DNA from: a virus
Virus record (IMG/VR): IMGVR_UViG_3300039106_000244
Coordinates: 1-64,000 of that record
Length of the DNA stretch: 64,000 nucleotides
Strand: one strand, 5' to 3'
Part shown: one piece after another, positions 1 through 64,000 of the stretch
Layout: each line of letters opens with the position of its first letter
Position numbering within the stretch: position 1 is the stretch's first letter
Program-made: the position numbers and the translations under genes
Notes under the pieces: generated by a model
Databases searched by the model: none
What the model saw: only the letters and a program-made list of their open reading frames with translations
What the model was told of the DNA's origin: nothing

Positions 1-125
1 ACTTTGCAGAGCCTTACTATGTACAAAATCATAAAACCTTACACATTGTTAGCGACCGCGATGCAATGATGATAGGGCTACATGCAAACAATCTACAGCA
101 ATACTTGGATAACCAAAGCCTCTAA
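1..125 (+). CDS. 3' end of an unidentified gene (partial)
   Basis: The frame starting at base 3 is open from the window edge to a TAA at 123-125 and gives the last 40 residues of a protein, ending in QQYLDNQSL. The next gene, on the opposite strand, has its stop codon directly abutting (126-128), the close packing typical of phage. No domain can be recognised from this fragment. It is treated as coding because the frame is open and fits without a gap against the neighbour. Confidence 0.55.
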   Translation, partial: FAEPYYVQNHKTLHIVSDRDAMMIGLHANNLQQYLDNQSL

Positions 126-2042
126 TTACCAAGTACCCATACCGTTCCACGTATATTCAAAACTGTAATCATCCCACGTGTAACCTTCGTTGTCTGGATG
201 TTGTACAAATTTATAATAGTGTGTTGCTGACCAATTGCCCATTGCGTCAATTTTAAATTTATGATTAGCTGTATAGTCGCATGCAAGCCTATCGCTCCAC
301 TCACGTAAATCTGCTTCAGGGTCATAAACTATTTCAATTTCATACTCGCCTAATGCTCTCCATAATGAACGCAACAATGGCCAGATTTCATTCACAATAC
401 TATCGGCAAATTTATTAATGTTAGGTGTAATTATATTGTAATTAAATTCTTCATATGGAATTTGTTGAGGTTGTATATTTTTTTGATCATACTTAATATT
501 GTATAACTTTAATAATTCAGGTCTTTCTGCACCAAAGAATGGAGTCGTTGAATGCAGGTGTTGAAGGAAAATTAAGAATGATTTTTGTCTAATTAATCGA
601 TGAAGTTTAGTATTAACTAAGTCATTTGTAGTCCATGCTTTTTGAAATCTATGTGGAAATATATTAAACTTTTCACCATACATAGTCACTTCGGCACCAG
701 GGCTTAACATCATAGTAATGCCGGGGCTAACATTAAACAGATTATAGTTACGTATGCGCCACACTAATGTTAATGTATCTGCAAAGCCTTGTGGGTCTTC
801 ACTAGGAAATCCAATAATCCATGTTGTTGAATGTTCTATACCTACTTCGCTTCCGTGTCGTAAGTTATCCTCAATTTCTGTTACATTAACACCTTTCTTC
901 ATATCATCAAGTACACGTTGACTGCCTGATTCGACTCCATAATTAAGTTGATGACAGCCACTTGCTTTTAGGTCTTTAAGATATTCAAAGTCCATTCTGC
1001 CATCGCATCGTGCATATCCTTGCCACTTGATTTTTAGATTACGTTCCACTACACCTAATGCAAATGCACGTAATTCTTTAAGATTGCCATTTACAAGACT
1101 ATCAATGAACCATACAAAATCAATGCCATAAGTTTGGTATTGTATTTCTATTTCGTTTAATACAGATCCTGCCATGCGTCCACGATACTTCCAGAAATGC
1201 ACTTCTGTACAGAACACACACTTAGCAACACAGCCACGGCTTAACTCACTGCTAATACCGTTAGACATTTCGTAATCAGTCAAGTCATAATGACTGTAAT
1301 CTGGAAAAGGTAAACTATCTAAATCTAATCGTGTTTTTGGTGCTACTAAAAATTTATCCATTATAGGTTGGTTATTTTCTATACTGTCTAGTAGATTTAA
1401 TAGTATCTGCTCGCCTTCACCTTGTACTAAATGATCATAAAACTTTTCTGTATACCTAGACGGAGAACCTGCTTGTGGGCCGCCAGCAATTATTTTAGCA
1501 TTAGGTAACAGTTGACGCAGTTTAAGTGCCATCCAATTTGCAGGGACTTCGTTTGTATAGTATAAACAAAATCCTACTACATCAGGTTTACTAGCGGCTA
1601 TACTTTCTACATACTCTTGTAGTATTGGCTCGAGATATTGATGAATTTCTCTCATGTATTCTTTGCCAGCCCACATCCACTCTCGACTAGGATGCCAATA
1701 ATCCAATGGTGCTATTTCTTTAAGTCGTTTCCACGATTTAACATTTACATCTAATACAGTAGTATCGTACCCTGCCGCACGTGTTACACCGGCTAAGCGT
1801 GATAGGTTGTATGGCGGAAAATATACACCCCATTCCGGAACCATTACTAATGTTAATTTAGTATTTCTAGTTACTTCATTTAATTCAATTGGTATAAGAT
1901 TGTGCTGTGGCGTTTTTCTAGCCATAGACATCATTGATTTGATCATTACCCAATCTTTACTTTCTGGGTCGTTGGATGGTAGTTCTTCAGCTAAGTTATT
2001 AAACTTACTGTCTGGGAGGATTGGGATGATTGCCATATACAT
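126..2042 (-). CDS. B12-binding-type radical SAM protein
   Basis: About 638 residues. The N-terminal third looks like a cobalamin-binding (Rossmann-like) domain: PPYNLSRLAGVTRAAGYDTT, then a segment with KPDVVGFCLYY and IIAGGPQAG. A radical SAM core follows with the CxxxCxxC cluster motif (SRGCVAKCVFC, about residue 268). This architecture is that of class B radical SAM enzymes, which do methylations and ring chemistry; the substrate here is unknown. The C-terminal ~200 residues are not recognised. The frame extends to 2135, but that start would run through the promoter of the divergent gene, so ATG 2042 (or 2036) is preferred; neither has a clear ribosome site. It is one of seven radical SAM genes in the window. 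Confidence 0.85.
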   Translation of the reverse strand: MYMAIIPILPDSKFNNLAEELPSNDPESKDWVMIKSMMSMARKTPQHNLIPIELNEVTRNTKLTLVMVPEWGVYFPPYNLSRLAGVTRAAGYDTTVLDVNVKSWKRLKEIAPLDYWHPSREWMWAGKEYMREIHQYLEPILQEYVESIAASKPDVVGFCLYYTNEVPANWMALKLRQLLPNAKIIAGGPQAGSPSRYTEKFYDHLVQGEGEQILLNLLDSIENNQPIMDKFLVAPKTRLDLDSLPFPDYSHYDLTDYEMSNGISSELSRGCVAKCVFCTEVHFWKYRGRMAGSVLNEIEIQYQTYGIDFVWFIDSLVNGNLKELRAFALGVVERNLKIKWQGYARCDGRMDFEYLKDLKASGCHQLNYGVESGSQRVLDDMKKGVNVTEIEDNLRHGSEVGIEHSTTWIIGFPSEDPQGFADTLTLVWRIRNYNLFNVSPGITMMLSPGAEVTMYGEKFNIFPHRFQKAWTTNDLVNTKLHRLIRQKSFLIFLQHLHSTTPFFGAERPELLKLYNIKYDQKNIQPQQIPYEEFNYNIITPNINKFADSIVNEIWPLLRSLWRALGEYEIEIVYDPEADLREWSDRLACDYTANHKFKIDAMGNWSATHYYKFVQHPDNEGYTWDDYSFEYTWNGMGTW

Positions 2043-2047
2043 ATTTA

Positions 2048-2061
2048 CGCTATATATAGCG
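2048..2061. promoter_or_regulatory. perfect 14-bp palindrome in divergent promoter region
   Basis: CGCTATATATAGCG is a perfect inverted repeat, GC-ended in very AT-rich surroundings. It lies between the B12 radical SAM start and the promoter of the secreted-protein gene. It could be an operator for a dimeric repressor or a short hairpin in the minus-strand leader. The role is inferred only from position. Confidence 0.3.
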
Positions 2062-2082
2062 CCGGTATAAATTTTATAACGA

Positions 2083-2111
2083 TTGACTTTTAAATATAAT
2101 TGTGTTATACT
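2083..2111 (+). promoter_or_regulatory. sigma70-type promoter (TTGACT-17-TATACT)
   Basis: TTGACT at 2083-2088 and TATACT at 2106-2111 are separated by 17 bp. They sit about 35 bp before the small secreted-protein gene, which has an AAGGAG ribosome site at 2134-2139. Confidence 0.8.
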
Positions 2112-2145
2112 GGTTGTGTAATAAATAAAATTCAAGGAGTAACGT

Positions 2146-2451
2146 ATGAAGAAAACACTTTTAGCATTACTGTTAGCATCACTTAGTACTACTGCATTTG
2201 CAGATGGACGTTATGGGCGCGGCTATCGTGGCCACGGAGGTGGTGGCGGAAATGTATTACTTCCGTTAATCGTTGGAGGTACATTAGGTTACATTATTGC
2301 ACAGCCGCGTCAACAAACAATTATTGTACAAGAACCACAATATGCTCCACTACCAAGCTATGTACCTGCAAACGAACCAATCTACCGTTATGAGAACATT
2401 TATGACGCAAATTGTAACTGTTATCGTCAGGTTTTAGTTCAAATCAACTAA
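2146..2451 (+). CDS. small secreted Gly-rich protein
   Basis: 101 residues. A clear Sec signal peptide (MKKTLLALLLASLSTTAFA) is followed by a predicted cleavage at AFA-DG. Next come a Gly/Arg-rich segment (GRYGRGYRGHGGGGGN), a short hydrophobic glycine-zipper-like stretch (LLPLIVGGTLGYIIA) and a Tyr/Pro-rich tail with CNCY. The likely location is the periplasm or outer membrane of a Gram-negative host. It has its own strong promoter and ribosome site (AAGGAG, 6 nt before ATG), so it behaves like an independently expressed accessory ('moron') gene. The last 8 bases overlap the end of the convergent downstream gene. No family is recognised; it could alter the envelope or exclude other phages. 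Confidence 0.85.
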   Translation: MKKTLLALLLASLSTTAFADGRYGRGYRGHGGGGGNVLLPLIVGGTLGYIIAQPRQQTIIVQEPQYAPLPSYVPANEPIYRYENIYDANCNCYRQVLVQIN

Positions 2452-3580
2452 GAGAATGTATGTGTGATAGTAACCAATTGCGTAAAGGCAAAATAAGTAG
2501 TTCCCTATTGGTTATTATTGCATAGTTGTGTTCTACTGTATCTTTAATAGTTTTTTGTACCACAGTTGGATCCATTTTACTCAAATTGATTATTTGTTGG
2601 ACAGCTTTAGCAATCCGTAAATCGTCATCTACTTCGTTATCATACGATTCATCTATAATATCTCCAAATGTTTTAAATCCATATTCTCGTAATTTTTTTA
2701 AATGATGATATGCACTAAACATTACAAATAATCGTTTTGCAAGTAATGGCTTCACTGTTTTTTCAGTGAAAAATATAAACGAATTCCATTGAGTTTCTGC
2801 AACAATGCTGTAATAACTATTTTGATATACCCCTACCGGAAGTTGTCGCGAAATTGGATATACTATATGCGGCACTGTCGGGTGAGGAAATGTAGCCTGG
2901 TATGAATTAAACACGCCATTATTAAGTTCCTTAGCAAGCACAGCCTGGGGTTGCTCAAGAGTATGCAATTCAGGAGAATAATATATTGTTGATTTATTTG
3001 ATAGATAGTCCAAATTATTTAACGATACCAACGATACATATGATTTATCTAGTAAGTTAGTTGTGCGCAATGCTTCGACTATTGTAGCTCGATGAGGTTT
3101 GTAAATCCCAAGTAATGCATCAAATAATTTTAATTTCGGTTCTGTGCCTGTTTCTGTATATGTATAATCGCAGGATGCCTCTATTAGAAATAACGGAAAT
3201 ATAAAAATTTTATCAGTGGTCAACGTTAAATTTTGTTTAATTGCACCAGTAACAATAATTACATTTTTGATAGAAAATCGTTCTCGGGTTAATTCTAAAT
3301 ATTCTTCAGGATCATCCCCGGGCAATATCTCTATATCAAAAATTATCAATAGATCAAACCTACTCAAATTGATAGTAGGAACACGCGAAATATCAAAACA
3401 ATCGAGTACATAATTCGCTCCAATTACAGCTATTTTTTTATTAGATTCTGGTAATTGATTAAAGTCATCTAACCAATATTTTTTACAATAAGAAAAATTA
3501 TTCCCTAAAATCTCATGTTCTGTTTTTTCATAGAGTGATAACGTATCGGAGATTTCAACTATTAATATATTATTGTGCAT
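2444..3580 (-). CDS. TEK-motif transferase-like protein (paralogue 1 of 4)
   Basis: 378 residues. The C-terminal third carries a motif shared with three other proteins in this window: an acidic residue, then FFTEKTVKPLLAKRLF, then LREYGFKTF and ESYD. The TEK block resembles the donor-binding block of GT10 fucosyltransferase-like enzymes, so a glycosyltransferase role is plausible but unproven. The N-terminal half is AT-rich and diverged. It stands apart from its paralogues near 40-45 kb and converges with the secreted-protein gene (8 nt overlap). No consensus promoter was found upstream on the minus strand. Confidence 0.8.
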   Translation of the reverse strand: MHNNILIVEISDTLSLYEKTEHEILGNNFSYCKKYWLDDFNQLPESNKKIAVIGANYVLDCFDISRVPTINLSRFDLLIIFDIEILPGDDPEEYLELTRERFSIKNVIIVTGAIKQNLTLTTDKIFIFPLFLIEASCDYTYTETGTEPKLKLFDALLGIYKPHRATIVEALRTTNLLDKSYVSLVSLNNLDYLSNKSTIYYSPELHTLEQPQAVLAKELNNGVFNSYQATFPHPTVPHIVYPISRQLPVGVYQNSYYSIVAETQWNSFIFFTEKTVKPLLAKRLFVMFSAYHHLKKLREYGFKTFGDIIDESYDNEVDDDLRIAKAVQQIINLSKMDPTVVQKTIKDTVEHNYAIITNRELLILPLRNWLLSHIHSLS

Positions 3581-3608
3581 ATAAATTATTTAGCCAGTCA
3601 ATTAGTAC

Positions 3609-3636
3609 TTGACTTCTACTGTAAAGAGTGTATAAT
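3609..3636 (+). promoter_or_regulatory. sigma70-type promoter (TTGACT-16-TATAAT)
   Basis: TTGACT at 3609-3614 and TATAAT at 3631-3636 with a 16 bp spacer, 38 bp before the HD hydrolase start codon. Confidence 0.8.
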
Positions 3637-3674
3637 AGCATTATTAGTTAGTTAATACACAGTGGAAGTTAAGT

Positions 3675-4205
3675 ATGACATCATTAGTAGCTAGAGCAAG
3701 ATCATTTGCTATCGAAGCGCATAGCGCAATCAATCATAAACGAAAATACACAGGTGACGACTACATTGTTCACCCTGCCGAAGTTGCGGCGATTGTTGCT
3801 ACTGTTCCACACACAGACGAAATGCTAGCGGCGGCTTGGTTGCATGACACAGTAGAAGACACTGGTGTTACAATCGAAACTATCCGTGAAGAGTTTGGTC
3901 CAATTGTAGCAGGGTTGGTTGCTGACCTAACTGATGTTAGCACTCCAAGTCTTGGCAACAGAGCAATTCGTAAAGGTATTGACTTGGCACATACTGCAAG
4001 TGCAAGCCCTAGCGCAAAAACAATTAAACTTGGCGACTTAATTTCAAACACTGCAAGCATTGTTGCACATGACCCGGGCTTTGCACGTGTATATCTTAAA
4101 GAAAAAGCCGCAATGCTTGAAGTAATGACTGACGGTGATGCAACACTGTTGGCTCGTGCTAAAGCTACACTAGCGGCAGGACTTGCTAAACTAGAAGGCA
4201 AATAA
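3675..4205 (+). CDS. SpoT/MESH1-like HD-domain (p)ppGpp hydrolase
   Basis: 176 residues, essentially only the HD hydrolase domain of the RelA/SpoT family, as in small alarmone hydrolases (MESH1). Visible motifs: HSAINHKRKYTGDDYIVHP (metal His and the conserved YIxHP), LHDTVEDT (the HD plus ED catalytic pair) and FGPIVAGLVADLTDVS. There is no synthetase or regulatory (TGS/ACT) domain. The known reaction of this family is Mn-dependent removal of the 3' pyrophosphate from (p)ppGpp; a nucleotide substrate variant such as NADPH is also possible. It has its own promoter, so it is probably expressed early or independently. A phage copy could blunt the host stringent response (inference). Confidence 0.88.
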   Translation: MTSLVARARSFAIEAHSAINHKRKYTGDDYIVHPAEVAAIVATVPHTDEMLAAAWLHDTVEDTGVTIETIREEFGPIVAGLVADLTDVSTPSLGNRAIRKGIDLAHTASASPSAKTIKLGDLISNTASIVAHDPGFARVYLKEKAAMLEVMTDGDATLLARAKATLAAGLAKLEGK

Positions 4206-4208
4206 CGG

Positions 4209-4237
4209 TTGACAGATGACTGAATTGACTGTATAAT
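4209..4237 (+). promoter_or_regulatory. sigma70-type promoter (TTGACA-17-TATAAT)
   Basis: Perfect consensus boxes: TTGACA at 4209-4214 and TATAAT at 4232-4237. The -35 starts 3 bp after the stop of the HD hydrolase gene. Confidence 0.88.
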
Positions 4238-4270
4238 GCTATACATACACTAACAACACAGGAGCAACAA

Positions 4271-4675
4271 ATGGCTTATATTGGCGCACAAGATGTTAAA
4301 GCAATACGTGACGAACTTAAAGCAACTTTTCCTAAATTTAAGTTTGGTGTACGTAAAGGTTATGCAGGTAGTTCAGTTGATGTTACTATTAAACAAGGTC
4401 CAGTTGACTTTGCCGAAGTATTCAAAGGTGGTCATTTACCTACTAAACGTAAATATGTTCAAATTAACGAATATCATCTATATAACTATGGTAAGTACGA
4501 AGCATTCTTTGAACAAGTATTAAACATTATCAAGACTGCTCCAGCTAACGCAGGTGGACGTGCTTGGTTTGATAAAAGTGATTCGCAAACAGATTATTTC
4601 TCAATTGCCTATTACATTCATTTAAACGTAGGTGAATGGGATGCTCCGTACGCTTGCACTAAGGAGTTTGCATAA
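4271..4675 (+). CDS. LPD29-like small protein
   Basis: 134 residues. The N-terminal part (DVKAIRDELKATFPKFKF, then a GSSVDVTIKQGP segment) matches the pattern I know for large-polyvalent-protein-associated domain 29, a small domain common in phages and mobile elements. Its molecular role is unknown to me. Start: ATG preceded by GGAG at a good distance (ACAGGAGCAACAA). It has its own consensus promoter and its stop overlaps the next start (TAATG). Confidence 0.8.
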   Translation: MAYIGAQDVKAIRDELKATFPKFKFGVRKGYAGSSVDVTIKQGPVDFAEVFKGGHLPTKRKYVQINEYHLYNYGKYEAFFEQVLNIIKTAPANAGGRAWFDKSDSQTDYFSIAYYIHLNVGEWDAPYACTKEFA

Positions 4676-4854
4676 TGTCATCAGCTTATTTCGTAAATTA
4701 TCACAAGAGTCGTATTTCTTTGTTGTCAGATGATGACTTAGAGGTTGCGTTTGAAACTTACAAAACATTGCAGGCACGTTCAGTCAATGATGAAATCGTA
4801 ACAGAATTGCTTGCACAAGAATTAGATGCACGTGATCAAAAAGAATTTGCATAG
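4675..4854 (+). CDS. small hypothetical protein (59 aa)
   Basis: 59 residues, beginning MSSAYFVNYHKSR and ending LDARDQKEFA; helical and acidic in the second half. The start codon overlaps the previous stop (TAATG), which indicates translational coupling with the LPD29-like gene. The next promoter begins 13 bp after its stop. Not recognised; it is called because of the coupling, the phage-style packing and codon use like its neighbours. Confidence 0.7.
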   Translation: MSSAYFVNYHKSRISLLSDDDLEVAFETYKTLQARSVNDEIVTELLAQELDARDQKEFA

Positions 4855-4867
4855 TAGTAGAAAGTGC

Positions 4868-4896
4868 TTGACAAAAAGAGAAAGTGGTAGTATAAT
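4868..4896 (+). promoter_or_regulatory. sigma70-type promoter (TTGACA-17-TATAAT)
   Basis: TTGACA at 4868-4873 and TATAAT at 4891-4896, ahead of the MoxR gene. The ribosome site is AGGAG at 4930-4934. Confidence 0.88.
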
Positions 4897-4939
4897 ATGT
4901 TTTGTTACATCAAGTTAAACAATTAATTAGGAGCAGGAA

Positions 4940-6037
4940 ATGGCAACAATTACTGAAAATAGAACAGTTACAGCAACGGAAGCAAAGGCGGCAATTTTGC
5001 GTTGCTTTACTAAACAACGTCCACTATTTTTATGGGGTCCCCCAGGTATTGGTAAGTCAGAATTAGTAGAAGGTATTACTAAAGACATGGGCGGGTTAAT
5101 GATTGACTTGCGCTTGGCACAAATGGACCCGACGGATATACGTGGTATTCCTTACTTTAACAAAGATAAGGGTGTAATGGATTGGGCTCCTCCAATTGAC
5201 TTGCCTGATGAAGAACTTGCGTCACAATATCCTATTGTGGTGTTGTTTTTAGATGAGATGAACAGTGCGGCGCCAAGTGTGCAAGCAGTTGCGTATCAAC
5301 TTATTTTGAACAGACGTGTTGGTAAGTATAAACTTCCTGACAACGTTGTAATGGTAGCGGCAGGTAACAGAGACGGTGACAAAGGTGTTAGCTACAGAAT
5401 GCCAAGTCCACTTGCTAACAGGTTTGTGCATTTGGAAATGCGTGTAGATTTTGATAGCTGGTTACAATGGGCTACTGAAAATCGTATTAACAAAGACGTT
5501 ATTGGTTACATCTCGTTTGCTAAAAACGACTTGTATGACTTCGATCCAAAAAGCTCAAGTCGTAGTTTTGCAACACCTCGTAGCTGGACTTTTGTTAGCG
5601 AGTTGTTAGATGACGGCATGGCAGATAGCACTACTACAGATATTGTAGCAGGTACTATTGGTGAAGGTACTGCGGTTAAGTTTATGGCGCATAGAAAGAT
5701 TTCTGCTAAAATGCCTAATCCAAGTGACATTTTAAATGGCAAGGTTACAGAACTTTCTGTTAAAGAAATTAGTGCAATGTACTCTCTAACAATGAGTATG
5801 TGTTACGAGTTGAAAGATGCGTACACTAAAATTGGTAAGGAAGATAATGCTAAATGGCATACTATGGCAGATTACTTCTTTAAGTTTATGATGGAGAACT
5901 TTACTACAGAAGTTACTGTTATGGGGGCGCGGGTTGCTTTGACTACTTTTAACTTGCCTTTTGTGCCAAACAAGTTGAAAAACTTTGATGAGTTCCATCG
6001 TCGCTTCGGAAAATATGTCGTAGCGGCCGTTGCGTGA
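4940..6037 (+). CDS. MoxR-family AAA+ ATPase
   Basis: 365 residues. Walker A GPPGIGKS at 33-40, Walker B VVLFLDEMN at about 100-108, and sensor-1 region VVMVAAGNRDGDKG at about 136-149; this is the MoxR/YifB-like AAA+ arrangement. MoxR ATPases act with von Willebrand factor A (VWA) proteins as chaperones that remodel or metal-load partner proteins. The partner is very probably the VWA/metallopeptidase gene at 7261, interrupted here only by a homing endonuclease gene and one small gene. It has its own consensus promoter and good ribosome site, and a bidirectional terminator follows. Confidence 0.92.
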   Translation: MATITENRTVTATEAKAAILRCFTKQRPLFLWGPPGIGKSELVEGITKDMGGLMIDLRLAQMDPTDIRGIPYFNKDKGVMDWAPPIDLPDEELASQYPIVVLFLDEMNSAAPSVQAVAYQLILNRRVGKYKLPDNVVMVAAGNRDGDKGVSYRMPSPLANRFVHLEMRVDFDSWLQWATENRINKDVIGYISFAKNDLYDFDPKSSSRSFATPRSWTFVSELLDDGMADSTTTDIVAGTIGEGTAVKFMAHRKISAKMPNPSDILNGKVTELSVKEISAMYSLTMSMCYELKDAYTKIGKEDNAKWHTMADYFFKFMMENFTTEVTVMGARVALTTFNLPFVPNKLKNFDEFHRRFGKYVVAAVA

Positions 6038-6062
6038 TAAGACTAGTTCTTAAATAGCAATT

Positions 6063-6094
6063 AAATAAAAGCGTCTTAATTGGCGCTTTTATTT
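6063..6094. terminator. bidirectional intrinsic terminator
   Basis: A perfect 11-bp stem, AAATAAAAGCG (6063-6073) with CGCTTTTATTT (6084-6094), and a 10-nt loop. It is T-rich on the 3' side in both orientations. It lies between the convergent MoxR gene and the GIY-YIG gene, whose stop codon falls in the loop. Confidence 0.88.
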
Positions 6095-6765
6095 TGGCTA
6101 TTATTCCATATAGTAAATGAATGTATTGCCATTTCTTTACGGTCGAATATACGACATATAACTTTTGGTTTGGCTATTCCTAAACCCTGACCTGCATGTG
6201 CGGCTTTATTATTTGCTCTATGTGTATCTGATTGTGCTTTACCTTTATTCCAAGCAATCTGTTCGCCTACTTTACCTTTGTTATGTGCAACCTGCACTCC
6301 TTTCTTACCTTTATTCCAAGGAGCAGTTCCTTTCTTAGATTCGCTAATTCTTCGTTTATGTTCGTCTGATTTAACTCTGCCTTTGTGCGCAATCGAGCGT
6401 TTCATTTTTGCTTCATCTGACTGTGGGCCAAGTTTCTTACCTTTAAATATACATGGTCTGTTTAAGCCAGTAAACTTGCCATCACCATTGTGTTGATTGT
6501 AGCTTAAAGGGTCGTTTTTAGCGTCTACAAGCGTTAGTAATGCGGTCTCTAATGCTAACATATCAACAGCGTGGCCAATGCACAGCACAGTTCGGGACCA
6601 ATTGGTTTGGTTGGATTCAATCAAAGGTTTGACTATGCGACTACTGCAAATATAACCATCTGCGGGGTTACAGCCGAGCTTAGTGCGTGAGCCAATATAC
6701 CAACGTCCGGTTGATAATTCTGTCCACTTATAAACATAAGCATAGGTAGGTGAGGTTAAATACAT
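6076..6765 (-). CDS. GIY-YIG homing endonuclease with NUMOD3-like repeats (copy B)
   Basis: About 229 residues. The N-terminal GIY-YIG nuclease core is visible as YVYKWTELSTGRWYIGSRT. The middle and C-terminal part is a string of Lys/Gly-rich repeats (SDEAKMKRSIAHKGR, SDEHKRRISESKKGTAPWNK, AWNKGKAQSDTH) typical of NUMOD3 DNA-binding modules in Seg/I-TevI-like enzymes. It is inserted against the direction of the MoxR-VWA unit, as expected for a free-standing homing gene. An in-frame ATG at 6774 is only 2 nt from the AGGA box; the ATG at 6765 aligns with the start of the second copy (TCAGCAATG against TCAGCATG), so it is preferred. Confidence 0.88.
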   Translation of the reverse strand: MYLTSPTYAYVYKWTELSTGRWYIGSRTKLGCNPADGYICSSRIVKPLIESNQTNWSRTVLCIGHAVDMLALETALLTLVDAKNDPLSYNQHNGDGKFTGLNRPCIFKGKKLGPQSDEAKMKRSIAHKGRVKSDEHKRRISESKKGTAPWNKGKKGVQVAHNKGKVGEQIAWNKGKAQSDTHRANNKAAHAGQGLGIAKPKVICRIFDRKEMAIHSFTIWNNSQNKSAN

Positions 6766-6833
6766 TGCTGACATAGTCCTTTATGTTAGAGTAGTCGGAT
6801 AGTGAGATATCGTGGACTACACATCTATTTATC
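6766..6833 (-). promoter_or_regulatory. GATAAATA box and paired-hairpin leader of GIY-YIG gene B
   Basis: Read on the minus strand: GATAAATA (6833-6826), 5 nt, then a 30-nt hairpin (6820-6791) with a 6-bp outer stem GTAGTC/GACTAC, CAC on the 5' side only, an inner 4-bp stem GATA/TATC with a 6-nt loop, and one unpaired C. TCTAAC, AGGA and the start codon follow. The same order and spacings occur at 38252-38319 with compensated base-pair changes. GATAAATA may be a late-type promoter box. Confidence 0.65.
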
Positions 6834-6843
6834 ATTTCTCCAA

Positions 6844-6872
6844 TTGACATCCCCGAACTTCTATGTTATAAT
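6844..6872 (+). promoter_or_regulatory. sigma70-type promoter (TTGACA-17-TATAAT)
   Basis: TTGACA at 6844-6849 and TATAAT at 6867-6872. It drives the 101-residue gene at 6899. Confidence 0.88.
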
Positions 6873-6898
6873 ATGCTTTACAATAATATGGTATCGAT

Positions 6899-7204
6899 AT
6901 GGTAGAATTTAAAATTAAGAAGATGGATGCAAGGTATAACGGCAGTGGATACTTTACTCACGTAATAGACTACGGTGGCAAGTATGGTACAAGTTTAACC
7001 TTTCAACAGCATCGAGTTTGGTTCTGGGAATCATTTGGTCCAAGTTGCGAGATTGAGGCGTTTATGCGGCTTGGAAAGAACAATCATTCTCAACCAGATT
7101 GTATTAGTGGTAATTGGGCATGGAATACAGAGTTTGGTAATAGAAAACTTTACGTAAGAGATGAAGCAACCCTTGCGTTCTTTACACTGAAATTTTTAAC
7201 TTGA
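6899..7204 (+). CDS. hypothetical protein (101 aa)
   Basis: 101 residues, beginning MVEFKIKKMDARYNG, rich in aromatic residues (VWFWESFGPSCEIEAF, NWAWNTEFGN). No signal peptide or membrane segment. It has its own consensus promoter 27 bp upstream but only a weak ribosome site. The stop codon is embedded in the -35 box of the next promoter. Not recognised; its place between MoxR and VWA genes may be accidental. Confidence 0.7.
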   Translation: MVEFKIKKMDARYNGSGYFTHVIDYGGKYGTSLTFQQHRVWFWESFGPSCEIEAFMRLGKNNHSQPDCISGNWAWNTEFGNRKLYVRDEATLAFFTLKFLT

Positions 7205-7229
7205 CAACAACAGAAAATGGTAGTATAAT
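7201..7229 (+). promoter_or_regulatory. sigma70-type promoter (TTGACA-17-TATAAT)
   Basis: TTGACA at 7201-7206, containing the stop codon of the preceding gene, and TATAAT at 7224-7229. It drives the VWA/metallopeptidase gene, which has AGGAG at 7250-7254. Confidence 0.88.
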
Positions 7230-7260
7230 AGTCTTTATAGTAAACGATTAGGAGTAGTAA

Positions 7261-8541
7261 ATGTCTACAGCAACAGCAACAACTAGCACAGAAAAGAAAA
7301 AAGTAGTTACAGTAACAGATGCACGTATTGATGGTATAGTACGTGAAAAACTTATTACTGCACGTATTGCGCTATTACTTAAAGCGCCGTTTTTTGGTAA
7401 CTTAGCGACACGGTTAAAATTAGTAAACGCAGATGAGTGGCTTACTACTGCGGCTACAGACGGGCGCAACTTTTATTACAATAGTGAATTTGTAAACAAA
7501 CTGCCTCAAAAACAAGTGGAGTTTTTAGTTGGGCACGAAGTGTTACACGTAGTTTACGATCACATGGGACGTAGACAAGATAGAAATCCTCAACTGTATA
7601 ACATTGCGGCAGACTACTGCGTTAACGCTGACTTAATCGATAACAGAATTGGTGAAAAAATTACAAGTGTGCCTATTTTGTTTGATAAGAAATATGCAGG
7701 TATGAGCTCAGAAGAAGTGTATGACTTGCTATACGAAAATGCTGAGAAAATTGACATTAGCGAGTTGCTTAAACAAATGTTAGATGAACATTTAGATGAT
7801 GGCGACGATGATGGTGAAGATGGTGAAGATGGGGACAAAGAAGGTAAAGGTAGTCGCCCAGGTAAAATGACTGCTGAAGAAAAGAAAGCATTGCGTGACG
7901 AAATACGCGAAGCTGTATTGCAAGCGGCAGAAGCGGCGGGTGCAGGTAACTTGCCAGCTGGTGTTAAACGTATGATTAATACGCTTACAAACCCACAATT
8001 AAACTGGCGTGAGTTGATTCGTCAACAAGTACAAAGTTTAGTAAAAGCCGACTTTACTTGGGCACGTACGAATCGTAAAGGGCAACACTTAGATGCGATT
8101 TTGCCTGGTAATAATTTTGCAGAAACAATTGATGTTAGTGTTAGTATTGATGCGTCAGGTAGTATGAGCAACGAAATGTTACATGATATCTTAAGTGAAG
8201 TTAAAGGTATTATGGAAGCGTTTGATGACTTCAAACTTGATGTATGGACATTTGATACTAACGTTTACGGGTACGAAAAATACACGCCAGACAACATCGA
8301 CGATATTGACAGCTACGAATTACAAGGTGGTGGCGGTACAGACTTTGAATGTAACTGGGAATTTATGCGTGAAAATGAAATTGCGCCTAAATTGTTTATT
8401 ATGTTTACAGATGGATACCCAGGGGGCGGATGGGGTGATGAGAATTACGCAGATACATTGTTTGTAATTCACGGTACTACAAGTATCGAAGCACCATTTG
8501 GTATTACAGCTTATTATGATTTATCGAAAGGAAGTAATTAA
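7261..8541 (+). CDS. VWA-like protein with N-terminal metallopeptidase domain (MoxR partner)
   Basis: 426 residues. The N-terminal half is a DUF2201-type putative metallopeptidase domain, with the HExxH-like motif GHEVLH (His92, Glu93, His96). A very acidic linker follows at about 178-197 (DDGDDDGEDGEDGDKEG). The C-terminal half is a VWA-like domain with the MIDAS motif DASGSMS at about 297 and a later FTDGYPGG loop. This composition is common in proteins encoded next to MoxR ATPases. It probably works with the MoxR protein at 4940 in a chaperone or maturation complex; the client is unknown. Its stop overlaps the next start (TAATG). Confidence 0.9.
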   Translation: MSTATATTSTEKKKVVTVTDARIDGIVREKLITARIALLLKAPFFGNLATRLKLVNADEWLTTAATDGRNFYYNSEFVNKLPQKQVEFLVGHEVLHVVYDHMGRRQDRNPQLYNIAADYCVNADLIDNRIGEKITSVPILFDKKYAGMSSEEVYDLLYENAEKIDISELLKQMLDEHLDDGDDDGEDGEDGDKEGKGSRPGKMTAEEKKALRDEIREAVLQAAEAAGAGNLPAGVKRMINTLTNPQLNWRELIRQQVQSLVKADFTWARTNRKGQHLDAILPGNNFAETIDVSVSIDASGSMSNEMLHDILSEVKGIMEAFDDFKLDVWTFDTNVYGYEKYTPDNIDDIDSYELQGGGGTDFECNWEFMRENEIAPKLFIMFTDGYPGGGWGDENYADTLFVIHGTTSIEAPFGITAYYDLSKGSN

Positions 8542-8852
8542 TGGCAACCTATCAAAGTTTTTCGCATAGCCCAACCGAGTATGCGGCTGCACTAACCAAC
8601 CAGACTCATGTAACACTCGGTTGGTTAGTCAATCGTAATTATATCACTGAAGAGGCTTATGAAGAGTTAGTAAGCACACTGATAGTAGCTAATGTACAAC
8701 ATCACAAAAGTTGGGGCCAAAAGGTGATAGAACATTTATTTAGTAAAGAGTCAACTGATGATGCCTGGGTGTTTCCACTTGTGCTAGTAGATAAATTTGT
8801 TAAGCAAGACAAATTACCCAAACCAACCAAACCAAAGTTGGAGATTGTGTAA
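8541..8852 (+). CDS. hypothetical protein (103 aa)
   Basis: 103 residues, mostly helical by eye (TEYAAALTNQTHVTLGWLVN, ITEEAYEELVSTLIVANVQ), with a Lys/Pro tail. Translationally coupled to the VWA gene by a TAATG overlap, so it may be co-expressed with the MoxR-VWA pair. Not recognised. Confidence 0.75.
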   Translation: MATYQSFSHSPTEYAAALTNQTHVTLGWLVNRNYITEEAYEELVSTLIVANVQHHKSWGQKVIEHLFSKESTDDAWVFPLVLVDKFVKQDKLPKPTKPKLEIV

Positions 8853-9200
8853 GTGACAATTAACGCTTACATTTTTGCTTGGGACAATACAGGCATCGAA
8901 GCTGTTATTCCAATTACGCAGTATGAGCAAGTTGATCGCGATAACACAATGCGCATACTAGGTAATGAGCCGACTATACGTAATCCGGTGAATGGTATTT
9001 TACAAATGCTGATACTACGTGCTAAAGCAAATCCGCAACGTCACTATGAAATCTATAGTGTGGATTGTAATATTGAGTTAGATGAAGAATACTGGAAAGA
9101 AGCATGGGAAAGTGATCCGCAAGGGTGTGCTGACTTAGTGCGTGAACGTGGCATTAAATTATACAGTGACAGACAAACGTCTAAGCCTGTAATTAGTTAA
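8853..9200 (+). CDS. hypothetical protein (115 aa, GTG start)
   Basis: 115 residues. The GTG start at 8853 follows the previous stop without a gap. An N-terminal beta-rich segment (AYIFAWDNTGIEAVIPITQY) is followed by an acidic helical region (IELDEEYWKEAWESDPQGCA). Not recognised. The start choice is supported by exact abutment; no later ATG keeps the conserved-looking N-terminus. Confidence 0.72.
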   Translation: MTINAYIFAWDNTGIEAVIPITQYEQVDRDNTMRILGNEPTIRNPVNGILQMLILRAKANPQRHYEIYSVDCNIELDEEYWKEAWESDPQGCADLVRERGIKLYSDRQTSKPVIS

Positions 9201-9208
9201 GGAATAGT

Positions 9209-9445
9209 ATGAACGAACGAATTAGAGAAATTGCAGAACAAGCTACAATTCAAGAAGGCAGTCATGGTGCGTTTGGTGAACCAACTATAAATGAATATGT
9301 TGATTTAGAAAAGTTAGCTGAGTTGATTGTTCTTGAAATGTGTAATGTGTTAGACAAAGCACAGTGGGACAAAGGTGAAGATTGGGTCTGTGCTGATGGC
9401 ACACGGATCATACCGCAGATTAAAGAACATTTCGGAGTTGAATAA
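9209..9445 (+). CDS. small phage protein, MNERI...EHFGVE family (copy 1)
   Basis: 78 residues. It begins MNERIREIAEQA and ends IPQIKEHFGVE; the central DLEKLAELIVLEMCN is a probable helix. It is a tandem paralogue of the next gene, sharing the MNERI start, the E(K/F)(L/A)AELI helix and the KEHFGV end. Small proteins of this pattern are common in tailed phages with no known function. The start overlaps the following gene (TAATG). Confidence 0.8.
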   Translation: MNERIREIAEQATIQEGSHGAFGEPTINEYVDLEKLAELIVLEMCNVLDKAQWDKGEDWVCADGTRIIPQIKEHFGVE

Positions 9446-9657
9446 TGAACGAACGAATTAAAGAACTATTGTTAAAAGTTGTTCATATGCAAGGTGAGGA
9501 TGGTGAATATTTGCCGTCTTTAGTTACAGAAGAACACATAGAAAAGTTTGCTGAGTTGATTATTAAAAAATGTTGCAAAATGATGATTGATTTAGAAATC
9601 AAATATCCAGCTAATCTTACTGTGCGAGATATTAAAGAACATTTTGGAGTTAAATGA
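9445..9657 (+). CDS. small phage protein, MNERI...EHFGVK family (copy 2)
   Basis: 70 residues, MNERIKELLLKVVHMQ to DIKEHFGVK, with the helix IEKFAELIIKKCCKM. It is a tandem duplicate of the gene at 9209, diverged in the centre. It overlaps its neighbours at both ends (TAATG and ATGA), so it sits in a translationally coupled chain. Confidence 0.8.
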   Translation: MNERIKELLLKVVHMQGEDGEYLPSLVTEEHIEKFAELIIKKCCKMMIDLEIKYPANLTVRDIKEHFGVK

Positions 9658-9869
9658 TGGATAAACAGGAATTATGCGACCAGCTTAAAGCTATCTCAGA
9701 TAGTATTGCAAAACTTGAATCTAGCTTGCCGTATGATTATGAACAGCATGACCCGGACAATGCGTTCTTAGCAGAAATACGCCAGAACATTTACGTGGTA
9801 CGCAGACAGCTTGGTAATGTACGTGAATCAGTTAAAGATCCACGCAATTGGATAAGGGGATGTAAATAA
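9654..9869 (+). CDS. hypothetical protein (71 aa)
   Basis: 71 residues, helical (LCDQLKAISDSIAKLESSLP, LAEIRQNIYVVRRQL), ending RNWIRGCK. The start overlaps the previous stop by 4 bases (ATGA). The stop overlaps an ATG that opens only a 5-codon frame, so nothing further is called there. Not recognised. Confidence 0.72.
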   Translation: MMDKQELCDQLKAISDSIAKLESSLPYDYEQHDPDNAFLAEIRQNIYVVRRQLGNVRESVKDPRNWIRGCK

Positions 9870-9878
9870 TGGAGTTAA

Positions 9879-11369
9879 GTGATTAATAAAAAAATTCTTT
9901 GTTTAGGAAATAGCTCCGAAGATACCGACCTCAGAGCTAAACAAATTGCGTACGAGCAAAATTTGTCTTATCACGGACTATTAACCGAATTTAGAGATAC
10001 AGTTGCAGGATGTTATCAAACCAGTGTGTATGATATGGCATATGGCGAGTTGATTGAATTAGCTAATAGTATAGATGAATTAATAATTTTAGATCAGGCC
10101 AAAGAAACGTATTTAGATGAACATGCGTTTTATCAAACTATAAGTTTAGGTAAACAATTAAAGTCTATATGCAATGTTATATTTTTAGATACGTCATTTA
10201 ATGATACAATTGAGGACGAGTTAAAAACAAATAAAAGTATATGCATATTACCGTTTATACAGTCAGTTACTATAAATGGCAATTTACATACTTGCTGTAG
10301 ATCTGATAATCCTTTATCAAAATTTGATCCGTTAATTAAATATTCTGATGATAGTAATCGCAATTTAATTAAGCAGAAAATGATAGCAGGTGAAAATTTA
10401 GATCACTATTGTAAAATATGTTATGATCTCGAAGATAAAGAAATTGTAAGTCCGCGAATTACACAAACAATCGAATGGGCAAATAGATTAAACATAAAAA
10501 ATATCAATGAATTAAGTCAACTAACTGGTCCAATATATTATGATATACAAGCAGGTAACAAGTGTAATCTAATGTGTAGAATGTGCAATTCCGATTATAG
10601 TAGTCTAATTGCAAAAGAAAATCAGAAACTAAAAATTGTTAATGATACCGATTATCAATACACTGGTTTTGATATTATTGATATTGAGAAAATAGAAAAA
10701 TTATATGTTGCAGGTGGTGAGCCGACAATTATGCCGGAACTGCATAAATTTTTAGAAGAATGTATAGCAAAGAAAAAAACAAATTTTGAAATACAACTTA
10801 ATACAAATGCAGTATCATTGAGTACTAAATTTAAATCTCTTATAAAACATTTTAGTAATTTTAATTTTGAAATTAGCGTCGACGGATATGACTTGGTTAA
10901 TCAATATATTCGGTGGCCTACTAAGTGGAATAAATTAATTAATAATATTGATTATTTGCATAACGCAGGATATAAAATATCATTTAATTCTGTTGTTTCA
11001 ATATATAATATTGCTAGTTTACATTCAACTATTAATTTTTTAAGCAATCGTTATAAGAATTTGCCAATACATTTAACTGAAGTAGATTTTCAAGATAATA
11101 TATTATCACCGTATGTATTTCCAAATGCTACACTTGTTATTGTTGAGTTAGATAAAATTAAAAAATTAGATGCATATAAAAATGATCGTGTATTAAAAAG
11201 TAAGATAGATGAATACTTAGATTATTTTACAAATAGTCATAAGGTTGATTTAATAACGCTAGCGGCATTTTTTAAGTACAATGATAAATTAGATGTAGCA
11301 AGAGATATACAGCTGGTAGATTATATACCAGAATTAGAACAATGTCGGTTAATAAAAGGAGTTAAATAA
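9879..11369 (+). CDS. radical SAM protein with N-terminal SPASM/twitch-like Cys motif
   Basis: 496 residues, GTG start with GGAG 4 nt upstream. Order of parts: residues 1-118 unrecognised; 119-185 an auxiliary-cluster-like Cys pattern (Cys122, Cys139-Cys140, Cys178, Cys181); radical SAM core with Cys229, Cys233, Cys236 (NKCNLMCRMC); GGEP at about 285. In textbook SPASM/twitch enzymes the auxiliary cluster lies after the core; here it precedes it, as in four other genes at 33-40 kb. It is more AT-rich than the small genes around it, which suggests separate acquisition. The substrate is unknown; expressed with a chain of small plus-strand genes. Its stop overlaps the next start (TAATG). Confidence 0.87.
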   Translation: MINKKILCLGNSSEDTDLRAKQIAYEQNLSYHGLLTEFRDTVAGCYQTSVYDMAYGELIELANSIDELIILDQAKETYLDEHAFYQTISLGKQLKSICNVIFLDTSFNDTIEDELKTNKSICILPFIQSVTINGNLHTCCRSDNPLSKFDPLIKYSDDSNRNLIKQKMIAGENLDHYCKICYDLEDKEIVSPRITQTIEWANRLNIKNINELSQLTGPIYYDIQAGNKCNLMCRMCNSDYSSLIAKENQKLKIVNDTDYQYTGFDIIDIEKIEKLYVAGGEPTIMPELHKFLEECIAKKKTNFEIQLNTNAVSLSTKFKSLIKHFSNFNFEISVDGYDLVNQYIRWPTKWNKLINNIDYLHNAGYKISFNSVVSIYNIASLHSTINFLSNRYKNLPIHLTEVDFQDNILSPYVFPNATLVIVELDKIKKLDAYKNDRVLKSKIDEYLDYFTNSHKVDLITLAAFFKYNDKLDVARDIQLVDYIPELEQCRLIKGVK

Positions 11370-11782
11370 TGCCAACATATTGGAATACAATACAGAAAAT
11401 TAAACGTGTAGAAGCCATGGCAAATAAGATGGGCTTTGAATTTTCTCCAGGACGAGGTCACTACATAGATAGCGGCGACTCTATTCATCTCGTTCCATTA
11501 GGCGATGCACTTCCACACTACAGACGTGGTGCTGAGATTTTTAGTGGGTCAGTCGAAGACATTGGTACTTGGTTAGAAGGATTACTGTGGGCTCGTAACT
11601 ATGATGAGATGCTTAGAGTTAGCAATGAAAAGAAACGTACAGAACGTGAACAGACTGAACGTAACAAACAGTTAATGAAAACGATTAAGTCAGGTAAGTT
11701 AGTCGAAGGTCCACTCGGATATGGTGATGACGATGACATCGATTCGGACGAAGAAGATGAATATGATCAAATCCCATTTTAG
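11369..11782 (+). CDS. hypothetical protein with acidic tail (137 aa)
   Basis: 137 residues. The N-terminal half is globular (MANKMGFEFSPGRGHYIDSG, then LVPLGDALPHYRRGAE). A charged helix follows (EKKRTEREQTERNKQLMKTI) and the tail is strongly acidic (DDDDIDSDEEDEYD). Not recognised. Coupled to the preceding radical SAM gene by TAATG. The acidic tail could bind basic or metal-containing partners, but that is only a guess. Confidence 0.75.
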   Translation: MPTYWNTIQKIKRVEAMANKMGFEFSPGRGHYIDSGDSIHLVPLGDALPHYRRGAEIFSGSVEDIGTWLEGLLWARNYDEMLRVSNEKKRTEREQTERNKQLMKTIKSGKLVEGPLGYGDDDDIDSDEEDEYDQIPF

Positions 11783-11791
11783 GAAAATATA

Positions 11792-12247
11792 ATGACAAAA
11801 CTAATCGACGCATTGCCAGACGCATTAACAGACTGCACTAAAGAACAAGCACCGTGGACTACATTAGTAGAAGAGGATTTCCACATTGCTATTTTCAAAG
11901 ACGGTTTTCCTGTTAGTAATGGCCACTTGCTCTTTGTGCCAAAGTATAATACAATAGATATATTAGCCGACGCAGTAGCCGATGCTGTTGCACAAGGACA
12001 ACGTTTAGTAGCCACAGGTAAGTGCGATGGATACAACATTGGTATTAATATTGGTGCGGCGGCCGGACAAACAGTTGCGTGGCCACATGTGCATATGATT
12101 CCGAGGTACGAAGGTGATGTAACTGACCCACGTGGCGGTGTACGAAATGTTATTCCTCGCTTAGGCAATTACAAGCGTGAAGGTATTAGTGATGCGTATG
12201 ATGAAGTAAACAAATGGTACGGTGGTTTTGGTGATTCACGAGATTAA
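11792..12247 (+). CDS. HIT-family hydrolase/transferase
   Basis: 151 residues, the normal length for the HIT (histidine triad) family. Family blocks are visible: FPVSNGHLLFVPK at about 39-51, YNIGINIGAAAGQTV at 81-95 and WPHVHMIPRYEGDVTDPRGG at 97-116. The triad reads W97-x-H99-x-H101: the first His is replaced by Trp, while the middle His, the usual nucleophile (His99), and the third are kept. HIT proteins hydrolyse nucleoside phosphoramidates or dinucleoside polyphosphates; the substrate here is unknown. Its stop overlaps an upstream ATG of the next frame. Confidence 0.9.
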   Translation: MTKLIDALPDALTDCTKEQAPWTTLVEEDFHIAIFKDGFPVSNGHLLFVPKYNTIDILADAVADAVAQGQRLVATGKCDGYNIGINIGAAAGQTVAWPHVHMIPRYEGDVTDPRGGVRNVIPRLGNYKREGISDAYDEVNKWYGGFGDSRD

Positions 12248-12258
12248 TGGAGAATAAA

Positions 12259-12753
12259 ATGAACTTAAAAGATTTCATGGAAGTAATTGATTACAAAATC
12301 ACAGAAGGTAGTGAGTATCAGTGGTCTTGTTTTGGTAACAATGCATACACATTAGATAGTTGGAATGGCGAACAAGACGGGCATACTGTATCAGCAATAT
12401 TTGATACTAAAGATCAAACGGTATATACAATGATGGCATATGATTACATTGCAAATCGTGCATATCGTTGGATGAATCCAGAGTTTATTACAGTTTATAA
12501 AGCAGAATGTGAAAGCAGAAACTGCAATGACGAAGCATGGGAACATGTTGAATATGTTGACTTAGAAGTCGAAGAAGACTTTTTAGAAAAAGCACGTGCA
12601 ATCGTATTAGGGTCAGACTACGATACACGTATTCAAGTTCCGTTAGACTTTGACAAAGAAACAACGTTTCAACTTATGCAACTTGCGCACAAAGCAGACT
12701 TAACGCTTAATAAGTATGTTGAGAAAATTCTACGTGATGAATTAGGAGTATAA
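12259..12753 (+). CDS. hypothetical protein with RHH-like C-terminus (164 aa)
   Basis: 164 residues from ATG 12259. An in-frame ATG at 12247 exists, but the GGAGA that follows it sits 6 nt before 12259 and works as the ribosome site, so the later start is chosen. The C-terminal segment (FQLMQLAHKADLTLNKYVEK) reads like the two-helix part of a ribbon-helix-helix protein. The first ~100 residues are acidic, with many aromatic residues. The function is not recognised; a DNA-binding role is possible but weakly supported. Confidence 0.75.
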   Translation: MNLKDFMEVIDYKITEGSEYQWSCFGNNAYTLDSWNGEQDGHTVSAIFDTKDQTVYTMMAYDYIANRAYRWMNPEFITVYKAECESRNCNDEAWEHVEYVDLEVEEDFLEKARAIVLGSDYDTRIQVPLDFDKETTFQLMQLAHKADLTLNKYVEKILRDELGV

Positions 12754-12754
12754 T

Positions 12755-12919
12755 ATGAATCCAGATAAAAATGAATGGGGTGTATGGAAGACTGCATATA
12801 AACACGTAGTTACAGTTCCGGGTGGTCATGTGTTTATTAATCCTATCGAAGAGCGATTAAAGACTGGTGACTTTACAGAAGCCAATGCTGAACTTGCTCG
12901 CATTATGAAGTTGAAATAA
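12755..12919 (+). CDS. small hypothetical protein (54 aa)
   Basis: 54 residues, MNPDKNEWGVWKTAYKHVVT to ELARIMKLK. The start follows the previous stop by one base and the stop overlaps the next ATG (TAATG), fitting the coupled chain. AGGAG within the previous gene (12743-12747) supplies the ribosome site. Not recognised. Confidence 0.72.
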   Translation: MNPDKNEWGVWKTAYKHVVTVPGGHVFINPIEERLKTGDFTEANAELARIMKLK

Positions 12920-13137
12920 TGTTCGAATATAGTTGGGACCTAGACACAAATGATCCAATGATTATATTGTTTAAGCATAACAGCAAAGTGGTGCAACGTG
13001 TATTTCTTGGTGAGGCAATGGAAATGGCAGGTAAAACTGCCGTAATGAAACATGTTAATGCATGCAATAATACTCCATGGCTTATTACGTGGCATGACGA
13101 AATGTGGACTGCTCTTAAAGATACAAAGGCGATATAA
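12919..13137 (+). CDS. hypothetical protein (72 aa)
   Basis: 72 residues, MFEYSWDLDTNDPMIILFKH to WTALKDTKAI; a mixed alpha/beta pattern by eye. Both ends overlap neighbours by one base (TAATG), indicating coupled translation. Not recognised. Confidence 0.72.
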   Translation: MFEYSWDLDTNDPMIILFKHNSKVVQRVFLGEAMEMAGKTAVMKHVNACNNTPWLITWHDEMWTALKDTKAI

Positions 13138-13589
13138 TGGAAGAAGTTTATTACAAAAAAGTTGGTAATAAGTATGTTGCAGTTAGTTACTACAATCACG
13201 AAGTTATGGATAGTGTCCCGCTTGGCTCGCATCTTATAATTAAGCGTGAAGGAAGTACAAGTCGACGCAACAATATTACTCCAGCGTTTGCTCCTATGAT
13301 TGCAGCTGGATATTATGCCGAGTCTGCCATCGTTGCGTCAATTGTAAAAGCAAGTGAGCTACGTCCGACTAATAAACTGCCGTTAACTCCTAAGCAAGCA
13401 GAAGCGTGGCATGCGTTAGCGGAAGCGTTTGGTACAGAAACACATGCGCTGACTTATGGTAGCTATCAAGATGCGGCTTCAGCGGGTGTTAAAGCAATGA
13501 CTGTCGAAGCAGAGAAGTTACTTGCGCATCCATCGGTACGTGCCGCATATAATCACTTTTTACTAACTTGCGAGCTTGTTAATGCTTAA
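13137..13589 (+). CDS. hypothetical protein (150 aa)
   Basis: 150 residues. The N-terminal beta-rich part (EEVYYKKVGNKYVAVSYY, then a short Arg-rich loop) is followed by a long helical Ala-rich part (PLTPKQAEAWHALAEAF, AEKLLAHPSVRAAYNHF). It resembles conserved proteins of unknown function in aquatic T4-like phages (from memory, not checked). Coupled on both sides by overlaps. Confidence 0.75.
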   Translation: MEEVYYKKVGNKYVAVSYYNHEVMDSVPLGSHLIIKREGSTSRRNNITPAFAPMIAAGYYAESAIVASIVKASELRPTNKLPLTPKQAEAWHALAEAFGTETHALTYGSYQDAASAGVKAMTVEAEKLLAHPSVRAAYNHFLLTCELVNA

Positions 13590-13875
13590 ACACAATGAGC
13601 CAAACCCGTTAAACATACACGGGTTACGACAAGTTAATCACTGTCCGCCGCACTTCACTCCTGTGATATTTAATCTTGTAGTACAAGAGAAAGACTTAAT
13701 CGACTGGCTATATGAAAACTTAGAAGGACGTTTCTACTCTGGACAAATTGATGTTAGACAAGAGTCTGGTGTTATCGCACGTCAGCAATGTATTGCATTT
13801 GAACAATCCTCTGAAGCGAGCTATTTCGCAATGTTCTTAACACAAATTAATTCAATAAAATACCTTATTTTCTAG
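13582..13875 (+). CDS. hypothetical protein (97 aa)
   Basis: 97 residues from ATG 13582, overlapping the preceding gene by 8 bases; an upstream TTG at 13576 is less likely. Beginning MLKHNEPNPLNIHGLRQVN, with a central LIDWLYENLEGRFYSGQI and C-terminal ASYFAMFLTQINS. Not recognised. The stop codon lies at the centre of a 16-bp palindrome (13866-13881). Confidence 0.72.
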   Translation: MLKHNEPNPLNIHGLRQVNHCPPHFTPVIFNLVVQEKDLIDWLYENLEGRFYSGQIDVRQESGVIARQQCIAFEQSSEASYFAMFLTQINSIKYLIF

Positions 13876-13881
13876 AAAATA
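13866..13881. promoter_or_regulatory. perfect 16-bp palindrome
   Basis: TATTTTCTAGAAAATA is a perfect inverted repeat spanning the stop codon of the preceding gene. With no loop it is a poor terminator; it could be a repressor operator ahead of the gene at 13937. A weak late-box-like GTTAAATA follows at 13902-13909. Confidence 0.3.
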
Positions 13882-13936
13882 TTTCCACCTGATATAAGTT
13901 GGTTAAATACAGTTGTCCCTAAGGAGAACTTTTTAA

Positions 13937-14191
13937 ATGGCTAATACAGAAACACCCGTAGCAGACGATTCCACGCCTGTTGCATCAGCTGAAACACCAC
14001 AACCAGCACCAAGTTTAACACTTCAAGATTTAATTTTTGTTGCACAAATCATTCAATTTACCAGTCAACGCGGCGTTTATAAAGCCGAAGAGTTACAAAA
14101 CGTTGGCACACTTTATAACAAATTAATTGCATTTTTAGACAGCGTTGGTGCAATTACTAAGACAGACCAGACTGCTGCACCGGAGAATTAA
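13937..14191 (+). CDS. conserved phage hypothetical protein (84 aa)
   Basis: 84 residues. The Ala/Pro/Thr-rich flexible N-terminus (about 1-26) is followed by one compact helical domain: LTLQDLIFVAQIIQFTSQRG and FKAEEL-like VYKAEELQNVGTLYNKLIAF. I recall this pattern in T4-like cyanophages and related marine phages, always without a known function. Strong ribosome site AAGGAGA at 13921-13927. It opens a new three-gene coupled group with 14193 and 14800. Confidence 0.8.
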   Translation: MANTETPVADDSTPVASAETPQPAPSLTLQDLIFVAQIIQFTSQRGVYKAEELQNVGTLYNKLIAFLDSVGAITKTDQTAAPEN

Positions 14192-14192
14192 G

Positions 14193-14834
14193 ATGATTAA
14201 GCACGTAGGTAAACACAATAACAAGCGAGTTGTTATTGCATATAAGCAAGTCCCAGATGAAGATCATATGTGTTTGGTAATTTACAGTGAATCATTACCA
14301 ATGCGTATACACGATGAAGTAATGAAAGTATTAGAAAGTGCCGCAGGTCAAGATGCAAATGACTTTGCTGATGCATTATTCCGTCATACTATGCCAGATG
14401 GTGTTAATTGCTTAAATGCAATTCATCGTGGTGGATTGCTATCTAAAGTACCAACTAACCAAGTTATTGTAACACCGACTACAGCTAGCTCAGTGCGTTT
14501 AGATGAACTAAACACAATCTTAGCAGAAATTGCTAAAGGCAAAGAAGCTACTGATAAATTAGCTAAAGCAGATGCAGGGCAACGATACGAAGGTAGAGAA
14601 TTAGGTGAACCAGCAAGAGTCACAGAAAGTGTAAATACTACATCGGCTAGTATTAATACAGATGGTGTATTATCTGATGCCGACATTGCAAATCAGCGGT
14701 TAGCACAAGCTGACAAAATGGAGGCCGAAGCTAAATCATTATTAGCAGAAGCAAAACGTTTAAAAGAAGAAGCAAAATCACTTGCCCCAAAGAGACCAAA
14801 TGTCAGAAAATCTACCAAAAAAGCCACGGCGTAA
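14193..14834 (+). CDS. hypothetical protein with coiled-coil tail (213 aa)
   Basis: 213 residues from ATG 14193, two bases after the previous stop and preceded by GGAGA; an upstream in-frame ATG at 14145 inside the previous gene is less likely. Residues 1-110 are globular (KRVVIAYKQVPDEDHMCLVI, LPMRIHDEVMKVLES). After a variable linker the C-terminus is a charged coiled coil (QADKMEAEAKSLLAEAKRLK) with a basic end. It could be a scaffold or structural protein; not recognised. Confidence 0.78.
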   Translation: MIKHVGKHNNKRVVIAYKQVPDEDHMCLVIYSESLPMRIHDEVMKVLESAAGQDANDFADALFRHTMPDGVNCLNAIHRGGLLSKVPTNQVIVTPTTASSVRLDELNTILAEIAKGKEATDKLAKADAGQRYEGRELGEPARVTESVNTTSASINTDGVLSDADIANQRLAQADKMEAEAKSLLAEAKRLKEEAKSLAPKRPNVRKSTKKATA

Positions 14835-15150
14835 ACCAACCCCGGGCAAGAAACTTAATTTAAATATTAAGAAGCGTTGGCAAGATATTGTTAGAGATGT
14901 TGATAAAAAGGAAGTACCGGTTGAAGTCTTACTACGAATTATTGTAAGACTTATTGATGGTACAGATCTTTCTATTGATGTTAGACAATTACTTGATGAT
15001 GGACAATCGGCTGAGGAAATCGAAGAATTACTCAATGAGAAATTCAGAGACCTCGACGAGTATATTGAAAATGTAGACTTCTTTATTGATATTGATAAAG
15101 TAGTTAGCACGGTGCAACCCGAGACTGACAAGGCACTAAAGAATCTATGA
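14800..15150 (+). CDS. conserved phage hypothetical protein (116 aa)
   Basis: 116 residues from ATG 14800, overlapping the previous gene by 35 bases in another frame. A Lys/Pro-rich N-terminus (LPKKPRRKPTPGKK) is followed by a compact acidic domain (IKKRWQDIVRDVDKKEVPVE, RIIVRLIDGTDLSIDVRQLL, DLDEYIENVDFFIDIDKVV). It resembles a family I know from T4-like marine phages, without assigned function. The stop overlaps the DHFR start (ATGA). Confidence 0.8.
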   Translation: MSENLPKKPRRKPTPGKKLNLNIKKRWQDIVRDVDKKEVPVEVLLRIIVRLIDGTDLSIDVRQLLDDGQSAEEIEELLNEKFRDLDEYIENVDFFIDIDKVVSTVQPETDKALKNL

Positions 15151-15650
15151 TTATATCAATTTTAGCTTCTACCAGTACCGGCGGTATTGGGAATCGTGGT
15201 ACCTTGCCTTGGCCCAAGCATTCCGAAGATATGAAATGGTTTGCGCAACATACTACAGGTCAAATTGTTGTTATGGGGCGCAATACATGGGATGATCCTA
15301 AGATGCCCAAGCCATTGCCCAATCGTGAAAATTATGTTGTTAGTAGTAAACATGTAGCACAGCAATATCAACATTTAGTAAAGTGGATTCCGAGTAGCGC
15401 CGTAGAGAATATACTACAGTTGCAAAAGGATAATCCAAAGAAAGATGTTTATATTATCGGTGGTAAACAGTTATACGAAGCAACAGAAAGCATTGTAGAT
15501 AGAGTTTATCTTACTCGTATTAAAGGTGCTTGGTTTACTGATACCCGTATACAGTTAGATAGTATGCTTGCATGTTTTCAAATTAAGTCAGTTACGCCCG
15601 GCGACAACTGCACATACGAAACGTGGGACCGCATAATGTTTTTTAAATAG
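15147..15650 (+). CDS. folA: dihydrofolate reductase
   Basis: 167 residues, typical DHFR length. Diagnostic blocks: IISILASTSTGGIGNRGTLP (N-terminal strand and Met20-like loop), W-x-K-x-x-E-D at LPWPKHSEDMKWF carrying the active-site acidic residue, VVMGRNTWD (NADPH binding) and DVYIIGGKQLYE. It reduces dihydrofolate to tetrahydrofolate, regenerating the cofactor oxidised by the thymidylate synthase encoded just downstream. ATGA overlap with the preceding gene. Confidence 0.95.
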   Translation: MIISILASTSTGGIGNRGTLPWPKHSEDMKWFAQHTTGQIVVMGRNTWDDPKMPKPLPNRENYVVSSKHVAQQYQHLVKWIPSSAVENILQLQKDNPKKDVYIIGGKQLYEATESIVDRVYLTRIKGAWFTDTRIQLDSMLACFQIKSVTPGDNCTYETWDRIMFFK

Positions 15651-15679
15651 TTGACCTTTAAAACTATCACTGTTATACT
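15651..15679 (+). promoter_or_regulatory. sigma70-type promoter giving a leaderless thyA transcript
   Basis: TTGACC at 15651-15656 and TATACT at 15674-15679, 17 bp spacer. Only 6 bp separate the -10 box from the thyA ATG, so transcription is expected to start at or next to the start codon. Confidence 0.75.
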
Positions 15680-15685
15680 ATTAGT

Positions 15686-16534
15686 ATGAAAACATATCTC
15701 GATTCACTCAAATTTGTACTAGATAATGGTACAGTAAGACCAGACCGCACATCAACAGGAACTATTGGTGTGTTTGGTATGCAACAACGTTACGATCTAT
15801 CACAGTCCTTTCCTGCTATTACTACTAAAAAACTAGCATGGAAGGCTGTTGTCTCTGAACTACTTTGGTTTATTGAAGGTAGTGGCGATGAACGTAGGCT
15901 CGCAGAACTACTGCACGGCACACGTGATGACAGTAAGCGTACAATATGGACAGACAATGCAACATCTCCATATTGGATTCTTAAATCTACATTCAAAGGC
16001 GACTTAGGTAGAGTCTACGGGGTGCAGTGGCGACATTGGCGAACACCAGACGGAACGGAAGTGGACCAACTAGCAGAACTTATCCACAATATTAAAACAG
16101 ACCCACACGGACGACGACATATACTAACAGCGTGGAATCCTGGAGAATTAAGCTCTATGGCTCTACCACCGTGTCACTGTTTTGCCCAGTTTTATGTTAG
16201 TGCCGACAATAAGTTGTCGTGTCAATTATACCAGCGATCATGCGATATGTTTTTAGGTGTTCCTTTTAACATAGCGTCCTATTCACTTCTAACACACATG
16301 ATTGCGCAAGTGTGCGGACTTGGAGTAGGCGAATTCGTTCACGTTCTCGGTGATGCCCACGTATATTTGAATCATGTAGATCAGGTAAACGAACAACTGC
16401 AACGTGAACCATTACCTGCGCCACAACTTTGGATTAATCCAGATGTTACTGACATAAATCACTTTACTATGAAGGATTTTAGACTAGATGGCTATAACTC
16501 ACTTGCTGCTATCTTGGCACCAATGGCTATATAA
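15686..16534 (+). CDS. thyA: thymidylate synthase (ThyA)
   Basis: 282 residues. Converts dUMP to dTMP with methylene-tetrahydrofolate. Visible blocks: RPDRTSTGTIGVFGMQQRYD (substrate phosphate Arg), ELLWFIEGSGDERRLAELL, LGRVYGVQWRHWR, the catalytic LPPCHCFAQFYV with Cys163, QRSCDMFLGVPFNIASYSLL and HVLGDAHVYLNHVDQ. The full family length is present. It follows DHFR directly; the dCMP deaminase at 25815 supplies dUMP, so the phage covers the dCMP-to-dTMP route. No Shine-Dalgarno site is visible, consistent with a leaderless mRNA. The stop overlaps the next start. Confidence 0.97.
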   Translation: MKTYLDSLKFVLDNGTVRPDRTSTGTIGVFGMQQRYDLSQSFPAITTKKLAWKAVVSELLWFIEGSGDERRLAELLHGTRDDSKRTIWTDNATSPYWILKSTFKGDLGRVYGVQWRHWRTPDGTEVDQLAELIHNIKTDPHGRRHILTAWNPGELSSMALPPCHCFAQFYVSADNKLSCQLYQRSCDMFLGVPFNIASYSLLTHMIAQVCGLGVGEFVHVLGDAHVYLNHVDQVNEQLQREPLPAPQLWINPDVTDINHFTMKDFRLDGYNSLAAILAPMAI

Positions 16535-17529
16535 TGATAATTGGTATCGTATCCGATCATGCAATTGGTGGGACATTTTTATCTTGGTCATTACATTACC
16601 TTGCAGGACATAGAACTTATTTTTCTACAGTAAAAAAAGAATATAACAAATTGCCCGATAACCCGCTAACTGATATAAATGCACATATCTTTGATAATCA
16701 AGTTGAGACACTAACACAATTTACTGAGTATATTGATTTAATAACTGAGATACCAACTAATTTATTTCATTCTGTGTATTTTCATAATTTAAATAATGGT
16801 ACAGTAGCCACATCATCCATCTGTATAGATACAACAAAAGCAATTGATCAATTACAAACAATAACAGAGAACGTAATATTGTTATACAATCAACCATCTC
16901 GAGCATTGTACTATTCAAAATTTCAATGCAGAGATTTATCAGTGAAAATGAATAAAATAGATGAAGTTAATAATAATTTCAATGACCATCATAATGATTT
17001 CATTGATACATTCTTTAATGAATCAAAGACAGCATGGGAACAGTCGGGATTAACAAATACATGGGATTATAGAGAATTTTTAGCATTAAATCTAAGACCG
17101 TATGATGTTATATCTATCGTCCCAAATTTTAATTTTACTAAAAAGCATTATCCATTGGATTGTTTTGAATTATTTAATAATTTTGATAAGACAGTAATAA
17201 GTTTATTTGATTTTTTAGAATTAAAAATTGATAGTAGTAGATGGAATAATTGGCTTACTGTTTATAATCAATGGAAAGAATTACACACAGATAGAATATT
17301 ATTTGTAGACTATTTTGATCAGATAATAGATGCTATTCTTAACAATTATTATATGGAATTAAGTCGGTTTAATTTAGACATTGTGCAAGAAGCGGCTATT
17401 CAACATGTATTGCTTTACAAACACGGGCTAACATTTAGAGCCCGGGGATTAGAAAAATTCAACAATACACAAGATTTACATTTATTATTAGAACCAAATA
17501 TATATCATGATGTGAAGGATTATTTATAA
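16534..17529 (+). CDS. sulfotransferase-like protein
   Basis: 331 residues, AT-rich. The N-terminus (IGIVSDHAIGGTFLSWSLHY) resembles the phosphosulfate-binding loop of phage sulfotransferase-like proteins, where a small-residue loop follows a first strand. The rest is helical with no other firm motif. The start overlaps the thyA stop (TAATG). Related N-termini are seen at 26817 (DRVGSTLLQR) and 44973 (GAAGNLVRNLLL). A sulfuryl-transfer role on glycans is possible given the APS-kinase-like gene at 26323, but this is a weak assignment. Confidence 0.6.
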   Translation: MIIGIVSDHAIGGTFLSWSLHYLAGHRTYFSTVKKEYNKLPDNPLTDINAHIFDNQVETLTQFTEYIDLITEIPTNLFHSVYFHNLNNGTVATSSICIDTTKAIDQLQTITENVILLYNQPSRALYYSKFQCRDLSVKMNKIDEVNNNFNDHHNDFIDTFFNESKTAWEQSGLTNTWDYREFLALNLRPYDVISIVPNFNFTKKHYPLDCFELFNNFDKTVISLFDFLELKIDSSRWNNWLTVYNQWKELHTDRILFVDYFDQIIDAILNNYYMELSRFNLDIVQEAAIQHVLLYKHGLTFRARGLEKFNNTQDLHLLLEPNIYHDVKDYL

Positions 17530-17530
17530 A

Positions 17531-17857
17531 ATGGCTATGAATCGCTCGCAAGCATTAAATCACCGATGGCAGTCTAAAGAAGCTAATACTCATCGTGTGC
17601 GGTTTTTTACAAAAATGGTAGATATAGATGAAGCTTCTGACATGCACAATAATGAGATATTTTGGAAGGTTGCAGAAGAATTTAAACTAACTCCGCAGGC
17701 GCAATGGGTTGATGATAATGACATTAAACTTGCATTTATGGAAGGTGAAATATATTATACCTGGGGTAAGATGTGTATTATATACGGCGATATTACCGAA
17801 CGACAATATGTAGATTATAGTTTGCGATTTTTTGTACACCAAACGGATTGGAAATGA
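17531..17857 (+). CDS. hypothetical protein (108 aa)
   Basis: 108 residues, MAMNRSQALNHRWQSKEANT to LRFFVHQTDWK. A central segment, DDNDIKLAFMEGEIYYTWGK, reads as alternating strands. Starts one base after the previous stop and overlaps the sugar operon's first gene by 4 bases (ATGA). Not recognised. Confidence 0.72.
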   Translation: MAMNRSQALNHRWQSKEANTHRVRFFTKMVDIDEASDMHNNEIFWKVAEEFKLTPQAQWVDDNDIKLAFMEGEIYYTWGKMCIIYGDITERQYVDYSLRFFVHQTDWK

Positions 17858-18828
17858 AAATAATAATCACAGGCGGTGCAGGATTCATTGGTCATAATGT
17901 AACTCGCATATTAGAACAGCAAGGGCATGAGTGCATTGTTATTGATACTACAACCGACTACGGCTTTATACCAAAAAAGGAATTAACTTATCTTAAATCT
18001 TCACGTAAAGAACGTTTTAACTCACATGTTATACATACTGATATATGTAGCGTTAATCATATCGACAGTATTTTTAGCGCAGTACGTCCAGAGCTAGTAA
18101 TACATCTCGCTAGCTTTCCGCGGCAACATATAGTAAATCGAAACCCAATAATTGGGTCAGAAGTAATGACTACTGGACTAATTAATTTACTCGAAGCAAG
18201 CGCACGTTATAACATTAAGAAGTTCGTTTACATTAGCAGTTCGATGGTGTATGGTGATTTCATTGATAAAATGTTTGATGGCATTGATGAATATTCTGAA
18301 TGCAAACCAATTGGACAATACAGTATCATGAAGTACATGGGCGAGAAACTTGTAGCTGATTATACTTGTCGTGGTTGCTTTGCGCATACTATCATTCGCC
18401 CAAGTGCTGTATACGGACCTTGGGATATCAAGGATAGAGTTGTTAGTAAGTTTATGCTTGCGGCAATGCGCAATGAAGTATTAACTGTAAAAGGCCCCAA
18501 AGAAGTATTAGACTTTACCTATGTCGAAGATACTGCTACAGGCATTGCCCAAGCCGCGTTAAGCGATAATGCTAACAATAAAATATATAACATCACACGG
18601 TCATCTAATATCGAATATACATTACTTGATGCCGCAAAACTTGCTGTTAGTATTGTAGGCAAAGGTAATATCGAAGTTGCAGAACGTGACTTAGCATTTC
18701 CAATACGTGGTAGATTGAGTATTATGAATGCAAGAACAGACTTTGGGTACAATCCAACAGTTGATGTAGAAGATGGCTTTGCTCGTTATTATGAATGGTT
18801 TACTAACTCGGAGTATTATAAAATATGA
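17854..18828 (+). CDS. NAD-dependent nucleotide-sugar epimerase/dehydratase (extended SDR, copy 1)
   Basis: 324 residues. Rossmann NAD site GGAGFIG at 7-13, SSSMVYGD at 128-135, catalytic Tyr156-x-x-x-Lys160 (YSIMK), and RPSAVYGP. Extended short-chain dehydrogenases of this type epimerise or dehydrate NDP-sugars (UDP-glucose epimerase or GDP-mannose dehydratase relatives). The exact sugar cannot be read. It is the first gene of a six-gene operon joined by 4-8 base overlaps. ATG 17854 is chosen because it forms an ATGA overlap; an upstream TTG at 17848 is less likely. Confidence 0.92.
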   Translation: MKIIITGGAGFIGHNVTRILEQQGHECIVIDTTTDYGFIPKKELTYLKSSRKERFNSHVIHTDICSVNHIDSIFSAVRPELVIHLASFPRQHIVNRNPIIGSEVMTTGLINLLEASARYNIKKFVYISSSMVYGDFIDKMFDGIDEYSECKPIGQYSIMKYMGEKLVADYTCRGCFAHTIIRPSAVYGPWDIKDRVVSKFMLAAMRNEVLTVKGPKEVLDFTYVEDTATGIAQAALSDNANNKIYNITRSSNIEYTLLDAAKLAVSIVGKGNIEVAERDLAFPIRGRLSIMNARTDFGYNPTVDVEDGFARYYEWFTNSEYYKI

Positions 18829-19880
18829 TTAAATTAAGTGATTTCCATTATGAACGCGAACATAGTTTAGATAAATTATGTTCAGGTACATTAACCAGAC
18901 AAGACTTTATCTTAGGTAAAGCAGTAAGAGATTTTGAATCTAATTTTGGAAAATATACTAATACCAATCATTGTGTAGCAGTTGGTAATTGTACAGATGC
19001 ATTACGATTAAGTTTAGATGCAGTAGGGGTTAAGCCCGGTGACAATGTTATTACTGTGGGACTTACCTGGTTAAGTTCATACGAAGTTATTGCTAATTTA
19101 GGTGCAGAAATACGCTTAGTTGATGTTAATGAATATTTAACAATGAACATGGGTGATGCATTAAATGCTATAGATAGTCGTACCAAGGCTATAATCGGAG
19201 TTGATCTATTTGGGCAACCGTGCGAATGGGACAAGGTTAAATTTCCTGTAGCAACTATTAGCGATGCAGCACAAGCCACTGGTGCAAAATATAAAGATCA
19301 AATGGTTGGTGGTATCACTGACTTAACTTGCTTTAGTTTCTATCCTACTAAGAATTTAGGTTGCTTAGGCGATGGTGGTGCAGTTACTACTAATAATGCA
19401 GAATATGCCGCTACTATTAAGAAATTACGTAATCACGGACAAGAGAGTAAATTCAATGTTAGTCATGTAGGATATAATAGTCGCTTAGATAGTATACAAG
19501 CAGAGTTACTTGATAATAAATTACCATACTTAGATCAATGGAACATTCGTCGTCGAGAGATTTCTGCATACTACGATGAACAATTTAAAAATTTATTTGA
19601 TGTTATTCCGCAACATCCGTTAGGGTATAATGTACGACATCAGTATATTATATTAAGTGAAAAATCGGAACACATCGAAGCGGCACTTAAAGCAAATGAT
19701 ATCGAGTCACGTAGATATTACAGCAACCTTGCATATAAACAACCTGCATATAATATTAATGTCACCTTGCCTAATACCGAATATTATAGTCGATTAAACC
19801 TGGCGATTCCAACTCATCAATTCCTAACTGATAACGAAGTTGAATTAATTGCTAGCATTGTTAAGAGAGAATTTAAATGA
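18825..19880 (+). CDS. DegT/DnrJ/EryC1/StrS sugar aminotransferase (copy 1)
   Basis: 351 residues. PLP enzyme: Schiff-base Lys176 in SFYPTKNLGCLGDGG, the Asp147 region in ATISDAAQATGA, and the phosphate-binding TDALRLSLDA segment near 58. It transfers an amino group from glutamate to a keto-NDP-sugar. Coupled to its neighbours by ATGA overlaps. Together with the oxidoreductase downstream, it fits the known pairing in which a Gfo/Idh/MocA enzyme makes a 3-keto sugar for a DegT aminotransferase (as in WbpB/WbpE pathways). Confidence 0.93.
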   Translation: MIKLSDFHYEREHSLDKLCSGTLTRQDFILGKAVRDFESNFGKYTNTNHCVAVGNCTDALRLSLDAVGVKPGDNVITVGLTWLSSYEVIANLGAEIRLVDVNEYLTMNMGDALNAIDSRTKAIIGVDLFGQPCEWDKVKFPVATISDAAQATGAKYKDQMVGGITDLTCFSFYPTKNLGCLGDGGAVTTNNAEYAATIKKLRNHGQESKFNVSHVGYNSRLDSIQAELLDNKLPYLDQWNIRRREISAYYDEQFKNLFDVIPQHPLGYNVRHQYIILSEKSEHIEAALKANDIESRRYYSNLAYKQPAYNINVTLPNTEYYSRLNLAIPTHQFLTDNEVELIASIVKREFK

Positions 19881-20755
19881 AATTAGGCATTGCAGGTGCA
19901 GGTTACTGGGGTAGCAAAATTGTTAATAGTGCTAGTAATCAAGCCACTATTGTTATCATGGATATTAAAAATGGCGACAGTTGGCAAAATAAAACATTAG
20001 ATGCTGTTATTATTGCTACGCCAGCTGATCAACATTACCTTATGACTAAATGGTATCTTGAACAAGGTATTCATGTATTATGCGAAAAACCTACATGCAT
20101 GAATGTAGTCGAACAACAAGAATTAAATGATTTAGCCAAGGCACAAAACTTAGTTTATCAAGCTGGCCATATCTTATTATTCCAGCCTAACGTAGAGTAT
20201 ATGTTAAATTATGTAAGTGGATTAACTGTACGTCACGTAGAATCACGTAGACTTAATTGGGGTAGATTACAAACCAATATTGATTTAGCTTGGCATTTAG
20301 CACCACACGATATTAGTGTAATCGATAAATTATACGGCGAATTACCTAATACTATTAATAGTCAAGGAACACATTTAAACAATGGTCCACAATTTGATTA
20401 CGCAACAAACGAATTGACATATAATGAGAAGAGTGCTACAATAACATTAGGGTGGCAATGGCCTAAGAAGGTTAGAGAATTTGTTGTTACCTGTGACGAA
20501 TGCCAAATATGGTTAGATGATATAGAGTTGCAGATTATCGAAGGAGGTTACGCTAATGGTAATCTCAGTGAAACAAAAATTTCAACTGTACAATTCAACC
20601 CTAAGCAATCACCATTGGAAGCGCAAATTCAAGACTTTATGCGCTGTATAGATACTGGCAACAAACCAAGAGCAGACATAGACCATATGTTAAGAGTAAC
20701 ACAAACTGTAGAATTAATGTCAAAGAAATTTATGTCAAGGAACTTATATGTATAA
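19877..20755 (+). CDS. Gfo/Idh/MocA-family oxidoreductase
   Basis: 292 residues. N-terminal NAD(P)-binding fold GAGYWGSKI at 6-14, the family motif CEKPTCMN at about 69-76, and a C-terminal substrate domain beginning near 115 (RHVESRRLNW, LAWHLAPHDISVIDKLYG with the conserved Asp/His). It likely oxidises an NDP-sugar for transamination by a flanking DegT protein. It is slightly short for the family (usually 320-370). ATGA overlap at the start; 8-base overlap with the PIG-L gene. Confidence 0.92.
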   Translation: MKLGIAGAGYWGSKIVNSASNQATIVIMDIKNGDSWQNKTLDAVIIATPADQHYLMTKWYLEQGIHVLCEKPTCMNVVEQQELNDLAKAQNLVYQAGHILLFQPNVEYMLNYVSGLTVRHVESRRLNWGRLQTNIDLAWHLAPHDISVIDKLYGELPNTINSQGTHLNNGPQFDYATNELTYNEKSATITLGWQWPKKVREFVVTCDECQIWLDDIELQIIEGGYANGNLSETKISTVQFNPKQSPLEAQIQDFMRCIDTGNKPRADIDHMLRVTQTVELMSKKFMSRNLYV

Positions 20756-21389
20756 ACGTATTTTAGCAGTTGGGGCTCATCCCGATGATATCGAATTAGG
20801 TTGTTTAGGTACATTATTAAAGTTTCGTGATCAAGGGGCAGAGTTTGATATTGTAGTAGCACGTAACGATAATGTTCCACGCCCAAGTGTATGGCGCGAC
20901 AAGGATAAAATGATTGCTGAATATTCAGCAAGTGAAAAAGTCATCGGTACTAAGTTTACATTTCTTAATAATCGGTTAGATGCAACTGGTCGCCCTGTAT
21001 TAGAATGGGATAGTGCCACTGTAGAGCAACTTGATACATATATGCGTGATAAGGAATACGATTTAGTTATTACTCATAGCCCGGGTGACCATCATCAAGA
21101 TCATGTAAATACGTTCCATATCGTTAACAGTAGTCTACGTCGTTATCAAGGCGAATTGTGGTGCATGGAAGGTGGTCCATATACTAATCGTAATAAAGAA
21201 TTTGTGCCTAATATATTCGTAGATATTGCTCCATACATTAACACAAAAATTGAAGCCATTCAATGTTATGATAGTTACTTTAGCGATACATTATTGCATA
21301 ATATCAAAGGGCAGGCTGCCTTACGTGGACAGATGCTAGGTAGTACGTATGCAGAATCGTTTGAAGTTAGGTATCGTTGTATTAAATGA
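20748..21389 (+). CDS. PIG-L/LmbE-family deacetylase
   Basis: 213 residues. The zinc motif AHPDD (His11, Asp13, Asp14) and the second metal site HHQDH (about 115-119) are intact. Family members remove N-acetyl groups from GlcNAc-linked substrates (PIG-L, MshB, BshB). In this operon it probably exposes an amine on an NDP-sugar or lipid-linked sugar so that another group can be added. Its start overlaps the oxidoreductase and its end overlaps the second aminotransferase, showing one operon. Confidence 0.93.
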   Translation: MYKRILAVGAHPDDIELGCLGTLLKFRDQGAEFDIVVARNDNVPRPSVWRDKDKMIAEYSASEKVIGTKFTFLNNRLDATGRPVLEWDSATVEQLDTYMRDKEYDLVITHSPGDHHQDHVNTFHIVNSSLRRYQGELWCMEGGPYTNRNKEFVPNIFVDIAPYINTKIEAIQCYDSYFSDTLLHNIKGQAALRGQMLGSTYAESFEVRYRCIK

Positions 21390-22453
21390 TTAAACTATTC
21401 CAATTAGATCGAATATGGGCAGAAATACGTGAACATAGTTTAGCGTCAATTGATTATATTTGTAGTCAAGGTATTGCTCAAAAAGGTTCAACAGTAGAAA
21501 GCGTAGAAGAATGGTTGCGACTTGAGAGCGGGCGCAAGTATGCTATTACCCTTGCTAGCTGTACAGACGCCTTAACGTGCATCTTAGAAGCATTACAGTT
21601 ACCACCAAATAGTCTTGTTGCAGTTCCTAGTTATACATTTATTGCTACTGTTAATGCTGTACGTAAAGCAGGTTATATACCAGTGTTTGTTGACGTTACT
21701 AACGATTTTCATATAGATTTAGATCAGATATCAAATGTACAAGCAGTAGTGCTAGTAGATTTATTTGGATTAGCAATAGACTACGATTATCTACATAACT
21801 GGCAACAGAATAATCCAGACATTGTGGTTGTTATGGATGCCGCGCAAAGTATAGAAACAAAATACAACAATGAGCATAGTATGAAACAAGGTATTGCCGC
21901 GGCAGTTAGCTTTGCTCCTACTAAAACTATTCCTGTATTTGGATCCGGTGGAGCTATTGTAACAGATAATGAAGAGCTCGCATTGTATGCACGTAAATGG
22001 CGTACTCATGGTAAAAATACCAATGGCGATACTATGATTTGCATTGGTGCAAATAGTATGCTTGGTAGTATGGAGGCCGCACAACTAACAGGCTGTATTA
22101 CAAATCATGTAGCGTGGCGAAATCGTAGAGAACAGATCGCCCGGGCATATATTGCTAATATTATCAATCCTAGTCTAACTGCACCAACTACTAGAGGTGA
22201 GCATAGCTGGCATAAATTTGTTATTACCTGTGAGTCAATTGAAACTAAAGATGCATTGACAAAATTTCTAAATGAGCGTAATATAAGTACTGCGGTGTAT
22301 TATTCACCATTGGTTCACAACGAATATAACGTAGACATAAGTTTACCCAATTCAGAAAGATTAAGCAAATGTAGTGTTGCTATACCTTGTCAGCATACAT
22401 TATCAGACCACGAATATCAAACAATAGCGCAAGCTCTTAAGGATTTTATATGA
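21386..22453 (+). CDS. DegT/DnrJ/EryC1/StrS sugar aminotransferase (copy 2)
   Basis: 355 residues. Schiff-base Lys180 in SFAPTKTIPVFGSGG, Asp151 in VVMDAAQSIETK, and ASCTDALTCILEAL near 58. It is a distant paralogue of the gene at 18825; both keep the catalytic residues, so two different amino groups or two sugars may be made. Overlaps both neighbours by 4 bases. Confidence 0.93.
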   Translation: MIKLFQLDRIWAEIREHSLASIDYICSQGIAQKGSTVESVEEWLRLESGRKYAITLASCTDALTCILEALQLPPNSLVAVPSYTFIATVNAVRKAGYIPVFVDVTNDFHIDLDQISNVQAVVLVDLFGLAIDYDYLHNWQQNNPDIVVVMDAAQSIETKYNNEHSMKQGIAAAVSFAPTKTIPVFGSGGAIVTDNEELALYARKWRTHGKNTNGDTMICIGANSMLGSMEAAQLTGCITNHVAWRNRREQIARAYIANIINPSLTAPTTRGEHSWHKFVITCESIETKDALTKFLNERNISTAVYYSPLVHNEYNVDISLPNSERLSKCSVAIPCQHTLSDHEYQTIAQALKDFI

Positions 22454-23436
22454 AAATATTAATTTTAGGTGGACACGGCTTTATAGGTAGTCACACAAGC
22501 AATAAACTTAACGCATTAGGGCACACAATTGGAGTAGTCGATTGTTACCATCAATATTATACCTTTCCAGATTGGGAATATATTCCAGTGCTGGCCCAAC
22601 GTATTGCATTAGCAAATGCAGATTCTGTATTCGAAGGACGAATCGAAGATCAGTTGTTTATTAATGGCGTGTTCAATGAATTTAAACCAGATGTTGTAAT
22701 TCATGTAGCAACTTATCCTAATGCTAAAATGGTGCATCGTAATCCAGTTGATGCGGCTAATAACATGGTTAGTGCTACTGCTAATGTATTATTAAATTGC
22801 ACTCAACATCACGTTAAACGGCTTGTATTTGCATCTAGTAGCATGGTATACGGTGATTTTAAAACTGCAGCCCCTGATGAGTTTGCGCAATGTGATCCAC
22901 TTACGTTATATGGTAGTTACAAATTGCAAGGCGAACGTATGGTTAAGATTTGGGCACAAGATCATGATTTAGAATATGTTATTATGCGCCCAAGTGCCTT
23001 ATATGGCACACGTGATATGATTGTGCGAGTTATTAGTCAAATGGCCGCAGGTGCATTGCGCAACGGTACAATTACAGTACAAGGTCCCAACAATAAATTA
23101 GATTTTAGCTTTGTAGAAGATGTTGCTGGATATTTTACCGAGGCGGCATTAAATCCAAACGCAGTAAATCAGATATTCAATTGCACACGTGGATACGGTA
23201 GGACTATATTAGAAGCGGCAGAATTAGTGCAAAGTCGAGTAGGCGGTGAAATTATAGTTAAGCCACACGATATATTTTATCCTAGCCGTGATACCCTTGA
23301 TAGTGATAAGATTAAACACATGCTAAACTACAAACCAATATGGGACATCGAGCAAGGTATTCCTGCATACCTTGATTGGTTGTTAGAACAAGAATTTATT
23401 GGTCAACTTCGGGATACAGTTCCGCAAATTGTTTAG
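22450..23436 (+). CDS. NAD-dependent nucleotide-sugar epimerase/dehydratase (extended SDR, copy 2)
   Basis: 328 residues. GGHGFIG at 7-13, SSSMVYGDF at 129-137, catalytic Tyr154-x-x-x-Lys158 (YGSYK) and RPSALYGTRD. It is paralogous to the gene at 17854 (shared SSSMVYGDF, the V-K/Q-GP...LDF(T/S)-(Y/F)VED block), so the operon is mirror-symmetric in gene order. The last 41 bases overlap, tail to tail, the coding end of the convergent minus-strand gene. Confidence 0.92.
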   Translation: MKILILGGHGFIGSHTSNKLNALGHTIGVVDCYHQYYTFPDWEYIPVLAQRIALANADSVFEGRIEDQLFINGVFNEFKPDVVIHVATYPNAKMVHRNPVDAANNMVSATANVLLNCTQHHVKRLVFASSSMVYGDFKTAAPDEFAQCDPLTLYGSYKLQGERMVKIWAQDHDLEYVIMRPSALYGTRDMIVRVISQMAAGALRNGTITVQGPNNKLDFSFVEDVAGYFTEAALNPNAVNQIFNCTRGYGRTILEAAELVQSRVGGEIIVKPHDIFYPSRDTLDSDKIKHMLNYKPIWDIEQGIPAYLDWLLEQEFIGQLRDTVPQIV

Positions 23437-25822
23437 CTAACCATTCCCATTTAAATGCTTGTTTAAGTATTTGGTGGGAATTTTTATTGGTTGAATAAAA
23501 GTTAACTCCATCTACGGCACCTTTTAATACCCAATCTGCATTTAATCCTTCTGCGTTAGTTGTCCATATATGCAATCTATGTTCAGTTTCAATGCATCTA
23601 GTTTCTTCATATATTTGTGCAAGTTTAGCACATTCACGAAACGCACTGCGCCATGCCTGGTACGGAGTTGCACCAATTCGAGCAATTGCACTTATTGTTG
23701 GTATTACTGCATGTGGAGCAGACATGGTGTAATCAATACCAAATTCAGTTGCTGTTTTAACTAAGTTAACATTATATAATATAACACCAGCATACCCATA
23801 CTCTAGTCCATTGGATTCATTATGAGCATAGAATATATAATGCTTAGGTTGCTGAAAGTAATCAGGTTGAAAATCAAATTCAAAATCTGGATGTATTTCT
23901 GTCTTAGCAAATACAGCATAATACCATTTAGTTTCGCTTAATTCGGCAGCTGCACGTAGAGCATTTTCCATTCCCTCGACACCATGAATGCGTTTTGCTC
24001 TTGGATATTTGATTTTTAATATTGCCCAATTAGCATCTGCATCTGCTTCGTCGTAACTAATAAAGATAATATCTAGTGCAAGTTTACTAATCATAGGTAT
24101 TTTATCAATATACGGATAATCGTATGCTTGTGTATCAATGAAAGATTTAGTGTCTCTAGGCACCAAAACATAGCTATTGTCGTCCGAAAAACTAGTGATT
24201 TGTCTGTCTTTTGCATACCAGATGCTCGGATTATACTGTGGATTATACTGTTGTACCCCACGATCGTAGTTATAAAACCATGTAAACGGATGTTTAAATT
24301 CATGTTGCTTAATTACTTCAATTAAGTTGTCGCCACTGTATTCAACTGCGGGAATAGGTAGGCGTGGTACACGTTGTTCTTTACAGTAATTAATAACATT
24401 AAACCAATCTAATAATGCAAGCTCAACCATTTGCAGTTTAAAACTTTCTACATGTATATAGAATGTATCACCGCGTTCCTGATTGTTACTTGGAAATACA
24501 TGTATCATTTCTTTCTGCCACGGTTCAGGTTGCCAGCTAAAATCAAAGCGAGCATAATCACATAAGCTACTAATTATCCACACATGTTCTGTTGTTGCAG
24601 TTGACATAATACGTTTAAAGGTATCAAGGTAGTTGTCAACATAGCGAGTTGTTTTAATGTCGGGATGTTTTTTTTGTAATTGTTCAATTTGATCATTATC
24701 GTTGCCATGATCTACAAAGTAAATGTCATGCAAGTCATCGGGTATTATAACAGGTTGGTCCATTACAAAATGCAAATTAGGAAATTCTTCTAAGCTCTTT
24801 TCCCAACTACTACAGCGAGTAAATTCGCCGCGATTGATTAAGTATGTATCGCTCCACTTCTGATGTTGTGAACCAAACACATGCATCATATGTCCTTGCC
24901 ATGGTTCAGCATGCCAGCCAAAGTCAAAATCTGTATAAATGTTTTCGCTACTAATAACCCAGAACTTGCTTGTTTTGCTTCGAGCAATGCAACGAGCAAT
25001 AGTATCCATCATTGAATTAACATAACGTATCTTTTGTAGATGTGGGTATTGTTCAATTAACTTTTCGTACCGTGCAGGCGAACTAGCATTACTCTTATCA
25101 ATAAAGAATATATCTAATACTTGTATAGCATCACTATTGTTTTTAGTAGGCATCATATCTAAAAACTTAATATCAGTTGCACCTTGCACTGTATAAGTTA
25201 ATCCGCTACTTACTTGAAACTGTGAACTAAAATGATATATGTATGCTGGATGTGTAGGGTCGGGTCGCCATGTAAAGTCAATGTCTTCACTGTTTATTTC
25301 TTCGGGTACATTCCAGCATGACATAGTAGGTATAAATTCTGCAACAAAATCGTATAGATACTTAACTTCTGTTGCACCCGGTACTACGTAACGTGGCCCA
25401 TCAACATGGTCGCGCCCCCATTTAACAGGAAACTGATATATGTAAGGCGGGTCCAACGGGTCTGGTGCCCAGCGGCTATCTATGCTATTAGGATTGCAAT
25501 CGTTACAATCCCAATAATCTAAATTAGGTAGTCGATGTGTGTATGTGTCTGTATGAAAGTTATGTGTCTTATCTTGAATAGTATACTTGTTAGCAAGGTA
25601 TGTGCCACCATCTACTTGCCATTGATTTGGCCACGTATGTATTTGATGCTCTTCCCAAGGCACTGCACGGAAATTAAAATCAAAGTTAGTGTAATCATTC
25701 TGTCCATCGATAAACCAAAAGAACTTAGTACGACTTAAACTCGCGGCTTCTTCTAATGTATCAGCGGGTAGTTCAAAAGGAAATAGGTTAGGCTTGGCGC
25801 CTTGATAAAACACATCAAACAT
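23396..25822 (-). CDS. repeat-built glycosyltransferase-like protein (808 aa)
   Basis: 808 residues made of tandem related units. The units share FW(V/F)I(S/D)... then Y(T/A)(N/D/R)FDF-x-W-x-(A/P)-(V/E)PW and an (I/M)H(T/V)(W/F) segment, with copies near residues 32-80, 270-345 and 395-470 and more diverged ones between. The C-terminal ~200 residues (DIIFISYDEADADANW to TPYQAWRSAFRECAK) are homologous to the GT-A-like protein at 45728, sharing SYDE and (S/T)PYQAWR. It is probably a glycosyltransferase with several degenerate GT-like repeats acting as binding modules. Its 3' end overlaps the convergent sugar operon by 41 bases; the start overlaps the dCMP deaminase gene. Confidence 0.82.
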   Translation of the reverse strand: MFDVFYQGAKPNLFPFELPADTLEEAASLSRTKFFWFIDGQNDYTNFDFNFRAVPWEEHQIHTWPNQWQVDGGTYLANKYTIQDKTHNFHTDTYTHRLPNLDYWDCNDCNPNSIDSRWAPDPLDPPYIYQFPVKWGRDHVDGPRYVVPGATEVKYLYDFVAEFIPTMSCWNVPEEINSEDIDFTWRPDPTHPAYIYHFSSQFQVSSGLTYTVQGATDIKFLDMMPTKNNSDAIQVLDIFFIDKSNASSPARYEKLIEQYPHLQKIRYVNSMMDTIARCIARSKTSKFWVISSENIYTDFDFGWHAEPWQGHMMHVFGSQHQKWSDTYLINRGEFTRCSSWEKSLEEFPNLHFVMDQPVIIPDDLHDIYFVDHGNDNDQIEQLQKKHPDIKTTRYVDNYLDTFKRIMSTATTEHVWIISSLCDYARFDFSWQPEPWQKEMIHVFPSNNQERGDTFYIHVESFKLQMVELALLDWFNVINYCKEQRVPRLPIPAVEYSGDNLIEVIKQHEFKHPFTWFYNYDRGVQQYNPQYNPSIWYAKDRQITSFSDDNSYVLVPRDTKSFIDTQAYDYPYIDKIPMISKLALDIIFISYDEADADANWAILKIKYPRAKRIHGVEGMENALRAAAELSETKWYYAVFAKTEIHPDFEFDFQPDYFQQPKHYIFYAHNESNGLEYGYAGVILYNVNLVKTATEFGIDYTMSAPHAVIPTISAIARIGATPYQAWRSAFRECAKLAQIYEETRCIETEHRLHIWTTNAEGLNADWVLKGAVDGVNFYSTNKNSHQILKQAFKWEWLAKQFAELYPEVDQ

Positions 25823-26333
25823 GTACTTGTTCTACTGTCAACCCACATTTAATTAAAAAGTCAGCGCCTATTGTATCGCGATATGATTGTGCATAGTACA
25901 CTTCTGTAATGCCGGCTTGATAAATTGTTTTTGCGCAATCTAAGCACGGGCAATGTGTAATAAAGATTGCTGCACCTTTGCCTCCACCATTTAATTTAGC
26001 AAGTTTTGCCACTGCGTTTGACTCTGCGTGAAGTACTGTTGATTTTGTTTTCAATCTGTATCGACCAATGTAAGAATCATCTAGCTCCGACACTTCAACA
26101 AATGGCCATTTCTCATCTATCTCTTCAGGGTCAAGCCAACCACCAGCATCACTCGACATGTATTCTCGTTCTTCACATACGTTATCCCATCCGCTGGGTT
26201 GTCCGTTGTATCCAATTGAAATAATTGCATCATCTTTAACAATGATTGACCCGACTTGTAAGCGTACAGCACTTGAACATGCCGCATAATTAAATGCAGT
26301 GCGCATGTGTGCTAATTTCATTTTATCTTTCAT
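25815..26333 (-). CDS. dcd: deoxycytidylate (dCMP) deaminase
   Basis: 172 residues. Zinc site: His102 and Glu104 in LHAESNAVAKLAK, Cys130 and Cys133 in HCPCLDCAKTIYQAG. Substrate loop VGSIIVKDDAIISIGYNGQP with the conserved GYNG. It deaminates dCMP to dUMP, feeding ThyA; length and motifs match phage T4-type dCMP deaminases (T4 gene cd). It starts inside the end of the APS-kinase-like gene (11-base overlap) and overlaps the next gene by 8 bases. Confidence 0.95.
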   Translation of the reverse strand: MKDKMKLAHMRTAFNYAACSSAVRLQVGSIIVKDDAIISIGYNGQPSGWDNVCEEREYMSSDAGGWLDPEEIDEKWPFVEVSELDDSYIGRYRLKTKSTVLHAESNAVAKLAKLNGGGKGAAIFITHCPCLDCAKTIYQAGITEVYYAQSYRDTIGADFLIKCGLTVEQVHV

Positions 26334-26739
26334 TTAATTCCTTTATAGAAATAGCATGTGCAATAATAGTTGCCCAACGTTCAGCATCTTGTTCTATTAT
26401 TCGCATGTCATATTGAGTTGGTGGTTCAAATACTTTGTTTGTATCTTTAAATCTGCCTTTTTTAATTGTGTCGACCCATACTGTATAATCAGCATTAAAG
26501 ATATCGCGTATCTCTTTAGTAGGCGCAACAAAGTCGCATATAACATGACCTTTGCTATCATCAGCTAACGTTTTCATACGTGTTGCTTGACGCAGTCTGC
26601 CTTCTTCGGAAAAATCCCAATCATTATAATTTTCTCGAACTGCATCGGCATTATACCATACACAATCTATCAATTTTGATAATGCGCAAGCAAGGGTTGT
26701 TTTTCCACTACCAGGAAGACCCATAATTAGTATGTTCAT
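26323..26739 (-). CDS. APS-kinase-like P-loop kinase
   Basis: 138 residues. Walker A GLPGSGKT at 7-14. Features shared with adenylylsulfate kinase (CysC): the substrate-side NADAVRENYNDWDFSEEGRL block (like the D-x-R-x-x-N...FS...GR signature) and VDTIKKGRFKDTNKVFEPP. APS kinase makes PAPS, the sulfate donor of sulfotransferases. A sulfotransferase-like gene starts 77 bp away on the other strand. It is shorter than bacterial CysC (~200), so another small-molecule kinase activity is possible. No ribosome site; the -10 box is 6 bp from ATG, so probably leaderless. Confidence 0.82.
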   Translation of the reverse strand: MNILIMGLPGSGKTTLACALSKLIDCVWYNADAVRENYNDWDFSEEGRLRQATRMKTLADDSKGHVICDFVAPTKEIRDIFNADYTVWVDTIKKGRFKDTNKVFEPPTQYDMRIIEQDAERWATIIAHAISIKELNER

Positions 26740-26745
26740 ATTGTA

Positions 26746-26774
26746 ATTATATATTCATTATTAAAGTATGTCAA
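26746..26774 (-). promoter_or_regulatory. sigma70-type promoter giving a leaderless transcript
   Basis: On the minus strand TTGACA (26774-26769), a 17 bp spacer and TATAAT (26751-26746). The start codon of the APS-kinase-like gene follows after 6 bp. Confidence 0.82.
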
Positions 26775-26803
26775 GTATTTAATATAGTACAGCCTCACGT
26801 AAT

Positions 26804-26811
26804 TATAAATA
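26804..26811 (+). promoter_or_regulatory. TATAAATA late-promoter-like box
   Basis: TATAAATA, identical to the T4 late promoter consensus, 5 bp before the ATG at 26817. No -35 match is present. Such a box would give an almost leaderless message. AT-rich DNA makes chance matches likely. Confidence 0.35.
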
Positions 26812-26816
26812 TAAAC

Positions 26817-28022
26817 ATGAATGTTTTAATATTAACACCGGACCGAGTCGGATCAACCTTATTGCAACGTGTATTAACTATCTATATGTTAAGACGTGGA
26901 TTTGATAAACCAGTGATTAATTTACACGAATTAACCAATGGATTACAAAAATATTATAACACAACGTTAAATCAAGAAGTATTGGGCAAATCTAGTACCG
27001 AGTGGGGCTATCATCAATCATTAAATGAGATCACTGAATTATTGTCTTCAGTTGATCATTATAAAACTAGCAGACTTGCGCATTATCACATAGTTGAGCG
27101 GCAAGATGGTATTAATGATCAGCTACCATTTTACAAATACCTTAATGAGAACTTTTTTATTATTAGTTGTCGACGCGACAATTTATTTGAACATGCATTG
27201 AGTTGGGCAATAAATGGATATAGCAAAAAATTAAATGTTTATAGCCCCCGAGAAAAGGTCGATGCATTTTATAATATATACAAAAATAAAATAACAGTCT
27301 CCGAAGATACATTAATTAAATATTTACAAGCATATAGAGATTATATCAGTTGGTCTGATAGGCATTTCAATATACAATCTCATTTTTATTATGATCGAGA
27401 GATAAAAGATATCGAATCATATATATTGAATTTAGATTTTATGCACGGACATCAAAATAATACGTGGCAGGATATGTTTAATTTAGATTTTGCTGATTAT
27501 AATACCTATCATTCAATTATCCCAAACTTAGTATTAAACGATGTTAACCTATTAGATAAACAGATCGTTGGTAAAATAAACACAATATCAAGTCATAAAT
27601 GGGATTTAATGAAAGGGGTCGATTGGCCAATGTTAGCCGACCTAAACAATACCGAAATACTTAACCAAGTGCCAGCTAATATAAAATTAGAAATAGATAA
27701 TTTATGTACTGCAGAGATGTCAACAATTAATGTCAGAGATCATAATCTATATAATTTCTTAATTAATAACTTAGATGCCTACAGAAATATTTCTGCTCAA
27801 GTTGAAAATTTAGTTGCCAGTGGCTTTTTAGTCACAGGAGTGCCAATTAAATTACAATCACTTAGTGAAAAGAAATCATTGATAAAAAACTTTAACGATT
27901 GTATACAGTGGTATAACAAATGGGTTCATACTAATAATTTTGGTACGCTTTATACTGAAGAAGAACTTTCTTTATTAAGTGATACAGAAGATTTACTCTT
28001 AACTAAATCTATTAAGCTGTAA
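26817..28022 (+). CDS. sulfotransferase-like protein
   Basis: 401 residues. The N-terminus (LILTPDRVGSTLLQRVLTIY) fits the 5'-phosphosulfate-binding loop of sulfotransferases, where strand, (R/D)xGS(T)xL and helix bind PAPS. FIISCRRDNLFEHALSWA at about 117-134 matches the 3'-phosphate-binding region (R...S/N). The remainder is not recognised. It lies divergently next to the APS-kinase-like gene, a logical pairing. No Shine-Dalgarno site. The last 24 bases overlap the convergent SGNH gene. Confidence 0.75.
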   Translation: MNVLILTPDRVGSTLLQRVLTIYMLRRGFDKPVINLHELTNGLQKYYNTTLNQEVLGKSSTEWGYHQSLNEITELLSSVDHYKTSRLAHYHIVERQDGINDQLPFYKYLNENFFIISCRRDNLFEHALSWAINGYSKKLNVYSPREKVDAFYNIYKNKITVSEDTLIKYLQAYRDYISWSDRHFNIQSHFYYDREIKDIESYILNLDFMHGHQNNTWQDMFNLDFADYNTYHSIIPNLVLNDVNLLDKQIVGKINTISSHKWDLMKGVDWPMLADLNNTEILNQVPANIKLEIDNLCTAEMSTINVRDHNLYNFLINNLDAYRNISAQVENLVASGFLVTGVPIKLQSLSEKKSLIKNFNDCIQWYNKWVHTNNFGTLYTEEELSLLSDTEDLLLTKSIKL

Positions 28023-28892
28023 TATACTGTTAACTAATTGTGTTGCTGTTAATTTATCATAATGAAACCCATCTCTTGCAAAATCAAGTTGGCGTGGCAT
28101 TGGGATAGCTAAATTATTTGTTAATAATGTAGATACCTTATCTCTATGATATAGATAATTATAATAATGGTCATATAGATTATCGTTTTGTAGTTCTTGT
28201 TTTATTTGCTTATCTAACTGTTCTAATTCTACAGTAGAATTAGGAAATAAGTTAGGCCAATCTGCGCCTTTAAAGAAATTCCATTTTTCCTGTAATATTA
28301 TAAGTGGACAAAAAATAGAATAGTCATCTGGAATAAATGAATGTATTACATTGTGATTATTAACTAATGATACATTCTTATTAAAATTTGTAAAATCTGC
28401 ATCTATATCAAATAATGCATTAATAGATTCCGAATTTGATAACACTCTACTTTCATCAGTTTGATAGGTAGCCGAAAGCGCACGTTCGCGGCGATGTAGG
28501 AAACTCCAGTGTATTATTAGTTGTTTAGGATTTATTATTTCTAATACGCGAGCAGCTTTTCTCGCTATCCAATCATTACTTGCACCATCCATACTAATAT
28601 TAATACATCTAGAATTGATATTAGTTTGAAGTATATTTGCCCAAGTATGATTCAACGGACTACCGATACCAACAGTAAAACTATCACCAAAACACCAGAC
28701 ACATTCTTTAAGTTCCTCTATAGTGGTTGGCCATTCATCGTCACGAAAGCCGCGAGAATTATAACTGTATTCAACTGTATAAGGATATTGCTTATAATGA
28801 TTTCTATCCCTACAAAGTTTATAGGAATCCATGCCAGAATTATTCCATATTTTATTTTGCCGTGTTGGTAATATAAAATCAGGTAGTATCAA
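27999..28892 (-). CDS. SGNH/GDSL hydrolase (copy 1)
   Basis: 297 residues. Block I CFGDSFTVGIG near 68-78 (nucleophile Ser), an Asn-containing DGASNDW segment near 108, and block V RDGFHYD near 280 (Asp and His of the triad, D-x-x-H). SGNH hydrolases remove or move acyl esters on glycans and lipids. No signal peptide, so it probably acts on intracellular precursors. The start overlaps the carbamoyltransferase gene by 4 bases. Confidence 0.85.
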   Translation of the reverse strand: MILPDFILPTRQNKIWNNSGMDSYKLCRDRNHYKQYPYTVEYSYNSRGFRDDEWPTTIEELKECVWCFGDSFTVGIGSPLNHTWANILQTNINSRCINISMDGASNDWIARKAARVLEIINPKQLIIHWSFLHRRERALSATYQTDESRVLSNSESINALFDIDADFTNFNKNVSLVNNHNVIHSFIPDDYSIFCPLIILQEKWNFFKGADWPNLFPNSTVELEQLDKQIKQELQNDNLYDHYYNYLYHRDKVSTLLTNNLAIPMPRQLDFARDGFHYDKLTATQLVNSILQLNRFS

Positions 28893-30391
28893 CTTAGGAC
28901 CTTGACTCCATATAAATTTTGAAAACGATCTGCATCATTACGATCGTTAACCATTGGCTCGCCACGTATATTTAAACTTGTGTTAAGTAACATCGGACAC
29001 CCGGTCCATGTATACCATAAGCACAATAGTTCACGTATGCCACTTCCATCACGTGGAACAGTTTGCACACGACTTGTACCATCTACATGTATTATAGCAG
29101 GAAATTCGTTGGGGCGTAAGCACTTTGCAGTCGTTTGCATATATCTACTTGATTCAAATCCTTTGGGCATTTCGAAATATTCATTTGCAAACTCTTCTAG
29201 TATTACAGGAGCAAACGGTCTAAACTTTTGTCTACGTTTAATTAAGTTTACAGCATCTTTAATGTCTGCGCCACGTGGATCAGCAAGTAAACTTCTATTA
29301 CCTAATGCTCTCGGACCAAACTCTGCACGACCATTGGCAACACCAACAATCTTATTTGTCATTAGCTCGGAGACAATATCCGCCACAGGATATATCCCAG
29401 GAATATTATGGCCAAGAAAAGCATCCACCCAATTAAGTTTGCCCCCGTGCGCAAGCGCCGCTGCTCCAAGGCTGCTACCAGCATCGCCAGGGTTAGGCAT
29501 AATCCAAATATTATCAAAGTCAAAAAACTCTCCTAAATGTCTATTTGCACTGCAATTAAGCGCAACACCGCCAGCATATACTAAATTACTACTTGGTGCT
29601 AACTTCTTTGCTTTGTACATTATATTGTATATTAATTGTTCTGTCAATGATTGAGCTGCATTAGCAATTTCAAAGTCATTCCAGCGAGCACGTATATCAC
29701 TCTCTGGCAGACCAATATGTAAGTTGTGCTTTAATGTTAAATCAAACTCATGCTCTATTAGCCAAGACGACAACTCATTGTATAGATGTCGTGTATTTTT
29801 TTGAGCCCACCCTGCCATGCCCATTAAAATGTATTCTTCGTCTAATGGTTTAAGTCCGACTTCTTTTGTAAATGCACTGTACATTAAGCCGATACTGTGT
29901 GGATATAGTTGACGCCATACTCTTGTGTATTGTGCTTTGCCATTTACATATTTTGCAGACCATATGCTTATAGTATCCCACTCGCCGATTGCATCAATTA
30001 CAACAACCGTCGCATCATCAAACGGACTTGTTTGAAAACCTGCAGCCGCATGTGATAGATGATGATTATATGTTTTGACTGGGAGATGATGTATCGGAGA
30101 TTCTAGCACCATCTGTTTAAGCATGCCACGCACTGTCCATGGAGTTTTTAGTTCGCTATACTGACCAGAGTAAAGTTGACGGGTCTTTTTAACTAATGGT
30201 CTTTCATAATATGCAATTTGATTAGGTGCACCGTAGGTTAATGCATCTGCTATCAACGCATTGTTTAAGTTTGAATCGTGTTTAATTTTGCTATAACGCT
30301 CAGCATGACCTGCAAAGACAATATCATCGCCTTTGATTAATGTAATTGCTGCGTCATGAAACCCAGCACTAATTCCGAGAATATTTTTCAT
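28889..30391 (-). CDS. NodU/CmcH-family carbamoyltransferase
   Basis: 500 residues. N-terminal ASKHA-like domain: LGISAGFHDAAITLI at 4-18, the metal His motif YNHHLSHAAAGF near 108-119, VVVIDAIGEWDT. C-terminal domain: YAGGVALNCSANR, GDAGSSLGAAAL, AEFGPRALGNRSLLADPR and FRPFAPVILEE. These are the full signatures of O-carbamoyltransferases such as NodU and TobZ, which use carbamoyl phosphate and ATP to carbamoylate a sugar or antibiotic hydroxyl. In this cluster it most likely decorates a sugar made or transferred by neighbours. The stop of the next upstream gene abuts the start. Confidence 0.95.
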   Translation of the reverse strand: MKNILGISAGFHDAAITLIKGDDIVFAGHAERYSKIKHDSNLNNALIADALTYGAPNQIAYYERPLVKKTRQLYSGQYSELKTPWTVRGMLKQMVLESPIHHLPVKTYNHHLSHAAAGFQTSPFDDATVVVIDAIGEWDTISIWSAKYVNGKAQYTRVWRQLYPHSIGLMYSAFTKEVGLKPLDEEYILMGMAGWAQKNTRHLYNELSSWLIEHEFDLTLKHNLHIGLPESDIRARWNDFEIANAAQSLTEQLIYNIMYKAKKLAPSSNLVYAGGVALNCSANRHLGEFFDFDNIWIMPNPGDAGSSLGAAALAHGGKLNWVDAFLGHNIPGIYPVADIVSELMTNKIVGVANGRAEFGPRALGNRSLLADPRGADIKDAVNLIKRRQKFRPFAPVILEEFANEYFEMPKGFESSRYMQTTAKCLRPNEFPAIIHVDGTSRVQTVPRDGSGIRELLCLWYTWTGCPMLLNTSLNIRGEPMVNDRNDADRFQNLYGVKVLS

Positions 30392-31033
30392 TTAAATCCA
30401 TCCCAGAGACCTAATATGTTCATAAATTTTATCCGCTACTACTTGATGTCCTGCTTCTAAGAAATGTCCGCCTGGACCACGCGGTGTAGCATAAGTCCAA
30501 TCTGTCATATTATCTTTTAACCAACCAATATAATATCTATGGTCAACTTGGTTTAGTAATTGCATAATTTGCGCATCAGTTTTAAAATCACCGAAATTAT
30601 TACCAAACGAATCGAGCATTAGATATTGTTTATTTTGTTGTTGAATAAAATGCTGTATTAATAATATGTTAATTAAATATTGTCTATACAAATAATTATC
30701 ATCGTGATATCGGTTGATATAGTTTAATAGGTCTGCTCTATATGATATTGGACCATTAAACATAACTCCACTGTGTCCGGGCCACGTATCATAAACGCCA
30801 TAGTTGTCAGCAAATTCAATTCTAGCATAATGGCTCCACGCAATGATAATCAAATCATAATCTGCAGCATGTTCTACTACGTTCCTAATCATACTAGTAT
30901 TACCAGTCGATGATTTGCCAAGATTTGTTAATTCGCATGATAATTTATTTTGTAAAACATATGGCCATGCCTGTTTAATATCTGTTAACTCATCGCCATA
31001 TGTAAAACTGTCACCAACCGTTAATATTTTCAT
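30392..31033 (-). CDS. SGNH/GDSL hydrolase-like protein (copy 2)
   Basis: 213 residues. Block I TVGDSFTYGDEL at 5-16 is clear; a GNTS segment near 44 may be the oxyanion block; the C-terminal GGHFLEAGHQVV gives the His block, but the Asp of the usual D-x-x-H is absent. It could be a weak or altered esterase. Overlaps the 33-residue gene upstream (ATGA) and abuts the carbamoyltransferase downstream. Confidence 0.82.
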   Translation of the reverse strand: MKILTVGDSFTYGDELTDIKQAWPYVLQNKLSCELTNLGKSSTGNTSMIRNVVEHAADYDLIIIAWSHYARIEFADNYGVYDTWPGHSGVMFNGPISYRADLLNYINRYHDDNYLYRQYLINILLIQHFIQQQNKQYLMLDSFGNNFGDFKTDAQIMQLLNQVDHRYYIGWLKDNMTDWTYATPRGPGGHFLEAGHQVVADKIYEHIRSLGWI

Positions 31034-31131
31034 TTGTAAATAAATGGATCACGTTTGCGTAATTCTTTTAATTTCTTACGGTATCGTATTTCTAATGTAA
31101 TTCTATTGTATAAATTCGTTAACCAATTCAT
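31030..31131 (-). CDS. 33-aa basic peptide with strong ribosome site
   Basis: 33 residues, starting MNWLTNLYNRITLEIRYRKK and ending in a short basic stretch and RDPFIYK. A very good ribosome site, AAGGAGA, lies 6 nt upstream of the ATG at 31131. The stop overlaps the next start (ATGA). The 5' part overlaps the end of the upstream SGNH gene in another frame. The peptide is a single basic amphipathic helix without Cys. From memory, similar tiny proteins ending in RKRDPFIYK-like sequence occur in T4-like marine phages, which would argue for a general phage function; the match is not verified. Confidence 0.75.
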   Translation of the reverse strand: MNWLTNLYNRITLEIRYRKKLKELRKRDPFIYK

Positions 31132-31924
31132 TGTAGTTCTCCTTAATGTAGTTCATGGCATCAATGTGTGCTGGCTCCAATGGGTGTGTAGTAGCAAACG
31201 GGTATTTAAAATCTCTAGCCCATGTATAAAATCCCTGATTGTTTGGAAAAGTAACCCACCGATTAAAATCAAGTTGATTGTATAATGTTATTATATTTTC
31301 GTCATTCATTAAATGGGTACAATTATTCAACAATGCTTCATCAACCATCGAAAATATATATGGTATTTTCTTTAATTGTAGATATTGTTGCAACATGGTT
31401 ATTTCTGTTAGCGAATTATATGTTTCCCAATATGCAGTTGACCCAATATGTTTATAAAAGGTTTTAGCAAAATCTGCTGTGCCAGTTTGTTTAGCTCGTA
31501 ATAAATGATTAGTATGATGCTGTAATATTGCTGTATTATTAGTTTTAAATTCTTTTTTTATTTGTTCTACATCATCAATGATGGACCATGGATTTAAATT
31601 ATACCAATTTCCCCAACGCTCACCTGTATCATAATCAAATCTAAATTCGTATCGGCCCGGAAATGTCCATGTTACAAAAACTAATCCTACATCTTGTAAT
31701 TTTTCACATGCATTCATAACAGTGCGGCGAATTGCACTATTACTAAATCCCGGATAGGCTACGCATTCGTACTGCATATTAAAATCTTTAGCCAAAAGCG
31801 CAGTAAAGGTTGATTGGCTAACAATTGGGCGGGCTGGTTCGGTCCCATTGGGATCAAATGGTGTAACTCCATCAGCAAGTTCACTACCGTATGTAAAACT
31901 ATCGCCCCCGGCTACTAAAATCAT
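31103..31924 (-). CDS. SGNH/GDSL hydrolase-like protein (copy 3)
   Basis: 273 residues. Block I AGGDSFTYGSEL at 5-16; SNSAIRRTVMNA near 62 as possible oxyanion region; C-terminal THPLEPAHIDAMNYI as the His block, again without the Asp three residues before the first His. Related to copy 2 (shared GDSFTYG-x-EL, a WARDFKYPFATTHP versus WTYATPRGPGGH end). ATGA overlap with the upstream gene. Confidence 0.82.
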   Translation of the reverse strand: MILVAGGDSFTYGSELADGVTPFDPNGTEPARPIVSQSTFTALLAKDFNMQYECVAYPGFSNSAIRRTVMNACEKLQDVGLVFVTWTFPGRYEFRFDYDTGERWGNWYNLNPWSIIDDVEQIKKEFKTNNTAILQHHTNHLLRAKQTGTADFAKTFYKHIGSTAYWETYNSLTEITMLQQYLQLKKIPYIFSMVDEALLNNCTHLMNDENIITLYNQLDFNRWVTFPNNQGFYTWARDFKYPFATTHPLEPAHIDAMNYIKENYNELVNEFIQ

Positions 31925-33018
31925 ACATATCCTCGTTTGATATGTTGTACTTGTAAGTCTATATAATTTGCATCAGACCAATTATACCGATAAGTTGCAG
32001 ATGCATGACTAGTTCTTATATTATACACATCTAAATGTAATCCGAGTCGGTTCCATATAATATTATAATCATCCGACCCAAATGTTCTATGTAAGTCGAC
32101 TTGTCCTACTTGCGGATGGCCGATTGTCAATGATTTATCATTTGGATCAAATCCATTATCTATTAGCCATTGAGTGAAATCTGTGAGCTCTTTTTTCATC
32201 CAAGAAAAATTACCAGGACTAAGTGCCCACTCAATATCAAAATCTCCGGCGGCTTCGGTTTGTGATCGCATCGCCGATGTCGTTAAATCATCAATGGTAT
32301 GCCCTCCTTTACCTTCATCACGAAAGACTTCGTAATGATGCTTGCCAATGGCTTTATTGACTCCAACAAATACGCCACCTGCTGGTCTATTTAAACTTTC
32401 AATTCCAAATAATTCAAAGTCATTAGCATCCAATGTAAATCGTGGTGCATTCAACCAACACATTAATTGACTAGGTCGACGCCATTCCGGCGCATGAATT
32501 GCTTTACGCATACTTAATACAAGCGACTCATACTCGTGACATAATAAATTTAGCTGGCGGATGTGCCATTTAATAGTATCAGTGGCCTGATTATAATATT
32601 TAGACATGTGTCCACTTACACCTTGTAAATCTTCAAAGTATCTATGTAAATGATTTAATTTGTCGTGTACTAATTTGCCACCTTCGAGAAATTCGCCAAC
32701 CGGACCGGGCACTATAGTATTTTCTACAGTAAAATGATCAGTAATTTGGTATCCAAGGTCTGCTTGATTTATTGCAGCTATTGATAAATTGATTTGATTA
32801 GTAATATATTCTGCATTACGTTCCGATTCGATAAATCCGTGAAAGCAGTAATTTTTCTCAAGGTGATAGTTATTTTCTATTAGATTGTTTAGGGCCGATA
32901 GCCATTTACGACTAAGCGAGCTATCAAATATATCAATATATACTGTTAAGAGTTTATTAGTTTTATTATTTTTTAAATCAATTTCAATTTGATCAAGCAA
33001 TGTTGTTGTACCACTCAT
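31921..33018 (-). CDS. uncharacterised protein linked to radical SAM genes (365 aa)
   Basis: 365 residues. No catalytic motif recognised. The first ~95 residues look like an alpha/beta domain (LLTVYIDIFDSSLSRKW). Positions 105-150 are a distinctive block (PGPVGEFLEGGKLVHDKLNH, LHRYFEDLQGVSGHMSKYY). The C-terminal half is beta-rich (NRPAGGVFVGVNKAIGKHHY) with many His and Trp residues. It overlaps the upstream radical SAM gene by 26 bases and the next SGNH gene by 4, so it is tightly co-expressed with them and could be a partner or substrate carrier for the radical SAM enzyme. Confidence 0.75.
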   Translation of the reverse strand: MSGTTTLLDQIEIDLKNNKTNKLLTVYIDIFDSSLSRKWLSALNNLIENNYHLEKNYCFHGFIESERNAEYITNQINLSIAAINQADLGYQITDHFTVENTIVPGPVGEFLEGGKLVHDKLNHLHRYFEDLQGVSGHMSKYYNQATDTIKWHIRQLNLLCHEYESLVLSMRKAIHAPEWRRPSQLMCWLNAPRFTLDANDFELFGIESLNRPAGGVFVGVNKAIGKHHYEVFRDEGKGGHTIDDLTTSAMRSQTEAAGDFDIEWALSPGNFSWMKKELTDFTQWLIDNGFDPNDKSLTIGHPQVGQVDLHRTFGSDDYNIIWNRLGLHLDVYNIRTSHASATYRYNWSDANYIDLQVQHIKRGYV

Positions 33019-34294
33019 ATACTTCCGGTCTCTCTTTTAAGATGTCTGCTAATGTATACGTATCACCACGAATACTTTCTAATTGTAGCACACGAGCCTT
33101 ACCTTTTGCAAGACTTACTTTATATGTATCTGGCCATTGCTCATCAAATGTCGGTCGTGATTTTAACTGTACAAGTATATCTTGCATAGCACCAGAAGTT
33201 TGTGGTATTAGTTCATCTAACCATGGATGTAATAACTTGCGCGGCAGTGCCAAGGGACTAAGAATAATATCAGGGCTAAAGCTAAAAACAACTTTAGCCA
33301 ATATATCTACTTTTTCTTCGTTAGCAAGCTGGGTAATGTTAATAACTTCAAACATTCCCGGCATTGTGAGTGTGAAGTCGATTCGCATTTGTCTGCGGTT
33401 AGTTGCAATTTTAACTCCTTCACGGAAGTTTTCAAGCCATTGACTATAATTAAGTCCTGTTCTAATATATTCGCCAATGCGACCAGTTCCGTCGAGACTG
33501 GCACAGATTTGCCAGTCACGTAACCTAGATAAAATATCGCTGAAGAGATTGATGCCACGATAGTCGATGCGGCTAAGATTAGTATTGTACCTTGCATAAG
33601 CATTCTTTCCATCTCCCAAATCAATTATGCGTTTCATATAACGCCAATGCTGTTCGTACATTAAGGGCTCACCGCCAACCCAATATACTTCCTCAACTTG
33701 ATGATTCTCGACTGCTTGAGCAAACTCCTGTTCAATTTGACTATCTTGAAATTTTGATATTTCGCTTCTCACTTCGGGCTTCATCCAATTATTCTTTGGA
33801 TTGTGCCAATTGATCATATTATGTTGTTTTTGTTCAGTTTCCCAAGCACTTGACAACATATCGCCACACATGCGACATTTAAAGTTACATAAGTTACTAA
33901 ATCTATAATCCCAACTTATAGGACGCATAGTTGTATAACCTGTTTCGTCTGTTGTTTCTATTACTTGCAAATATTTATTTTCGAACATTTGATCAAAATA
34001 ACTACGGTAAACTGATGTATTCAACAGCTTATCATTACATACTTCGCACTCTGGGAGGGTTTCCCCAGCAATCATGCGACGACGGACCGACCGCATGTGC
34101 TCGCTATTCCAGTGTTCATCCAGAGTTATTGGAATGTATTTGCCCGTTCCGGCTTTTGTATCAATATACTGCTGAAAGTTTTGCGCAGGTTCGCGACTAG
34201 CACAGCACATACGTCTTTCTGTGACAGGGCTTAAATAGGTATGGAGAAATGGCGCAAAACAGAAATTCTCTGGCGGCTTTTTAGGAATTGACAT
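32993..34294 (-). CDS. radical SAM protein, permuted SPASM/twitch-core order
   Basis: 433 residues. The auxiliary-cluster-like motif comes first: Cys12 (NFCFAPF), Cys30-Cys31, then HWNSEHMRSVRRRMIAGETL and Cys83-x-x-Cys86. The radical SAM core follows with Cys136, Cys140, Cys143 (NLCNFKCRMCG) and the SAM-binding GGEP at 207-210. Core enzymes of this class generate a 5'-deoxyadenosyl radical; SPASM/twitch members usually modify peptides or sugars with help from extra Fe-S clusters. No SPASM motif follows the core. The start overlaps the 851-residue fusion gene by 14 bases. Confidence 0.9.
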   Translation of the reverse strand: MSIPKKPPENFCFAPFLHTYLSPVTERRMCCASREPAQNFQQYIDTKAGTGKYIPITLDEHWNSEHMRSVRRRMIAGETLPECEVCNDKLLNTSVYRSYFDQMFENKYLQVIETTDETGYTTMRPISWDYRFSNLCNFKCRMCGDMLSSAWETEQKQHNMINWHNPKNNWMKPEVRSEISKFQDSQIEQEFAQAVENHQVEEVYWVGGEPLMYEQHWRYMKRIIDLGDGKNAYARYNTNLSRIDYRGINLFSDILSRLRDWQICASLDGTGRIGEYIRTGLNYSQWLENFREGVKIATNRRQMRIDFTLTMPGMFEVINITQLANEEKVDILAKVVFSFSPDIILSPLALPRKLLHPWLDELIPQTSGAMQDILVQLKSRPTFDEQWPDTYKVSLAKGKARVLQLESIRGDTYTLADILKERPEVYEWYNNIA

Positions 34295-36836
34295 AACCCA
34301 TTGCTAGTGCAATTTCCTTATGTGTTGTTAGCATACTTTGTTCGCGATATGCATCTGTCTGTTGCATTTTTTGTAAGAATTCTGTACCATCACTTCCTGC
34401 GCCGTTTTCAATGAACTGAATTATTTTATCAATTTCAACACGATGCTTAACATTAAATGGGTAATCATTCAATCTATCTATAACTAATTTTTGTGCGGCT
34501 GGTGTCATACGATTAATACACATAACATTTGGGTCATGCAACATATTAAAATGCACCATGTCAAATTGTTGAGTATTAACCCAGTCACATAGCTCAGGTA
34601 GATAGTAAACATTTTGTATGTTTATAGTCATGCATACCTGTGTTTGAATTAGATTAGTTTTCATTGCATTAAATTTTATAACATTGGTTTTTACTTCGTC
34701 CCACACAGCACCATAACGTTCATATTCAAATCGTGCTTCGATATTATCTATGCTAACTGCAATTTCAATGTTTCTAAATTTACCCCATAAACTTACTTCT
34801 TCGTCTGAGGGATATACAGTACCATTAGTATTATAATGTATATCTATACGTTTACTATATCCATGTTCTACTGCATAACGTAATAGTTTAAAGTGTTCTT
34901 CAATTAAGAATGGTTCGCCACCTGTAAATTCAAAGTACTTGATGTTTGGTAATAGTTCTTTTAAATTTTCCCAGAACACTTCACTTTCTCTTGGCCAAGT
35001 TCCTTCTTGTAAGAACATGTATGCACTATGTTGTTTGCGGTCATATCCTTGTACGTCTTTGTATTTTCTAGCTTCGTAATCAATTTCTTCTTTGGCCCAT
35101 TTACTGCTAGACCACGAGCCACATATACGACATTTAAGATTACAGATGTTGCCTAGCTTAAGATCAATAAACCAAAGTTGGTCAGGTTTATCATTCTTCC
35201 AATCAACAATAGGATAAAACTCTTTAAGTCTAATTCTGCTATTAATACGCTTACTAACTATACCGGCATCTTCTTCCTTCCAGCAACGATTACATGTAGA
35301 TGGCTTTTCACCCCGACGGAATTGTTGTCGTAAGTCTTGCATATATTCACTGTTGTAAATTTCTGCCAATGAACTTTCTTTTAGCTTATACGGTGTACCA
35401 TCACTTTTAGTAATCTCATCTGTTGCTAAACAACATGGGCGAGCTGTGCCAACCGGACTTGCTTCAATACTAACCCACGGTAACATACAAATATTATCGT
35501 GTGTCTTGTTAATACCTAAATGATCACGTAACTCTTTATATTCCGGAAACACTTCTTCAAATGTTTCTTTTCTCATTGAATCAGTTTGATCATTTATCTT
35601 AAAGAATTCTTTTAATAAGTGACTTTTGTCGTCTTGATACATAAATGTAATAATAGCTTTATAACCCGAGATAGCTCGTTGCAATTGATCTTGTGGTGCA
35701 AGCCATGCGATATGTTCTTCGACACGTTGTTTAATTCTATCTTTAAATTGAATTGGTAATACATCAATACGATCGCGTTCCGGACTCTGTAGAATGTTTA
35801 CGTTCCAATCCATTGCTTTAATTAAGCCAAGTTCGACCCATTCTTTATGGAATTCTGTTAAATGCCATGCATTAAGTATACTAACTGTACTGCTAACATA
35901 AAAGTCAACATTAGGACAAATTTCAATCATTTTGCGGCGATTTTCTACTGTTTCTGCCCAGTCTTGACCCTTGCGGATATATTCTCCACGAAGATAAGAA
36001 TCATCTAAACTTGCGCCTACACTTACTACATCAAATAGTTTCCAGTATTCAAACACCATCTTATCTTTAAGACGAATGTGACTAAAGTTTGTATTATATA
36101 CTAATCTAACATGGAACATTTTACGTTTAACTAATTCTTCTAGTATACGATAATGTTCTTCCATGATAAGTGGCTCACCACCAGCAAAGTAAATTTGTTC
36201 TAAGTAAGGGATATGTTCTTGCATCTGCTCCCACATATCATCTTTCTCTTTACCAGCAAACATAATTTGTGGGTGATTTAACTTACCAAATAGTTTTGTT
36301 TCTTCGGCAAACCAACTACTACTAAACAAACTACCACATGTTCTGCAGCTGAAGTTACATAGATTACTAAAGCGTATGTCATAGTAGCGTAATTTAAAAT
36401 CATCTAAACTACCATCTGGATTAGTTTTGTCTGTTAGTGCAATATGATGTCCGAAGTTTTTATTTTGGCTATTGCGCATTGAAAAGAAGCCGTTGTCTTC
36501 TTGTTCATAACAACGTGTACATTCTTTAGAAGGCTTATCTTCTAACATATTGATACGCATTTGTTTGTACGGAGTACCATTCCATACTTCTGCCATTGTA
36601 TTTTCTTTAAGATTACCTATAGGCAAATGCATCTCACCTAAACAACAAGGATATGCTCTGCCATCTGGGATACCATGCATGTGTGTCCACGGTATCATAC
36701 AGAAATATTTACTTTCTATTAATTTATATGTATGGTCTTCTGTTAAATCATCTTCATGTATGTACACTGGCTTACGTGTATTGTAATTGTGATTTTTATG
36801 ATGTACTGTTAATTTCTTGCTTGGCTCATCGCTCAT
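34281..36836 (-). CDS. tandem double radical SAM fusion, each half with N-terminal SPASM/twitch motif
   Basis: 851 residues containing two complete copies of the cluster's module. First half: Cys46 (YFCMIPW), Cys64-Cys65, WNGTPYKQMR, Cys106-x-x-Cys109, then core Cys160, Cys164, Cys167 (NLCNFSCRTCG) and GGEP near 215. Second half from about 450: ICMLPW, a PCC pair, IYNSEYMQDLRQQ, CNRC, then core NICNLKCRICG near 563 and GGEP near 640. All cysteines of both halves are present, so both could be active. The fusion suggests that two related steps are done on one substrate or that the units pair. ATGA overlap upstream. Confidence 0.9.
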   Translation of the reverse strand: MSDEPSKKLTVHHKNHNYNTRKPVYIHEDDLTEDHTYKLIESKYFCMIPWTHMHGIPDGRAYPCCLGEMHLPIGNLKENTMAEVWNGTPYKQMRINMLEDKPSKECTRCYEQEDNGFFSMRNSQNKNFGHHIALTDKTNPDGSLDDFKLRYYDIRFSNLCNFSCRTCGSLFSSSWFAEETKLFGKLNHPQIMFAGKEKDDMWEQMQEHIPYLEQIYFAGGEPLIMEEHYRILEELVKRKMFHVRLVYNTNFSHIRLKDKMVFEYWKLFDVVSVGASLDDSYLRGEYIRKGQDWAETVENRRKMIEICPNVDFYVSSTVSILNAWHLTEFHKEWVELGLIKAMDWNVNILQSPERDRIDVLPIQFKDRIKQRVEEHIAWLAPQDQLQRAISGYKAIITFMYQDDKSHLLKEFFKINDQTDSMRKETFEEVFPEYKELRDHLGINKTHDNICMLPWVSIEASPVGTARPCCLATDEITKSDGTPYKLKESSLAEIYNSEYMQDLRQQFRRGEKPSTCNRCWKEEDAGIVSKRINSRIRLKEFYPIVDWKNDKPDQLWFIDLKLGNICNLKCRICGSWSSSKWAKEEIDYEARKYKDVQGYDRKQHSAYMFLQEGTWPRESEVFWENLKELLPNIKYFEFTGGEPFLIEEHFKLLRYAVEHGYSKRIDIHYNTNGTVYPSDEEVSLWGKFRNIEIAVSIDNIEARFEYERYGAVWDEVKTNVIKFNAMKTNLIQTQVCMTINIQNVYYLPELCDWVNTQQFDMVHFNMLHDPNVMCINRMTPAAQKLVIDRLNDYPFNVKHRVEIDKIIQFIENGAGSDGTEFLQKMQQTDAYREQSMLTTHKEIALAMGYVNS

Positions 36837-38209
36837 AGTGTGTCGTACCAGTCTGCTAATTGTGTAAATGTATATTTAAAGTCTTTGCCACGACGTTGGT
36901 CGTATTGTTGATAAAAGTTCTTAAAGTCACGCTGTAGTACCTCGCGTGCCAATGCTTCGCTATGCGGAGTATCCACTGTTTCTAAGTATGTAATTAATCG
37001 TCGTAGTTGATTATATTCATATTCATGCATAAAATCTACAGCAACATCGCCGAAGATACGCAATTCATCTGCGTATTGTTTACGCATTTCTAACGGTAAT
37101 ATCAATGGGCTTTGGAAACTAGGAAAACGTAAGATGTTAAGGCTAAAGTTAATTGCATCCTCGCCGTACTTCTTTTTAAGATTAACAATCATCCATAAGA
37201 ATTCTGTTAAGCTCGATAAGCACAATGCATTAATGGTACACATAACATGAAGCCCACGTAATCGTTTACTATCTAATAACCACATAACATTTTGACACCA
37301 CTGATCCCAATCTAGTCCATCACGAATATATATTGCATGTCTACCGATGCTTTCGTTGCTAGTGTATAAATCTAATTCAGTACCTTCTGTGCTATCTAAT
37401 AATCGTTCTAATACTTCGCGGTCAACTCCTAGATTACTATTAATAGCTAAACGTGTTTTACTAGTGCCTTTGTTTTCTTTAAACCAATCAAACAGGCGCC
37501 ATGTGTAACCCGACATCAATGGCTCGCCGCCGGTAATGCGTAATTCTTTTAATGTTTTGTGTAAGTCTGTTTCCCACCATTTGAAGAACGCTTCCACATA
37601 TGGATTAACTTCATTGAGTTTGAACAGTTGACTACTATCATGAACGTGAGTAAAATGATTCCTACCGTCTGATACCAAACCTGTGTATGCACCGCTTGTT
37701 TTAATGTCTCTGACCCAGGCGCTACTAAAAGCAGGGTTGCAGTAACTACAAGCAAATTGGCAAGTGCGGTCAAAAGAAATTTCCAATGTTTGCAAATTAA
37801 CGTCTTCGTTTGCAGGTAAATTGTATGCATAATCTAAATCCTCATCATTATAAATTACTGTTTTGTATACACGGTCACTAATCGGTACAGGAACATCTAC
37901 ACCATTGTACTTAGAACCCTTGTACATGTCTTCTATCTTCCAGCAGTAATCACACCCTGCAGGTCGTTCACCCTCTTGCATTTGCTTACGTTCTAATTTC
38001 TTTTGTGGCGTGTTATGTAATGCACTTGGGTTTGTTTTAATTGCTTCTAAGTCAATTGCATGAGGTAATGGATGATGACAACTTGTAGTCTGACCTGAGC
38101 CCAACCATATAGTTGCATTGTACCATTTAGCCGCACAGAAACTAGCTGACTTAATGTCAATTACTCTACGCTTATATTGTATATCTGATTCGTTATTAAT
38201 TCTCGGCAT
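36833..38209 (-). CDS. radical SAM protein, permuted SPASM/twitch-core order
   Basis: 458 residues. N-terminal Cys pattern Cys25 (SFCAAKWYNATIWL), Cys44 (single Cys followed by HH rather than CC), Cys86-x-x-Cys89 after ERKQMQEGERPAGC; radical SAM core Cys150, Cys154, Cys157 (CQFACSYCNPAFSSAW); GGEP near 227. Closely similar in order to the gene at 38916 (AKW, SC-x-HP, ALHNT, RP-A-x-C-x-Y-C), so these two are a duplicate pair now separated by a homing endonuclease gene. No ribosome site; a TATAAT box lies 6 bp before ATG. Confidence 0.9.
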   Translation of the reverse strand: MPRINNESDIQYKRRVIDIKSASFCAAKWYNATIWLGSGQTTSCHHPLPHAIDLEAIKTNPSALHNTPQKKLERKQMQEGERPAGCDYCWKIEDMYKGSKYNGVDVPVPISDRVYKTVIYNDEDLDYAYNLPANEDVNLQTLEISFDRTCQFACSYCNPAFSSAWVRDIKTSGAYTGLVSDGRNHFTHVHDSSQLFKLNEVNPYVEAFFKWWETDLHKTLKELRITGGEPLMSGYTWRLFDWFKENKGTSKTRLAINSNLGVDREVLERLLDSTEGTELDLYTSNESIGRHAIYIRDGLDWDQWCQNVMWLLDSKRLRGLHVMCTINALCLSSLTEFLWMIVNLKKKYGEDAINFSLNILRFPSFQSPLILPLEMRKQYADELRIFGDVAVDFMHEYEYNQLRRLITYLETVDTPHSEALAREVLQRDFKNFYQQYDQRRGKDFKYTFTQLADWYDTL

Positions 38210-38215
38210 TTAGTA

Positions 38216-38244
38216 ATTATAGCAGGAACAATGAAGATTGTATA
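38216..38244 (-). promoter_or_regulatory. possible promoter with leaderless start
   Basis: TATAAT (38221-38216) is 6 bp before the radical SAM start at 38209. At 17 bp spacing the -35 would be TATACA, a 4/6 match. The -10 context, TATAATTACTAAATG, closely resembles the one at 26739. Confidence 0.45.
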
Positions 38245-38251
38245 TCTTTTT

Positions 38252-38319
38252 GATAAATAAAAATGCAGTTCACGGAAGTGGAATTCCTAACTGCTCTAAC
38301 GTTCAGGAGAACAATCAGC
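38252..38319 (+). promoter_or_regulatory. GATAAATA box and paired-hairpin leader of GIY-YIG gene A
   Basis: GATAAATA (38252-38259), 5 nt, then a 30-nt hairpin (38265-38294): outer stem GCAGTT/AACTGC, CAC on the 5' side only, inner stem GGAA/TTCC with a 6-nt loop, one unpaired T. TCTAAC, AGGAGA (38305-38310) and the start codon follow. The architecture and every spacing up to TCTAAC match the leader at 6766-6833. Confidence 0.65.
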
Positions 38320-38913
38320 ATGAATATTTATCAATCAACAGAAGTGCGACCATACATTTATATCTGCACACATAAAACAACTGGAAAATTTTACATCGGA
38401 TATAGAGAAGCAAATAAAATTGCATCACATCTAGATTTTCCTTTATATAAGACTTCCTCTAAAATTGTCAGACCAGATTTTGATAATTACACCTGGATTA
38501 TATTTGCTGAATTCTTAAATGGCGAATCCGCATATCAAATTGAGCAACAACTAATTTTCGAAAACTGGAGTAACCCTTTATTAATAAATCAACATCAGAG
38601 AGTACACGCTTCGACTCCTCTCAGAGGAAGTAGGAAAAATGCAGTATTATCTGACGCTACTAAAAAGAAAATTTCCGACGCAAATAAAGGTAAGAAGAGG
38701 TCAACAGAATTTAAAGAAAGAATGGCTATTTTACACCAAGGCAAAAAACATTCACTAGAATCAATTACAAAAATGAAAATGCGAACAATGTCAGACTCAG
38801 CAAAAGCTCATTTATCGAGTATTAATAAAGGAAAAATAATGTCAGCTGAAACTAAAGAGAAACTTCGTCAAGCTAATCTAGGCAAAAAAAGAGGAAAGTA
38901 TAAAAAAGACTGA
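38320..38913 (+). CDS. GIY-YIG homing endonuclease with NUMOD3-like repeats (copy A)
   Basis: 197 residues from ATG 38320, 9 nt after AGGAGA. An in-frame ATG at 38263 would make the conserved leader hairpin coding and is rejected. GIY-YIG core: YIYICTHKTTGKFYIGYRE at about 12-30. C-terminal NUMOD3-like repeats: LSDATKKKISDANKGKKRS, HSLESITKMKMRTMSDSAKA, MSAETKEKLRQANLGKKRG. It lies on the opposite strand between two paralogous radical SAM genes, with 2 bp between its stop and the stop of the convergent gene. Free-standing homing genes of this type cut phage DNA lacking them and spread by repair. Confidence 0.88.
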   Translation: MNIYQSTEVRPYIYICTHKTTGKFYIGYREANKIASHLDFPLYKTSSKIVRPDFDNYTWIIFAEFLNGESAYQIEQQLIFENWSNPLLINQHQRVHASTPLRGSRKNAVLSDATKKKISDANKGKKRSTEFKERMAILHQGKKHSLESITKMKMRTMSDSAKAHLSSINKGKIMSAETKEKLRQANLGKKRGKYKKD

Positions 38914-38915
38914 CT

Positions 38916-40304
38916 TTAGTTCGAAGCGTGATAGTTGCACTCCTGCCAGAAGTCTGTCATCTGTGGGAACGTTTTCAAAAAGTTTAAGCCTCTGCGTTTA
39001 TCGTATTCATTGAAGAACTTATAAAAGTCTGCTCTTTGTAGTGTAACATATTCCTTAGGTAGTTCACAACCTTGTTTCATCCAATCTACATTACGTTCCA
39101 TACGTTGTATTTCGTAATCCTTAAAGCCTTCAAAGTTATCAGCAGTTTCATCTGCTTGATTTGCTCGCATAAACGTAACAACATCTTCTAATATGCGAAC
39201 ATAACTTGCTGGAAGTATTTGTAAACTTTGATAGGTTGGGCTACGTAATAGTGGCGTATCGAACCACACACGTTGATAAGTTGTGCTGTATTTGTTACGC
39301 ATCTCTAATATCTGTGTCAATAAAAGTTTTAGTCCAAGTACGTTTAAATTGTTCATTGTAATAATAAACGTTAGGCTATTGCGGTATGGCACTACTGCTA
39401 GGAAATCGTTAGTATAGCGCATGACTCTGTCCCATTGTAGACCATCGCGTATATATTCTGCATGTCTAGGAAGTCCGCTATCTAAGCTAACATACTGCAT
39501 AAAGTGTTCAATGCGTTCACCAGTGCATAGTTGTTTTACTTTGTCTAGGTACTTGTCAAACAGTTCGGGCTCAACACTAAAGTTACTAGTAACGTCTACG
39601 TGCAGATCACTCTTGGGTAAGGCAAGTATGTAATCAAATACACGATGTGTATTCTTATCCATAAGCGGTTCGCCACCAGTCATTCTAAAGTGTTTTAGCT
39701 TAGGGTACAGCTCGGGCCACCAACGCCAAAATGCTTCAACATACGGGTTAGATTCACGTACTGGGATTGGCTTGCGTCGACCTTGAAAGTGTTCAGGCGC
39801 ATTGTGTGGTACGCTTGTTGGATACGCACCCCAACGATCAATGTCTTTGCCCCACTCCGTTGAATACTGTGGACTGCAATATGAACAAGCTAAGTTACAG
39901 CCGTGACTAAAGTTTACTTCGACATAACTTGGCACAACGTCTTGGTCCCATGGTGCGTTTACTATTTCTTCATAGTGTTCGGCCGCCCACGGTTCACCAC
40001 TGCGATAGTGTCTATCGCTTAGTTGTTTGTTATCTTCTGCACTCCAACAGTAACTACATTCTGCTGGGCGTATTTGCTCTAGCATAAGTTTACGTTGCTG
40101 TTTCTTGTAATCAGTGTTATGTAGCGCACCTGGATTGAATAACAATGGAGCACTATCAATCTCATGTAAGGGCGGATGATAACAACTATTTGTTAGTCCA
40201 GTTGGCAGATGTAAACTTACTTGTTGCCACTTAGCCAAGCAGAGTGCAGGACCTAATTTATCCTTCATGTCTTCTGCAGCTGTCAGGAAATCACTTTTGC
40301 TCAT
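38916..40304 (-). CDS. radical SAM protein, permuted SPASM/twitch-core order
   Basis: 462 residues. N-terminal Cys22 (ALCLAKWQQVSLHL), Cys41 (SCYHPP), Cys83-x-x-Cys86 (RPAECSYCW); radical SAM core Cys136, Cys140, Cys143 (HGCNLACSYC); GGEP near 208. Paralogue of the gene at 36833; the two share the departure from a CC pair to C-Y/H-H. The start overlaps the TEK-motif gene upstream by 14 bases. The substrate is unknown. Confidence 0.9.
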   Translation of the reverse strand: MSKSDFLTAAEDMKDKLGPALCLAKWQQVSLHLPTGLTNSCYHPPLHEIDSAPLLFNPGALHNTDYKKQQRKLMLEQIRPAECSYCWSAEDNKQLSDRHYRSGEPWAAEHYEEIVNAPWDQDVVPSYVEVNFSHGCNLACSYCSPQYSTEWGKDIDRWGAYPTSVPHNAPEHFQGRRKPIPVRESNPYVEAFWRWWPELYPKLKHFRMTGGEPLMDKNTHRVFDYILALPKSDLHVDVTSNFSVEPELFDKYLDKVKQLCTGERIEHFMQYVSLDSGLPRHAEYIRDGLQWDRVMRYTNDFLAVVPYRNSLTFIITMNNLNVLGLKLLLTQILEMRNKYSTTYQRVWFDTPLLRSPTYQSLQILPASYVRILEDVVTFMRANQADETADNFEGFKDYEIQRMERNVDWMKQGCELPKEYVTLQRADFYKFFNEYDKRRGLNFLKTFPQMTDFWQECNYHASN

Positions 40305-41427
40305 TGATTAATATTTTTTGTAATTCGTTTAACGAAGATGCTTCATAGTAATTATACATGCAATTCTTTGCAAAGTCAATATTTTTTTTGAATCTATTAA
40401 GATTATTATACCACAGTGTTTTAGTATTATCTAAATTAATTAATAATTCTCGGTTCAATTCAATGGCAGAAATTATCCGATCTAATGGATTCTCAATGGT
40501 GTCGTAACTGTGATTAATAATATCATCAAACATATCAAACCCTACTCGTCTTAAATGCTTAACTGTTCTAACAGGTGCTAGCACAATCGGAAAATTGGCG
40601 CCATATATATTTTGTAGGAATTTTTCAGTTAAGAAACTACTTGGTTCACAAAAATTTGATTCTGTGATAATTTCTACAAATGTGTGTTGGTATATAGGTT
40701 TAAGATATAAATTAAAATTATTAACATTATCATTGAGTGATTGTTTGAACGTAGCATTGACTTTATTAAAATCAAACTTAATACCATTTCCTTGTTTTGC
40801 TTTTTGAAATCCCACAAGTATAGTATCTAAATATAAATTCTGTTGTTGCGTAGTTAACTGCCAATTACATAAATCTAGCCATGAATTATATTTTTTATCT
40901 ATCGATTGATAATTAAAAGTAATATAACCATATTGGTCAAGATCCATTCCTAATAGATAACTAACTGTAGTATAACGATGTGGTCGTAAACCACGATTTA
41001 AACACATAAAGGTAGTTAAATTATCATTGCTCTTATCTAATACACTTTCTCTATGATGTGTATGTTGCATTTGCAGGCCACCGTGACAAATTAAATGTAC
41101 ATTATTAGCAGCAATTTCTCTATCCAAATAATCCATTGCTGTGGATATTATAAATGTAGTAGCTGGATTTTTTAATGCAATATCAAGTAATACCTGCGCA
41201 TGTACTGTTCTTGTTTGTGTTGGATTATAATCAGAATGATATTGTAAATTATCTACAATGAATAATAATACCAAAGAAGATTCAAATTTTTCCTGTATTA
41301 AATCTTCGAACACCTCATTAAATGAAGCAAAGTAATATGCTTCGGCATTGTTGGGCAACGTTGTAACCATTTTCTTAAATAATTCAAAATACCATTCATC
41401 AAATGGCAGTCGTTTAAATATCTTCAT
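40291..41427 (-). CDS. TEK-motif transferase-like protein (paralogue 2 of 4)
   Basis: 378 residues. Shared C-terminal block: ITESNFCEPSSFLTEKFLQN, then LRRVGFDMFDDIINHSYD near residues 300-320. A second recognisable patch, LNRGLRPHRYTTVSYLLG near 145-162, is probably the centre of the N-terminal domain. GT10-like glycosyltransferase activity is a plausible inference. It is coupled by 14-base overlaps to a radical SAM gene and to another TEK paralogue. Confidence 0.78.
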   Translation of the reverse strand: MKIFKRLPFDEWYFELFKKMVTTLPNNAEAYYFASFNEVFEDLIQEKFESSLVLLFIVDNLQYHSDYNPTQTRTVHAQVLLDIALKNPATTFIISTAMDYLDREIAANNVHLICHGGLQMQHTHHRESVLDKSNDNLTTFMCLNRGLRPHRYTTVSYLLGMDLDQYGYITFNYQSIDKKYNSWLDLCNWQLTTQQQNLYLDTILVGFQKAKQGNGIKFDFNKVNATFKQSLNDNVNNFNLYLKPIYQHTFVEIITESNFCEPSSFLTEKFLQNIYGANFPIVLAPVRTVKHLRRVGFDMFDDIINHSYDTIENPLDRIISAIELNRELLINLDNTKTLWYNNLNRFKKNIDFAKNCMYNYYEASSLNELQKILINEQK

Positions 41428-42454
41428 TGAATATTTCTTGTATTTGATTAATTGATAAATTTAAAAAATTATTATAATTATGATCCAATATTAATTGCAT
41501 ATCATTGAGTTTAGTATGTAAAGTTTCCACTGGCCAATTAGATATACTATTCAATAATTTTTCAATGTGAGTAATACGATCATGAATACCCACTAAATCA
41601 TATTCTTCGGACCAAAATTCAGCAAATGTTTTAAATCCCAGCTTACGTAGGTTAGCAAGGTAATTAGGATTTGACATCACAATAAACGGACGTTTTGCTA
41701 TAATACAGCGCCACAGCTTTTCTGTCACTAGAAAACAATTACCACTTACATTTGGTTCACATATAATATCAACAAATATATCATTGTAATATTGTAAAAG
41801 ATTTAAATTAGTTGGATGCTGAATTGGGTAATAACTATTTTCGTGTTGAAATGTACCATTTTTACAATTATCTAAATTTTGTAAATATTCTATATCTATT
41901 GTACGTGGACACGTTTTAATAAATTCCACAGCATCAACAACTATATCACATTTAAAATTTATTAAATCATCGAGTCCAATATAACCATTGCCATTGGCAT
42001 TTTCTCTCAATGGATCATAATGATATGTTTGTATGGTTTTATTGTTATAATACTTGTTTAATATAGTTGCGATCCATAATCTATACCAATTACTTCTACT
42101 AGAGAAATTAGCAAAATGTTTAGTAGGAGTTGTGTTGATATTAAGTACTTTGTTATGTAGCCATTCTTGTATTCCGTTCACTTCATACCACGACGATGCT
42201 TGCTTATTGATAATATAATCAGGATGTTGTTCTATCATATTGCCTGTATTAATTGTTATCTGATTCTTATTATAACCTGTACGTAGACAAAATTCATCTA
42301 ACAATCTATATAATCCTAGTGCAGTAGCACACGATCCCTCGGGCGCAAAATCTATTTCTATAGTCTGTTTATTAATGTAACATTTGTACAAAAATTCAGT
42401 CAGCAATTCTTTGCGCCAAATCTTTCTATCTAATGTTTGTACATGTATTTTCAT
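41414..42454 (-). CDS. TEK-motif transferase-like protein (paralogue 3 of 4)
   Basis: 346 residues. Shared block near 235-290: IFVDIICEPNVSGNCFLVTE, then the K of TEK and KRPFIVMS, LRKLGFKTFAEFWSEEYD. Very close to the gene at 44020 in this block (EPNV(S/N)GN(C/S)F). The N-terminal half is AT-rich and unrecognised. The start overlaps the radical SAM gene at 42451 by 4 bases, so a radical SAM step and this transferase are probably made together. Confidence 0.78.
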   Translation of the reverse strand: MKIHVQTLDRKIWRKELLTEFLYKCYINKQTIEIDFAPEGSCATALGLYRLLDEFCLRTGYNKNQITINTGNMIEQHPDYIINKQASSWYEVNGIQEWLHNKVLNINTTPTKHFANFSSRSNWYRLWIATILNKYYNNKTIQTYHYDPLRENANGNGYIGLDDLINFKCDIVVDAVEFIKTCPRTIDIEYLQNLDNCKNGTFQHENSYYPIQHPTNLNLLQYYNDIFVDIICEPNVSGNCFLVTEKLWRCIIAKRPFIVMSNPNYLANLRKLGFKTFAEFWSEEYDLVGIHDRITHIEKLLNSISNWPVETLHTKLNDMQLILDHNYNNFLNLSINQIQEIFNEDI

Positions 42455-43302
42455 TTAATTTTTCTTCTTGTTACATTTTCTAAATGTATAATTTTAGATT
42501 CGATATCAGCGGTTGTAGGGCACATACTACAAACATTAGCAGCTTTTCCAAAATTCTCTAGAAACGTAGTAAGTTCTAATTCTGAACAGTCTGCTCCTAT
42601 TCCTGTTTGTAAATATTGTGCCCATTGCTCGCTATTAGGATTATTAAATCGTTCCAATGTTTCTGCTAATAAACCGCTTGTACTGCATTTATAAATCCGA
42701 CCATTATGCATCAATGGACACGTTTGTTGACAACAAATGTCAAATGCTTGTGCTGGGTTGTTAGTATGTGGTTGCATATTTTCATACGAACCTTTAAATG
42801 TCTTCCAGAATATGTCAGGTCGTTTAACATGAAATCGAAAGTTATTTGCTGTTTTATAACGTGCTACTCCGTATTCAGTAACAGGCTCCCAATCGTAACT
42901 ATCAAATATACGTTGTATAATTAATTCTAATTCTGGATTAGGTTGATGTACTGCAATCTTAAATACGCAGTTACCTACTTCGGCTAAATGTTTAACTATA
43001 TCAAACTTTTTATTTAATAATAATCCGTTTGTAGTAAATCGTATTTGTGAATCAGGCATTAGTTCACGTATCCCAAATATCCATTCATTTACTTCTGGGC
43101 TTATAGTAGGCTCACCCCCGAGTATTCCAAAATCAGGTATATCCACCCGTTCCAACCAGGATTCTAGCCAGGCCTTGCCCTGACGCCAAGGTACATATCC
43201 TTCGTGTTGTAAATCACTATAGTTTGTACAACCAGTGCAACTTAAATTGCACACCTGAGTAATCATTGTTTCAACAAACGGAAGTGTTGGCTTTACATCC
43301 AT
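42451..43302 (-). CDS. radical SAM protein with conventional C-terminal SPASM-like Cys motif
   Basis: 283 residues, compact. Core first: Cys18, Cys22, Cys25 (QVCNLSCTGCTNYSD), GGEPTISPE at 62-70. A C-terminal Cys-rich segment follows: ICCQQTCPLMHNGRIYKCST near 188-207 and CSMCPT near 266-271. This is the usual SPASM/twitch order, unlike the other radical SAM genes here. The closing C-P-L-x-x-x-G-x-x-Y-x-C pattern is typical of SPASM. It lies between an SGNH gene (10-base overlap) and a TEK transferase (4-base overlap). Confidence 0.9.
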   Translation of the reverse strand: MDVKPTLPFVETMITQVCNLSCTGCTNYSDLQHEGYVPWRQGKAWLESWLERVDIPDFGILGGEPTISPEVNEWIFGIRELMPDSQIRFTTNGLLLNKKFDIVKHLAEVGNCVFKIAVHQPNPELELIIQRIFDSYDWEPVTEYGVARYKTANNFRFHVKRPDIFWKTFKGSYENMQPHTNNPAQAFDICCQQTCPLMHNGRIYKCSTSGLLAETLERFNNPNSEQWAQYLQTGIGADCSELELTTFLENFGKAANVCSMCPTTADIESKIIHLENVTRRKIK

Positions 43303-44027
43303 CCTAATTCCTTAACTAACGGATGGAGTATTTTATTGTACCAATTAGCATTACCTTCTGCTGCATGATGGCCAAACCAGCCAGACCCTTTTTCCCAATC
43401 CTCAGCGGCCGGTCTGATATTATCTGCTTCGTTAACTGAATGACATGTATTATCAAATATAATGCATTCTTTGAGAGATTTTATCTTTAGCATTATGTTT
43501 TTACTCACTGGCCAGTCCGGCTCATACCTGATGGGAATAGTTAAATTAACAATTACAAATTTTGCCGAATGGGCCTTTAATAAATTGTATATTAATAATA
43601 TCTTATCACATGTTATTGTTTCTTGCCAGCTGTGATAATAATTTGCCATAAAATATTTTTCTTGTGCAAATATCTCATGAAAATCAAATTGTTGGGTTCC
43701 GCCCACTGATTCTGTATTATACTTCTGCTGTTGAAAGTTTTGATTAAATGTTGAATACGGCCATTGTGTTAATCTATTAGATTCTCTATAGATAGCTAGT
43801 CTTGCAACTGGAGGAATACCAATAACATAATATCCTTGAGAAAAATCAAATGATTCATTACATATTATATGTATAATCTGATCTAGACTAAATCCACTGT
43901 GACTGTAATTAACTATATTATCTACTTTCAAATCTCTGGCTAGCAATCCCCAGAAACTATCTGCAGGTGCTACACAGAAGTTAGGAGTAGAAAACGAATC
44001 TCCAAAAACATATAATGTTTTATTCAT
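43293..44027 (-). CDS. SGNH/GDSL hydrolase-like protein (copy 4)
   Basis: 244 residues. Block I VFGDSFSTPNF at 7-17; SGFSLDQII near 44 as possible oxyanion block; GWFGHHAAEGNANWYNKIL near the end as the His block, with no clear Asp. The sequence is distant from the other three SGNH genes. Overlaps the neighbours by 8-10 bases. Possible O-acyl esterase on the same glycan. Confidence 0.8.
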   Translation of the reverse strand: MNKTLYVFGDSFSTPNFCVAPADSFWGLLARDLKVDNIVNYSHSGFSLDQIIHIICNESFDFSQGYYVIGIPPVARLAIYRESNRLTQWPYSTFNQNFQQQKYNTESVGGTQQFDFHEIFAQEKYFMANYYHSWQETITCDKILLIYNLLKAHSAKFVIVNLTIPIRYEPDWPVSKNIMLKIKSLKECIIFDNTCHSVNEADNIRPAAEDWEKGSGWFGHHAAEGNANWYNKILHPLVKELGWM

Positions 44028-44973
44028 GTATTCTTGTAATATCCGATGTGAATTGTTGATTGATTAATAATTGATAATTGTGTTCAATAGTTGCTTGTAG
44101 TTTATTATTTAACTCATCTAATTGTTGTAGAGATAGATTTGATAATTGATCAATCAGCGATAGTATTGAAAAATATCTATTCTTTCCGGTTAAATCATCA
44201 TATGATTCACTCCAGCAATCTGCAAATGTCTTAAATCCCATTTGTTGTAAGTATCTTAGGTAGAATAACGGAGCCATTACAATAAATGGTTTACGACACA
44301 ATATAGCCCGGGCTATTTTTTCTGTAGGATAAAAACTGTTGCCGTTAACGTTAGGTTCGACTACTAGGTCGACAAATATATCCTTGTAAAGATAATTTAT
44401 CTCGTTGTTATAATCATATCTGCGTAAATTATGATTATGTGCAAAATCTGTGGCCTGATATTGATTGATATTAGTTAATAATGCAATGACCTTAGGCATA
44501 ATTTCCGGATGCCATCCATATAATTTTTGTAACTCAAAATTCTTACGATTATCTTCTTGTGTATTGTTAAAGCGTACCTTGATAACTGCTTGTGCCGGGT
44601 TTACGTAACTAGCAATGCCCAATCTGCTAGCACTCGGTCTGCCATAAAAACACCCAAATATTTTTTGTTTTGTCCATGAATAATCATATGCATGATCAAA
44701 TGTAGAAAGATCCCATCGGAGCCAATGGTTCCAATCGTATGGTTCTTGAATACTATATCGATGATGGTGTTCTACGATATTAGCAGTTAAAATAGTAACA
44801 GACGTAAATGTAAATAAATCAAGGATATCATATACTCCACAAAATCGTAAACAGTGAGATTCTTGATTTACAACTAATTTAATATCTGTATGTTCATTTT
44901 CTTTGCAGAATCTAACAAATGGTATTATATTATCTAATTGATCATTTTCTAACTGCAATGTATATGTATTCAT
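44020..44973 (-). CDS. TEK-motif transferase-like protein (paralogue 4 of 4)
   Basis: 317 residues from ATG 44973, which overlaps the stop of the upstream gene (TAATG); a longer frame from a TTG at 44991 is less likely. Shared block: IFVDLVVEPNVNGNSFYPTE, then K of TEK and RKPFIVMAP, LQQMGFKTFADCWSESYDD. The N-terminal half includes YDWNHWLRWDLSTFDHAYD. Likely a glycosyltransferase of the same type as the gene at 41414. Confidence 0.78.
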   Translation of the reverse strand: MNTYTLQLENDQLDNIIPFVRFCKENEHTDIKLVVNQESHCLRFCGVYDILDLFTFTSVTILTANIVEHHHRYSIQEPYDWNHWLRWDLSTFDHAYDYSWTKQKIFGCFYGRPSASRLGIASYVNPAQAVIKVRFNNTQEDNRKNFELQKLYGWHPEIMPKVIALLTNINQYQATDFAHNHNLRRYDYNNEINYLYKDIFVDLVVEPNVNGNSFYPTEKIARAILCRKPFIVMAPLFYLRYLQQMGFKTFADCWSESYDDLTGKNRYFSILSLIDQLSNLSLQQLDELNNKLQATIEHNYQLLINQQFTSDITRIHE

Positions 44974-45731
44974 TATTTGCAGAATTCCCAATTATACGTA
45001 TCTTGATAGGCCCAATGTAATTTTCTCCAACAATTTAATATTGTAATAGCTGTTTGGTCAAGTCGTATTCCAAATATACTCATTAATTTTTCTATTATTA
45101 AATTAGGATCTGCTGTTATTAACTCCTCAATTGATAACACCGGAATATGTTTATTAACTTCTAAAAATTGTTTTTGCTGTCTCTCGAGTATTTCTCTCAT
45201 GTTAATAGTATTCATTTTGAAATATTCGTGTTGTCCATTTTCTGATATAAATTGTGTTACTTGTTCTTCTTTATTATCATTAAATGAAAAATCCATCATT
45301 GCTTTATTATTGCCATCTACACATTTAAAATGCAATGCTCTAACTTGCCATTCTAATCCTTGAGCTGTCAATGGTGTAATATACAACATGGTTGTATCTT
45401 TAAAAAAATTATCAAATTCAGAATTTATATCCCATAGTAGAGAATGGTTTAATATTACTATTGGACTTGTAATTTTATAACGAGATTGTTTATATGTATT
45501 GTAATCAAGTGCAAGCGTGGAATCTACACCCGATATAGGATTAATAAAATCTAAGTTCCGTTCAGTGACCCACCAGCCCGATAATGAGTCAGTGGCATAT
45601 TGTGCTAAAATTGTATCGTATCTATCGCAAGATTGCTCGGGCCAATATACATCTTTACTAGTTAATAGAAGATTTCTTACTAAGTTTCCGGCGGCGCCAA
45701 CATTAGCAATTAAGAATAAATCTTTAATCAT
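44973..45731 (-). CDS. sulfotransferase-like protein
   Basis: 252 residues, AT-rich. The N-terminus (DLFLIANVGAAGNLVRNLLL) resembles a P-loop-like phosphosulfate-binding segment of phage sulfotransferase-like proteins; IVILNHSLLWDI and an STLAL segment follow, but catalytic residues are not certain. The end, CWRKLHWAYQDTYNWEF, is distinctive. Overlaps the GT gene upstream by 4 bases. Low-certainty family call; coding call is firm. Confidence 0.6.
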   Translation of the reverse strand: MIKDLFLIANVGAAGNLVRNLLLTSKDVYWPEQSCDRYDTILAQYATDSLSGWWVTERNLDFINPISGVDSTLALDYNTYKQSRYKITSPIVILNHSLLWDINSEFDNFFKDTTMLYITPLTAQGLEWQVRALHFKCVDGNNKAMMDFSFNDNKEEQVTQFISENGQHEYFKMNTINMREILERQQKQFLEVNKHIPVLSIEELITADPNLIIEKLMSIFGIRLDQTAITILNCWRKLHWAYQDTYNWEFCK

Positions 45732-46624
45732 TCTCTAGCCATTATGCCTCTATTTTTAAATACGCTTTTATAATGGTGCTTAAAGAATCTACTTTGGTCT
45801 GCTGTAAGATGCGGAGCGGCTAATCCTAATTTTACATTTAAGGTATGTGACATTTCATTACATTCTTCTACTAGATTATACACCTTATGTTGATGCCAAA
45901 TATTATTCAGTGCATCAAAGTCCTGCACTTCTCTATAATCCCAATCTGTAATCATGGTCATGTATGTACCAAGTTTTGCACCGTACATTGCCCAATCACC
46001 ATGCTCTACATCCATGCCTACGTTGTGCCATATACTTAAATGATCATAGTTGCGAGCATGTACACGTTGTTCAAACTCTTGTAGGCTCGGTTTTGTACCA
46101 CGATCTAAACACATTTTAACACCTTCTCTAAAGCCTGCTCGCCATGCCTGATATGGAGATTGATTTGGGTATGTTGTGCTATAGCAATCATTCATTGCCC
46201 AATAGTTAGGATGAAAACAAAACTCAACCGCTGTATCATCTGCACCATCACTTGCCTCATGTGTACGCATGTTGTTAACAAAGTCTTTGGTCCAACAACT
46301 CATGCCACCGTTGCCATACATAAGTCCGTTGATGTGATTACGTGCTTTCCATCGAAATACTACATCTTTATTAGTATCATCTAATGTAAGTTGTAGGTTG
46401 AAAAATTCTGGGTCAGGTAAGTTATCACCGTCAATTAGTACAAAGCGTTCTGTATCACTTGCGGCTGCGGCTGCTTTATGTGCGGCATCACTGCCTTTAA
46501 CTCCATCTACACGTTTGGCCCACGGAACCATATTTTGAATCTTAATCCAAAACTCTTCTTTTTTGGGTTCATCGTAACTTAGGTAAATGCAATCTAAGTC
46601 TGCAATATCAACGATTTGTGTCAT
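45728..46624 (-). CDS. GT-A-like glycosyltransferase
   Basis: 298 residues. The N-terminal strand pattern (LDCIYLSYDEPKKEEFW) leads to VLIDGDNLPDPEF with the metal-binding D-x-D at Asp65-Asp67, as in GT-A fold glycosyltransferases. MYGNGGMSCWTKDFVN and SPYQAWRAGFREGVKMCLDR follow. The same fold and the (S/T)PYQAWR block form the C-terminal domain of the 808-residue gene at 23396, so the two are paralogous. The start overlaps the small gene upstream by 17 bases. Confidence 0.85.
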   Translation of the reverse strand: MTQIVDIADLDCIYLSYDEPKKEEFWIKIQNMVPWAKRVDGVKGSDAAHKAAAAASDTERFVLIDGDNLPDPEFFNLQLTLDDTNKDVVFRWKARNHINGLMYGNGGMSCWTKDFVNNMRTHEASDGADDTAVEFCFHPNYWAMNDCYSTTYPNQSPYQAWRAGFREGVKMCLDRGTKPSLQEFEQRVHARNYDHLSIWHNVGMDVEHGDWAMYGAKLGTYMTMITDWDYREVQDFDALNNIWHQHKVYNLVEECNEMSHTLNVKLGLAAPHLTADQSRFFKHHYKSVFKNRGIMARE

Positions 46625-46958
46625 AGTATTCTATATCCTGATAGGTGTCAGTTGGTTCTAATATTAATCCTGCATGGTTCTTTACTGTGGCATAACCCTC
46701 AGAGCTACTTACTAATTGTATACGATACCCAGGATTGTTGTCAATCTTTTTCAGTTTACCATCTACAATTGTATAGCGGAAGTAGTTGTTATATTCATCT
46801 TTGCTAACAATAATATACATTGTATCTGTTGGGTGATTTATCATTGTACACATTGTAATGATTCCATCTTCGGTATAATGTAATCTATATTCTTTAACTT
46901 CTTCAACCGCAGGTTTAAGCATTGCTAATGCTTTTTCAAATTCACTTAAGGAGTTCAT
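46608..46958 (-). CDS. hypothetical protein (116 aa)
   Basis: 116 residues from ATG 46958, 7 nt after AAGGAG; the ATG at 46964 is too close to that site. After a helix (EFEKALAMLKPAVEEVKE) the protein alternates short strands (ITMCTMINHPTDTMYIIVSK, YRIQLVSSSEGYATVKNH). Not recognised. It overlaps coding sequence at both ends, so it is part of the glycan operon. Confidence 0.75.
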   Translation of the reverse strand: MNSLSEFEKALAMLKPAVEEVKEYRLHYTEDGIITMCTMINHPTDTMYIIVSKDEYNNYFRYTIVDGKLKKIDNNPGYRIQLVSSSEGYATVKNHAGLILEPTDTYQDIEYYDTNR

Positions 46959-47796
46959 GTTCATACTCCTTAACTAATTCATCTGTAACCCAAGACTTTT
47001 CATGATAGTGAATAGGGTGATATTGATTTGTATTTGCTATACGTATCATTGGCAAATCTGTTTCACACACAACTAACTCGGGCCATGGCGTACTAGTCCA
47101 CGAGTTAATTGCAGGCTTCATGTGTACAAAGTTAATAAAGTCCATCGGCAATGTACAATCTTCTATGCCAAGTAACTTTGCAGTTAACGCATAAACAACA
47201 TCAGTGGTTGGATTGTCATCTCGGCAGTTAAGCAATACATTATCACGTAGATGTGCCCAATTTTTAAATATTTGTTCTGCTAGTGTAAAGAACTGTGTCG
47301 CTTCTCTTGTATATCTAAAATACATTAGTCCGCTGTAGGTGTCAGGTAATTCATTGTCATCGAACAACTTTCTATATTCACGCGATGCACTTAATTCTTG
47401 CTTATAATTTCTACAGCCCGAGCTTAATACAACATTCTTTAATCTAAAAGTAGTCCACCAATGTGCAATACTTCTTGTAAACACAATATCGCTTTCAAGT
47501 TTAATTGTTTCTTTGAATGGAGTAAGATAAAATACCTGCCACTCGTTACTTAACTTCCAAGTTTCAACTTGTGCTAAGTCATTCTCAATTGTAATTACAT
47601 AATCAAATACTTTGCGGTGCTGTTCTGTTACTTGCTCTAATGTATTCTTATCAACTGCTACTGCATATAAACTGCCAGGCATTGTTAATTTAATGCTCAT
47701 TGCCTGTACGTAAGCAAGACGCAAATAATCAACATCTGCTGTGTTTTGTGCAATAGTCATAAAACCTTGCTGTGCTTGATGTGGAGTTATGCGCAT
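46942..47796 (-). CDS. GT8-like glycosyltransferase
   Basis: 284 residues. The pattern of GT8-type GT-A enzymes is visible: DVDYLRLAYVQAMSIKLTMP, SLYAVAVDKNT, then YLTPFKETIKLESDIVF with the acidic metal site (E-S-D) at about 98-100, and a later SGLMYFRYTREA (conserved S/N-x-G-x-M). It probably transfers a hexose from an NDP-sugar. Overlaps the next GT8-like gene by 10 bases; the two are distant paralogues (shared DYL/DYV...L-PF/PYDETI-L-(E/D)SD). Confidence 0.82.
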   Translation of the reverse strand: MRITPHQAQQGFMTIAQNTADVDYLRLAYVQAMSIKLTMPGSLYAVAVDKNTLEQVTEQHRKVFDYVITIENDLAQVETWKLSNEWQVFYLTPFKETIKLESDIVFTRSIAHWWTTFRLKNVVLSSGCRNYKQELSASREYRKLFDDNELPDTYSGLMYFRYTREATQFFTLAEQIFKNWAHLRDNVLLNCRDDNPTTDVVYALTAKLLGIEDCTLPMDFINFVHMKPAINSWTSTPWPELVVCETDLPMIRIANTNQYHPIHYHEKSWVTDELVKEYEHELLK

Positions 47797-48563
47797 ATTG
47801 TATCTACTAGTTTATCAAATTCTGCACTTAATAAGTAATCTTTATCCATTATGTGTACGTTTTGCTTGGCAACGACATGTGCTATATTTTCTTCACGTAC
47901 AACCATCTTTTCACCTGTTATTTCGATGTTTTTAACTAGTTTATCTATAGTTAGCATAGTGAAAGGGATACTTTGCGATAGGTCAGTTGTGTAACCACTA
48001 ATAATGTTATTAGCAATTGCAAATGCGTAATCGTTGCGGAAATTATTTTCTCTTAATTGATACAACTTTTGATAGTAAGCATAGTTGCGTTCAATTCTGC
48101 CCACTAAGTCAAATAATGCTTTTGTTTTATCTGTGCGTTTAAAGGTTATAGCAGTTGCCCATACATAATCTAAACTTAGTTGCCCCATATTACCCGACAT
48201 TGATTGTGTAGGACTTTGATTGTGATGCATTAATCTATAATCAATAGTTGTATTAAGTATGTTTAATAAACTTGTATCAAACTGTAAGTAATCACTGTCA
48301 AGTAATATAGTTTCATCATATGGGCTAAGTTCATAAGCACGATATCTACCACCATTCTTCCATTGTGTGCCGCTGGCATAACCAGTTCGATGGTTGTCTG
48401 CGGAATCTACGCCAGTGTTGGTTATAATTGTAGTGGGTAGATTTAATGTATGCTTTATTAGTCGTGCGGCTTGCTCAGCGATTTTAACGTAATCAACTGT
48501 ATCTGTATTGACTGCAAATAGTATTACGCCCTTAGACTTTTCTTGCACGTTTAATTTCTTCAA
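47787..48563 (-). CDS. GT8-like glycosyltransferase
   Basis: 258 residues. GVILFAVNTDTVDYVKIAEQ at 12-31, a donor segment LPTTIITNTG, YELSPYDETILLDSDYLQFD with the D-x-D-type metal site (LDSD near 94-97), and a final domain with DYAFAIANNIISG. Tandem paralogue of the gene at 46942. Overlaps the gene upstream by 32 bases. Confidence 0.82.
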   Translation of the reverse strand: MKKLNVQEKSKGVILFAVNTDTVDYVKIAEQAARLIKHTLNLPTTIITNTGVDSADNHRTGYASGTQWKNGGRYRAYELSPYDETILLDSDYLQFDTSLLNILNTTIDYRLMHHNQSPTQSMSGNMGQLSLDYVWATAITFKRTDKTKALFDLVGRIERNYAYYQKLYQLRENNFRNDYAFAIANNIISGYTTDLSQSIPFTMLTIDKLVKNIEITGEKMVVREENIAHVVAKQNVHIMDKDYLLSAEFDKLVDTICA

Positions 48564-48849
48564 ATTGAATATGCCATGCGTTCATGGCCAGTTGATAATG
48601 TTGTGTGGCTAACTCTAACATTGCTATCCTATTAACTTTAATTGGATTTTGATAAGTATCTTCTATAACCATTTCGTACAAGTCATATAAGTTTAGAAAC
48701 GCTATTAGCTCAGGCGTAGCTTTAAATAGCCCGCCACTAAGTGTAAAATGCAAATCACTTTGTATTTTTTCTCTGAGTATGCGTTTGTTTGTTTGATAAT
48801 CTGTCGCTTGTTTAATTTGAGCAACTAGTTGATTGATTTCTGTTGTCAT
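48532..48849 (-). CDS. conserved small phage protein (105 aa)
   Basis: 105 residues: helical N-terminus (EINQLVAQIKQATDYQTNKR, LREKIQSDLHFTLSGGLFKA) and an acidic helical C-terminus ending EEIKRARKV. From memory this matches a small protein widely conserved in T4-like marine phages, of unknown function. It is the first gene after a consensus promoter and a terminator hairpin, so it opens the long minus-strand glycan operon. Confidence 0.82.
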   Translation of the reverse strand: MTTEINQLVAQIKQATDYQTNKRILREKIQSDLHFTLSGGLFKATPELIAFLNLYDLYEMVIEDTYQNPIKVNRIAMLELATQHYQLAMNAWHIQFEEIKRARKV

Positions 48850-48869
48850 AATAGTAATTAGCCATAAAA

Positions 48870-48896
48870 ATAGGTAAGTGTAAATAACTTACCTAT
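48870..48896 (-). terminator. intrinsic terminator after the tail gene block
   Basis: On the minus strand a perfect 10-bp stem, ATAGGTAAGT with ACTTACCTAT, and a 7-nt loop, followed by TTTTTATGG. It ends transcription coming from the tail genes. The 5' arm begins directly after the -10 box of the next promoter. Confidence 0.8.
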
Positions 48897-48925
48897 ATTA
48901 TATTACATTTATATTAATATGTCAA
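48897..48925 (-). promoter_or_regulatory. sigma70-type promoter (TTGACA-17-TATAAT) for the glycan operon
   Basis: On the minus strand TTGACA (48925-48920) begins one base after the stop of the tail gene; 17 bp spacer; TATAAT (48902-48897). The expected start of transcription falls inside the terminator's 5' arm. Confidence 0.85.
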
Positions 48926-49888
48926 CTATGCAATAGTTGGCGTACCCCACGAATTAGTTGTAAGATATGTCGATTCCGGGAATACAATATCAATACGGTG
49001 GTTAACTGTTACATTTAATGCGCTATCAAACGCACTATGCCCTGGTGAATCTAAATACATCGAAAATACGATTTGTAAGCCGTGGTCTCCATTCCCCGAT
49101 ACATTTTGCGCACTAGTAAACATACGAAGATAAAAATTATCAGTTGTGTAACTAGCAGTGGTACTAGTAATTTGAAAATGGTTAGTAGTAAGAGATGCTG
49201 GTAATTGTCTATATCCTGCAGCAGTATTATTAGTAACCAATGTACCGCCAGTGCCGGTTCGACCACCATTGCTATTATTTCTAAAAGCAGTTAGCCCGCC
49301 AAAGTTTGTAGCCATTAATGTAACAGCATCGCCACTACGTGCTGTGCCATTATTATTAGTAACACTAGAAATTACTAAATTTATTTGTCCGCCGGCATTA
49401 AAGAAATAACGTGCGGCATCACCACTGGCAAAAGAAACTGTACGCTGAACAAAGTCTGCAGCATACGCAACACCTGCAGCAGCTGTTATACCTGTTGCAA
49501 AATTAGCACCTGTTAGCGTCGAACCTTGTGCTGCAAATGATGCTAAGTTTGTATTGATTGTTGTTACTGCGGTATTGACATTAGCAAAATATGTAATAGT
49601 TTGCCCAGCGGTATAGTTGCCACTCAATACCGCACCAGCACCACTTTGATGACCTAATGCGCCATTAAGTAATGTTAGTAGACCACTCCATTGTGTCGCT
49701 GTTACTAGTGCAGAGCTTGCAACTGTATTAATTGCAGTAATAGTTTGTCCGTATCCTGCAGCGTCAGTGCCAACTCCCATAACATACGCAATGTTTTTAG
49801 TAACACTGGTGTAGGTACCTTGTGTTCCACCCCACGCCAATGCGTTATAGTCTGTTGCTGAAATTAGGCCGCCTGATGCGTATGACAT
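48926..49888 (-). CDS. tail/adhesin structural protein (320 aa)
   Basis: 320 residues. It starts MSYASGGLISATDYNALAWG and is rich in Ala, Thr, Gly and Asn (TAINTVASSALVTATQWSGL, VNTAVTTINTNLASFAAQG), the usual composition of tail fibre or baseplate-associated proteins. The C-terminal half is beta-rich and ends STYLTTNSWGTPTIA. I know similar proteins from T4-like phages annotated only as tail or structural. Last gene of the tail block; the leader begins with a TATAAATA late-type box about 75 bp upstream. Confidence 0.8.
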   Translation of the reverse strand: MSYASGGLISATDYNALAWGGTQGTYTSVTKNIAYVMGVGTDAAGYGQTITAINTVASSALVTATQWSGLLTLLNGALGHQSGAGAVLSGNYTAGQTITYFANVNTAVTTINTNLASFAAQGSTLTGANFATGITAAAGVAYAADFVQRTVSFASGDAARYFFNAGGQINLVISSVTNNNGTARSGDAVTLMATNFGGLTAFRNNSNGGRTGTGGTLVTNNTAAGYRQLPASLTTNHFQITSTTASYTTDNFYLRMFTSAQNVSGNGDHGLQIVFSMYLDSPGHSAFDSALNVTVNHRIDIVFPESTYLTTNSWGTPTIA

Positions 49889-49962
49889 ATTACTTCGATT
49901 TCCTTTATAATTTGATTAGGTGATACCAGTAATATATTTAGTCTGGTCCATCTAACGAAGAT

Positions 49963-49970
49963 TATTTATA
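49963..49970 (-). promoter_or_regulatory. TATAAATA late-promoter-like box
   Basis: TATAAATA on the minus strand, identical to the T4 late consensus, about 75 bp before the tail gene start at 49888 and just before the stop of the preceding tail gene. An AAGGAAA ribosome site precedes that start. Confidence 0.5.
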
Positions 49971-49972
49971 TA

Positions 49973-51214
49973 CTAGTTTAATGCCACCCAGGCAGCACCA
50001 GTATATCCATAAAATGTAGTACCAGCAGTTACAAATACTTGCATACCTGCGGCTGGCGAAGTTATTGCAGCGTCACGTGCTGATGTTGTTGCATATACCG
50101 CATTTTTTACATATCCACTAATAGTTACATTAGTTGCAGTAACATTACCTGTAACATTACCTGTAACATTTCCCCAAAGTGTAGTAGCATATACATTAGC
50201 AAATTTAGTGGCATTTGCACCGATATCTATTGTATTGTTTGCATTTGGCAATAGTGTATTTGATGCAACTATAACACCTTGAGTTAACGTATAACCAGTT
50301 ATAGTTACGTTACCGGTGATACTTGCAGTACCTTGTCCAATAAAATTGCCAGATACTGTAACTGCTCCTGTTGTACCATTGATACCGAGTGCTTTTGTAC
50401 TTACTCCGCCTTTATTAACCCATAAATTCATATCACTATTGTTAGTACTATTTGTTAGACTAACAGAACCACTTGCAGATGCAATAGTTAAATCAGTGCC
50501 AACTACTATGCCGCCGCCGGCTGTAATGCGATATGCAGTACTTACATTCTGATCGCTACGTAAATACGATGAAATATTGTTTAGGGTTAATGAGCTACTA
50601 GCATTACCTGTAAATTGTGCACCTGGTACAGCAAGTTCTGCGGCTAAATTTAAGCCAGGTTTAACTGTTGCAAATCCTAAAATTGATGTTTGTGGAGTAA
50701 ATGTAGCATCTTTGCTTAGAATAGCAATTACGCTATTTGAAATATAGAATTTAACAATAACATGACTAATTGAGCTACTATCTAAAATAGTTTCAACTAT
50801 AGCACCAGATGTTCCAGATGCCGATGTATACGTTGGGCCAATGGTTATCCATGCACTTCCACTCCATATCTTAAGTTGCGCATTGTTAGTGTCCCACCAT
50901 AAATCTCCTGTAACAGGACCAACCGGTGAACTACTAGCCGAGGTAGAACTGCTGATAGGTTTCCATATACTGCCATTATAAATTTTTAATACACTATTTG
51001 TACTATCATACCATAATTGCCCAGTTAGCGCAGGCGACGGAGATGCTGTATTAGAAAAATTTTCTAATAATTTAATATAATTTTCATTTAGAAAAATGCC
51101 ATATCCGGCATAGTTTTTACCAATTAGAGTTAAACTAGTAGCCGAAGAATTAATTGTACCATCTACAATAGTTGCAATTGTTACTCCGGCTGTTGTGGTT
51201 ACGTTATATGACAT
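49973..51214 (-). CDS. tail fibre-like protein (tandem paralogue 1)
   Basis: 413 residues. The N-terminal ~130 residues are shared with the next gene: MSYNVTTTAGVTIATIVDGT, SLTLIGKNYAGYG, ENFSN, then repeated tail-fibre units GQLWYDSTNSVLKIYNGSIW and GDLWWDTNNAQLKIWSGSAW. The middle and end (SVSLTNSTNNSDMNLWVNKG, NTIDIGANATKFANVYATTL) are typical of phage fibre shaft/tip domains. The C-terminus differs from its neighbour's, as expected for adhesins that diversify at the tip. A short coding direct repeat lies at 50139-50174. Confidence 0.85.
   Translation of the reverse strand: MSYNVTTTAGVTIATIVDGTINSSATSLTLIGKNYAGYGIFLNENYIKLLENFSNTASPSPALTGQLWYDSTNSVLKIYNGSIWKPISSSTSASSSPVGPVTGDLWWDTNNAQLKIWSGSAWITIGPTYTSASGTSGAIVETILDSSSISHVIVKFYISNSVIAILSKDATFTPQTSILGFATVKPGLNLAAELAVPGAQFTGNASSSLTLNNISSYLRSDQNVSTAYRITAGGGIVVGTDLTIASASGSVSLTNSTNNSDMNLWVNKGGVSTKALGINGTTGAVTVSGNFIGQGTASITGNVTITGYTLTQGVIVASNTLLPNANNTIDIGANATKFANVYATTLWGNVTGNVTGNVTATNVTISGYVKNAVYATTSARDAAITSPAAGMQVFVTAGTTFYGYTGAAWVALN
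50139..50174. repeat. triple 12-bp direct repeat inside tail fibre gene
   Basis: GTAACATTACCT occurs twice in a row, followed by a partly matching third unit. On the coding (minus) strand it gives a repeated GNVT peptide. Possible replication-slippage site that would change fibre length by four residues at a time. Confidence 0.6.
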
Positions 51215-51234
51215 TATTTTTACCTATTATGTAT

Positions 51235-51242
51235 TATTTATC
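51235..51242 (-). promoter_or_regulatory. GATAAATA box upstream of tail fibre gene
   Basis: GATAAATA on the minus strand, 20 bp before the start at 51214, the same octamer as in the two GIY-YIG leaders but without the hairpin. Possible late-type promoter element. Confidence 0.35.
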
Positions 51243-51246
51243 TGTG

Positions 51247-52620
51247 TTAAGCGGTGTATTGGAACCAAAAATCGCCATCGTGCGATCCAGAATCATTAAC
51301 TCCTGGATCTGGTGCAGATGTACTTACAAATTTAGCACTGCCACCCCACCATTGTCCTGCTGTTGATACATATTCTGTTGTTGCAATTGCAGCATTACCT
51401 GCACTTTGATATGTTTGTGGTTGTGTTATTGCAACTGCGCCATTTTTTAAATTTAAACCAGTAGCACTTGCAGTCAGTACACTAGTACCATCAATTACTA
51501 AATTGGCACTACCTGTACCTACATCAAGAATTTCTAAATAACTATTTCCTTGATATATTTTATTTTGCAAGAATCCAGCATTATTAACAACGAATTCTGT
51601 TGTAGCAATTTGTGTTGTTGCTGTACCAGCAATTGCTGTAGCGGCTGTTGGAACTCCGCCTAATACTGGAGAAGTAGCAAAACTATCATCTACATAATTT
51701 TTTGTAGCAATACCTAACGTCGTTGTTGGGTCATTATTAACTTCAATTACCCCAGCAGTTGCATCGATATGCAAATATTGTATACTATTTGTAATTAAAC
51801 TGATATTACCATTGGTAGAATTATTTGTTATAGTTGCATCGGCTCCGGTTACCGCCAATGATAAGTCTAACCCAGCACCTATTGTAATTCCACTATCGTT
51901 TGCAATACGTAAGTTACCAGTACCGGTATTGTTAATATCTGTACGGAAATAATTACTAGCAATAATGCCGCCTAAATAACTAGCATTATTTGCAGTGCCC
52001 CAGAAAGTTTCACTACTATGTAAATTGTGGCCAGTTTTAATAGTTGTGAACCCGGTAATTGCAACTAACGGAGTAAACTCGCTATCTTGATTAATAATTG
52101 CGGTACGTGTACCATCGATATACAATGATACAACATTATGAGTTACTGCAACTGTATCCACAATTTGTTCCCAAATTGCGCCACCTTTGCCATGTACTTT
52201 GCTCCATACAGGGCCAACTAATTTCCATCCTGAAGCAGTATACGGGGTTGTTCCATCATAAACGTATAATTGTTCAGCATAAGTATCCCACCAAATGTCG
52301 CCAGAGACAACTGTCGATGGCGCACCAAGTGTACTACTATTTTGTGCTGTTGCACTGCTAATAATTTTAAAATATGTGCCAGTATAAACTTTTAATAATT
52401 TAGCTGCTGTATCCCACCAAAGTTGCCCTGGCAATGGATTGCTTGGTTCAATATCGTATGCAAAATTTTCAACTAGTGCTACTAAATTATCAGTCATTAT
52501 CTGACCATAGTTAGCATAGTTACGACCAACTAATGTTAAACTAGTCTGAGACGTATCCACTGTACCATCTAAAATAGTACCAAGTGTTGTTCCGTTTGTT
52601 TTTCTTATTATATACGACAT
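51247..52620 (-). CDS. tail fibre-like protein (tandem paralogue 2)
   Basis: 457 residues. N-terminus MSYIIRKTNGTTLGTILDGT, SLTLVGRNYANYG, ENFAYDIEPSNPLPGQLWWD and GDIWWDTYAEQLYVYDG are shared with the gene at 49973; ITGFTTIKTGHNL also recurs (ILGFATVKPGLNL there). The C-terminal part is different: ATKNYVDDSFATSPVLGGVP and tandem ATTEFV/ATTEYV units (about 345 and 420) typical of phage fibre linker repeats, then a closing GDFWFQYTA. Probably the attachment and tip halves of a receptor-binding fibre. Confidence 0.85.
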   Translation of the reverse strand: MSYIIRKTNGTTLGTILDGTVDTSQTSLTLVGRNYANYGQIMTDNLVALVENFAYDIEPSNPLPGQLWWDTAAKLLKVYTGTYFKIISSATAQNSSTLGAPSTVVSGDIWWDTYAEQLYVYDGTTPYTASGWKLVGPVWSKVHGKGGAIWEQIVDTVAVTHNVVSLYIDGTRTAIINQDSEFTPLVAITGFTTIKTGHNLHSSETFWGTANNASYLGGIIASNYFRTDINNTGTGNLRIANDSGITIGAGLDLSLAVTGADATITNNSTNGNISLITNSIQYLHIDATAGVIEVNNDPTTTLGIATKNYVDDSFATSPVLGGVPTAATAIAGTATTQIATTEFVVNNAGFLQNKIYQGNSYLEILDVGTGSANLVIDGTSVLTASATGLNLKNGAVAITQPQTYQSAGNAAIATTEYVSTAGQWWGGSAKFVSTSAPDPGVNDSGSHDGDFWFQYTA

Positions 52621-52633
52621 TTTATTATCCTAG

Positions 52634-53245
52634 TTATGCTATAGTACTTAAATTAGTTAAAGTTGAAATACGCACTGTATAATCAATTTGAATTAGTCTA
52701 TTTAATGATTTTTGTACTGGACTAAAAATCACGTGTGTTAATAATTTACCAAGGCCATCACCCGATGTGCTAAATCCTTTTAAGCCCAATTCATCAAATA
52801 CAAATTGTCCATTCAGATCCTGGCTATTATCAAACACTGCTTGTCCATTTGGTTCGCCGTAGTCTAATAAACAACTTACAATAATATCACTATAAATTTG
52901 ACCAGGCACGTGCGTTATTACTAGTTTATTTCTTAGTGGATCACCATTTGCTGCATTGGTATCATCAACAATTTTGTAATATTGCGGACTATATAAGTCA
53001 GCATTCTGTACATTGGTATTAGTCGGCAGGTATGTAATAACTCCGGTAGGGTCAACTGTAGTACCACCATTGCCAAAATGCATTTCTGTAATAAAATTTA
53101 CACCTTTATTACTTAAACTTTGTGCAATTGCTTCGCTCATGTTTTCATAGTGAATAGCATTGTCTTTGTCAACAAACATTTCATGTGTAATAGGATCGTA
53201 TATTTTTAAAAATCCTCTAATACTAAAATTAGCCATTGATAACAT
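52634..53245 (-). CDS. tail/baseplate-associated structural protein (203 aa)
   Basis: 203 residues. Begins MLSMANFSIRGFLKIYDPIT; the segment GFLKIYDPITHEMFVDKDNA is shared with the 50-residue gene just upstream. Then HYENMSEAIAQSLSNKGVNF, IYSDIIVSCLLDYGEPNGQA and QKSLNRLIQIDYTVRI. The pattern suggests a baseplate or fibre-connector protein; not firmly recognised. AGGAGA lies about 8 nt before ATG 53245, and the start overlaps the upstream stop (TAATG). Confidence 0.75.
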   Translation of the reverse strand: MLSMANFSIRGFLKIYDPITHEMFVDKDNAIHYENMSEAIAQSLSNKGVNFITEMHFGNGGTTVDPTGVITYLPTNTNVQNADLYSPQYYKIVDDTNAANGDPLRNKLVITHVPGQIYSDIIVSCLLDYGEPNGQAVFDNSQDLNGQFVFDELGLKGFSTSGDGLGKLLTHVIFSPVQKSLNRLIQIDYTVRISTLTNLSTIA

Positions 53246-53397
53246 TATGCTCTCTCCTGTACAAATATTTCTTTAGTTTCAGGATCAAATATTTTAATAT
53301 GCCCTTGAATATGTATACCACCGCGCTCATCAGGTTGCTTAGACGGTGTTGCTGTTGGTTGTGTTTTTATTGTTGAATCTTGCATTTTTTTATCCAT
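53245..53397 (-). CDS. 50-aa protein repeating the N-terminus of its neighbour
   Basis: 50 residues. A Thr/Pro/Gln-rich start (MDKKMQDSTIKTQPTATPSK) is followed by GHIKIFDPETKEIFVQERA, which aligns with GFLKIYDPITHEMFVDKDNA of the gene at 52634. It could be a mini-adapter that uses the same docking element, or a duplicated remnant. The stop overlaps the next start (TAATG). An AATAAATA late-box-like element is at 53403-53410. Confidence 0.75.
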   Translation of the reverse strand: MDKKMQDSTIKTQPTATPSKQPDERGGIHIQGHIKIFDPETKEIFVQERA

Positions 53398-53446
53398 ATA
53401 CTTATTTATTTCAATCCTACTAACAGTTATTGTATTTACCGTATAT

Positions 53447-56400
53447 CTATGGTGCGATTAATGTTGCTGTACTTGCTTTTAAGAATGTAACCGGTGCAGT
53501 TGTTGCTCCATTAAATCCTGTCCCATCTGTTGCTACTCCGCTACCTAAATTATACCATACGTTGGTTGTATGCAATGATATATTAGCTGCAATAGTTACG
53601 TTACCGTTGCTATCAACAAATGGGTTGCCAGCATCATTTCTACCAACTGGCACAATACTTAATGGATACACATTACCTGTGCTTGTTCCATTTATTATTA
53701 TCGCTGAACTAAGTGATACATTGCTAGTTATTGTAGTTGGATAGATTGCAACATTAGATCCATTAATTGCAATATTACCACCAGCTTTACCAGTAGTTAA
53801 TGTTGTAATTCCATAGTAACTTAATGAAATGTTGCTAACATTAGCACCGCTTGTTAATACTGTTAAATTAGCACCAGTCGATGATTGTGTTATATAATCA
53901 CCAGCAGTTACAGTAACATTTCCACTTAGAGCTACATCATTATTTTGATATGTTAGACTATTTGTATTATTGCGTATAACCAACAACACTCTTGCAACTG
54001 AATCAATACCAGCTACTGTCATTGACGCACCAGATACAGATTGTGTTATTACATCACCAACATTGGCACTTACGTTACCAGTTAATGAAAGATAGTACGA
54101 ACGAGTTGTTGTTACCGTATATGGTGTAATTGTGCTAAGTGAAATATTAGAAACTACATTTGGCACAAGTTGATCAATGCTACCATCAGTTATAAGTGTT
54201 CCAGCAGTGTAAAGTGCTGGTGTACCTGTACCTTGTGTGCCTCGACGTATTTGCCCAAGTGTATTTGTTAATAGATTACGTGTGTAATAAGTTATACGTT
54301 CACCATTAATAAATATCACGCCAGGGATAGCAATTTGTCCTAATCCTACTGTGTCGATAAATGGTGCAGTTAACTTACTTGCATCTGCCACAACAATTGT
54401 AGTGTCGGTTATTGCTAAATTAGAAGCAAGTGTAGTCGAATGTGCAGATGCTATACGTAAATAACTTTCTTCACGCATCATATTGCTAAACATTCTATAG
54501 CCAATTACATCGACATTACCATTGATTTTAGTATACACTTGCATATCTAATGTATCAAATACAATACCCGGTACCAATTCTTCAGGAGCATGGCTCGAGT
54601 ATGTATCGACATACGCACCGCCAGCCACATTAATATCTTCTGCTCGTGTGCCTAATGCTAAATCAGTGTAATCACTGCGTATAATCGAATCAATAGTATA
54701 ATCATCGAGCATCGGTAATCCATCGGCATCGTATTGAATATTATCAAATACACCTTCGTCAAATGGTGTTGGCCCACTAAAGCCAGGTGCTTGGTCAAAA
54801 CCAGCACCTTGTACTTTTACACCCGGATATCCAATACCTCGTAATAATTGGGTTAAATCACGAGCTGGCATTGATGCACCTGGCTCATAATATCCAGTAA
54901 TACGATCATTTGCAGTAGTAAAATCAGATGCATTGTAAATAGTATAATCGGTTGTATGTATGAACGTAGATCCAGATACTATATTTGCAGTTACGATATA
55001 TGCGTTACGAGTTGCTGTTTCTAGCGAGCCGGTATGTGTTACTATATCACCAATTGTATAGGCAGTATTTGCAGACCATTCCTGCACCGAACTTGTATAA
55101 TTAACTCTATCAAATTTTAATGTTGTATTAATACTGCGAACTTGATTATTAGCAAGCATAGCATACGCACGTGCAGGAGTTGTACAACTACCATTAATAA
55201 GCACAGTTGGAGTTACATAATAACCACTACCACCAGCGATGATATCAATTCTAATTACAGTGCCCAGGTCAAAATCAATAATTGCACGTGCAGTTGCACC
55301 GGACGCAGCAAGTCCACCATCGACTATAGTAACTATTGGTTCGGCAGTATAACCACTGCCGCTATACTCCACTACGATACTCTCAACTTTGTAATTTCTA
55401 TTAGCATACCATTGACTATATGTATCAGTTTGCCATAATGCCTCATCTTTAATTATATTTTCGCCACTCGGACTACGGAATATCTGTGTGTCAGTATCAT
55501 AATATGCCGGTACATCAAAATCAGATATGTTACCAGCATACTCATCGGTGCTATTGTAGTTAATTGAATATTCGCGTATTTTAGTCGAATATGGTTTAAC
55601 TTCTGAGATATAATCTTGATAATAAGTTTGATTATCTTTAATATAATTAGGAGTTTGTGCAAGTGTTCGTAGGGTATGAGCTACACTAATAAAACTAGTT
55701 TTAAATATCCAATCAACATATTTTTGTTCATTGAATATGTAATTAACTACAACAAAAAATAATTTATTAAATTCAGAATCTAATTCTCCAACAAAAATAT
55801 CATCTCGTAATGCTGTAATTATATACCGAACTTCGATTGTTGGAGTTGTATTATTAATAAGAGTACCGTTTGATGTTTTTAATTGCACAGTTCCATTTTG
55901 AATGCCTACGACATCAAAGTGATTTTGACTATTAAGTACAAGAAGATTCCATCCGTGGTCCCCACCGCGGCTAACTCTAACTAATACATCGTCACCGACT
56001 TTAACCGGTAATTTCAATGCATCGGTTAATGTATCAACTACATATTCAAGTTGAGTTTCAACTCCGTACCCAGGTGCGTACCAATCAACATAATCCCAAT
56101 ATAAATCTGTTTTATAACTTTGTATTTTAACTACTTCCCATGTATTGTTAATAGACAATTCATAAACTACCCAAAGATTATTACGTGTAGTATCTTGTTC
56201 TACTAATATTTTATAACCAGGGTCTAGTGTAGTTATATCAATCAATTCTAATTCTAATTCTGTTGCAATTTTTAAATCATATTCACCTAATTTAATATTA
56301 GGTTGCGGTTCAGACGCAGTAAGATTAGTTAAATCACAATTTCGTGCAATTGGTGTAGTTATTAATACACTATTAGCATAGTCTATTAGATTAGACCATG

Positions 56401-59400
56401 CTGTGAATCTATCAATAAACATTGTTTGGCGCGGTCTTACTCCGAGTCCAAATTTATCTGCTGTGCTCAATGCCGGATCGGGTACAGTTGCACCTAATAT
56501 ATCAATACCCGCTAAACTATCAATCAATTTATTAATAATTTTTGGAGATATTGCGCTATCTGCATTACCTTTTTGTATTAATTCATATTCACTATGTATA
56601 ATATTAGTATTTTTAATTGTATTATAATCAATATGTAATATAGTATTTTGTGATGATAGATAATCAACTATGTTGTATACAATAAGTGCATTATTTTGTA
56701 TAATTGCCGCGTATGGAACTCCTTGATTTTTAGGATTTTCAATTATATCTTGTACCGCAAGAATTGGTATATGTCTAAATTCATTATTTGGGTCAACTGT
56801 TGTTTTATTTTTAACCCAATAAAAATATTTAATACCAATAATATTAGTGATTGGATCAACGAAAATAAGTTCGACGTATGCAGAATCATCTTCGTATTTT
56901 GGTTGGCCTTCGCCGCCATTTGCAACATACATACTAGGTAGGTATGCACTTTCTACCCATTCAAGCACTTCGACAATTGAACCCGGAAATAATTTGCCCC
57001 AGTTGATACTACGATACGTTAAGGTATCTTGTTCGTAATCTATATAACTAAGTAAACTCAAATTCCACCATACTTGGCCAACTTGATTACTGTTCCAGAA
57101 TATATTATCGTTTAAATTAACTGCATTATTTGTTCCGCGGTTGTATACCGCCGGATCGTACCCAGTTTTATATGATATTTCTTGTTCTGCTAATCCAGAT
57201 ATCTTACCCTTTGCAGGGTCAATAAATTCCAGTGTTTTTAAAATAGTATTTGATAAATTACTATATAGATACAATCTGCTAATAGATTCAATGTCTACTG
57301 TAGGTTGTTGATAACGTAATAAACTCCACCCACGTTTGCCAGTTGGATTACTAAACACGTATATGCTTCCGCCATCTGTGATTGTTGTATCATCGCTTGG
57401 TGCACTCACTACAATGTGTCCGCCAATTACATCAATTGCAGCACCAAAGCCATCGCCGGTATTTAAGTCAGTCGGATCAAGTTGTTGACAAAATGCATAG
57501 CGGCCTGGATGTTCAACTGCATTACGTGGATCATCGTATAATTCATAAGTGTATACGCTTCCACTAGCATTAACACTATCAAAGAATGCTGTAGAAATAT
57601 TATCAAATGTTGTTGCTGTTCCATCATCAAATGTAGTATAATGATTTGTTGTTCCGCGATCACTACTAATCACCAACATATATGCATTACGGGCCAAGAT
57701 AACTTTAGTACCAAAATATTCATTGTTACTATGGTACGGGTTAACAATAATCTGCATGAATGCAAATATAGCCATGCCAGCGTCTTCGTACACGGTGCCA
57801 CTTGCTGATAGGATACGTAAACGATTTTTAGCTACAGTTTTATCACTATTCAATCTTAAATAACCTGCTTCATTAACTGCGGTGATACCTAATAGATTAG
57901 CGTCATTGATATCTTGTACTAAACTATCTAAACTTGTACCGGTTACAGTAATTTGGAAGTTATCTAACCGAATTGTATCGCCTGGAGTAAACGTTGGATT
58001 ATGTATATAACCTGTATTAGTACCGTAAAGTGTTCCTCTATTATGGAATTTCCAAACTGCACCGGTGTTGTAAATTGTACCTGCATTGTAATACGGAGCA
58101 CCGATATAGAATGCGCAATTGTTTGAACATATTGTTAACGCCGAACCAAATCGTGCCCCTGCTTGAATTGCACTTAAACTACCATCTAGCGTATCAATGC
58201 CAATTAATCTTTCTAATAGAGTAAATTTATTAGTTTCAATTTTTACAACTTTACCTACCCCAAGTGGCACAAATAAAGTTATTTCATTTGTTCCAGTTTT
58301 TGTATAATTAAATATTTCAATATCATCAACTGTTACTTTATGTACATCGGCTATTATTTCTTGCGTAGTATATACTGTACCATTTGTGCTATTAAATGCT
58401 TCGATTACACGATCATATACATATACTGCACCAGCCTGTGCAAGTGTCACTCCAGTTGACCCAATTACGCCATCTCCTGGTGCACCAACTCCGAGTTGTG
58501 CTCCGTTCAAACTTGCATCAATGCAATATCCAAACTCACTGCCTGCAGGTCCAGAAATAGTTTCAACTAATGTGTAATACGGACCTTGTGAAATTGTAAA
58601 TGTGCCATTTACATTACCCGATATAAATGTTATTGTTTGTCCACTTATAGTATAATCGATTCTTGGAATATATGTACGTGTTGCACTTGTTACTAATACC
58701 GAATTAGCATCAGTTGAGCTAACTATTGTATCACGAGTAAACGGTACTGTTATTGTAGATACGGAACCAGATGTAGTAACATTTCCGGTAGCTTCAGTTA
58801 CAAAGCGTTGTAAGCCATATACATAAACTTTTGGAGTTGCTTCATATGGTGCACTAACGTATAACCAGTGTCCTAACTCATCAAATGCGAATCCTGTACC
58901 AAATTTGCCACCGGTTGCACTTACATTACCGGCAATAACCTGTCCACGAACCCAATTTTCAGTGCTAGCAGTTTCTTTATATATGTACATTAATCCGACA
59001 TTAGCAGCACCGCCTAACCCAGAACTTGTTGGTGCGCTAATTGCTAGTGTTTCTCTTGTGTCGACTCCATCATTGATAAACGAATCAACTGCGGTATCAA
59101 TATGTGAACCAAATGTAAATGTGTTTGCACCATCTGGTATTATCGAAGTTGTTTCAACATATACATTAGATGCATTTTTTTCAAATATATTTACTGCACC
59201 TGTATTAGTTGAGACAGATAAATTTGCGTATAATGTAGTACCAGTAAAAATAGTTTGTTCAGCGTTATCAATCATTTTTAATGATCGGCCAAAACCTATG
59301 TTTGCAGAGTATTCGCTAGTATTTTTTACAAGGCGTTGGCCCATAGACCACGGATGTGTTTTTTCATACACTTTCCATGTACCACTTGGCTGTGTACCAA

Positions 59401-62400
59401 ATGGTTGCCCTTGTACTGCATTAGTTTCTGCATCATCATCAATCCAAATCTTTTCACCTATGTGCCAGCCGTGCGGTGGTACATATAGACGTGCAGTTTC
59501 CATGTAATCAAATCGTAAACTGTGTAAGTTAAATAACATACCATTACCATCAATAGTAGTTAATTGTGCTGTATCTCCAGAATATTTAACTAATATATTT
59601 GTAAGATCGAGTACTTCCTCAACTTGATAGAAGCCATCAAATGCTGTATTAAAATTGCGAGTCATGAACACATCGCCTACAAGTAATCCGTGTAGTTTAT
59701 TTGTAGTAAATGTTATATAACCATCAAGTGAATTAGATACTAAAATAATATTATTGTCAGTTTCTGTTATTCTATAAACATTCCAATTTTGAGTGAAATC
59801 TTTGGCGCACCAAATAGTATAACCGGTGCCCATTGCATTTAATCTATCATCTAAATTTACAAAATTAGCAAGATCAAATATAGTAGTCGATACATCATTT
59901 ATATTTACATAACCAGCAGTTAAAATATCATTACTATAATCACTATGTGCATCTCTGTTTAATGCAATCGTGCCATTATACTGTTCAGTTGATTTATATA
60001 ATTGTGACTTATTAAATATAGTCACACCATTTCCACTAGTATCGGTTACAAATGAAGCTGTTGCAGGATTAACACTAAATGCTTTTTCATCTAATGCAAG
60101 TTCTACATATGGATTTATATTTAATGCACCATACTCACCTGTCCGTATTGCCCACTCTTCGTAAAAATTAATTGAGTTACCGGTATTATTAAATTCTGCA
60201 TTAATTAATTGATTAACTGCATTAGCAGAACCTTTTTGTTTAATGAATCCTTTATATAATTCAATCTGAGTAGTATCACTTAATCCAAGGTCTGCTAAGT
60301 ATTGACGTGGTTTAAATCCAATTAAACCATGACTATATCTGATTTGATCCGAATCATTAAAGGTTGTGTGCGAATTATAATATAATTGAGATTTAGCCGC
60401 AATAGTAGCAAAATTTGGCATTAATCCTTTTTTAATCTCACTTGCTGCAATTTGTTTCCAGTATGCAAACGCAAACTCAATAGTTGCTGATATGTTTTGT
60501 AATGCAACATAAAATTGATTTTTATATTGTACTAAATCACCTTTTAAATAATCCTTGCCACCTTGCCACACATCTATAGCACCAGAATTATACATAAAGC
60601 CCGGTGCATTTAAGCTGCCATCCCAGTCTGCAGTTTTTTGTCCAATTAATTTTAATCTAAATTGTCTATTGCCAAGTTCGGGTTTATATATTACATCGTT
60701 GAATACAGTAGTATTATCAAATATCAACACATGTTCATATTGTACTAGATTTAATTCAATGTATCCTATAACCGCATCATTTGTTAATGTTATTTTAAAT
60801 GAAGTAGGACTACGTAATACATTATAATTTGTAGTTTTAACTAAAGTAAAATTCTGATCTAACACTCTCGAACCATGTTGATTATCTGTAATTGCATCTG
60901 TAATTGCACCTACTGTAACTACATTCAATACATTAGCAACCGGTGATAATACCAAGATGCTGCCTGCAGCCCAACCTTGTTGTGCCCAAAATATGAATTC
61001 TTTAATTGACAATTTCCAGTTACGTGTTTCGCCTAGTTGTTCATCAGTGTCGTTAAATGTAAACCCTTGTGCCATTAAATGTCGTTCGTAACTAATTAAG
61101 AAATCGGCTATTTGTTGTTGACTATTAAACTCGTATCCATATGGAACTGTTAATTTTAAGTTCTGATAATCTTTAAACACAGTTACAGAATTATTTAATA
61201 CATTAATTTTATATGCATTTGAGTTAATTACACTTGGAATAATAGTAAAGTACGGGTTAGATAAATTATATCCACGTACACTATATCCATTTGTAGTTTT
61301 TTCAATGATCACGCCACTGTATGCTATTTTTTCCACAGGAGTTGATTTATATAAATGTACATTATAATTTTCGTTTGGAATAATAATACTATCATTTGTA
61401 CTTGTTGGGGAACTTTGTTCTGCCAATACCTGTAGATATTTTTGATCACTAAATCCTGCCATTTTATATGCAAGATTAATTTCGTAATTTTTTAGTAATG
61501 GAGTAATAATAGTAGATGGATCAATGCCTTGATTTACTAAGAAATCTGCAATCCAGTTTATATAACCTGCTGTTCTTACTACTGTGCCAGATGATGTATC
61601 ACCATTAAATGTTAATGATGTTTGTTTAATATGATCATTGGTATCAGTTAGATATTGTCCTATATTCTTATTCATTGAATAGCGTGAAACATCTATCAAT
61701 AAGCCAAAGTATCTAGCAGGCTTTGCCAATGCAAGTGCTTGTTGCATAGCAAATGGGAAATCACTGCTATTACGCCATGCTGTTTCAACTGGACCTTCGT
61801 GTCCTACTGCCCATGATGTTGCGGCTCTAATAGAATTAAATGATGCTGTCATAATCGATGCTGGATTCTTTAAGAATCCGTGATCGTCAACTGGGATAGC
61901 AGTTGACAGCCCGGGACGAATAAAGTTAGGTGCTATACCAGCATTTTCGCCTCTTCTGATTAATCCTGCTTCTAAATCATCCCATAATAATTTATTACCG
62001 CCGGTGTATGGTGCAGGACCGTACTCTTCTTCCCACCAAGCTGGTTTTATCGCAAACCCTAACATTTCCCATGGTGTCTGATGTGGGCGAATTGTATCAT
62101 AATAATATTGATAACATGCTCGCCAACTACCCGGCAATGCTTCTCCACTAATTCTATCAACAAAGCGACTATAGTTCCATGTAAATGGATCATTACTTTC
62201 AAAAGTATCATTTACTGTGAAATCAATTTTGTTATTACCTATCCAATTTAAAAAACTCTTAGATAATAATTGATTAACTTCTGTTAATGAATAATCATCA
62301 TTTCTAAATTTTCCAGATTTAACAGAATAAATGTCTTGGTAGCTACCATTATCAAGTAATTTAATATTATTGTATATACGTTTTTCTAATTCTAATACAA

Positions 62401-64000
62401 AATCATCTCTGTAATCACCAAATGCCGGTGTGATACTACCATCGTGACCGCGTATAACATTAATAGTAGTGCGATAAGTATCATCTAAAAAGATTTCTGG
62501 TAGAAATTTAGGATATAGACCTAATTTAGTAGGTGTCTCCGGAACATAACATCCATTGGTATCGGCATATTCTACTATTTTAATAATATCATCAACTTCT
62601 AATGTAACAGTGTTAGCAATTGTTATTGCCGGGCGGTCTGTATCAAAGGTGTAATCTCTACCTAGCATTAATTGTATATCATTTAAATATACAAGTATCG
62701 CCTTGTTACTTAATGCATACGCATCAAATACTGTAGTAATTTCATACGAACGTACCAATGGGTCAAATACAGTATACCCAGTACCATTAACAATATTTTT
62801 TAATGTACCATAGGGTATCATATCACTATAAAACCAAGGGAATGTTTTATTTTTAATCTTGTTAATTTCTGTTAATATTAAATCTACACTTGAAGCAGGA
62901 TCAGTTGGCTGTATGCCAGATAACGTTGCACTTAGTTCTAAGAATTTATTTTTAAATCGTGCATATTCTTGTTGTGCATATCGTGTTGCATCAATGAAAT
63001 TTGTAGTATCGTTTAACAAGAATAATATCGCATTAGATACTGGGGCACTATGTTGTAATATATTACCACCCTGTGATTTAATCTCAATATCTCTGAGATT
63101 GCTACTTCCGAATATATCTCCTACTAATTCAGTACTACGTTGACTTAATTCAACTAAATGATTTCTAAGTTGACCAAGGGTCAACGATGTAAGATTAATA
63201 TTTTGTGCATTTAAATCTAAATTTTGAGGAACTTGATATTGTCCTATTTTACTTATTTCATCACTAAAAACTAAAATATCAATCTTATCGCCAATTACAG
63301 GAGCAACAGATAATGTTATTGCATTGTTTATAATCGACCAATTTGATTGTTGTACAAATATGTTATTTTTATAAACCCTAATATGCGGAACTATATCTGA
63401 TGGTAATACCGTAACATCAATTTTAAATGGACTATTAGTTCCATCATAGTTATAGGTAATAAGTTGTTCCTGATGCAATGGTTCATTTACTGTTGCCCAG
63501 TTATTTTTTGGAATAACTGTATTTCTATCTACTATTTGTTGTAAAAAACCAGTGGTAATATGTTTGTTATATTGAGTTTGCTCAACAATATAACTAAACA
63601 TATCTGTATCAAAATAATTAGTAAATTCAATATTACCTTGAGTTTGAAATGTTGTATATTTTAATGGAAATGCCAATACTGTATCAATTAACGTACTTGT
63701 GCTAGTTCTATTATATCCAAATAATTTTGTACCCAAGAATGTACTAGATGAATATAGTGATAAACTTGTTCCATTTGCGTCGTATACATCAAATAACGGA
63801 TCTTGTTGTAAACCGGTTTTCTGTTGGCTTTCAATCCATATATCACCATTATACCACCACTGAGTTCCTTTATGAATTCCTGAGGTTACTACTACAGTAT
63901 CGTATATTTCGTTAGTGGCATCGTTAGCCGGATTTAAATTTATGTATATAGGACCGGTTAATAATCCATTGGTATCAATTTGAATTTGTACCAAATTAAT
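53447..64000 (-). CDS. giant tail/baseplate structural protein with FG-GAP propeller (N-terminus outside window)
   Basis: At least 3,515 residues and open to the window edge, so the start lies beyond it. Residue numbers are counted from the Met codon at 63994 and are approximate. Around 1570-2200 are five FG-GAP-like units typical of integrin-alpha beta-propellers: GFGRSLKMID, FGTGFAFDELGHWLYVSAP, FGYCIDASLNGAQLGVGAP, FGSALTICSNNCAFYIGAP, FGAAIDVIGGHIVVSAP. Carbohydrate-binding CBM5/12-like motifs appear near 1150 (WQGGKDYLKGDLVQYKNQFY) and 2980 (WSANTAYTIGDIVTH). GSGYTAEP and GGSGYYVTP repeats occur near 2880-2925. The last ~250 residues are Asn/Thr/Ser-rich beta repeats. Probably a large baseplate or fibre component that contacts the host surface. 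Confidence 0.85.
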   Translation of the reverse strand: MNLVQIQIDTNGLLTGPIYINLNPANDATNEIYDTVVVTSGIHKGTQWWYNGDIWIESQQKTGLQQDPLFDVYDANGTSLSLYSSSTFLGTKLFGYNRTSTSTLIDTVLAFPLKYTTFQTQGNIEFTNYFDTDMFSYIVEQTQYNKHITTGFLQQIVDRNTVIPKNNWATVNEPLHQEQLITYNYDGTNSPFKIDVTVLPSDIVPHIRVYKNNIFVQQSNWSIINNAITLSVAPVIGDKIDILVFSDEISKIGQYQVPQNLDLNAQNINLTSLTLGQLRNHLVELSQRSTELVGDIFGSSNLRDIEIKSQGGNILQHSAPVSNAILFLLNDTTNFIDATRYAQQEYARFKNKFLELSATLSGIQPTDPASSVDLILTEINKIKNKTFPWFYSDMIPYGTLKNIVNGTGYTVFDPLVRSYEITTVFDAYALSNKAILVYLNDIQLMLGRDYTFDTDRPAITIANTVTLEVDDIIKIVEYADTNGCYVPETPTKLGLYPKFLPEIFLDDTYRTTINVIRGHDGSITPAFGDYRDDFVLELEKRIYNNIKLLDNGSYQDIYSVKSGKFRNDDYSLTEVNQLLSKSFLNWIGNNKIDFTVNDTFESNDPFTWNYSRFVDRISGEALPGSWRACYQYYYDTIRPHQTPWEMLGFAIKPAWWEEEYGPAPYTGGNKLLWDDLEAGLIRRGENAGIAPNFIRPGLSTAIPVDDHGFLKNPASIMTASFNSIRAATSWAVGHEGPVETAWRNSSDFPFAMQQALALAKPARYFGLLIDVSRYSMNKNIGQYLTDTNDHIKQTSLTFNGDTSSGTVVRTAGYINWIADFLVNQGIDPSTIITPLLKNYEINLAYKMAGFSDQKYLQVLAEQSSPTSTNDSIIIPNENYNVHLYKSTPVEKIAYSGVIIEKTTNGYSVRGYNLSNPYFTIIPSVINSNAYKINVLNNSVTVFKDYQNLKLTVPYGYEFNSQQQIADFLISYERHLMAQGFTFNDTDEQLGETRNWKLSIKEFIFWAQQGWAAGSILVLSPVANVLNVVTVGAITDAITDNQHGSRVLDQNFTLVKTTNYNVLRSPTSFKITLTNDAVIGYIELNLVQYEHVLIFDNTTVFNDVIYKPELGNRQFRLKLIGQKTADWDGSLNAPGFMYNSGAIDVWQGGKDYLKGDLVQYKNQFYVALQNISATIEFAFAYWKQIAASEIKKGLMPNFATIAAKSQLYYNSHTTFNDSDQIRYSHGLIGFKPRQYLADLGLSDTTQIELYKGFIKQKGSANAVNQLINAEFNNTGNSINFYEEWAIRTGEYGALNINPYVELALDEKAFSVNPATASFVTDTSGNGVTIFNKSQLYKSTEQYNGTIALNRDAHSDYSNDILTAGYVNINDVSTTIFDLANFVNLDDRLNAMGTGYTIWCAKDFTQNWNVYRITETDNNIILVSNSLDGYITFTTNKLHGLLVGDVFMTRNFNTAFDGFYQVEEVLDLTNILVKYSGDTAQLTTIDGNGMLFNLHSLRFDYMETARLYVPPHGWHIGEKIWIDDDAETNAVQGQPFGTQPSGTWKVYEKTHPWSMGQRLVKNTSEYSANIGFGRSLKMIDNAEQTIFTGTTLYANLSVSTNTGAVNIFEKNASNVYVETTSIIPDGANTFTFGSHIDTAVDSFINDGVDTRETLAISAPTSSGLGGAANVGLMYIYKETASTENWVRGQVIAGNVSATGGKFGTGFAFDELGHWLYVSAPYEATPKVYVYGLQRFVTEATGNVTTSGSVSTITVPFTRDTIVSSTDANSVLVTSATRTYIPRIDYTISGQTITFISGNVNGTFTISQGPYYTLVETISGPAGSEFGYCIDASLNGAQLGVGAPGDGVIGSTGVTLAQAGAVYVYDRVIEAFNSTNGTVYTTQEIIADVHKVTVDDIEIFNYTKTGTNEITLFVPLGVGKVVKIETNKFTLLERLIGIDTLDGSLSAIQAGARFGSALTICSNNCAFYIGAPYYNAGTIYNTGAVWKFHNRGTLYGTNTGYIHNPTFTPGDTIRLDNFQITVTGTSLDSLVQDINDANLLGITAVNEAGYLRLNSDKTVAKNRLRILSASGTVYEDAGMAIFAFMQIIVNPYHSNNEYFGTKVILARNAYMLVISSDRGTTNHYTTFDDGTATTFDNISTAFFDSVNASGSVYTYELYDDPRNAVEHPGRYAFCQQLDPTDLNTGDGFGAAIDVIGGHIVVSAPSDDTTITDGGSIYVFSNPTGKRGWSLLRYQQPTVDIESISRLYLYSNLSNTILKTLEFIDPAKGKISGLAEQEISYKTGYDPAVYNRGTNNAVNLNDNIFWNSNQVGQVWWNLSLLSYIDYEQDTLTYRSINWGKLFPGSIVEVLEWVESAYLPSMYVANGGEGQPKYEDDSAYVELIFVDPITNIIGIKYFYWVKNKTTVDPNNEFRHIPILAVQDIIENPKNQGVPYAAIIQNNALIVYNIVDYLSSQNTILHIDYNTIKNTNIIHSEYELIQKGNADSAISPKIINKLIDSLAGIDILGATVPDPALSTADKFGLGVRPRQTMFIDRFTAWSNLIDYANSVLITTPIARNCDLTNLTASEPQPNIKLGEYDLKIATELELELIDITTLDPGYKILVEQDTTRNNLWVVYELSINNTWEVVKIQSYKTDLYWDYVDWYAPGYGVETQLEYVVDTLTDALKLPVKVGDDVLVRVSRGGDHGWNLLVLNSQNHFDVVGIQNGTVQLKTSNGTLINNTTPTIEVRYIITALRDDIFVGELDSEFNKLFFVVVNYIFNEQKYVDWIFKTSFISVAHTLRTLAQTPNYIKDNQTYYQDYISEVKPYSTKIREYSINYNSTDEYAGNISDFDVPAYYDTDTQIFRSPSGENIIKDEALWQTDTYSQWYANRNYKVESIVVEYSGSGYTAEPIVTIVDGGLAASGATARAIIDFDLGTVIRIDIIAGGSGYYVTPTVLINGSCTTPARAYAMLANNQVRSINTTLKFDRVNYTSSVQEWSANTAYTIGDIVTHTGSLETATRNAYIVTANIVSGSTFIHTTDYTIYNASDFTTANDRITGYYEPGASMPARDLTQLLRGIGYPGVKVQGAGFDQAPGFSGPTPFDEGVFDNIQYDADGLPMLDDYTIDSIIRSDYTDLALGTRAEDINVAGGAYVDTYSSHAPEELVPGIVFDTLDMQVYTKINGNVDVIGYRMFSNMMREESYLRIASAHSTTLASNLAITDTTIVVADASKLTAPFIDTVGLGQIAIPGVIFINGERITYYTRNLLTNTLGQIRRGTQGTGTPALYTAGTLITDGSIDQLVPNVVSNISLSTITPYTVTTTRSYYLSLTGNVSANVGDVITQSVSGASMTVAGIDSVARVLLVIRNNTNSLTYQNNDVALSGNVTVTAGDYITQSSTGANLTVLTSGANVSNISLSYYGITTLTTGKAGGNIAINGSNVAIYPTTITSNVSLSSAIIINGTSTGNVYPLSIVPVGRNDAGNPFVDSNGNVTIAANISLHTTNVWYNLGSGVATDGTGFNGATTAPVTFLKASTATLIAP

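Follow-up and report, generated by a model that had tools for sequence, protein, structure and literature searches.

A two-hairpin element folding on the antisense strand at the start of unrelated phage homing endonuclease genes

Selfish genes for free-standing homing endonucleases are widespread in T4-like phages, where they are known to be controlled gene by gene. In the window studied here, i.e., the whole stretch of 64,000 nucleotides that was analysed, from a viral record of 117,015 bases (IMG/VR IMGVR_UViG_3300039106_000244) that has a major capsid gene of T4 type (Gp23, E 2e-100), two homing endonuclease genes (HEGs) are each preceded by a similar hairpin. This raises the question of what the shared leader is, on which of the two strands it folds, and what it may do for the gene behind it.

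Read in the direction of the HEG, copy B (6766-6833, minus strand) is GATAAATA-GATGT-(GTAGTC CAC GATA TCTCAC TATC C GACTAC)-TCTAAC-ATAA-AGGA, and copy A (38252-38319, plus strand) is GATAAATA-AAAAT-(GCAGTT CAC GGAA GTGGAA TTCC T AACTGC)-TCTAAC-GTTC-AGGA. The original prediction of a common hairpin layout with identical spacings is borne out base for base, and the four base pairs by which the stems were said to differ, two in each stem, are all still Watson-Crick. The coordinates of both copies and of the surrounding features are given in Table 1. The likely start of HEG B is the ATG at 6765-6763, against a mechanical ORF start at 6774, and relatives start with MYL; for HEG A a start at 38320 is likely, since the ATG of the ORF beginning at 38263 precedes the predicted transcript start. 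A third NUMOD3 match, below the cut-off and without the element, lies outside the window (genome 82358-82444, minus strand). The window also contains several radical-SAM genes and a Nol-like carbamoyltransferase gene (9879-11369, 34281-36836, 36833-38209, 38916-40304, 28889-30391), as well as a single ORF of 3515 aa (53447-63994, minus strand), found here in a phage record of 117 kb.

Table 1. Coordinates of the two copies of the element and of associated features in the window
Feature	Position	Strand	Remarks
Two-hairpin element, copy B	6767..6820	+ (antisense to HEG)	helix I followed by hairpin II; covariance model R1, E 5.9e-10
Late-promoter-like GATAAATA, sense, HEG B	6826..6833	-	first hairpin base 5 nt downstream
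Antisense promoter-like TTAAATA (TAAATA core), copy B	6756..6762	+	4 nt before element, within first HEG codons; poorer match than that of copy A
AGGA ribosome site, copy B	6777..6780	-	in loop of small sense hairpin; complement within loop of antisense helix I
HEG B, GIY-YIG-like/NUMOD3 homing endonuclease	6076..6765	-	NUMOD3 E 1e-7
Sigma70-like TTGACA-17-TATAAT promoter, next gene, copy B	6844..6872 (in 6834-6898)	+	not in empty allele
Two-hairpin element, copy A	38265..38319	- (antisense to HEG)	covariance model R1, E 2.2e-10
Late-promoter-like GATAAATA, sense, HEG A	38252..38259	+	
Antisense late-promoter-like GATAAATA, copy A	38325..38332	-	5 nt before element, within first HEG codons
AGGAG ribosome site, copy A	38305..38309	+	small sense hairpin GTTC-AGGA-GAAC
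HEG A, GIY-YIG-like/NUMOD3 homing endonuclease	38320..38913	+	NUMOD3 E 2e-7
Sigma70-like TGCTATAAT promoter, next gene, copy A	in 38210-38251	-	not in empty allele

The leader is not peculiar to this virus but recurs in many T4-like phages. The pattern ATAAATA-N11-CAC-N21-TCTAAC was found in at least 118 stretches of IMG/VR, with strongly differing stem sequences, and at least nine of the ten stem pairs were present in about 105 among the matches listed. An independent scan of IMG/VR for the downstream part (ATCAGCATG-NN-TATTTAT) yielded 129 distinct sites, and the hairpin recurs upstream of nearly all of them. Only 20 fit the first pattern exactly, which is explained by CGC being more frequent than CAC and by the use of TCTAAT besides TCTAAC. 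Overall, at least 186 distinct elements were parsed from IMG/VR. The original prediction had staked the element on the existence of further examples, and with many of them at hand the element stands. A search with the covariance model R1 found no copies beyond A and B in the 117-kb record, while 12-13 copies occur in each of three other records of 142-361 kb (G003, G004 and G013), where each element precedes a different HEG, an unusually heavy load of selfish genes. Two cultured phages have an element according to the same model, in each case just before a GIY-YIG gene: that of Variovorax phage V45v66, which infects Variovorax sp. SCN45, is clear (E 1.4e-11; PV558790.1:86005-86058, minus strand), and that of Pseudoalteromonas phage XG4 is divergent (E 4.7e-7). 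The model gave no significant match in S-SRM01, S-N03, RN05-S, pf16, ACG-2014f, B23, S-PM2, T4, Aeromonas phage 25 and ten more cultured phages, and only a non-significant one in Aeh1 (E 0.07).

Outside phages, a pattern search of 84,980 bacterial and archaeal genomes returned 38 matches and no convincing copy; one of the 38 was a marginal structural match without the conserved core and was taken as chance. Searches of phage records with the leaders by blastn gave chance-level matches only, and a match in Proteus phage 10 was rejected, as it falls within a coding gene. In the window, no Rfam 15 family reached its gathering score, the matches around copy A being weak, sub-threshold and at chance level, and no description of the element was found in the open-access literature, to which the survey was confined. 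The two-hairpin element thus appears to be an RNA family without an earlier description.

The genes behind the element are diverse. The 130 downstream proteins include matches to NUMOD3, GIY-YIG, HNH_3, HNH, HNH_5, SegE, the I-TevI DNA-binding domain and, in one case, a TnsA-like protein, and some of the nuclease genes are truncated or broken. The element is therefore not tied to GIY-YIG/NUMOD genes as had been proposed, since HNH genes are also preceded by it. Proteins without detectable similarity to each other follow 23 of the 30 element pairs that differ at five bases or fewer, as exemplified by an HNH gene and a GIY-YIG gene with leaders only two bases apart, and we conclude from these near-identical leaders before unrelated proteins that the leader is a module exchanged between nuclease genes. 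HEGs without the element also exist, and one record (G001) has more NUMOD3 matches than elements.

The hairpin first described is only part of a larger structure. The full element, of 55 nt, combines it with a second covarying stem around the ribosome site, formed between TCTAAY and RTCAGC with AGGA in the loop, in which GCT/AGC, AGT/ACT, GTC/GAC, GTTC/GAAC and ATA/TAT replace one another. The ribosome site, described as lying outside the hairpin, does lie outside the one reported; the hairpin that holds AGGA in its loop had been missed. Likewise absent from the original prediction were the conserved RTCAGC before the start codon, the TATTTA directly after it, and the strand. On the strand antisense to the HEG, the order is an unpaired G (G1), an 8-bp helix I that includes G-U pairs (CUGAU-GCU...AGC-RUUAG), a single A, and hairpin II, which is in copy B the complement of the hairpin originally reported and consists of 6 bp, an R-Y pair between two bulged Gs, a further stretch of about 4 bp, and a variable loop of about 6 nt. 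G1, the spacer A and the two bulged Gs are conserved, while stems and loops vary freely. The near-invariance of parts of TCTAA and CAGC is partly imposed by the search patterns and is not counted as evidence. A resemblance of the antisense CUGAUG to a hammerhead-like core was rejected by inspection, since CUGAU pairs with RUUAG.

Because wobble pairs are asymmetric between strands, they allow the conserved fold to be assigned to the antisense strand. When 42 gap-free elements were scored against the 19-pair structure (798 cells), standard pairs made up 99.9% on the antisense strand against 87.0% on the sense strand, where nearly all exceptions were A-C, i.e., G-U on the antisense strand. The same asymmetry is found for hairpin II, counted with a filter blind to strand, in which A-C and G-T are handled equally: on the sense strand, the 169 distinct hairpins contain 33 A-C against 4 G-T (p 1e-6), and their internal R-Y pair (CRC against Y) shows 50 A-C and 0 G-T. 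The R is fixed as A in the first pattern, but R and Y are both free in the second, which still gave no G-T. In a set thinned to 71 dissimilar hairpins, the A-C to G-T ratios were 23:1 and 25:0, respectively. In 48 distinct model-found elements, pairing holds for 98.8% of 904 antisense cells (104 G-U against 5 A-C), in an alignment that was fitted to the covariance model and thus leans towards it. Folding stability is greater for the antisense strand in 168 of 183 elements. Both the structure and its strand bias are thus well supported. It had been proposed that the hairpin is an RNA element at the 5' end of a late transcript; a selected structure at the late promoter of the HEG is retained from this, while the strand has to be corrected, the wobble asymmetry placing the fold antisense.

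The element is flanked by promoter-like cores that face each other. Given the T4-type capsid gene in the record, GATAAATA is readable as a late promoter of T4 type, of which NATAAATA is the cyanophage form (PMC2984593). Among 37 model-found elements, TAAATA lies 3-7 nt (mostly exactly 5) outside the left end in 35, and TATTTA lies 5-7 nt outside the right end in 36, so that both TAAATA cores point inward, each about 5 nt outside the element. TATTTA occurs in the first codons of 64 of 73 HEGs, compared with 148 of 1971 background ORFs (7.5%). Its distance to CAGC is 4-6 nt in 61 of the 64, while all three frames relative to the ATG are used; with its spacing fixed and its frame varying, we conclude that it is kept as nucleic acid and not for the protein. 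From its sequence, TATTTA is readable as a late-promoter core pointing in the opposite, antisense direction. In cases not biased by the search, the sense core is present in 92 of 98, and the antisense core is absent at the expected spacing in 11 of 53; in V45v66 the antisense TAAATA is displaced, and that of copy B is imperfect. In T4, about one helical turn separates the late TATA box from the transcript start downstream of it (PMC2988020); with such a distance, the predicted starts of both transcripts coincide with the two ends of the element, the late sense start falling on the first hairpin base, which is always a purine. Pairing of ATAAATA with TATTTAT as a closing RNA helix was considered and rejected, since the outer bases change independently of each other on the two sides, and the two motifs are better explained as promoters.

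The two HEGs are insertions relative to empty alleles. HEG A lies between two radical-SAM genes, and these overlap in relatives with an empty allele (L285 and others). At the site of copy B, some 50 bases, including a terminator, occupy the position of the HEG in a locus about 94% identical (L365). Beyond the element, both filled alleles have a promoter for the next gene that is lacking from the empty alleles; among 70 similar flanks, TATAAT is present in 28, and so is TTGAC. Relative to the neighbouring gene, about 113 HEGs with the element are opposed and 51 parallel, with an equal antisense bias in both groups; a host-gene leader (5' UTR) was thus rejected, as the strand bias persists when the neighbouring gene points the other way. 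The 153 nt after 142 HEG stop codons contained no enriched motif that would mark a transposon end or the second end of an HUH element, and the 3' ends are not conserved.

Based on the fold and on the facing promoter-like cores, we propose, with about even confidence, that convergent late promoters give overlapping transcripts and that a structured antisense RNA pairs with the HEG mRNA and limits its translation. From the two facing promoters, the HEG mRNA would be made together with a structured RNA that runs outward from the gene start, and their overlap over the element would cover the leader, the ribosome site and the start region of the mRNA. Since the antisense G-U pairs become A-C mismatches in the mRNA, the latter would be the less structured partner. 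We infer that this RNA is transcribed, anneals to the HEG mRNA and represses it, by which nuclease levels would be kept low late in infection. As seen from its sharing among nuclease families, the cassette is exchanged between unrelated endonuclease genes.

Against simple antisense pairing, which has no need of them, the conserved bulges and sequence, i.e., the two bulged Gs and the spacer A, suggest recognition by a protein or another RNA. The antisense-strand RNA could accordingly act in trans or bound to protein, with a phage protein (possibly the nuclease) or a shared factor recognising the fold, and with control of the mRNA being secondary. The conservation of G1, the spacer A and the bulged Gs beside freely varying stems and loops agrees with this, as does the number of copies per genome. 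A nuclease-specific partner is nevertheless improbable, because unrelated GIY-YIG and HNH proteins share the element, and the flank has no support as a guide: a guide RNA or an IscB/TnpB-like omega RNA scaffold was rejected, as the flanks of copies A and B are not found in the empty alleles. We regard an antisense RNA acting in trans or bound to protein as unlikely. To go further and take the antisense RNA as a functional partner common to unrelated homing endonucleases, bound by the nuclease or a phage factor or acting in trans across copies, which would make free-standing homing genes a common class of RNA-equipped mobile elements, is a long shot.

A structured 5' leader of the late HEG mRNA, acting in sense on mRNA stability or translation, would fit the predicted start on the first hairpin base, by which hairpin II would cap the 5' end of the mRNA, and hairpin II does fold on the sense strand too, next to a sense core that is present in nearly all unbiased cases. 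We consider it quite unlikely, since the exceptions on the sense strand are A-C mismatches rather than G-U (33:4 and 50:0), the helix around the ribosome site reaches only 3-4 bp there, and the conserved TATTTA within the coding region is left unexplained. Folded single-stranded DNA of the antisense strand, for instance during replication or recombination, would give a strand bias identical to that of RNA, as DNA also tolerates G-T pairs, and template switching (see below) indicates that the DNA folded at some point. It is, to a similar degree, an improbable account of the element, given the late-promoter cores on both sides at transcription-start spacing, the tight linkage to the ribosome site, and a mobile unit without a conserved second end. 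The inverted TAAATA...TATTTA could also be an operator for a dimeric repressor, with the hairpins as a side feature; the symmetry of the cores fits this, and I-TevI binds an operator overlapping its own late promoter and represses it (PMC2988022). However, unrelated nuclease families share the site and the strand-specific fold is not explained, which makes an operator very improbable.

The loops bear the mark of template switching at inverted repeats, a process known to homogenise arms and invert spacers (PMC8604942). Of 43 distinct 6-nt loops, 18 are also present as their reverse complement (expected 3.6, sd 2.2), while none occurs as reversed only or as complement only. Examples of inverted pairs (at loci such as L003, L110, L019 and L035) are TTGGCG/CGCCAA, TTGCAG/CTGCAA, CGGGAA/TTCCCG and TCTCAC/GTGAGA. 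As template switching also homogenises arms, part of the stem covariation is mutational, and the process probably adds to the covariation observed. The claim that covariation between two copies is strong evidence for selection was thus right in that the structure is selected, but the evidence is weaker than stated, since template switching can co-vary the arms. A purely mutational origin, with switching between quasi-palindrome arms keeping complementarity where structure is not selected, is hardly credible despite the inverted loops, and the strand bias already contradicts it as the only cause. A strand-symmetric process does not yield the ratios given above and would remove the CRC/Y asymmetry; this asymmetry is kept, as are the promoter spacings, and the retained bulges likewise do not follow from template switching.

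An antisense RNA limiting HEG translation, as proposed here, would have parallels among known systems. RNA-OUT of IS10 and CopA of R1 are short structured cis-antisense RNAs, with bulged stems and variable loops, that lie over the ribosome site of a gene whose expression must stay low. The present element differs from them in its pair of lytic-phage late promoters and in the one fold shared across nuclease families, and its repression is a predicted one. As in a cis-antisense regulator, the antisense strand is structured (99.9% pairing and the G-U asymmetry), for an RNA whose existence we predict. A promoter-like TAAATA core at fixed spacing, recognised by its sequence, lies on the antisense side and is a candidate for the opposite-strand promoter of such a regulator. 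In the cyanophage S-PM2, the antisense RNA CfrI lies over a homing endonuclease gene (Millard et al. 2010, via PMC2984593), which, as far as it is summarised there, is alike in being an antisense RNA over a HEG in a T4-like phage. It differs in being about 225 nt long and linking psbA to the HEG (PMC2984593), and S-PM2 has no element according to the model.

T4 homing genes are held down by several layers of control, including sense hairpins (PMC2988022). The leaders of I-TevI, I-TevII, I-TevIII, segB and mobE are similar to the present ones in that a late promoter, an RNA structure and a ribosome site are packed at the start of the HEG and expression is kept low in layers, but their hairpins are gene-specific and hide the ribosome site on read-through mRNA (PMC2988022), whereas here the conserved fold is antisense and a single module serves unrelated genes. 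A sequestering hairpin of the I-TevI type was not found in the element, where the ribosome site sits in a loop on the short sense stem and the extended helix pairs only antisense. The late promoter is not placed as in I-TevI either: its core lies 5 nt before the hairpin, so that the late mRNA would hold the whole hairpin. In Aeromonas phage 25, the GIY-YIG gene seg43(25) similarly has a stable hairpin that lies just upstream of its ribosome site and does not cover it (PMC2988022), but the model search found no copy of the element in that phage.

Antisense control of mobile genes is thus already known as a kind, while the RNA family described here appears to be new. It offers a clean case in which the asymmetry of wobble pairs corrects the strand assigned to a hairpin and tells selection apart from mutation by template switching. 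A single module, present among GIY-YIG, HNH and other nucleases in up to 13 copies per genome, appears to give these genes a common control from the antisense strand, and the restraint of selfish nuclease genes during their spread becomes directly testable.

Follow-up and report, generated by a model that had tools for sequence, protein, structure and literature searches.

Five radical SAM enzymes with an N-terminal twitch domain form a fixed core operon in a clade of uncultured T4-superfamily jumbo phages

We found that five radical SAM enzymes, each with a twitch domain ahead of its catalytic core, form a fixed core operon, and not an accessory battery, in a clade of uncultured T4-superfamily jumbo phages with records up to 374 kb. 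The operon was studied in a window of 64 kb (the whole stretch of DNA analysed) out of a 117-kb virus record, in which open reading frames were called mechanically. The domain architecture was already known (NCBIfam NF033640); what is new, the constancy of the five-member operon, comes from loci outside the window. With a probability of about one in two, the five enzymes form a radical pathway of several steps by which a surface glycan is made or remodelled.

RESULTS AND DISCUSSION

Gene content of the operon and its surroundings

The open reading frames named in the initial annotation were found where it had placed them, and both its B12-type radical SAM gene and its carbamoyltransferase were confirmed. 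We call the five subfamilies of the operon A (38916), B (36833), C and D (the two halves of 34281), and E (32993), naming each gene by its first coordinate. The relevant genes are as follows.

126-2135: B12-type radical SAM gene
9879..11369, + strand: sixth N-twitch radical SAM enzyme (496 aa), dispersed, outside the core operon; NF033640 238 bits
28889..30391, - strand: carbamoyltransferase, end of the block; PF02543 and PF16861; 187 loci, median identity 62.5%
30392..31033, - strand: SGNH-like protein by motif; 155 loci
31103..31924, - strand: SGNH-like protein by motif, with no Pfam or PDB match; 135 loci
31921..33018, - strand: core partner (365 aa), described by an AF2 model
32993..34294, - strand: N-twitch radical SAM enzyme, subfamily E (433 aa); NF033640 286 bits
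34281..36836, - strand: fused N-twitch radical SAM enzyme; NF033640 720 bits in two stretches
36833..38209, - strand: N-twitch radical SAM enzyme, subfamily B (458 aa); NF033640 277 bits
38263..38913, + strand: NUMOD3 (homing-endonuclease-type) gene inserted between A and B; PF07460, 9.7e-8
38916..40304, - strand: N-twitch radical SAM enzyme, subfamily A (462 aa); NF033640 284 bits
40291..42454, - strand: two TEK-motif proteins (40291-41427 and 41414-42454), variable cargo
42451..43302, - strand: core-first radical SAM enzyme, variable cargo between 45728 and 38916; Radical_SAM 1.6e-13
45728..46624, - strand: putative transferase, core; invariant D65-G-D67; 235 loci, median identity 70%
46942..47796, - strand: putative GT8-like glycosyltransferase, core; weak glycogenin profile match, E 0.0068
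47787..48563, - strand: putative transferase, core, labelled a glycosyltransferase by inspection only; 191 loci, median identity 47%
48532..48849, - strand: gene that opens the putative early operon (105-aa product); 175 loci, median identity 54%

In the fused protein, C spans about 35500-36836 and D about 34281-35498. The dispersed gene 9879 gave a single weak viral relative in the viral-contig search, and 42451 was present in just 28 of the fetched loci. The latter had been taken for a conventional SPASM enzyme; its motif agrees with this, but Pfam detects the core only and no SPASM domain. Judged by its motif, 45728 is a putative GT-A-like enzyme, for which a search for a PDB family found none, and a Pfam search gave no match for 46942. 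The TEK-motif proteins were considered as GT10 fucosyltransferases because of their motif likeness, an assignment that we dropped since no Pfam or PDB profile match supports it.

The twitch domain precedes the radical SAM core

All five genes that had been described as sharing one cysteine order (six modules: 9879, A, B, E, and both halves of 34281) scored above the curated cut-off of 170 bits for NF033640 (N_Twi_rSAM, "twitch domain-containing radical SAM protein"), with 238-720 bits and E-values from 2e-70 to 1e-216. The halves of 34281, scored separately, reached 394 and 337 bits, and Pfam SPASM (PF13186) matches this protein twice, each time ahead of Radical_SAM. Scores and E-values of this strength exclude chance. 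The family has the same domain order as all six modules, so the permuted architecture already carries an NCBI family name, whereas its annotation nowhere describes a fixed five-member operon like the phage set. A literature search found no publication on this family or on any N-terminal twitch, and no NF033640 member with a known function or substrate was found.

The cysteine order proposed in the initial annotation proved exact: C - (C)C - CxxC - CxxxCxxC - GGEP occurs in every named module. The alignment of the six modules showed C, C, CxxC, CxxxCxxC, GGEP, and Y-x-R to be invariant, and the intact CxxxCxxC and GGEP place the proteins in the radical SAM superfamily. Being too divergent for a pattern scan, this alignment was replaced by those of single subfamilies; in these (117-134 dereplicated homologs each) the seven cluster cysteines are 99-100% conserved, corresponding in A to auxiliary C22, C41, C83, and C86 and core C136, C140, and C143. 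Only 4-5 N-terminal cysteines are conserved in the subfamily alignments, which makes the domain a twitch with one cluster, not a SPASM domain with two, and the Cx2Cx5Cx3C extension (Aux II of seven-Cys SPASM) is absent from them.

When the 34281N-subfamily profile was compared with PDB sequences, the top match was BtrN (full-sequence E 4.5e-5). The C-terminal twitch of BtrN (chain residues 180-257 of PDB 4m7t) is matched by profile positions 34-108, and the four cluster-ligand cysteines of the phage N-terminus line up with the BtrN twitch ligands; positions 136-194 align weakly with the BtrN N-terminal core, in a piece that is not significant alone. A twitch-then-core profile matching a core-then-twitch protein indicates that the domain order is reversed. 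The phage enzymes are thus not BtrN orthologs, which would have the core first and the twitch at the C-terminus, and sequence similarity between the two is low. The permuted twitch suggested in the initial annotation is therefore supported both by the NF033640 annotation and by the swapped-order match. The AF2 model of A is confident (pLDDT 88.3) and resembles the SPASM/twitch enzymes SuiB, SkfB, and CteB, which were, with viperin, among its top PDB folds in a chain-order-dependent Foldseek search.

The five-enzyme set is a constant component of the phage clade

Relatives in viral contigs numbered 484 for A, at least 598 for B, and 178 for E, the best 80 of each having 62-95% identity (66-95% for the best 80 of A). 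In contrast to this abundance in environmental metagenomes, from which the clade was recovered hundreds of times, no near or close INPHARED match to the set was found among isolated phages, and the clade has no close cultured relative. All 12 records first examined, of 117 to 374 kb, carry the run of N_Twi genes. Among the 115 unique loci, defined as those bounded by 45728 and either 31921 or 28889, 112 contain all five subfamilies in one order. Both halves of 34281 do share the cysteine order, as had been noted; in most relatives, however, they are two genes, and the double protein is a lineage-specific fusion, found in 11 of 131 unique loci, those of the window's lineage among them.

Contigs were also selected by their portal protein, so that the choice was independent of the enzymes. 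The operon was carried by 13/13 portal-selected contigs reaching its site (positions read by hand; one is partial, the contig ending inside the operon, and two near-duplicate pairs are included), while the other five contigs stop short of the site. Across ten genomes, the median pairwise identity was 73.9% for E, the most conserved subfamily, 69.6% for B, 67.5% for A, 61.5% for D, and 52.8% for C. The portal and the capsid protein gave 70.3% and 83.6%, respectively, so that A, B, and E are conserved to about the portal level. Genes 47787, 46942, 45728, 31921, and the carbamoyltransferase 28889 are constant neighbours; the TEK proteins, 42451, the SGNH-like genes, and additional N_Twi genes are variable cargo. 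Co-evolution of genes within the operon is moderate (rho 0.13-0.66), which suggests that single genes recombine, and we do not claim strict co-inheritance.

The gp20 portal and the gp23 capsid protein each scored above cut-off in 9/10 clade records, and the window's own record has both, which places the clade in the T4 superfamily. The tail protein 51247 is distantly related to those of Atu_ph07, Phosso, and PA5oct.

Phages usually carry metabolic genes as patchy accessories. In this case, five paralogous radical enzymes stay together, in order, and at about portal-level conservation across a clade. The constant gene row and the near-portal conservation suggest that these phages rely on a chemical step not yet characterised, probably directed at surface sugars, and the ordered set implies an important infection chemistry, apparently undescribed so far as our literature search went.

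The operon looks like an early unit beside tail genes with late-type motifs

In nearly all loci, marine relatives included, the block lies directly after the tail genes and on the same strand, and it is as conserved as the structural genes; moreover, we identified neither an exporter nor a flippase or initiating transferase in the phage block. These observations favour a late decoration of the virion: the tail fibres, whose genes (48926-52620) lie immediately upstream, would be modified or glycosylated by the enzymes, for instance so as to diversify or stabilise adhesins. The boundary between the two groups of genes speaks against such a role, since two signals separate the block from tail genes preceded by ATAAATAA.

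48897..48925, - strand: perfect sigma70 promoter (consensus match), TTGACA-N17-TATAAT, at the operon head before 48532
48870..48896, - strand: terminator-like hairpin and T-run between tail gene and operon, starting directly after the promoter -10 box; -10.6 kcal/mol, z -2.6

Strict sigma70 matches within 150 bp upstream were found for 48532 homologs in 37/103 loci (0.8 expected) and for 45728 homologs in 20/132 (1.1 expected), and the same scan of related loci gave none upstream of the tail genes 51247 and 49973. The late-promoter-like word ATAAATAA, instead, occurs upstream of 51247 in 36/66 loci and of 49973 in 50/72 (0.2 expected). All these promoter calls are consensus matches, and the loci behind the promoter and motif enrichments are related, which means that their counts do not represent independent events. 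The plain TATAAATA count upstream of operon genes was uninformative, and for the radical SAM genes themselves no internal promoter pattern emerged.

A sigma70 promoter and a terminator at the operon, against late-type motifs at the tail genes, make the operon look like an early unit beside a late one. The idea of a late operon, drawn from the adjoining tail genes, was overturned by this promoter analysis. Considering also that the chromosomal counterparts do not adjoin tail genes, we regard decoration of the virion as doubtful, if deserving of serious weight.

Marine and bacterial counterparts

Marine contigs binned in metagenome-assembled genomes (MAGs) keep the arrangement of tail, putative glycosyltransferase, and radical SAM genes, with D after E. 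The first five hits in genome contigs (L277-L281) look like phage contigs in MAGs and were not counted as cellular. A Bacteriovoracaceae genome, instead, contains a cluster of eight N_Twi genes, all five subfamilies included, which adjoins L21 (rplU), obg, and rsfS and is thus chromosomal; no recognisable glycosyltransferase is immediately adjacent to it. In the maximum-likelihood tree, the freshwater phage, marine phage, and Bacteriovoracaceae copies cluster within each subfamily; strong support was obtained for four of these groups (A, B, D, E) and for the wider C group. This grouping across lineages implies that the five types are older than the separation of the lineages.

Of the 144 Bdellovibrionota genomes sampled, 41 exceeded the NF033640 cut-off; since the family is common in bacteria, its earlier description as phage-borne is too narrow. 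Chromosomal clusters of Bdellovibrionota (e.g., L285) have the same five subfamilies as the phage operon and differ from it in their chromosomal location, gene orders, and additional paralogs. In other Bdellovibrionota genomes, carbamoyltransferase, 31921-like, and 45728-like genes are held in common with the phage block; several of their N_Twi clusters also hold 45728/23396-like and B12-radical SAM genes. The neighbours of Bdellovibrionota N_Twi genes include GT2, GT1, ABC exporters, and MBOAT, although Pfam glycosyltransferases are few (GT2 5/93, GT1 4/93); elsewhere in bacteria, they account for 5/118 of the neighbours, which are mixed.

The chromosomal neighbourhoods also bear on a role in nucleic-acid modification, in which the enzymes would hypermodify phage bases or tRNA. 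Other phages employ radical SAM enzymes for base hypermodification, and phage thyA, DHFR, and dCMP deaminase genes are present in the same window. These nucleotide genes, however, sit outside the conserved block, and the chromosomal clusters hold glycosyltransferases and ABC exporters; we consider this role very improbable.

The partner protein 31921

The AF2 model of 31921 (pLDDT 85.7, pTM 0.86) suggests a conserved partner of new fold, no PDB relative having been found by sequence or by fold. Its BFVD matches are nearly all in uncultured Caudovirales, and a homolog occurs in a Bdellovibrio radical SAM region. Such a partner could fit a maturation of peptides or proteins by RiPP-like crosslinking or epimerisation, in which the part of substrate or carrier would fall to 31921 or to one of the small operon proteins (48532, 46608). 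The closest folds of the predicted A structure, SuiB, SkfB, and CteB, are indeed peptide maturases, and SPASM/twitch enzymes of known function mostly act on peptides. Nevertheless, 31921 is absent from the marine phage versions of the operon and was not detected in the Bacteriovoracaceae genome carrying all five subfamilies, inspection of the conserved genes revealed no Cys-rich or repetitive precursor, and the gene context leans toward glycans. Peptide maturation seems to us rather unlikely.

A proposed radical pathway acting on a surface glycan

The reading that we prefer, a pathway on a surface glycan, starts from the same gene context: transferases, a carbamoyltransferase and, in bacteria, neighbouring export genes of polysaccharide type favour glycans. 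The joint action with glycosyl- and carbamoyltransferases suggested in the initial annotation is supported by this context, and chemistry on sugars is plausible. BtrN, a 2-deoxy-scyllo-inosamine dehydrogenase, is an alcohol dehydrogenase acting on an aminocyclitol, and its auxiliary cluster, fully ligated by four cysteines, is thought to accept an electron (PMC6231123, PMC9012708). The BtrN-type ligand set of the phage enzymes favours oxidative radical chemistry.

From these elements we infer which reactions the operon carries out, that its substrate is a sugar, and where it acts. Each of A-E would cleave SAM at the CxxxCxxC cluster and abstract a hydrogen atom, and the four-Cys auxiliary cluster would take up an electron, the role proposed for that of BtrN. 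Acting one after another, the five enzymes would oxidise, epimerise, or rearrange substrates of the sugar type, and the product glycan would belong to the host envelope or, less probably, to the virion. Against this reading we counted the lack of any substrate found for NF033640, the small number of Pfam glycosyltransferases among bacterial neighbours and their absence directly beside the all-five Bacteriovoracaceae cluster, the fact that three of the phage "glycosyltransferases" are called from a motif or a weak profile, the failure to identify export or initiation genes in the phage block, and the consensus-only nature of the promoter calls.

A broader proposal, which we advance tentatively, is that the giant-phage clade depends on a conserved, early, five-step permuted-twitch pathway that yields a chemically new glycan on the host envelope or the virion, and that the same pathway is present on the chromosomes of predatory bacteria. 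If true, it is a pathway not described in those bacteria before.

Comparison with radical SAM genes of other phages

Radical SAM genes number 11-12 in the Campylobacter phages CP220 and CPt10, among them a five-gene module that differs between these sister phages and was called likely non-essential (PMC2853527). The density of radical SAM genes in the window is as high as had been stated, yet it is not unique in view of these phages. Their module is variable between sisters, in contrast to the constant operon described here, and all CP220 genes fall below the N_Twi cut-off; we thus rejected the hypothesis that CP220-type modules are the same thing.

Among isolated phages, N_Twi relatives occur in the Vibrio phages K566/K567 and PG216, with two genes of K566 above the cut-off; unlike the window's set, these have only about 22-26% identity, with no A-E set and no 31921. 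The sharing of the set with Bdellovibrionota offers a bacterial handle on it, and the distant Vibrio phage clusters a culturable entry point. Furthermore, the enzymes collected here are a large natural set for asking how an N-terminal auxiliary cluster alters radical SAM chemistry.

Probable late promoter and tail genes

The word ATAAATAA is strongly enriched in the regions upstream of the two tail genes that precede the operon (51247-52620 and 49973-51214). In its exact T4 form, TATAAATA, the word is under-represented across the window; in the clade of uncultured T4-superfamily jumbo phages carrying the operon, it occurs fewer times than expected under a Markov model. On the basis of these sequence patterns, ATAAATAA is probably the late promoter of the clade. 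Perfect sigma70 promoter matches were found at 4868 and 7201, a short distance upstream of the genes at 4940-6037 and 7261-8541 (the ATPase/DUF2201 pair).

Additional genes in the window
4940-6037 and 7261-8541: AAA (MoxR-like) ATPase and DUF2201 putative metallopeptidase/VWA protein
6076-6774, minus strand: second NUMOD3 (homing-endonuclease-type) gene
17848-23436: nucleotide-sugar cassette (two epimerases, two DegT aminotransferases, Gfo/Idh oxidoreductase, PIG-L deacetylase)
26323-26739 and 26817-28022: small APS-kinase-like P-loop protein (PF01583, 3.2e-7) and its neighbour
38263-38913, plus strand: NUMOD3 (homing-endonuclease-type) gene between radical SAM genes A and B, on the strand opposite to the operon
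53447-63994: putative tail protein (3515 aa), with weak CBM_5_12 (carbohydrate-binding) and FG-GAP matches

The APS-kinase-like protein is conserved in 102 loci. Its neighbour in the pair was judged by eye to be sulfotransferase-like, and a Pfam search with it returned no match. Together, the APS-kinase-like gene and this putative sulfotransferase-like gene hint at sulfated products.

Relatives of the operon proteins

Nearly all viral homologs of the operon partner 31921-33018 come from uncultured Caudovirales, and one Bdellovibrio genome carries three homologs. The structure of the 31921-33018 protein was predicted with high confidence; comparison of this model with the PDB gave no matching fold. 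In the marine single-cell virus fragment MH319727, a carbamoyltransferase (47.7% identity) adjoins a relative of the N_Twi (NF033640) radical SAM proteins, and the cell of origin could point to a host group.

Follow-up and report, generated by a model that had tools for sequence, protein, structure and literature searches.

Repeated joining of two adjacent, anciently diverged radical-SAM genes within a twitch enzyme array of large T4-like phages

FO synthase (FbiC) is a fusion of CofG and CofH, which are encoded by separate genes in other organisms, and each of its radical-SAM domains makes its own 5′-deoxyadenosyl radical on one pathway (PMC11917521). In classical SPASM/twitch enzymes such as BtrN and MoaA, the auxiliary-cluster domain is a C-terminal extension; BtrN is a twitch radical-SAM dehydrogenase that oxidizes an aminocyclitol, and its auxiliary cluster has been proposed to be the electron acceptor (PMC9012708). 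Besides, 12 radical-SAM genes have been described in one T4-like viral genome from the environment (Nishimura et al., 2017; PMC5332604). Neither a chain with two radical-SAM domains nor a T4-like genome rich in radical-SAM genes is thus without precedent.

We analysed a window of 64,000 nucleotides (positions 1 to 64,000) of the IMG/VR record IMGVR_UViG_3300039106_000244, a 117-kb virus contig with T4-like major head, portal, tail sheath and baseplate proteins. It contains a gene for a radical-SAM protein with two units, here called N and C (Table 1). Like FbiC, this protein combines in one chain two radical-SAM domains that are encoded by two genes elsewhere, and the view of the first-pass annotation that two fused radical-SAM cores are unusual needs to be qualified by this characterized precedent. 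FbiC makes FO, and the phage fusion differs from it in having about three origins. Of 31 NCBIfam matches, the 25 listed include neither a CofG nor a CofH model, and to our knowledge the units of FbiC are not twitch units. Similar to BtrN, each phage half has one predicted auxiliary cluster with four cysteine ligands. In contrast to BtrN and the classical layout, the auxiliary-cluster cysteines are located N-terminal to the CxxxCxxC core in both halves, as the family model NF033640 (N_Twi_rSAM) requires. The virus resembles, by description, the genome of Nishimura et al. (2017) in being a T4-like phage with many radical-SAM genes; the parts of that account which describe the 12-gene genome name no array order, twitch position or fusion (PMC5332604). 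No description of the array, its gene order or the N–C fusion was found in the literature searched.

Table 1. Coordinates of the fused gene, its parts and its neighbours in the window; fractions give the number of the 74 loci with the gene near the array.
Feature	Position	Strand	Remarks
Nol/NodU-type carbamoyltransferase	28889..30391	-	Pfam and PHROGs; 58/74
SGNH-like protein, DUF6071	30392..31033	-	sub-threshold GDSL lipase hit; 45/74
SGNH-like protein	31103..31924	-	GDSFTYG motif by eye, no Pfam hit; 41/74
365-aa protein	31921..33018	-	beside unit E; 64/74
Unit E, single N_Twi_rSAM paralogue	32993..34294	-	downstream; 14-nt overlap with fused gene
Fused N–C radical-SAM gene	34281..36836	-	851 aa; two NF033640 units
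C unit, aa 441–851	34281..35516	-	N-terminal twitch C450, C469, C515, C518; core C565, C569, C572; GGEP 639–642
13-residue linker RDHLGINKTHDNI, aa 437–449	35490..35528	-	overlapping stop and start codons at this place in split relatives
N unit, aa 1–440	35517..36836	-	N-terminal twitch C46, C65, C106, C109; core C160, C164, C167; GGEP 219–222
Unit B, single N_Twi_rSAM paralogue	36833..38209	-	upstream; 4-nt overlap with fused gene
Unit A, single N_Twi_rSAM paralogue	38916..40304	-	upstream of fused gene
Sixth N_Twi_rSAM unit	9879..11369	+	NF033640 match
298-aa glycosyltransferase-like protein	45728..46624	-	DGD motif by eye, no database match; 66/74
284-aa GT-A-type glycosyltransferase	46942..47796	-	profile match to glycogenin, E 7.6e-5; 62/74
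258-aa glycosyltransferase-like protein	47787..48563	-	DSD motif by eye, no database match; 53/74

The 851 codons of the fused ORF were uninterrupted by any internal stop, and NF033640 (curated cutoff for membership 170 bits) matched the ORF twice over the full profile length with 394 and 337 bits, both halves above the cutoff, the combined score being 719.6 bits. The family model covers one unit, whereas the phage protein holds two in one chain, and the reading of the gene as a tandem fusion of two complete twitch radical-SAM units was thereby borne out. Both halves showed the features of the radical SAM superfamily (PF04055), i.e., CxxxCxxC, a GGE-type SAM motif and a partial TIM barrel, and the four auxiliary-cluster cysteines, CxxxCxxC and GGEP were invariant in both halves of every aligned fused relative. 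All N and C orthologues kept these residues as well, and so did the paralogues of groups A, B, and E, one E member without the P of GGEP being the exception. Each half has the cysteine ligands expected for one 4Fe-4S cluster that cleaves SAM and for a single auxiliary cluster with full ligation. In pairs with unsaturated synonymous sites, dN/dS (NG86) was 0.025–0.059 for N and 0.036–0.084 for C; both halves are under strong purifying selection. With all seven cluster cysteines and GGEP in each half, both look intact, in line with the first-pass annotation, and the loss of SAM-site residues from one half was looked for in the alignment and not found.

Most relatives carry two genes, which could point to a frameshift, sequencing or assembly artefact joining them in the window. 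However, the fusion with an identical linker recurs on 14 other viral contigs, two more junctions occur elsewhere, and both halves are under purifying selection, which rules this out for the window clade; the chance of such an artefact is practically negligible.

In viral relatives, the genes of a five-gene array followed one another in the constant order A-B-N-C-E, and additional diverged units were often interposed. All array members matched NF033640 over the full profile and above the cutoff, and the radical-SAM units of the window were 18–36% identical in pairwise comparisons. The single-unit paralogues noted on both sides of the fusion were present, A and B upstream and E downstream. A tree of 130 units divided them into five orthologous groups, which are older than the divergence of these phages. 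Among the relatives of the window, the N parts of fused proteins formed one clade inside their split orthologues, and so did the C parts inside theirs. The phylogeny of the halves together with the single-unit paralogues, suggested as a check, was thus informative in that the halves belong to two separate orthologous groups and are not recent duplicates; a recent internal duplication was excluded on these grounds and by the 27–29% identity between the halves. Local duplication, proposed as the way in which the family grew, is a probable origin of the array, though an old one, given the low identity among units and the age of the groups. Since most relatives encode N and C separately and the two share so little identity, the fusion joined two ancient paralogues, and any dimer fixed in one chain, as the first-pass annotation had envisaged, would therefore be a heterodimer.

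Other observations were made on genes of this family and their surroundings. Between A and B, on the opposite strand, there is an ORF with NUMOD3 (38263–38913) and a sub-threshold GIY-YIG match. None of the other 73 loci has it, and there A and B frequently share an overlap of 17 nt; the ORF resembles a homing endonuclease gene inserted at this place. Another ORF with NUMOD3 is located at 6076–6774. The record holds at least eight radical-SAM places, and a B12-binding radical-SAM protein is encoded at 126–2135. Two relatives (L055 and L056) lie on contigs of 320 and 354 kb with 11–12 family matches each, and the sole match in bacterial genomes was to a Bacteriovoracaceae MAG contig, possibly a binned phage contig (L125).

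Fused and split states as well as neighbours were counted in 74 distinct N–C pairs. N and C were split in 62 and fused in 12, and no other neighbouring pair of the five array genes was fused in any locus. A tree from concatenated N and C required three fusion origins: the clade of the window (9 rows), L079/L087, and L086. A careful tree of 32 rows gave three changes across the whole 5–95% bootstrap range (3–3). A single fusion origin was rejected (AU test, p = 1.2e-15), and so was an origin shared by L086, a long branch, and the window clade (AU, p = 0.008). Three different linkers span one and the same pair of landmarks, with lengths of 13, 10, and 9 residues (39, 30, and 27 nt); two of them were searched for, the 13-residue type of the window being found on the 14 contigs mentioned above and the 27-nt type on three. 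The three changes on the tree could also be one gain and two losses, but gains are preferred, because the linkers are distinct and split outgroups are many. N and C were joined independently at least two times, probably three, and always N with C. We therefore regard as nearly certain a history of repeated, lineage-specific joining of two adjacent, anciently diverged array enzymes in large T4-like phages.

Fusion of the same two genes again and again suggests that N and C work as a pair, either as a stable heterodimer or in two consecutive steps, which we consider rather likely. The fusion could instead be a nearly neutral by-product of gene overlap, creating neither channelling nor a new interaction. 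The two genes overlap in 58 of the 62 split pairs, mostly out of frame and with C most often in one same frame relative to N; as their stop and start codons share a few bases, small indels would suffice to join the frames. If every overlapping junction were equally fusible, three fusions all at N–C would have a p of about 0.05, so that the preference for N–C is only suggestive, and a mirror-tree style distance correlation gave no N–C-specific signal (partial r 0.20, below A–B, B–E, and C–E). On the other hand, B and N overlap nearly as often (56/71) and were never found fused, and the fused clade of the window retains the fusion down to 77% identity, with synonymous sites saturated in some pairs. 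We consider a neutral origin improbable, and a working pair of N and C is preferred.

The AlphaFold2 model of the fused protein had a mean pLDDT of 87.9 and a pTM of 0.56, with linker residues 441–445 below 50. Both halves were modelled as radical-SAM barrels. Given the pTM and the low pLDDT of the linker, no defined mutual arrangement of the halves could be derived, and the inter-domain contacts that had been suggested as a check yielded no confident placement of one half against the other. A 974-aa viral protein in BFVD aligned with the model over 810 columns, and further double-unit proteins may therefore exist; a structural relative of a single unit is present in Vibrio phage KVP40. A PDB sequence search with the single fused protein gave no match, and the twitch region matched BtrN weakly by profile (E 0.016). 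Fold matches in the PDB were found at Z 10–12.6, the best including peptide enzymes (SuiB, SkfB, and anSME) and sugar enzymes (BlsE and DesII) with tied Z. These matches leave the choice between a sugar and a peptide substrate undecided.

The array is situated among glycosyltransferase-like, NodU-type carbamoyltransferase and SGNH-like genes and adjoins tail genes. Searches of Pfam, PHROGs and PDB sequences did not identify its 365-aa neighbour beside E (E 0.15 for the best match in the PDB profile search). The window also holds two DegT aminotransferases, two nucleotide-sugar epimerases and one PIG-L protein; together with the glycosyltransferase-like and carbamoyltransferase genes, these favour a sugar substrate. 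They form a sugar block at 17848–23436, in which the epimerases and aminotransferases lie around GFO/IDH and PIG-L genes and which is rare near other arrays. Alternatively, the array might modify a protein or peptide, either in a RiPP-like manner or to mature a virion protein, and N and C would then introduce two radical-made changes into one polypeptide. Peptide-acting SuiB, SkfB, anSME, and EpeE are among the nearest solved folds, Pfam labels the cysteine domain of the fused protein as SPASM, and a very large tail-side ORF (53447–65896) and tail genes adjoin the module. Sugar-acting BlsE and DesII score equally, however, and the conserved neighbours are glycosyltransferase-like and carbamoyltransferase genes. 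Moreover, coding sequence makes up 98.8% of the module and no gap exceeds 77 nt, which leaves no room for an unannotated precursor between genes, and a RiPP precursor inside the module was excluded. A peptide substrate is thus judged unlikely, and a sugar is favoured. The very large ORF leaves the window at 64000 and encodes about 4149 aa when L122:1–1896 is included; it has weak CBM5/12 and FG-GAP matches.

Under the favoured reading, each half would cleave SAM and then abstract a hydrogen atom from the substrate, passing an electron to its own four-cysteine auxiliary cluster, as proposed for BtrN, with net oxidation as the result. N and C may form a heterodimer or catalyse consecutive steps, and fusion would make the pair stoichiometric. 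Our best guess is that they make paired oxidations on a phage-made glycan; with lower certainty, the neighbourhood suggests as substrate a sugar or glycan that the glycosyltransferases and the carbamoyltransferase of the module would assemble, probably for the virion or tail surface. Taken as a whole, i.e., the fusion history, the working pair and a glycan substrate deduced from the module, this reading has in our estimate an even chance of being correct. A wider and rather doubtful proposal is that five or more specialised twitch radical-SAM enzymes constitute a sequential assembly line on one virion-bound glycan, in which N–C would be a double-radical heterodimer and several separate fusions would have made this pairing permanent.

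The repeated fusion of the same two genes provides a sequence-level hint as to which array enzymes cooperate, and a concrete pair to express. Should the substrate indeed be a glycan, radical chemistry would give these phages a route to unusual surface sugars, and the search for the substrate would start most easily from the fused protein.
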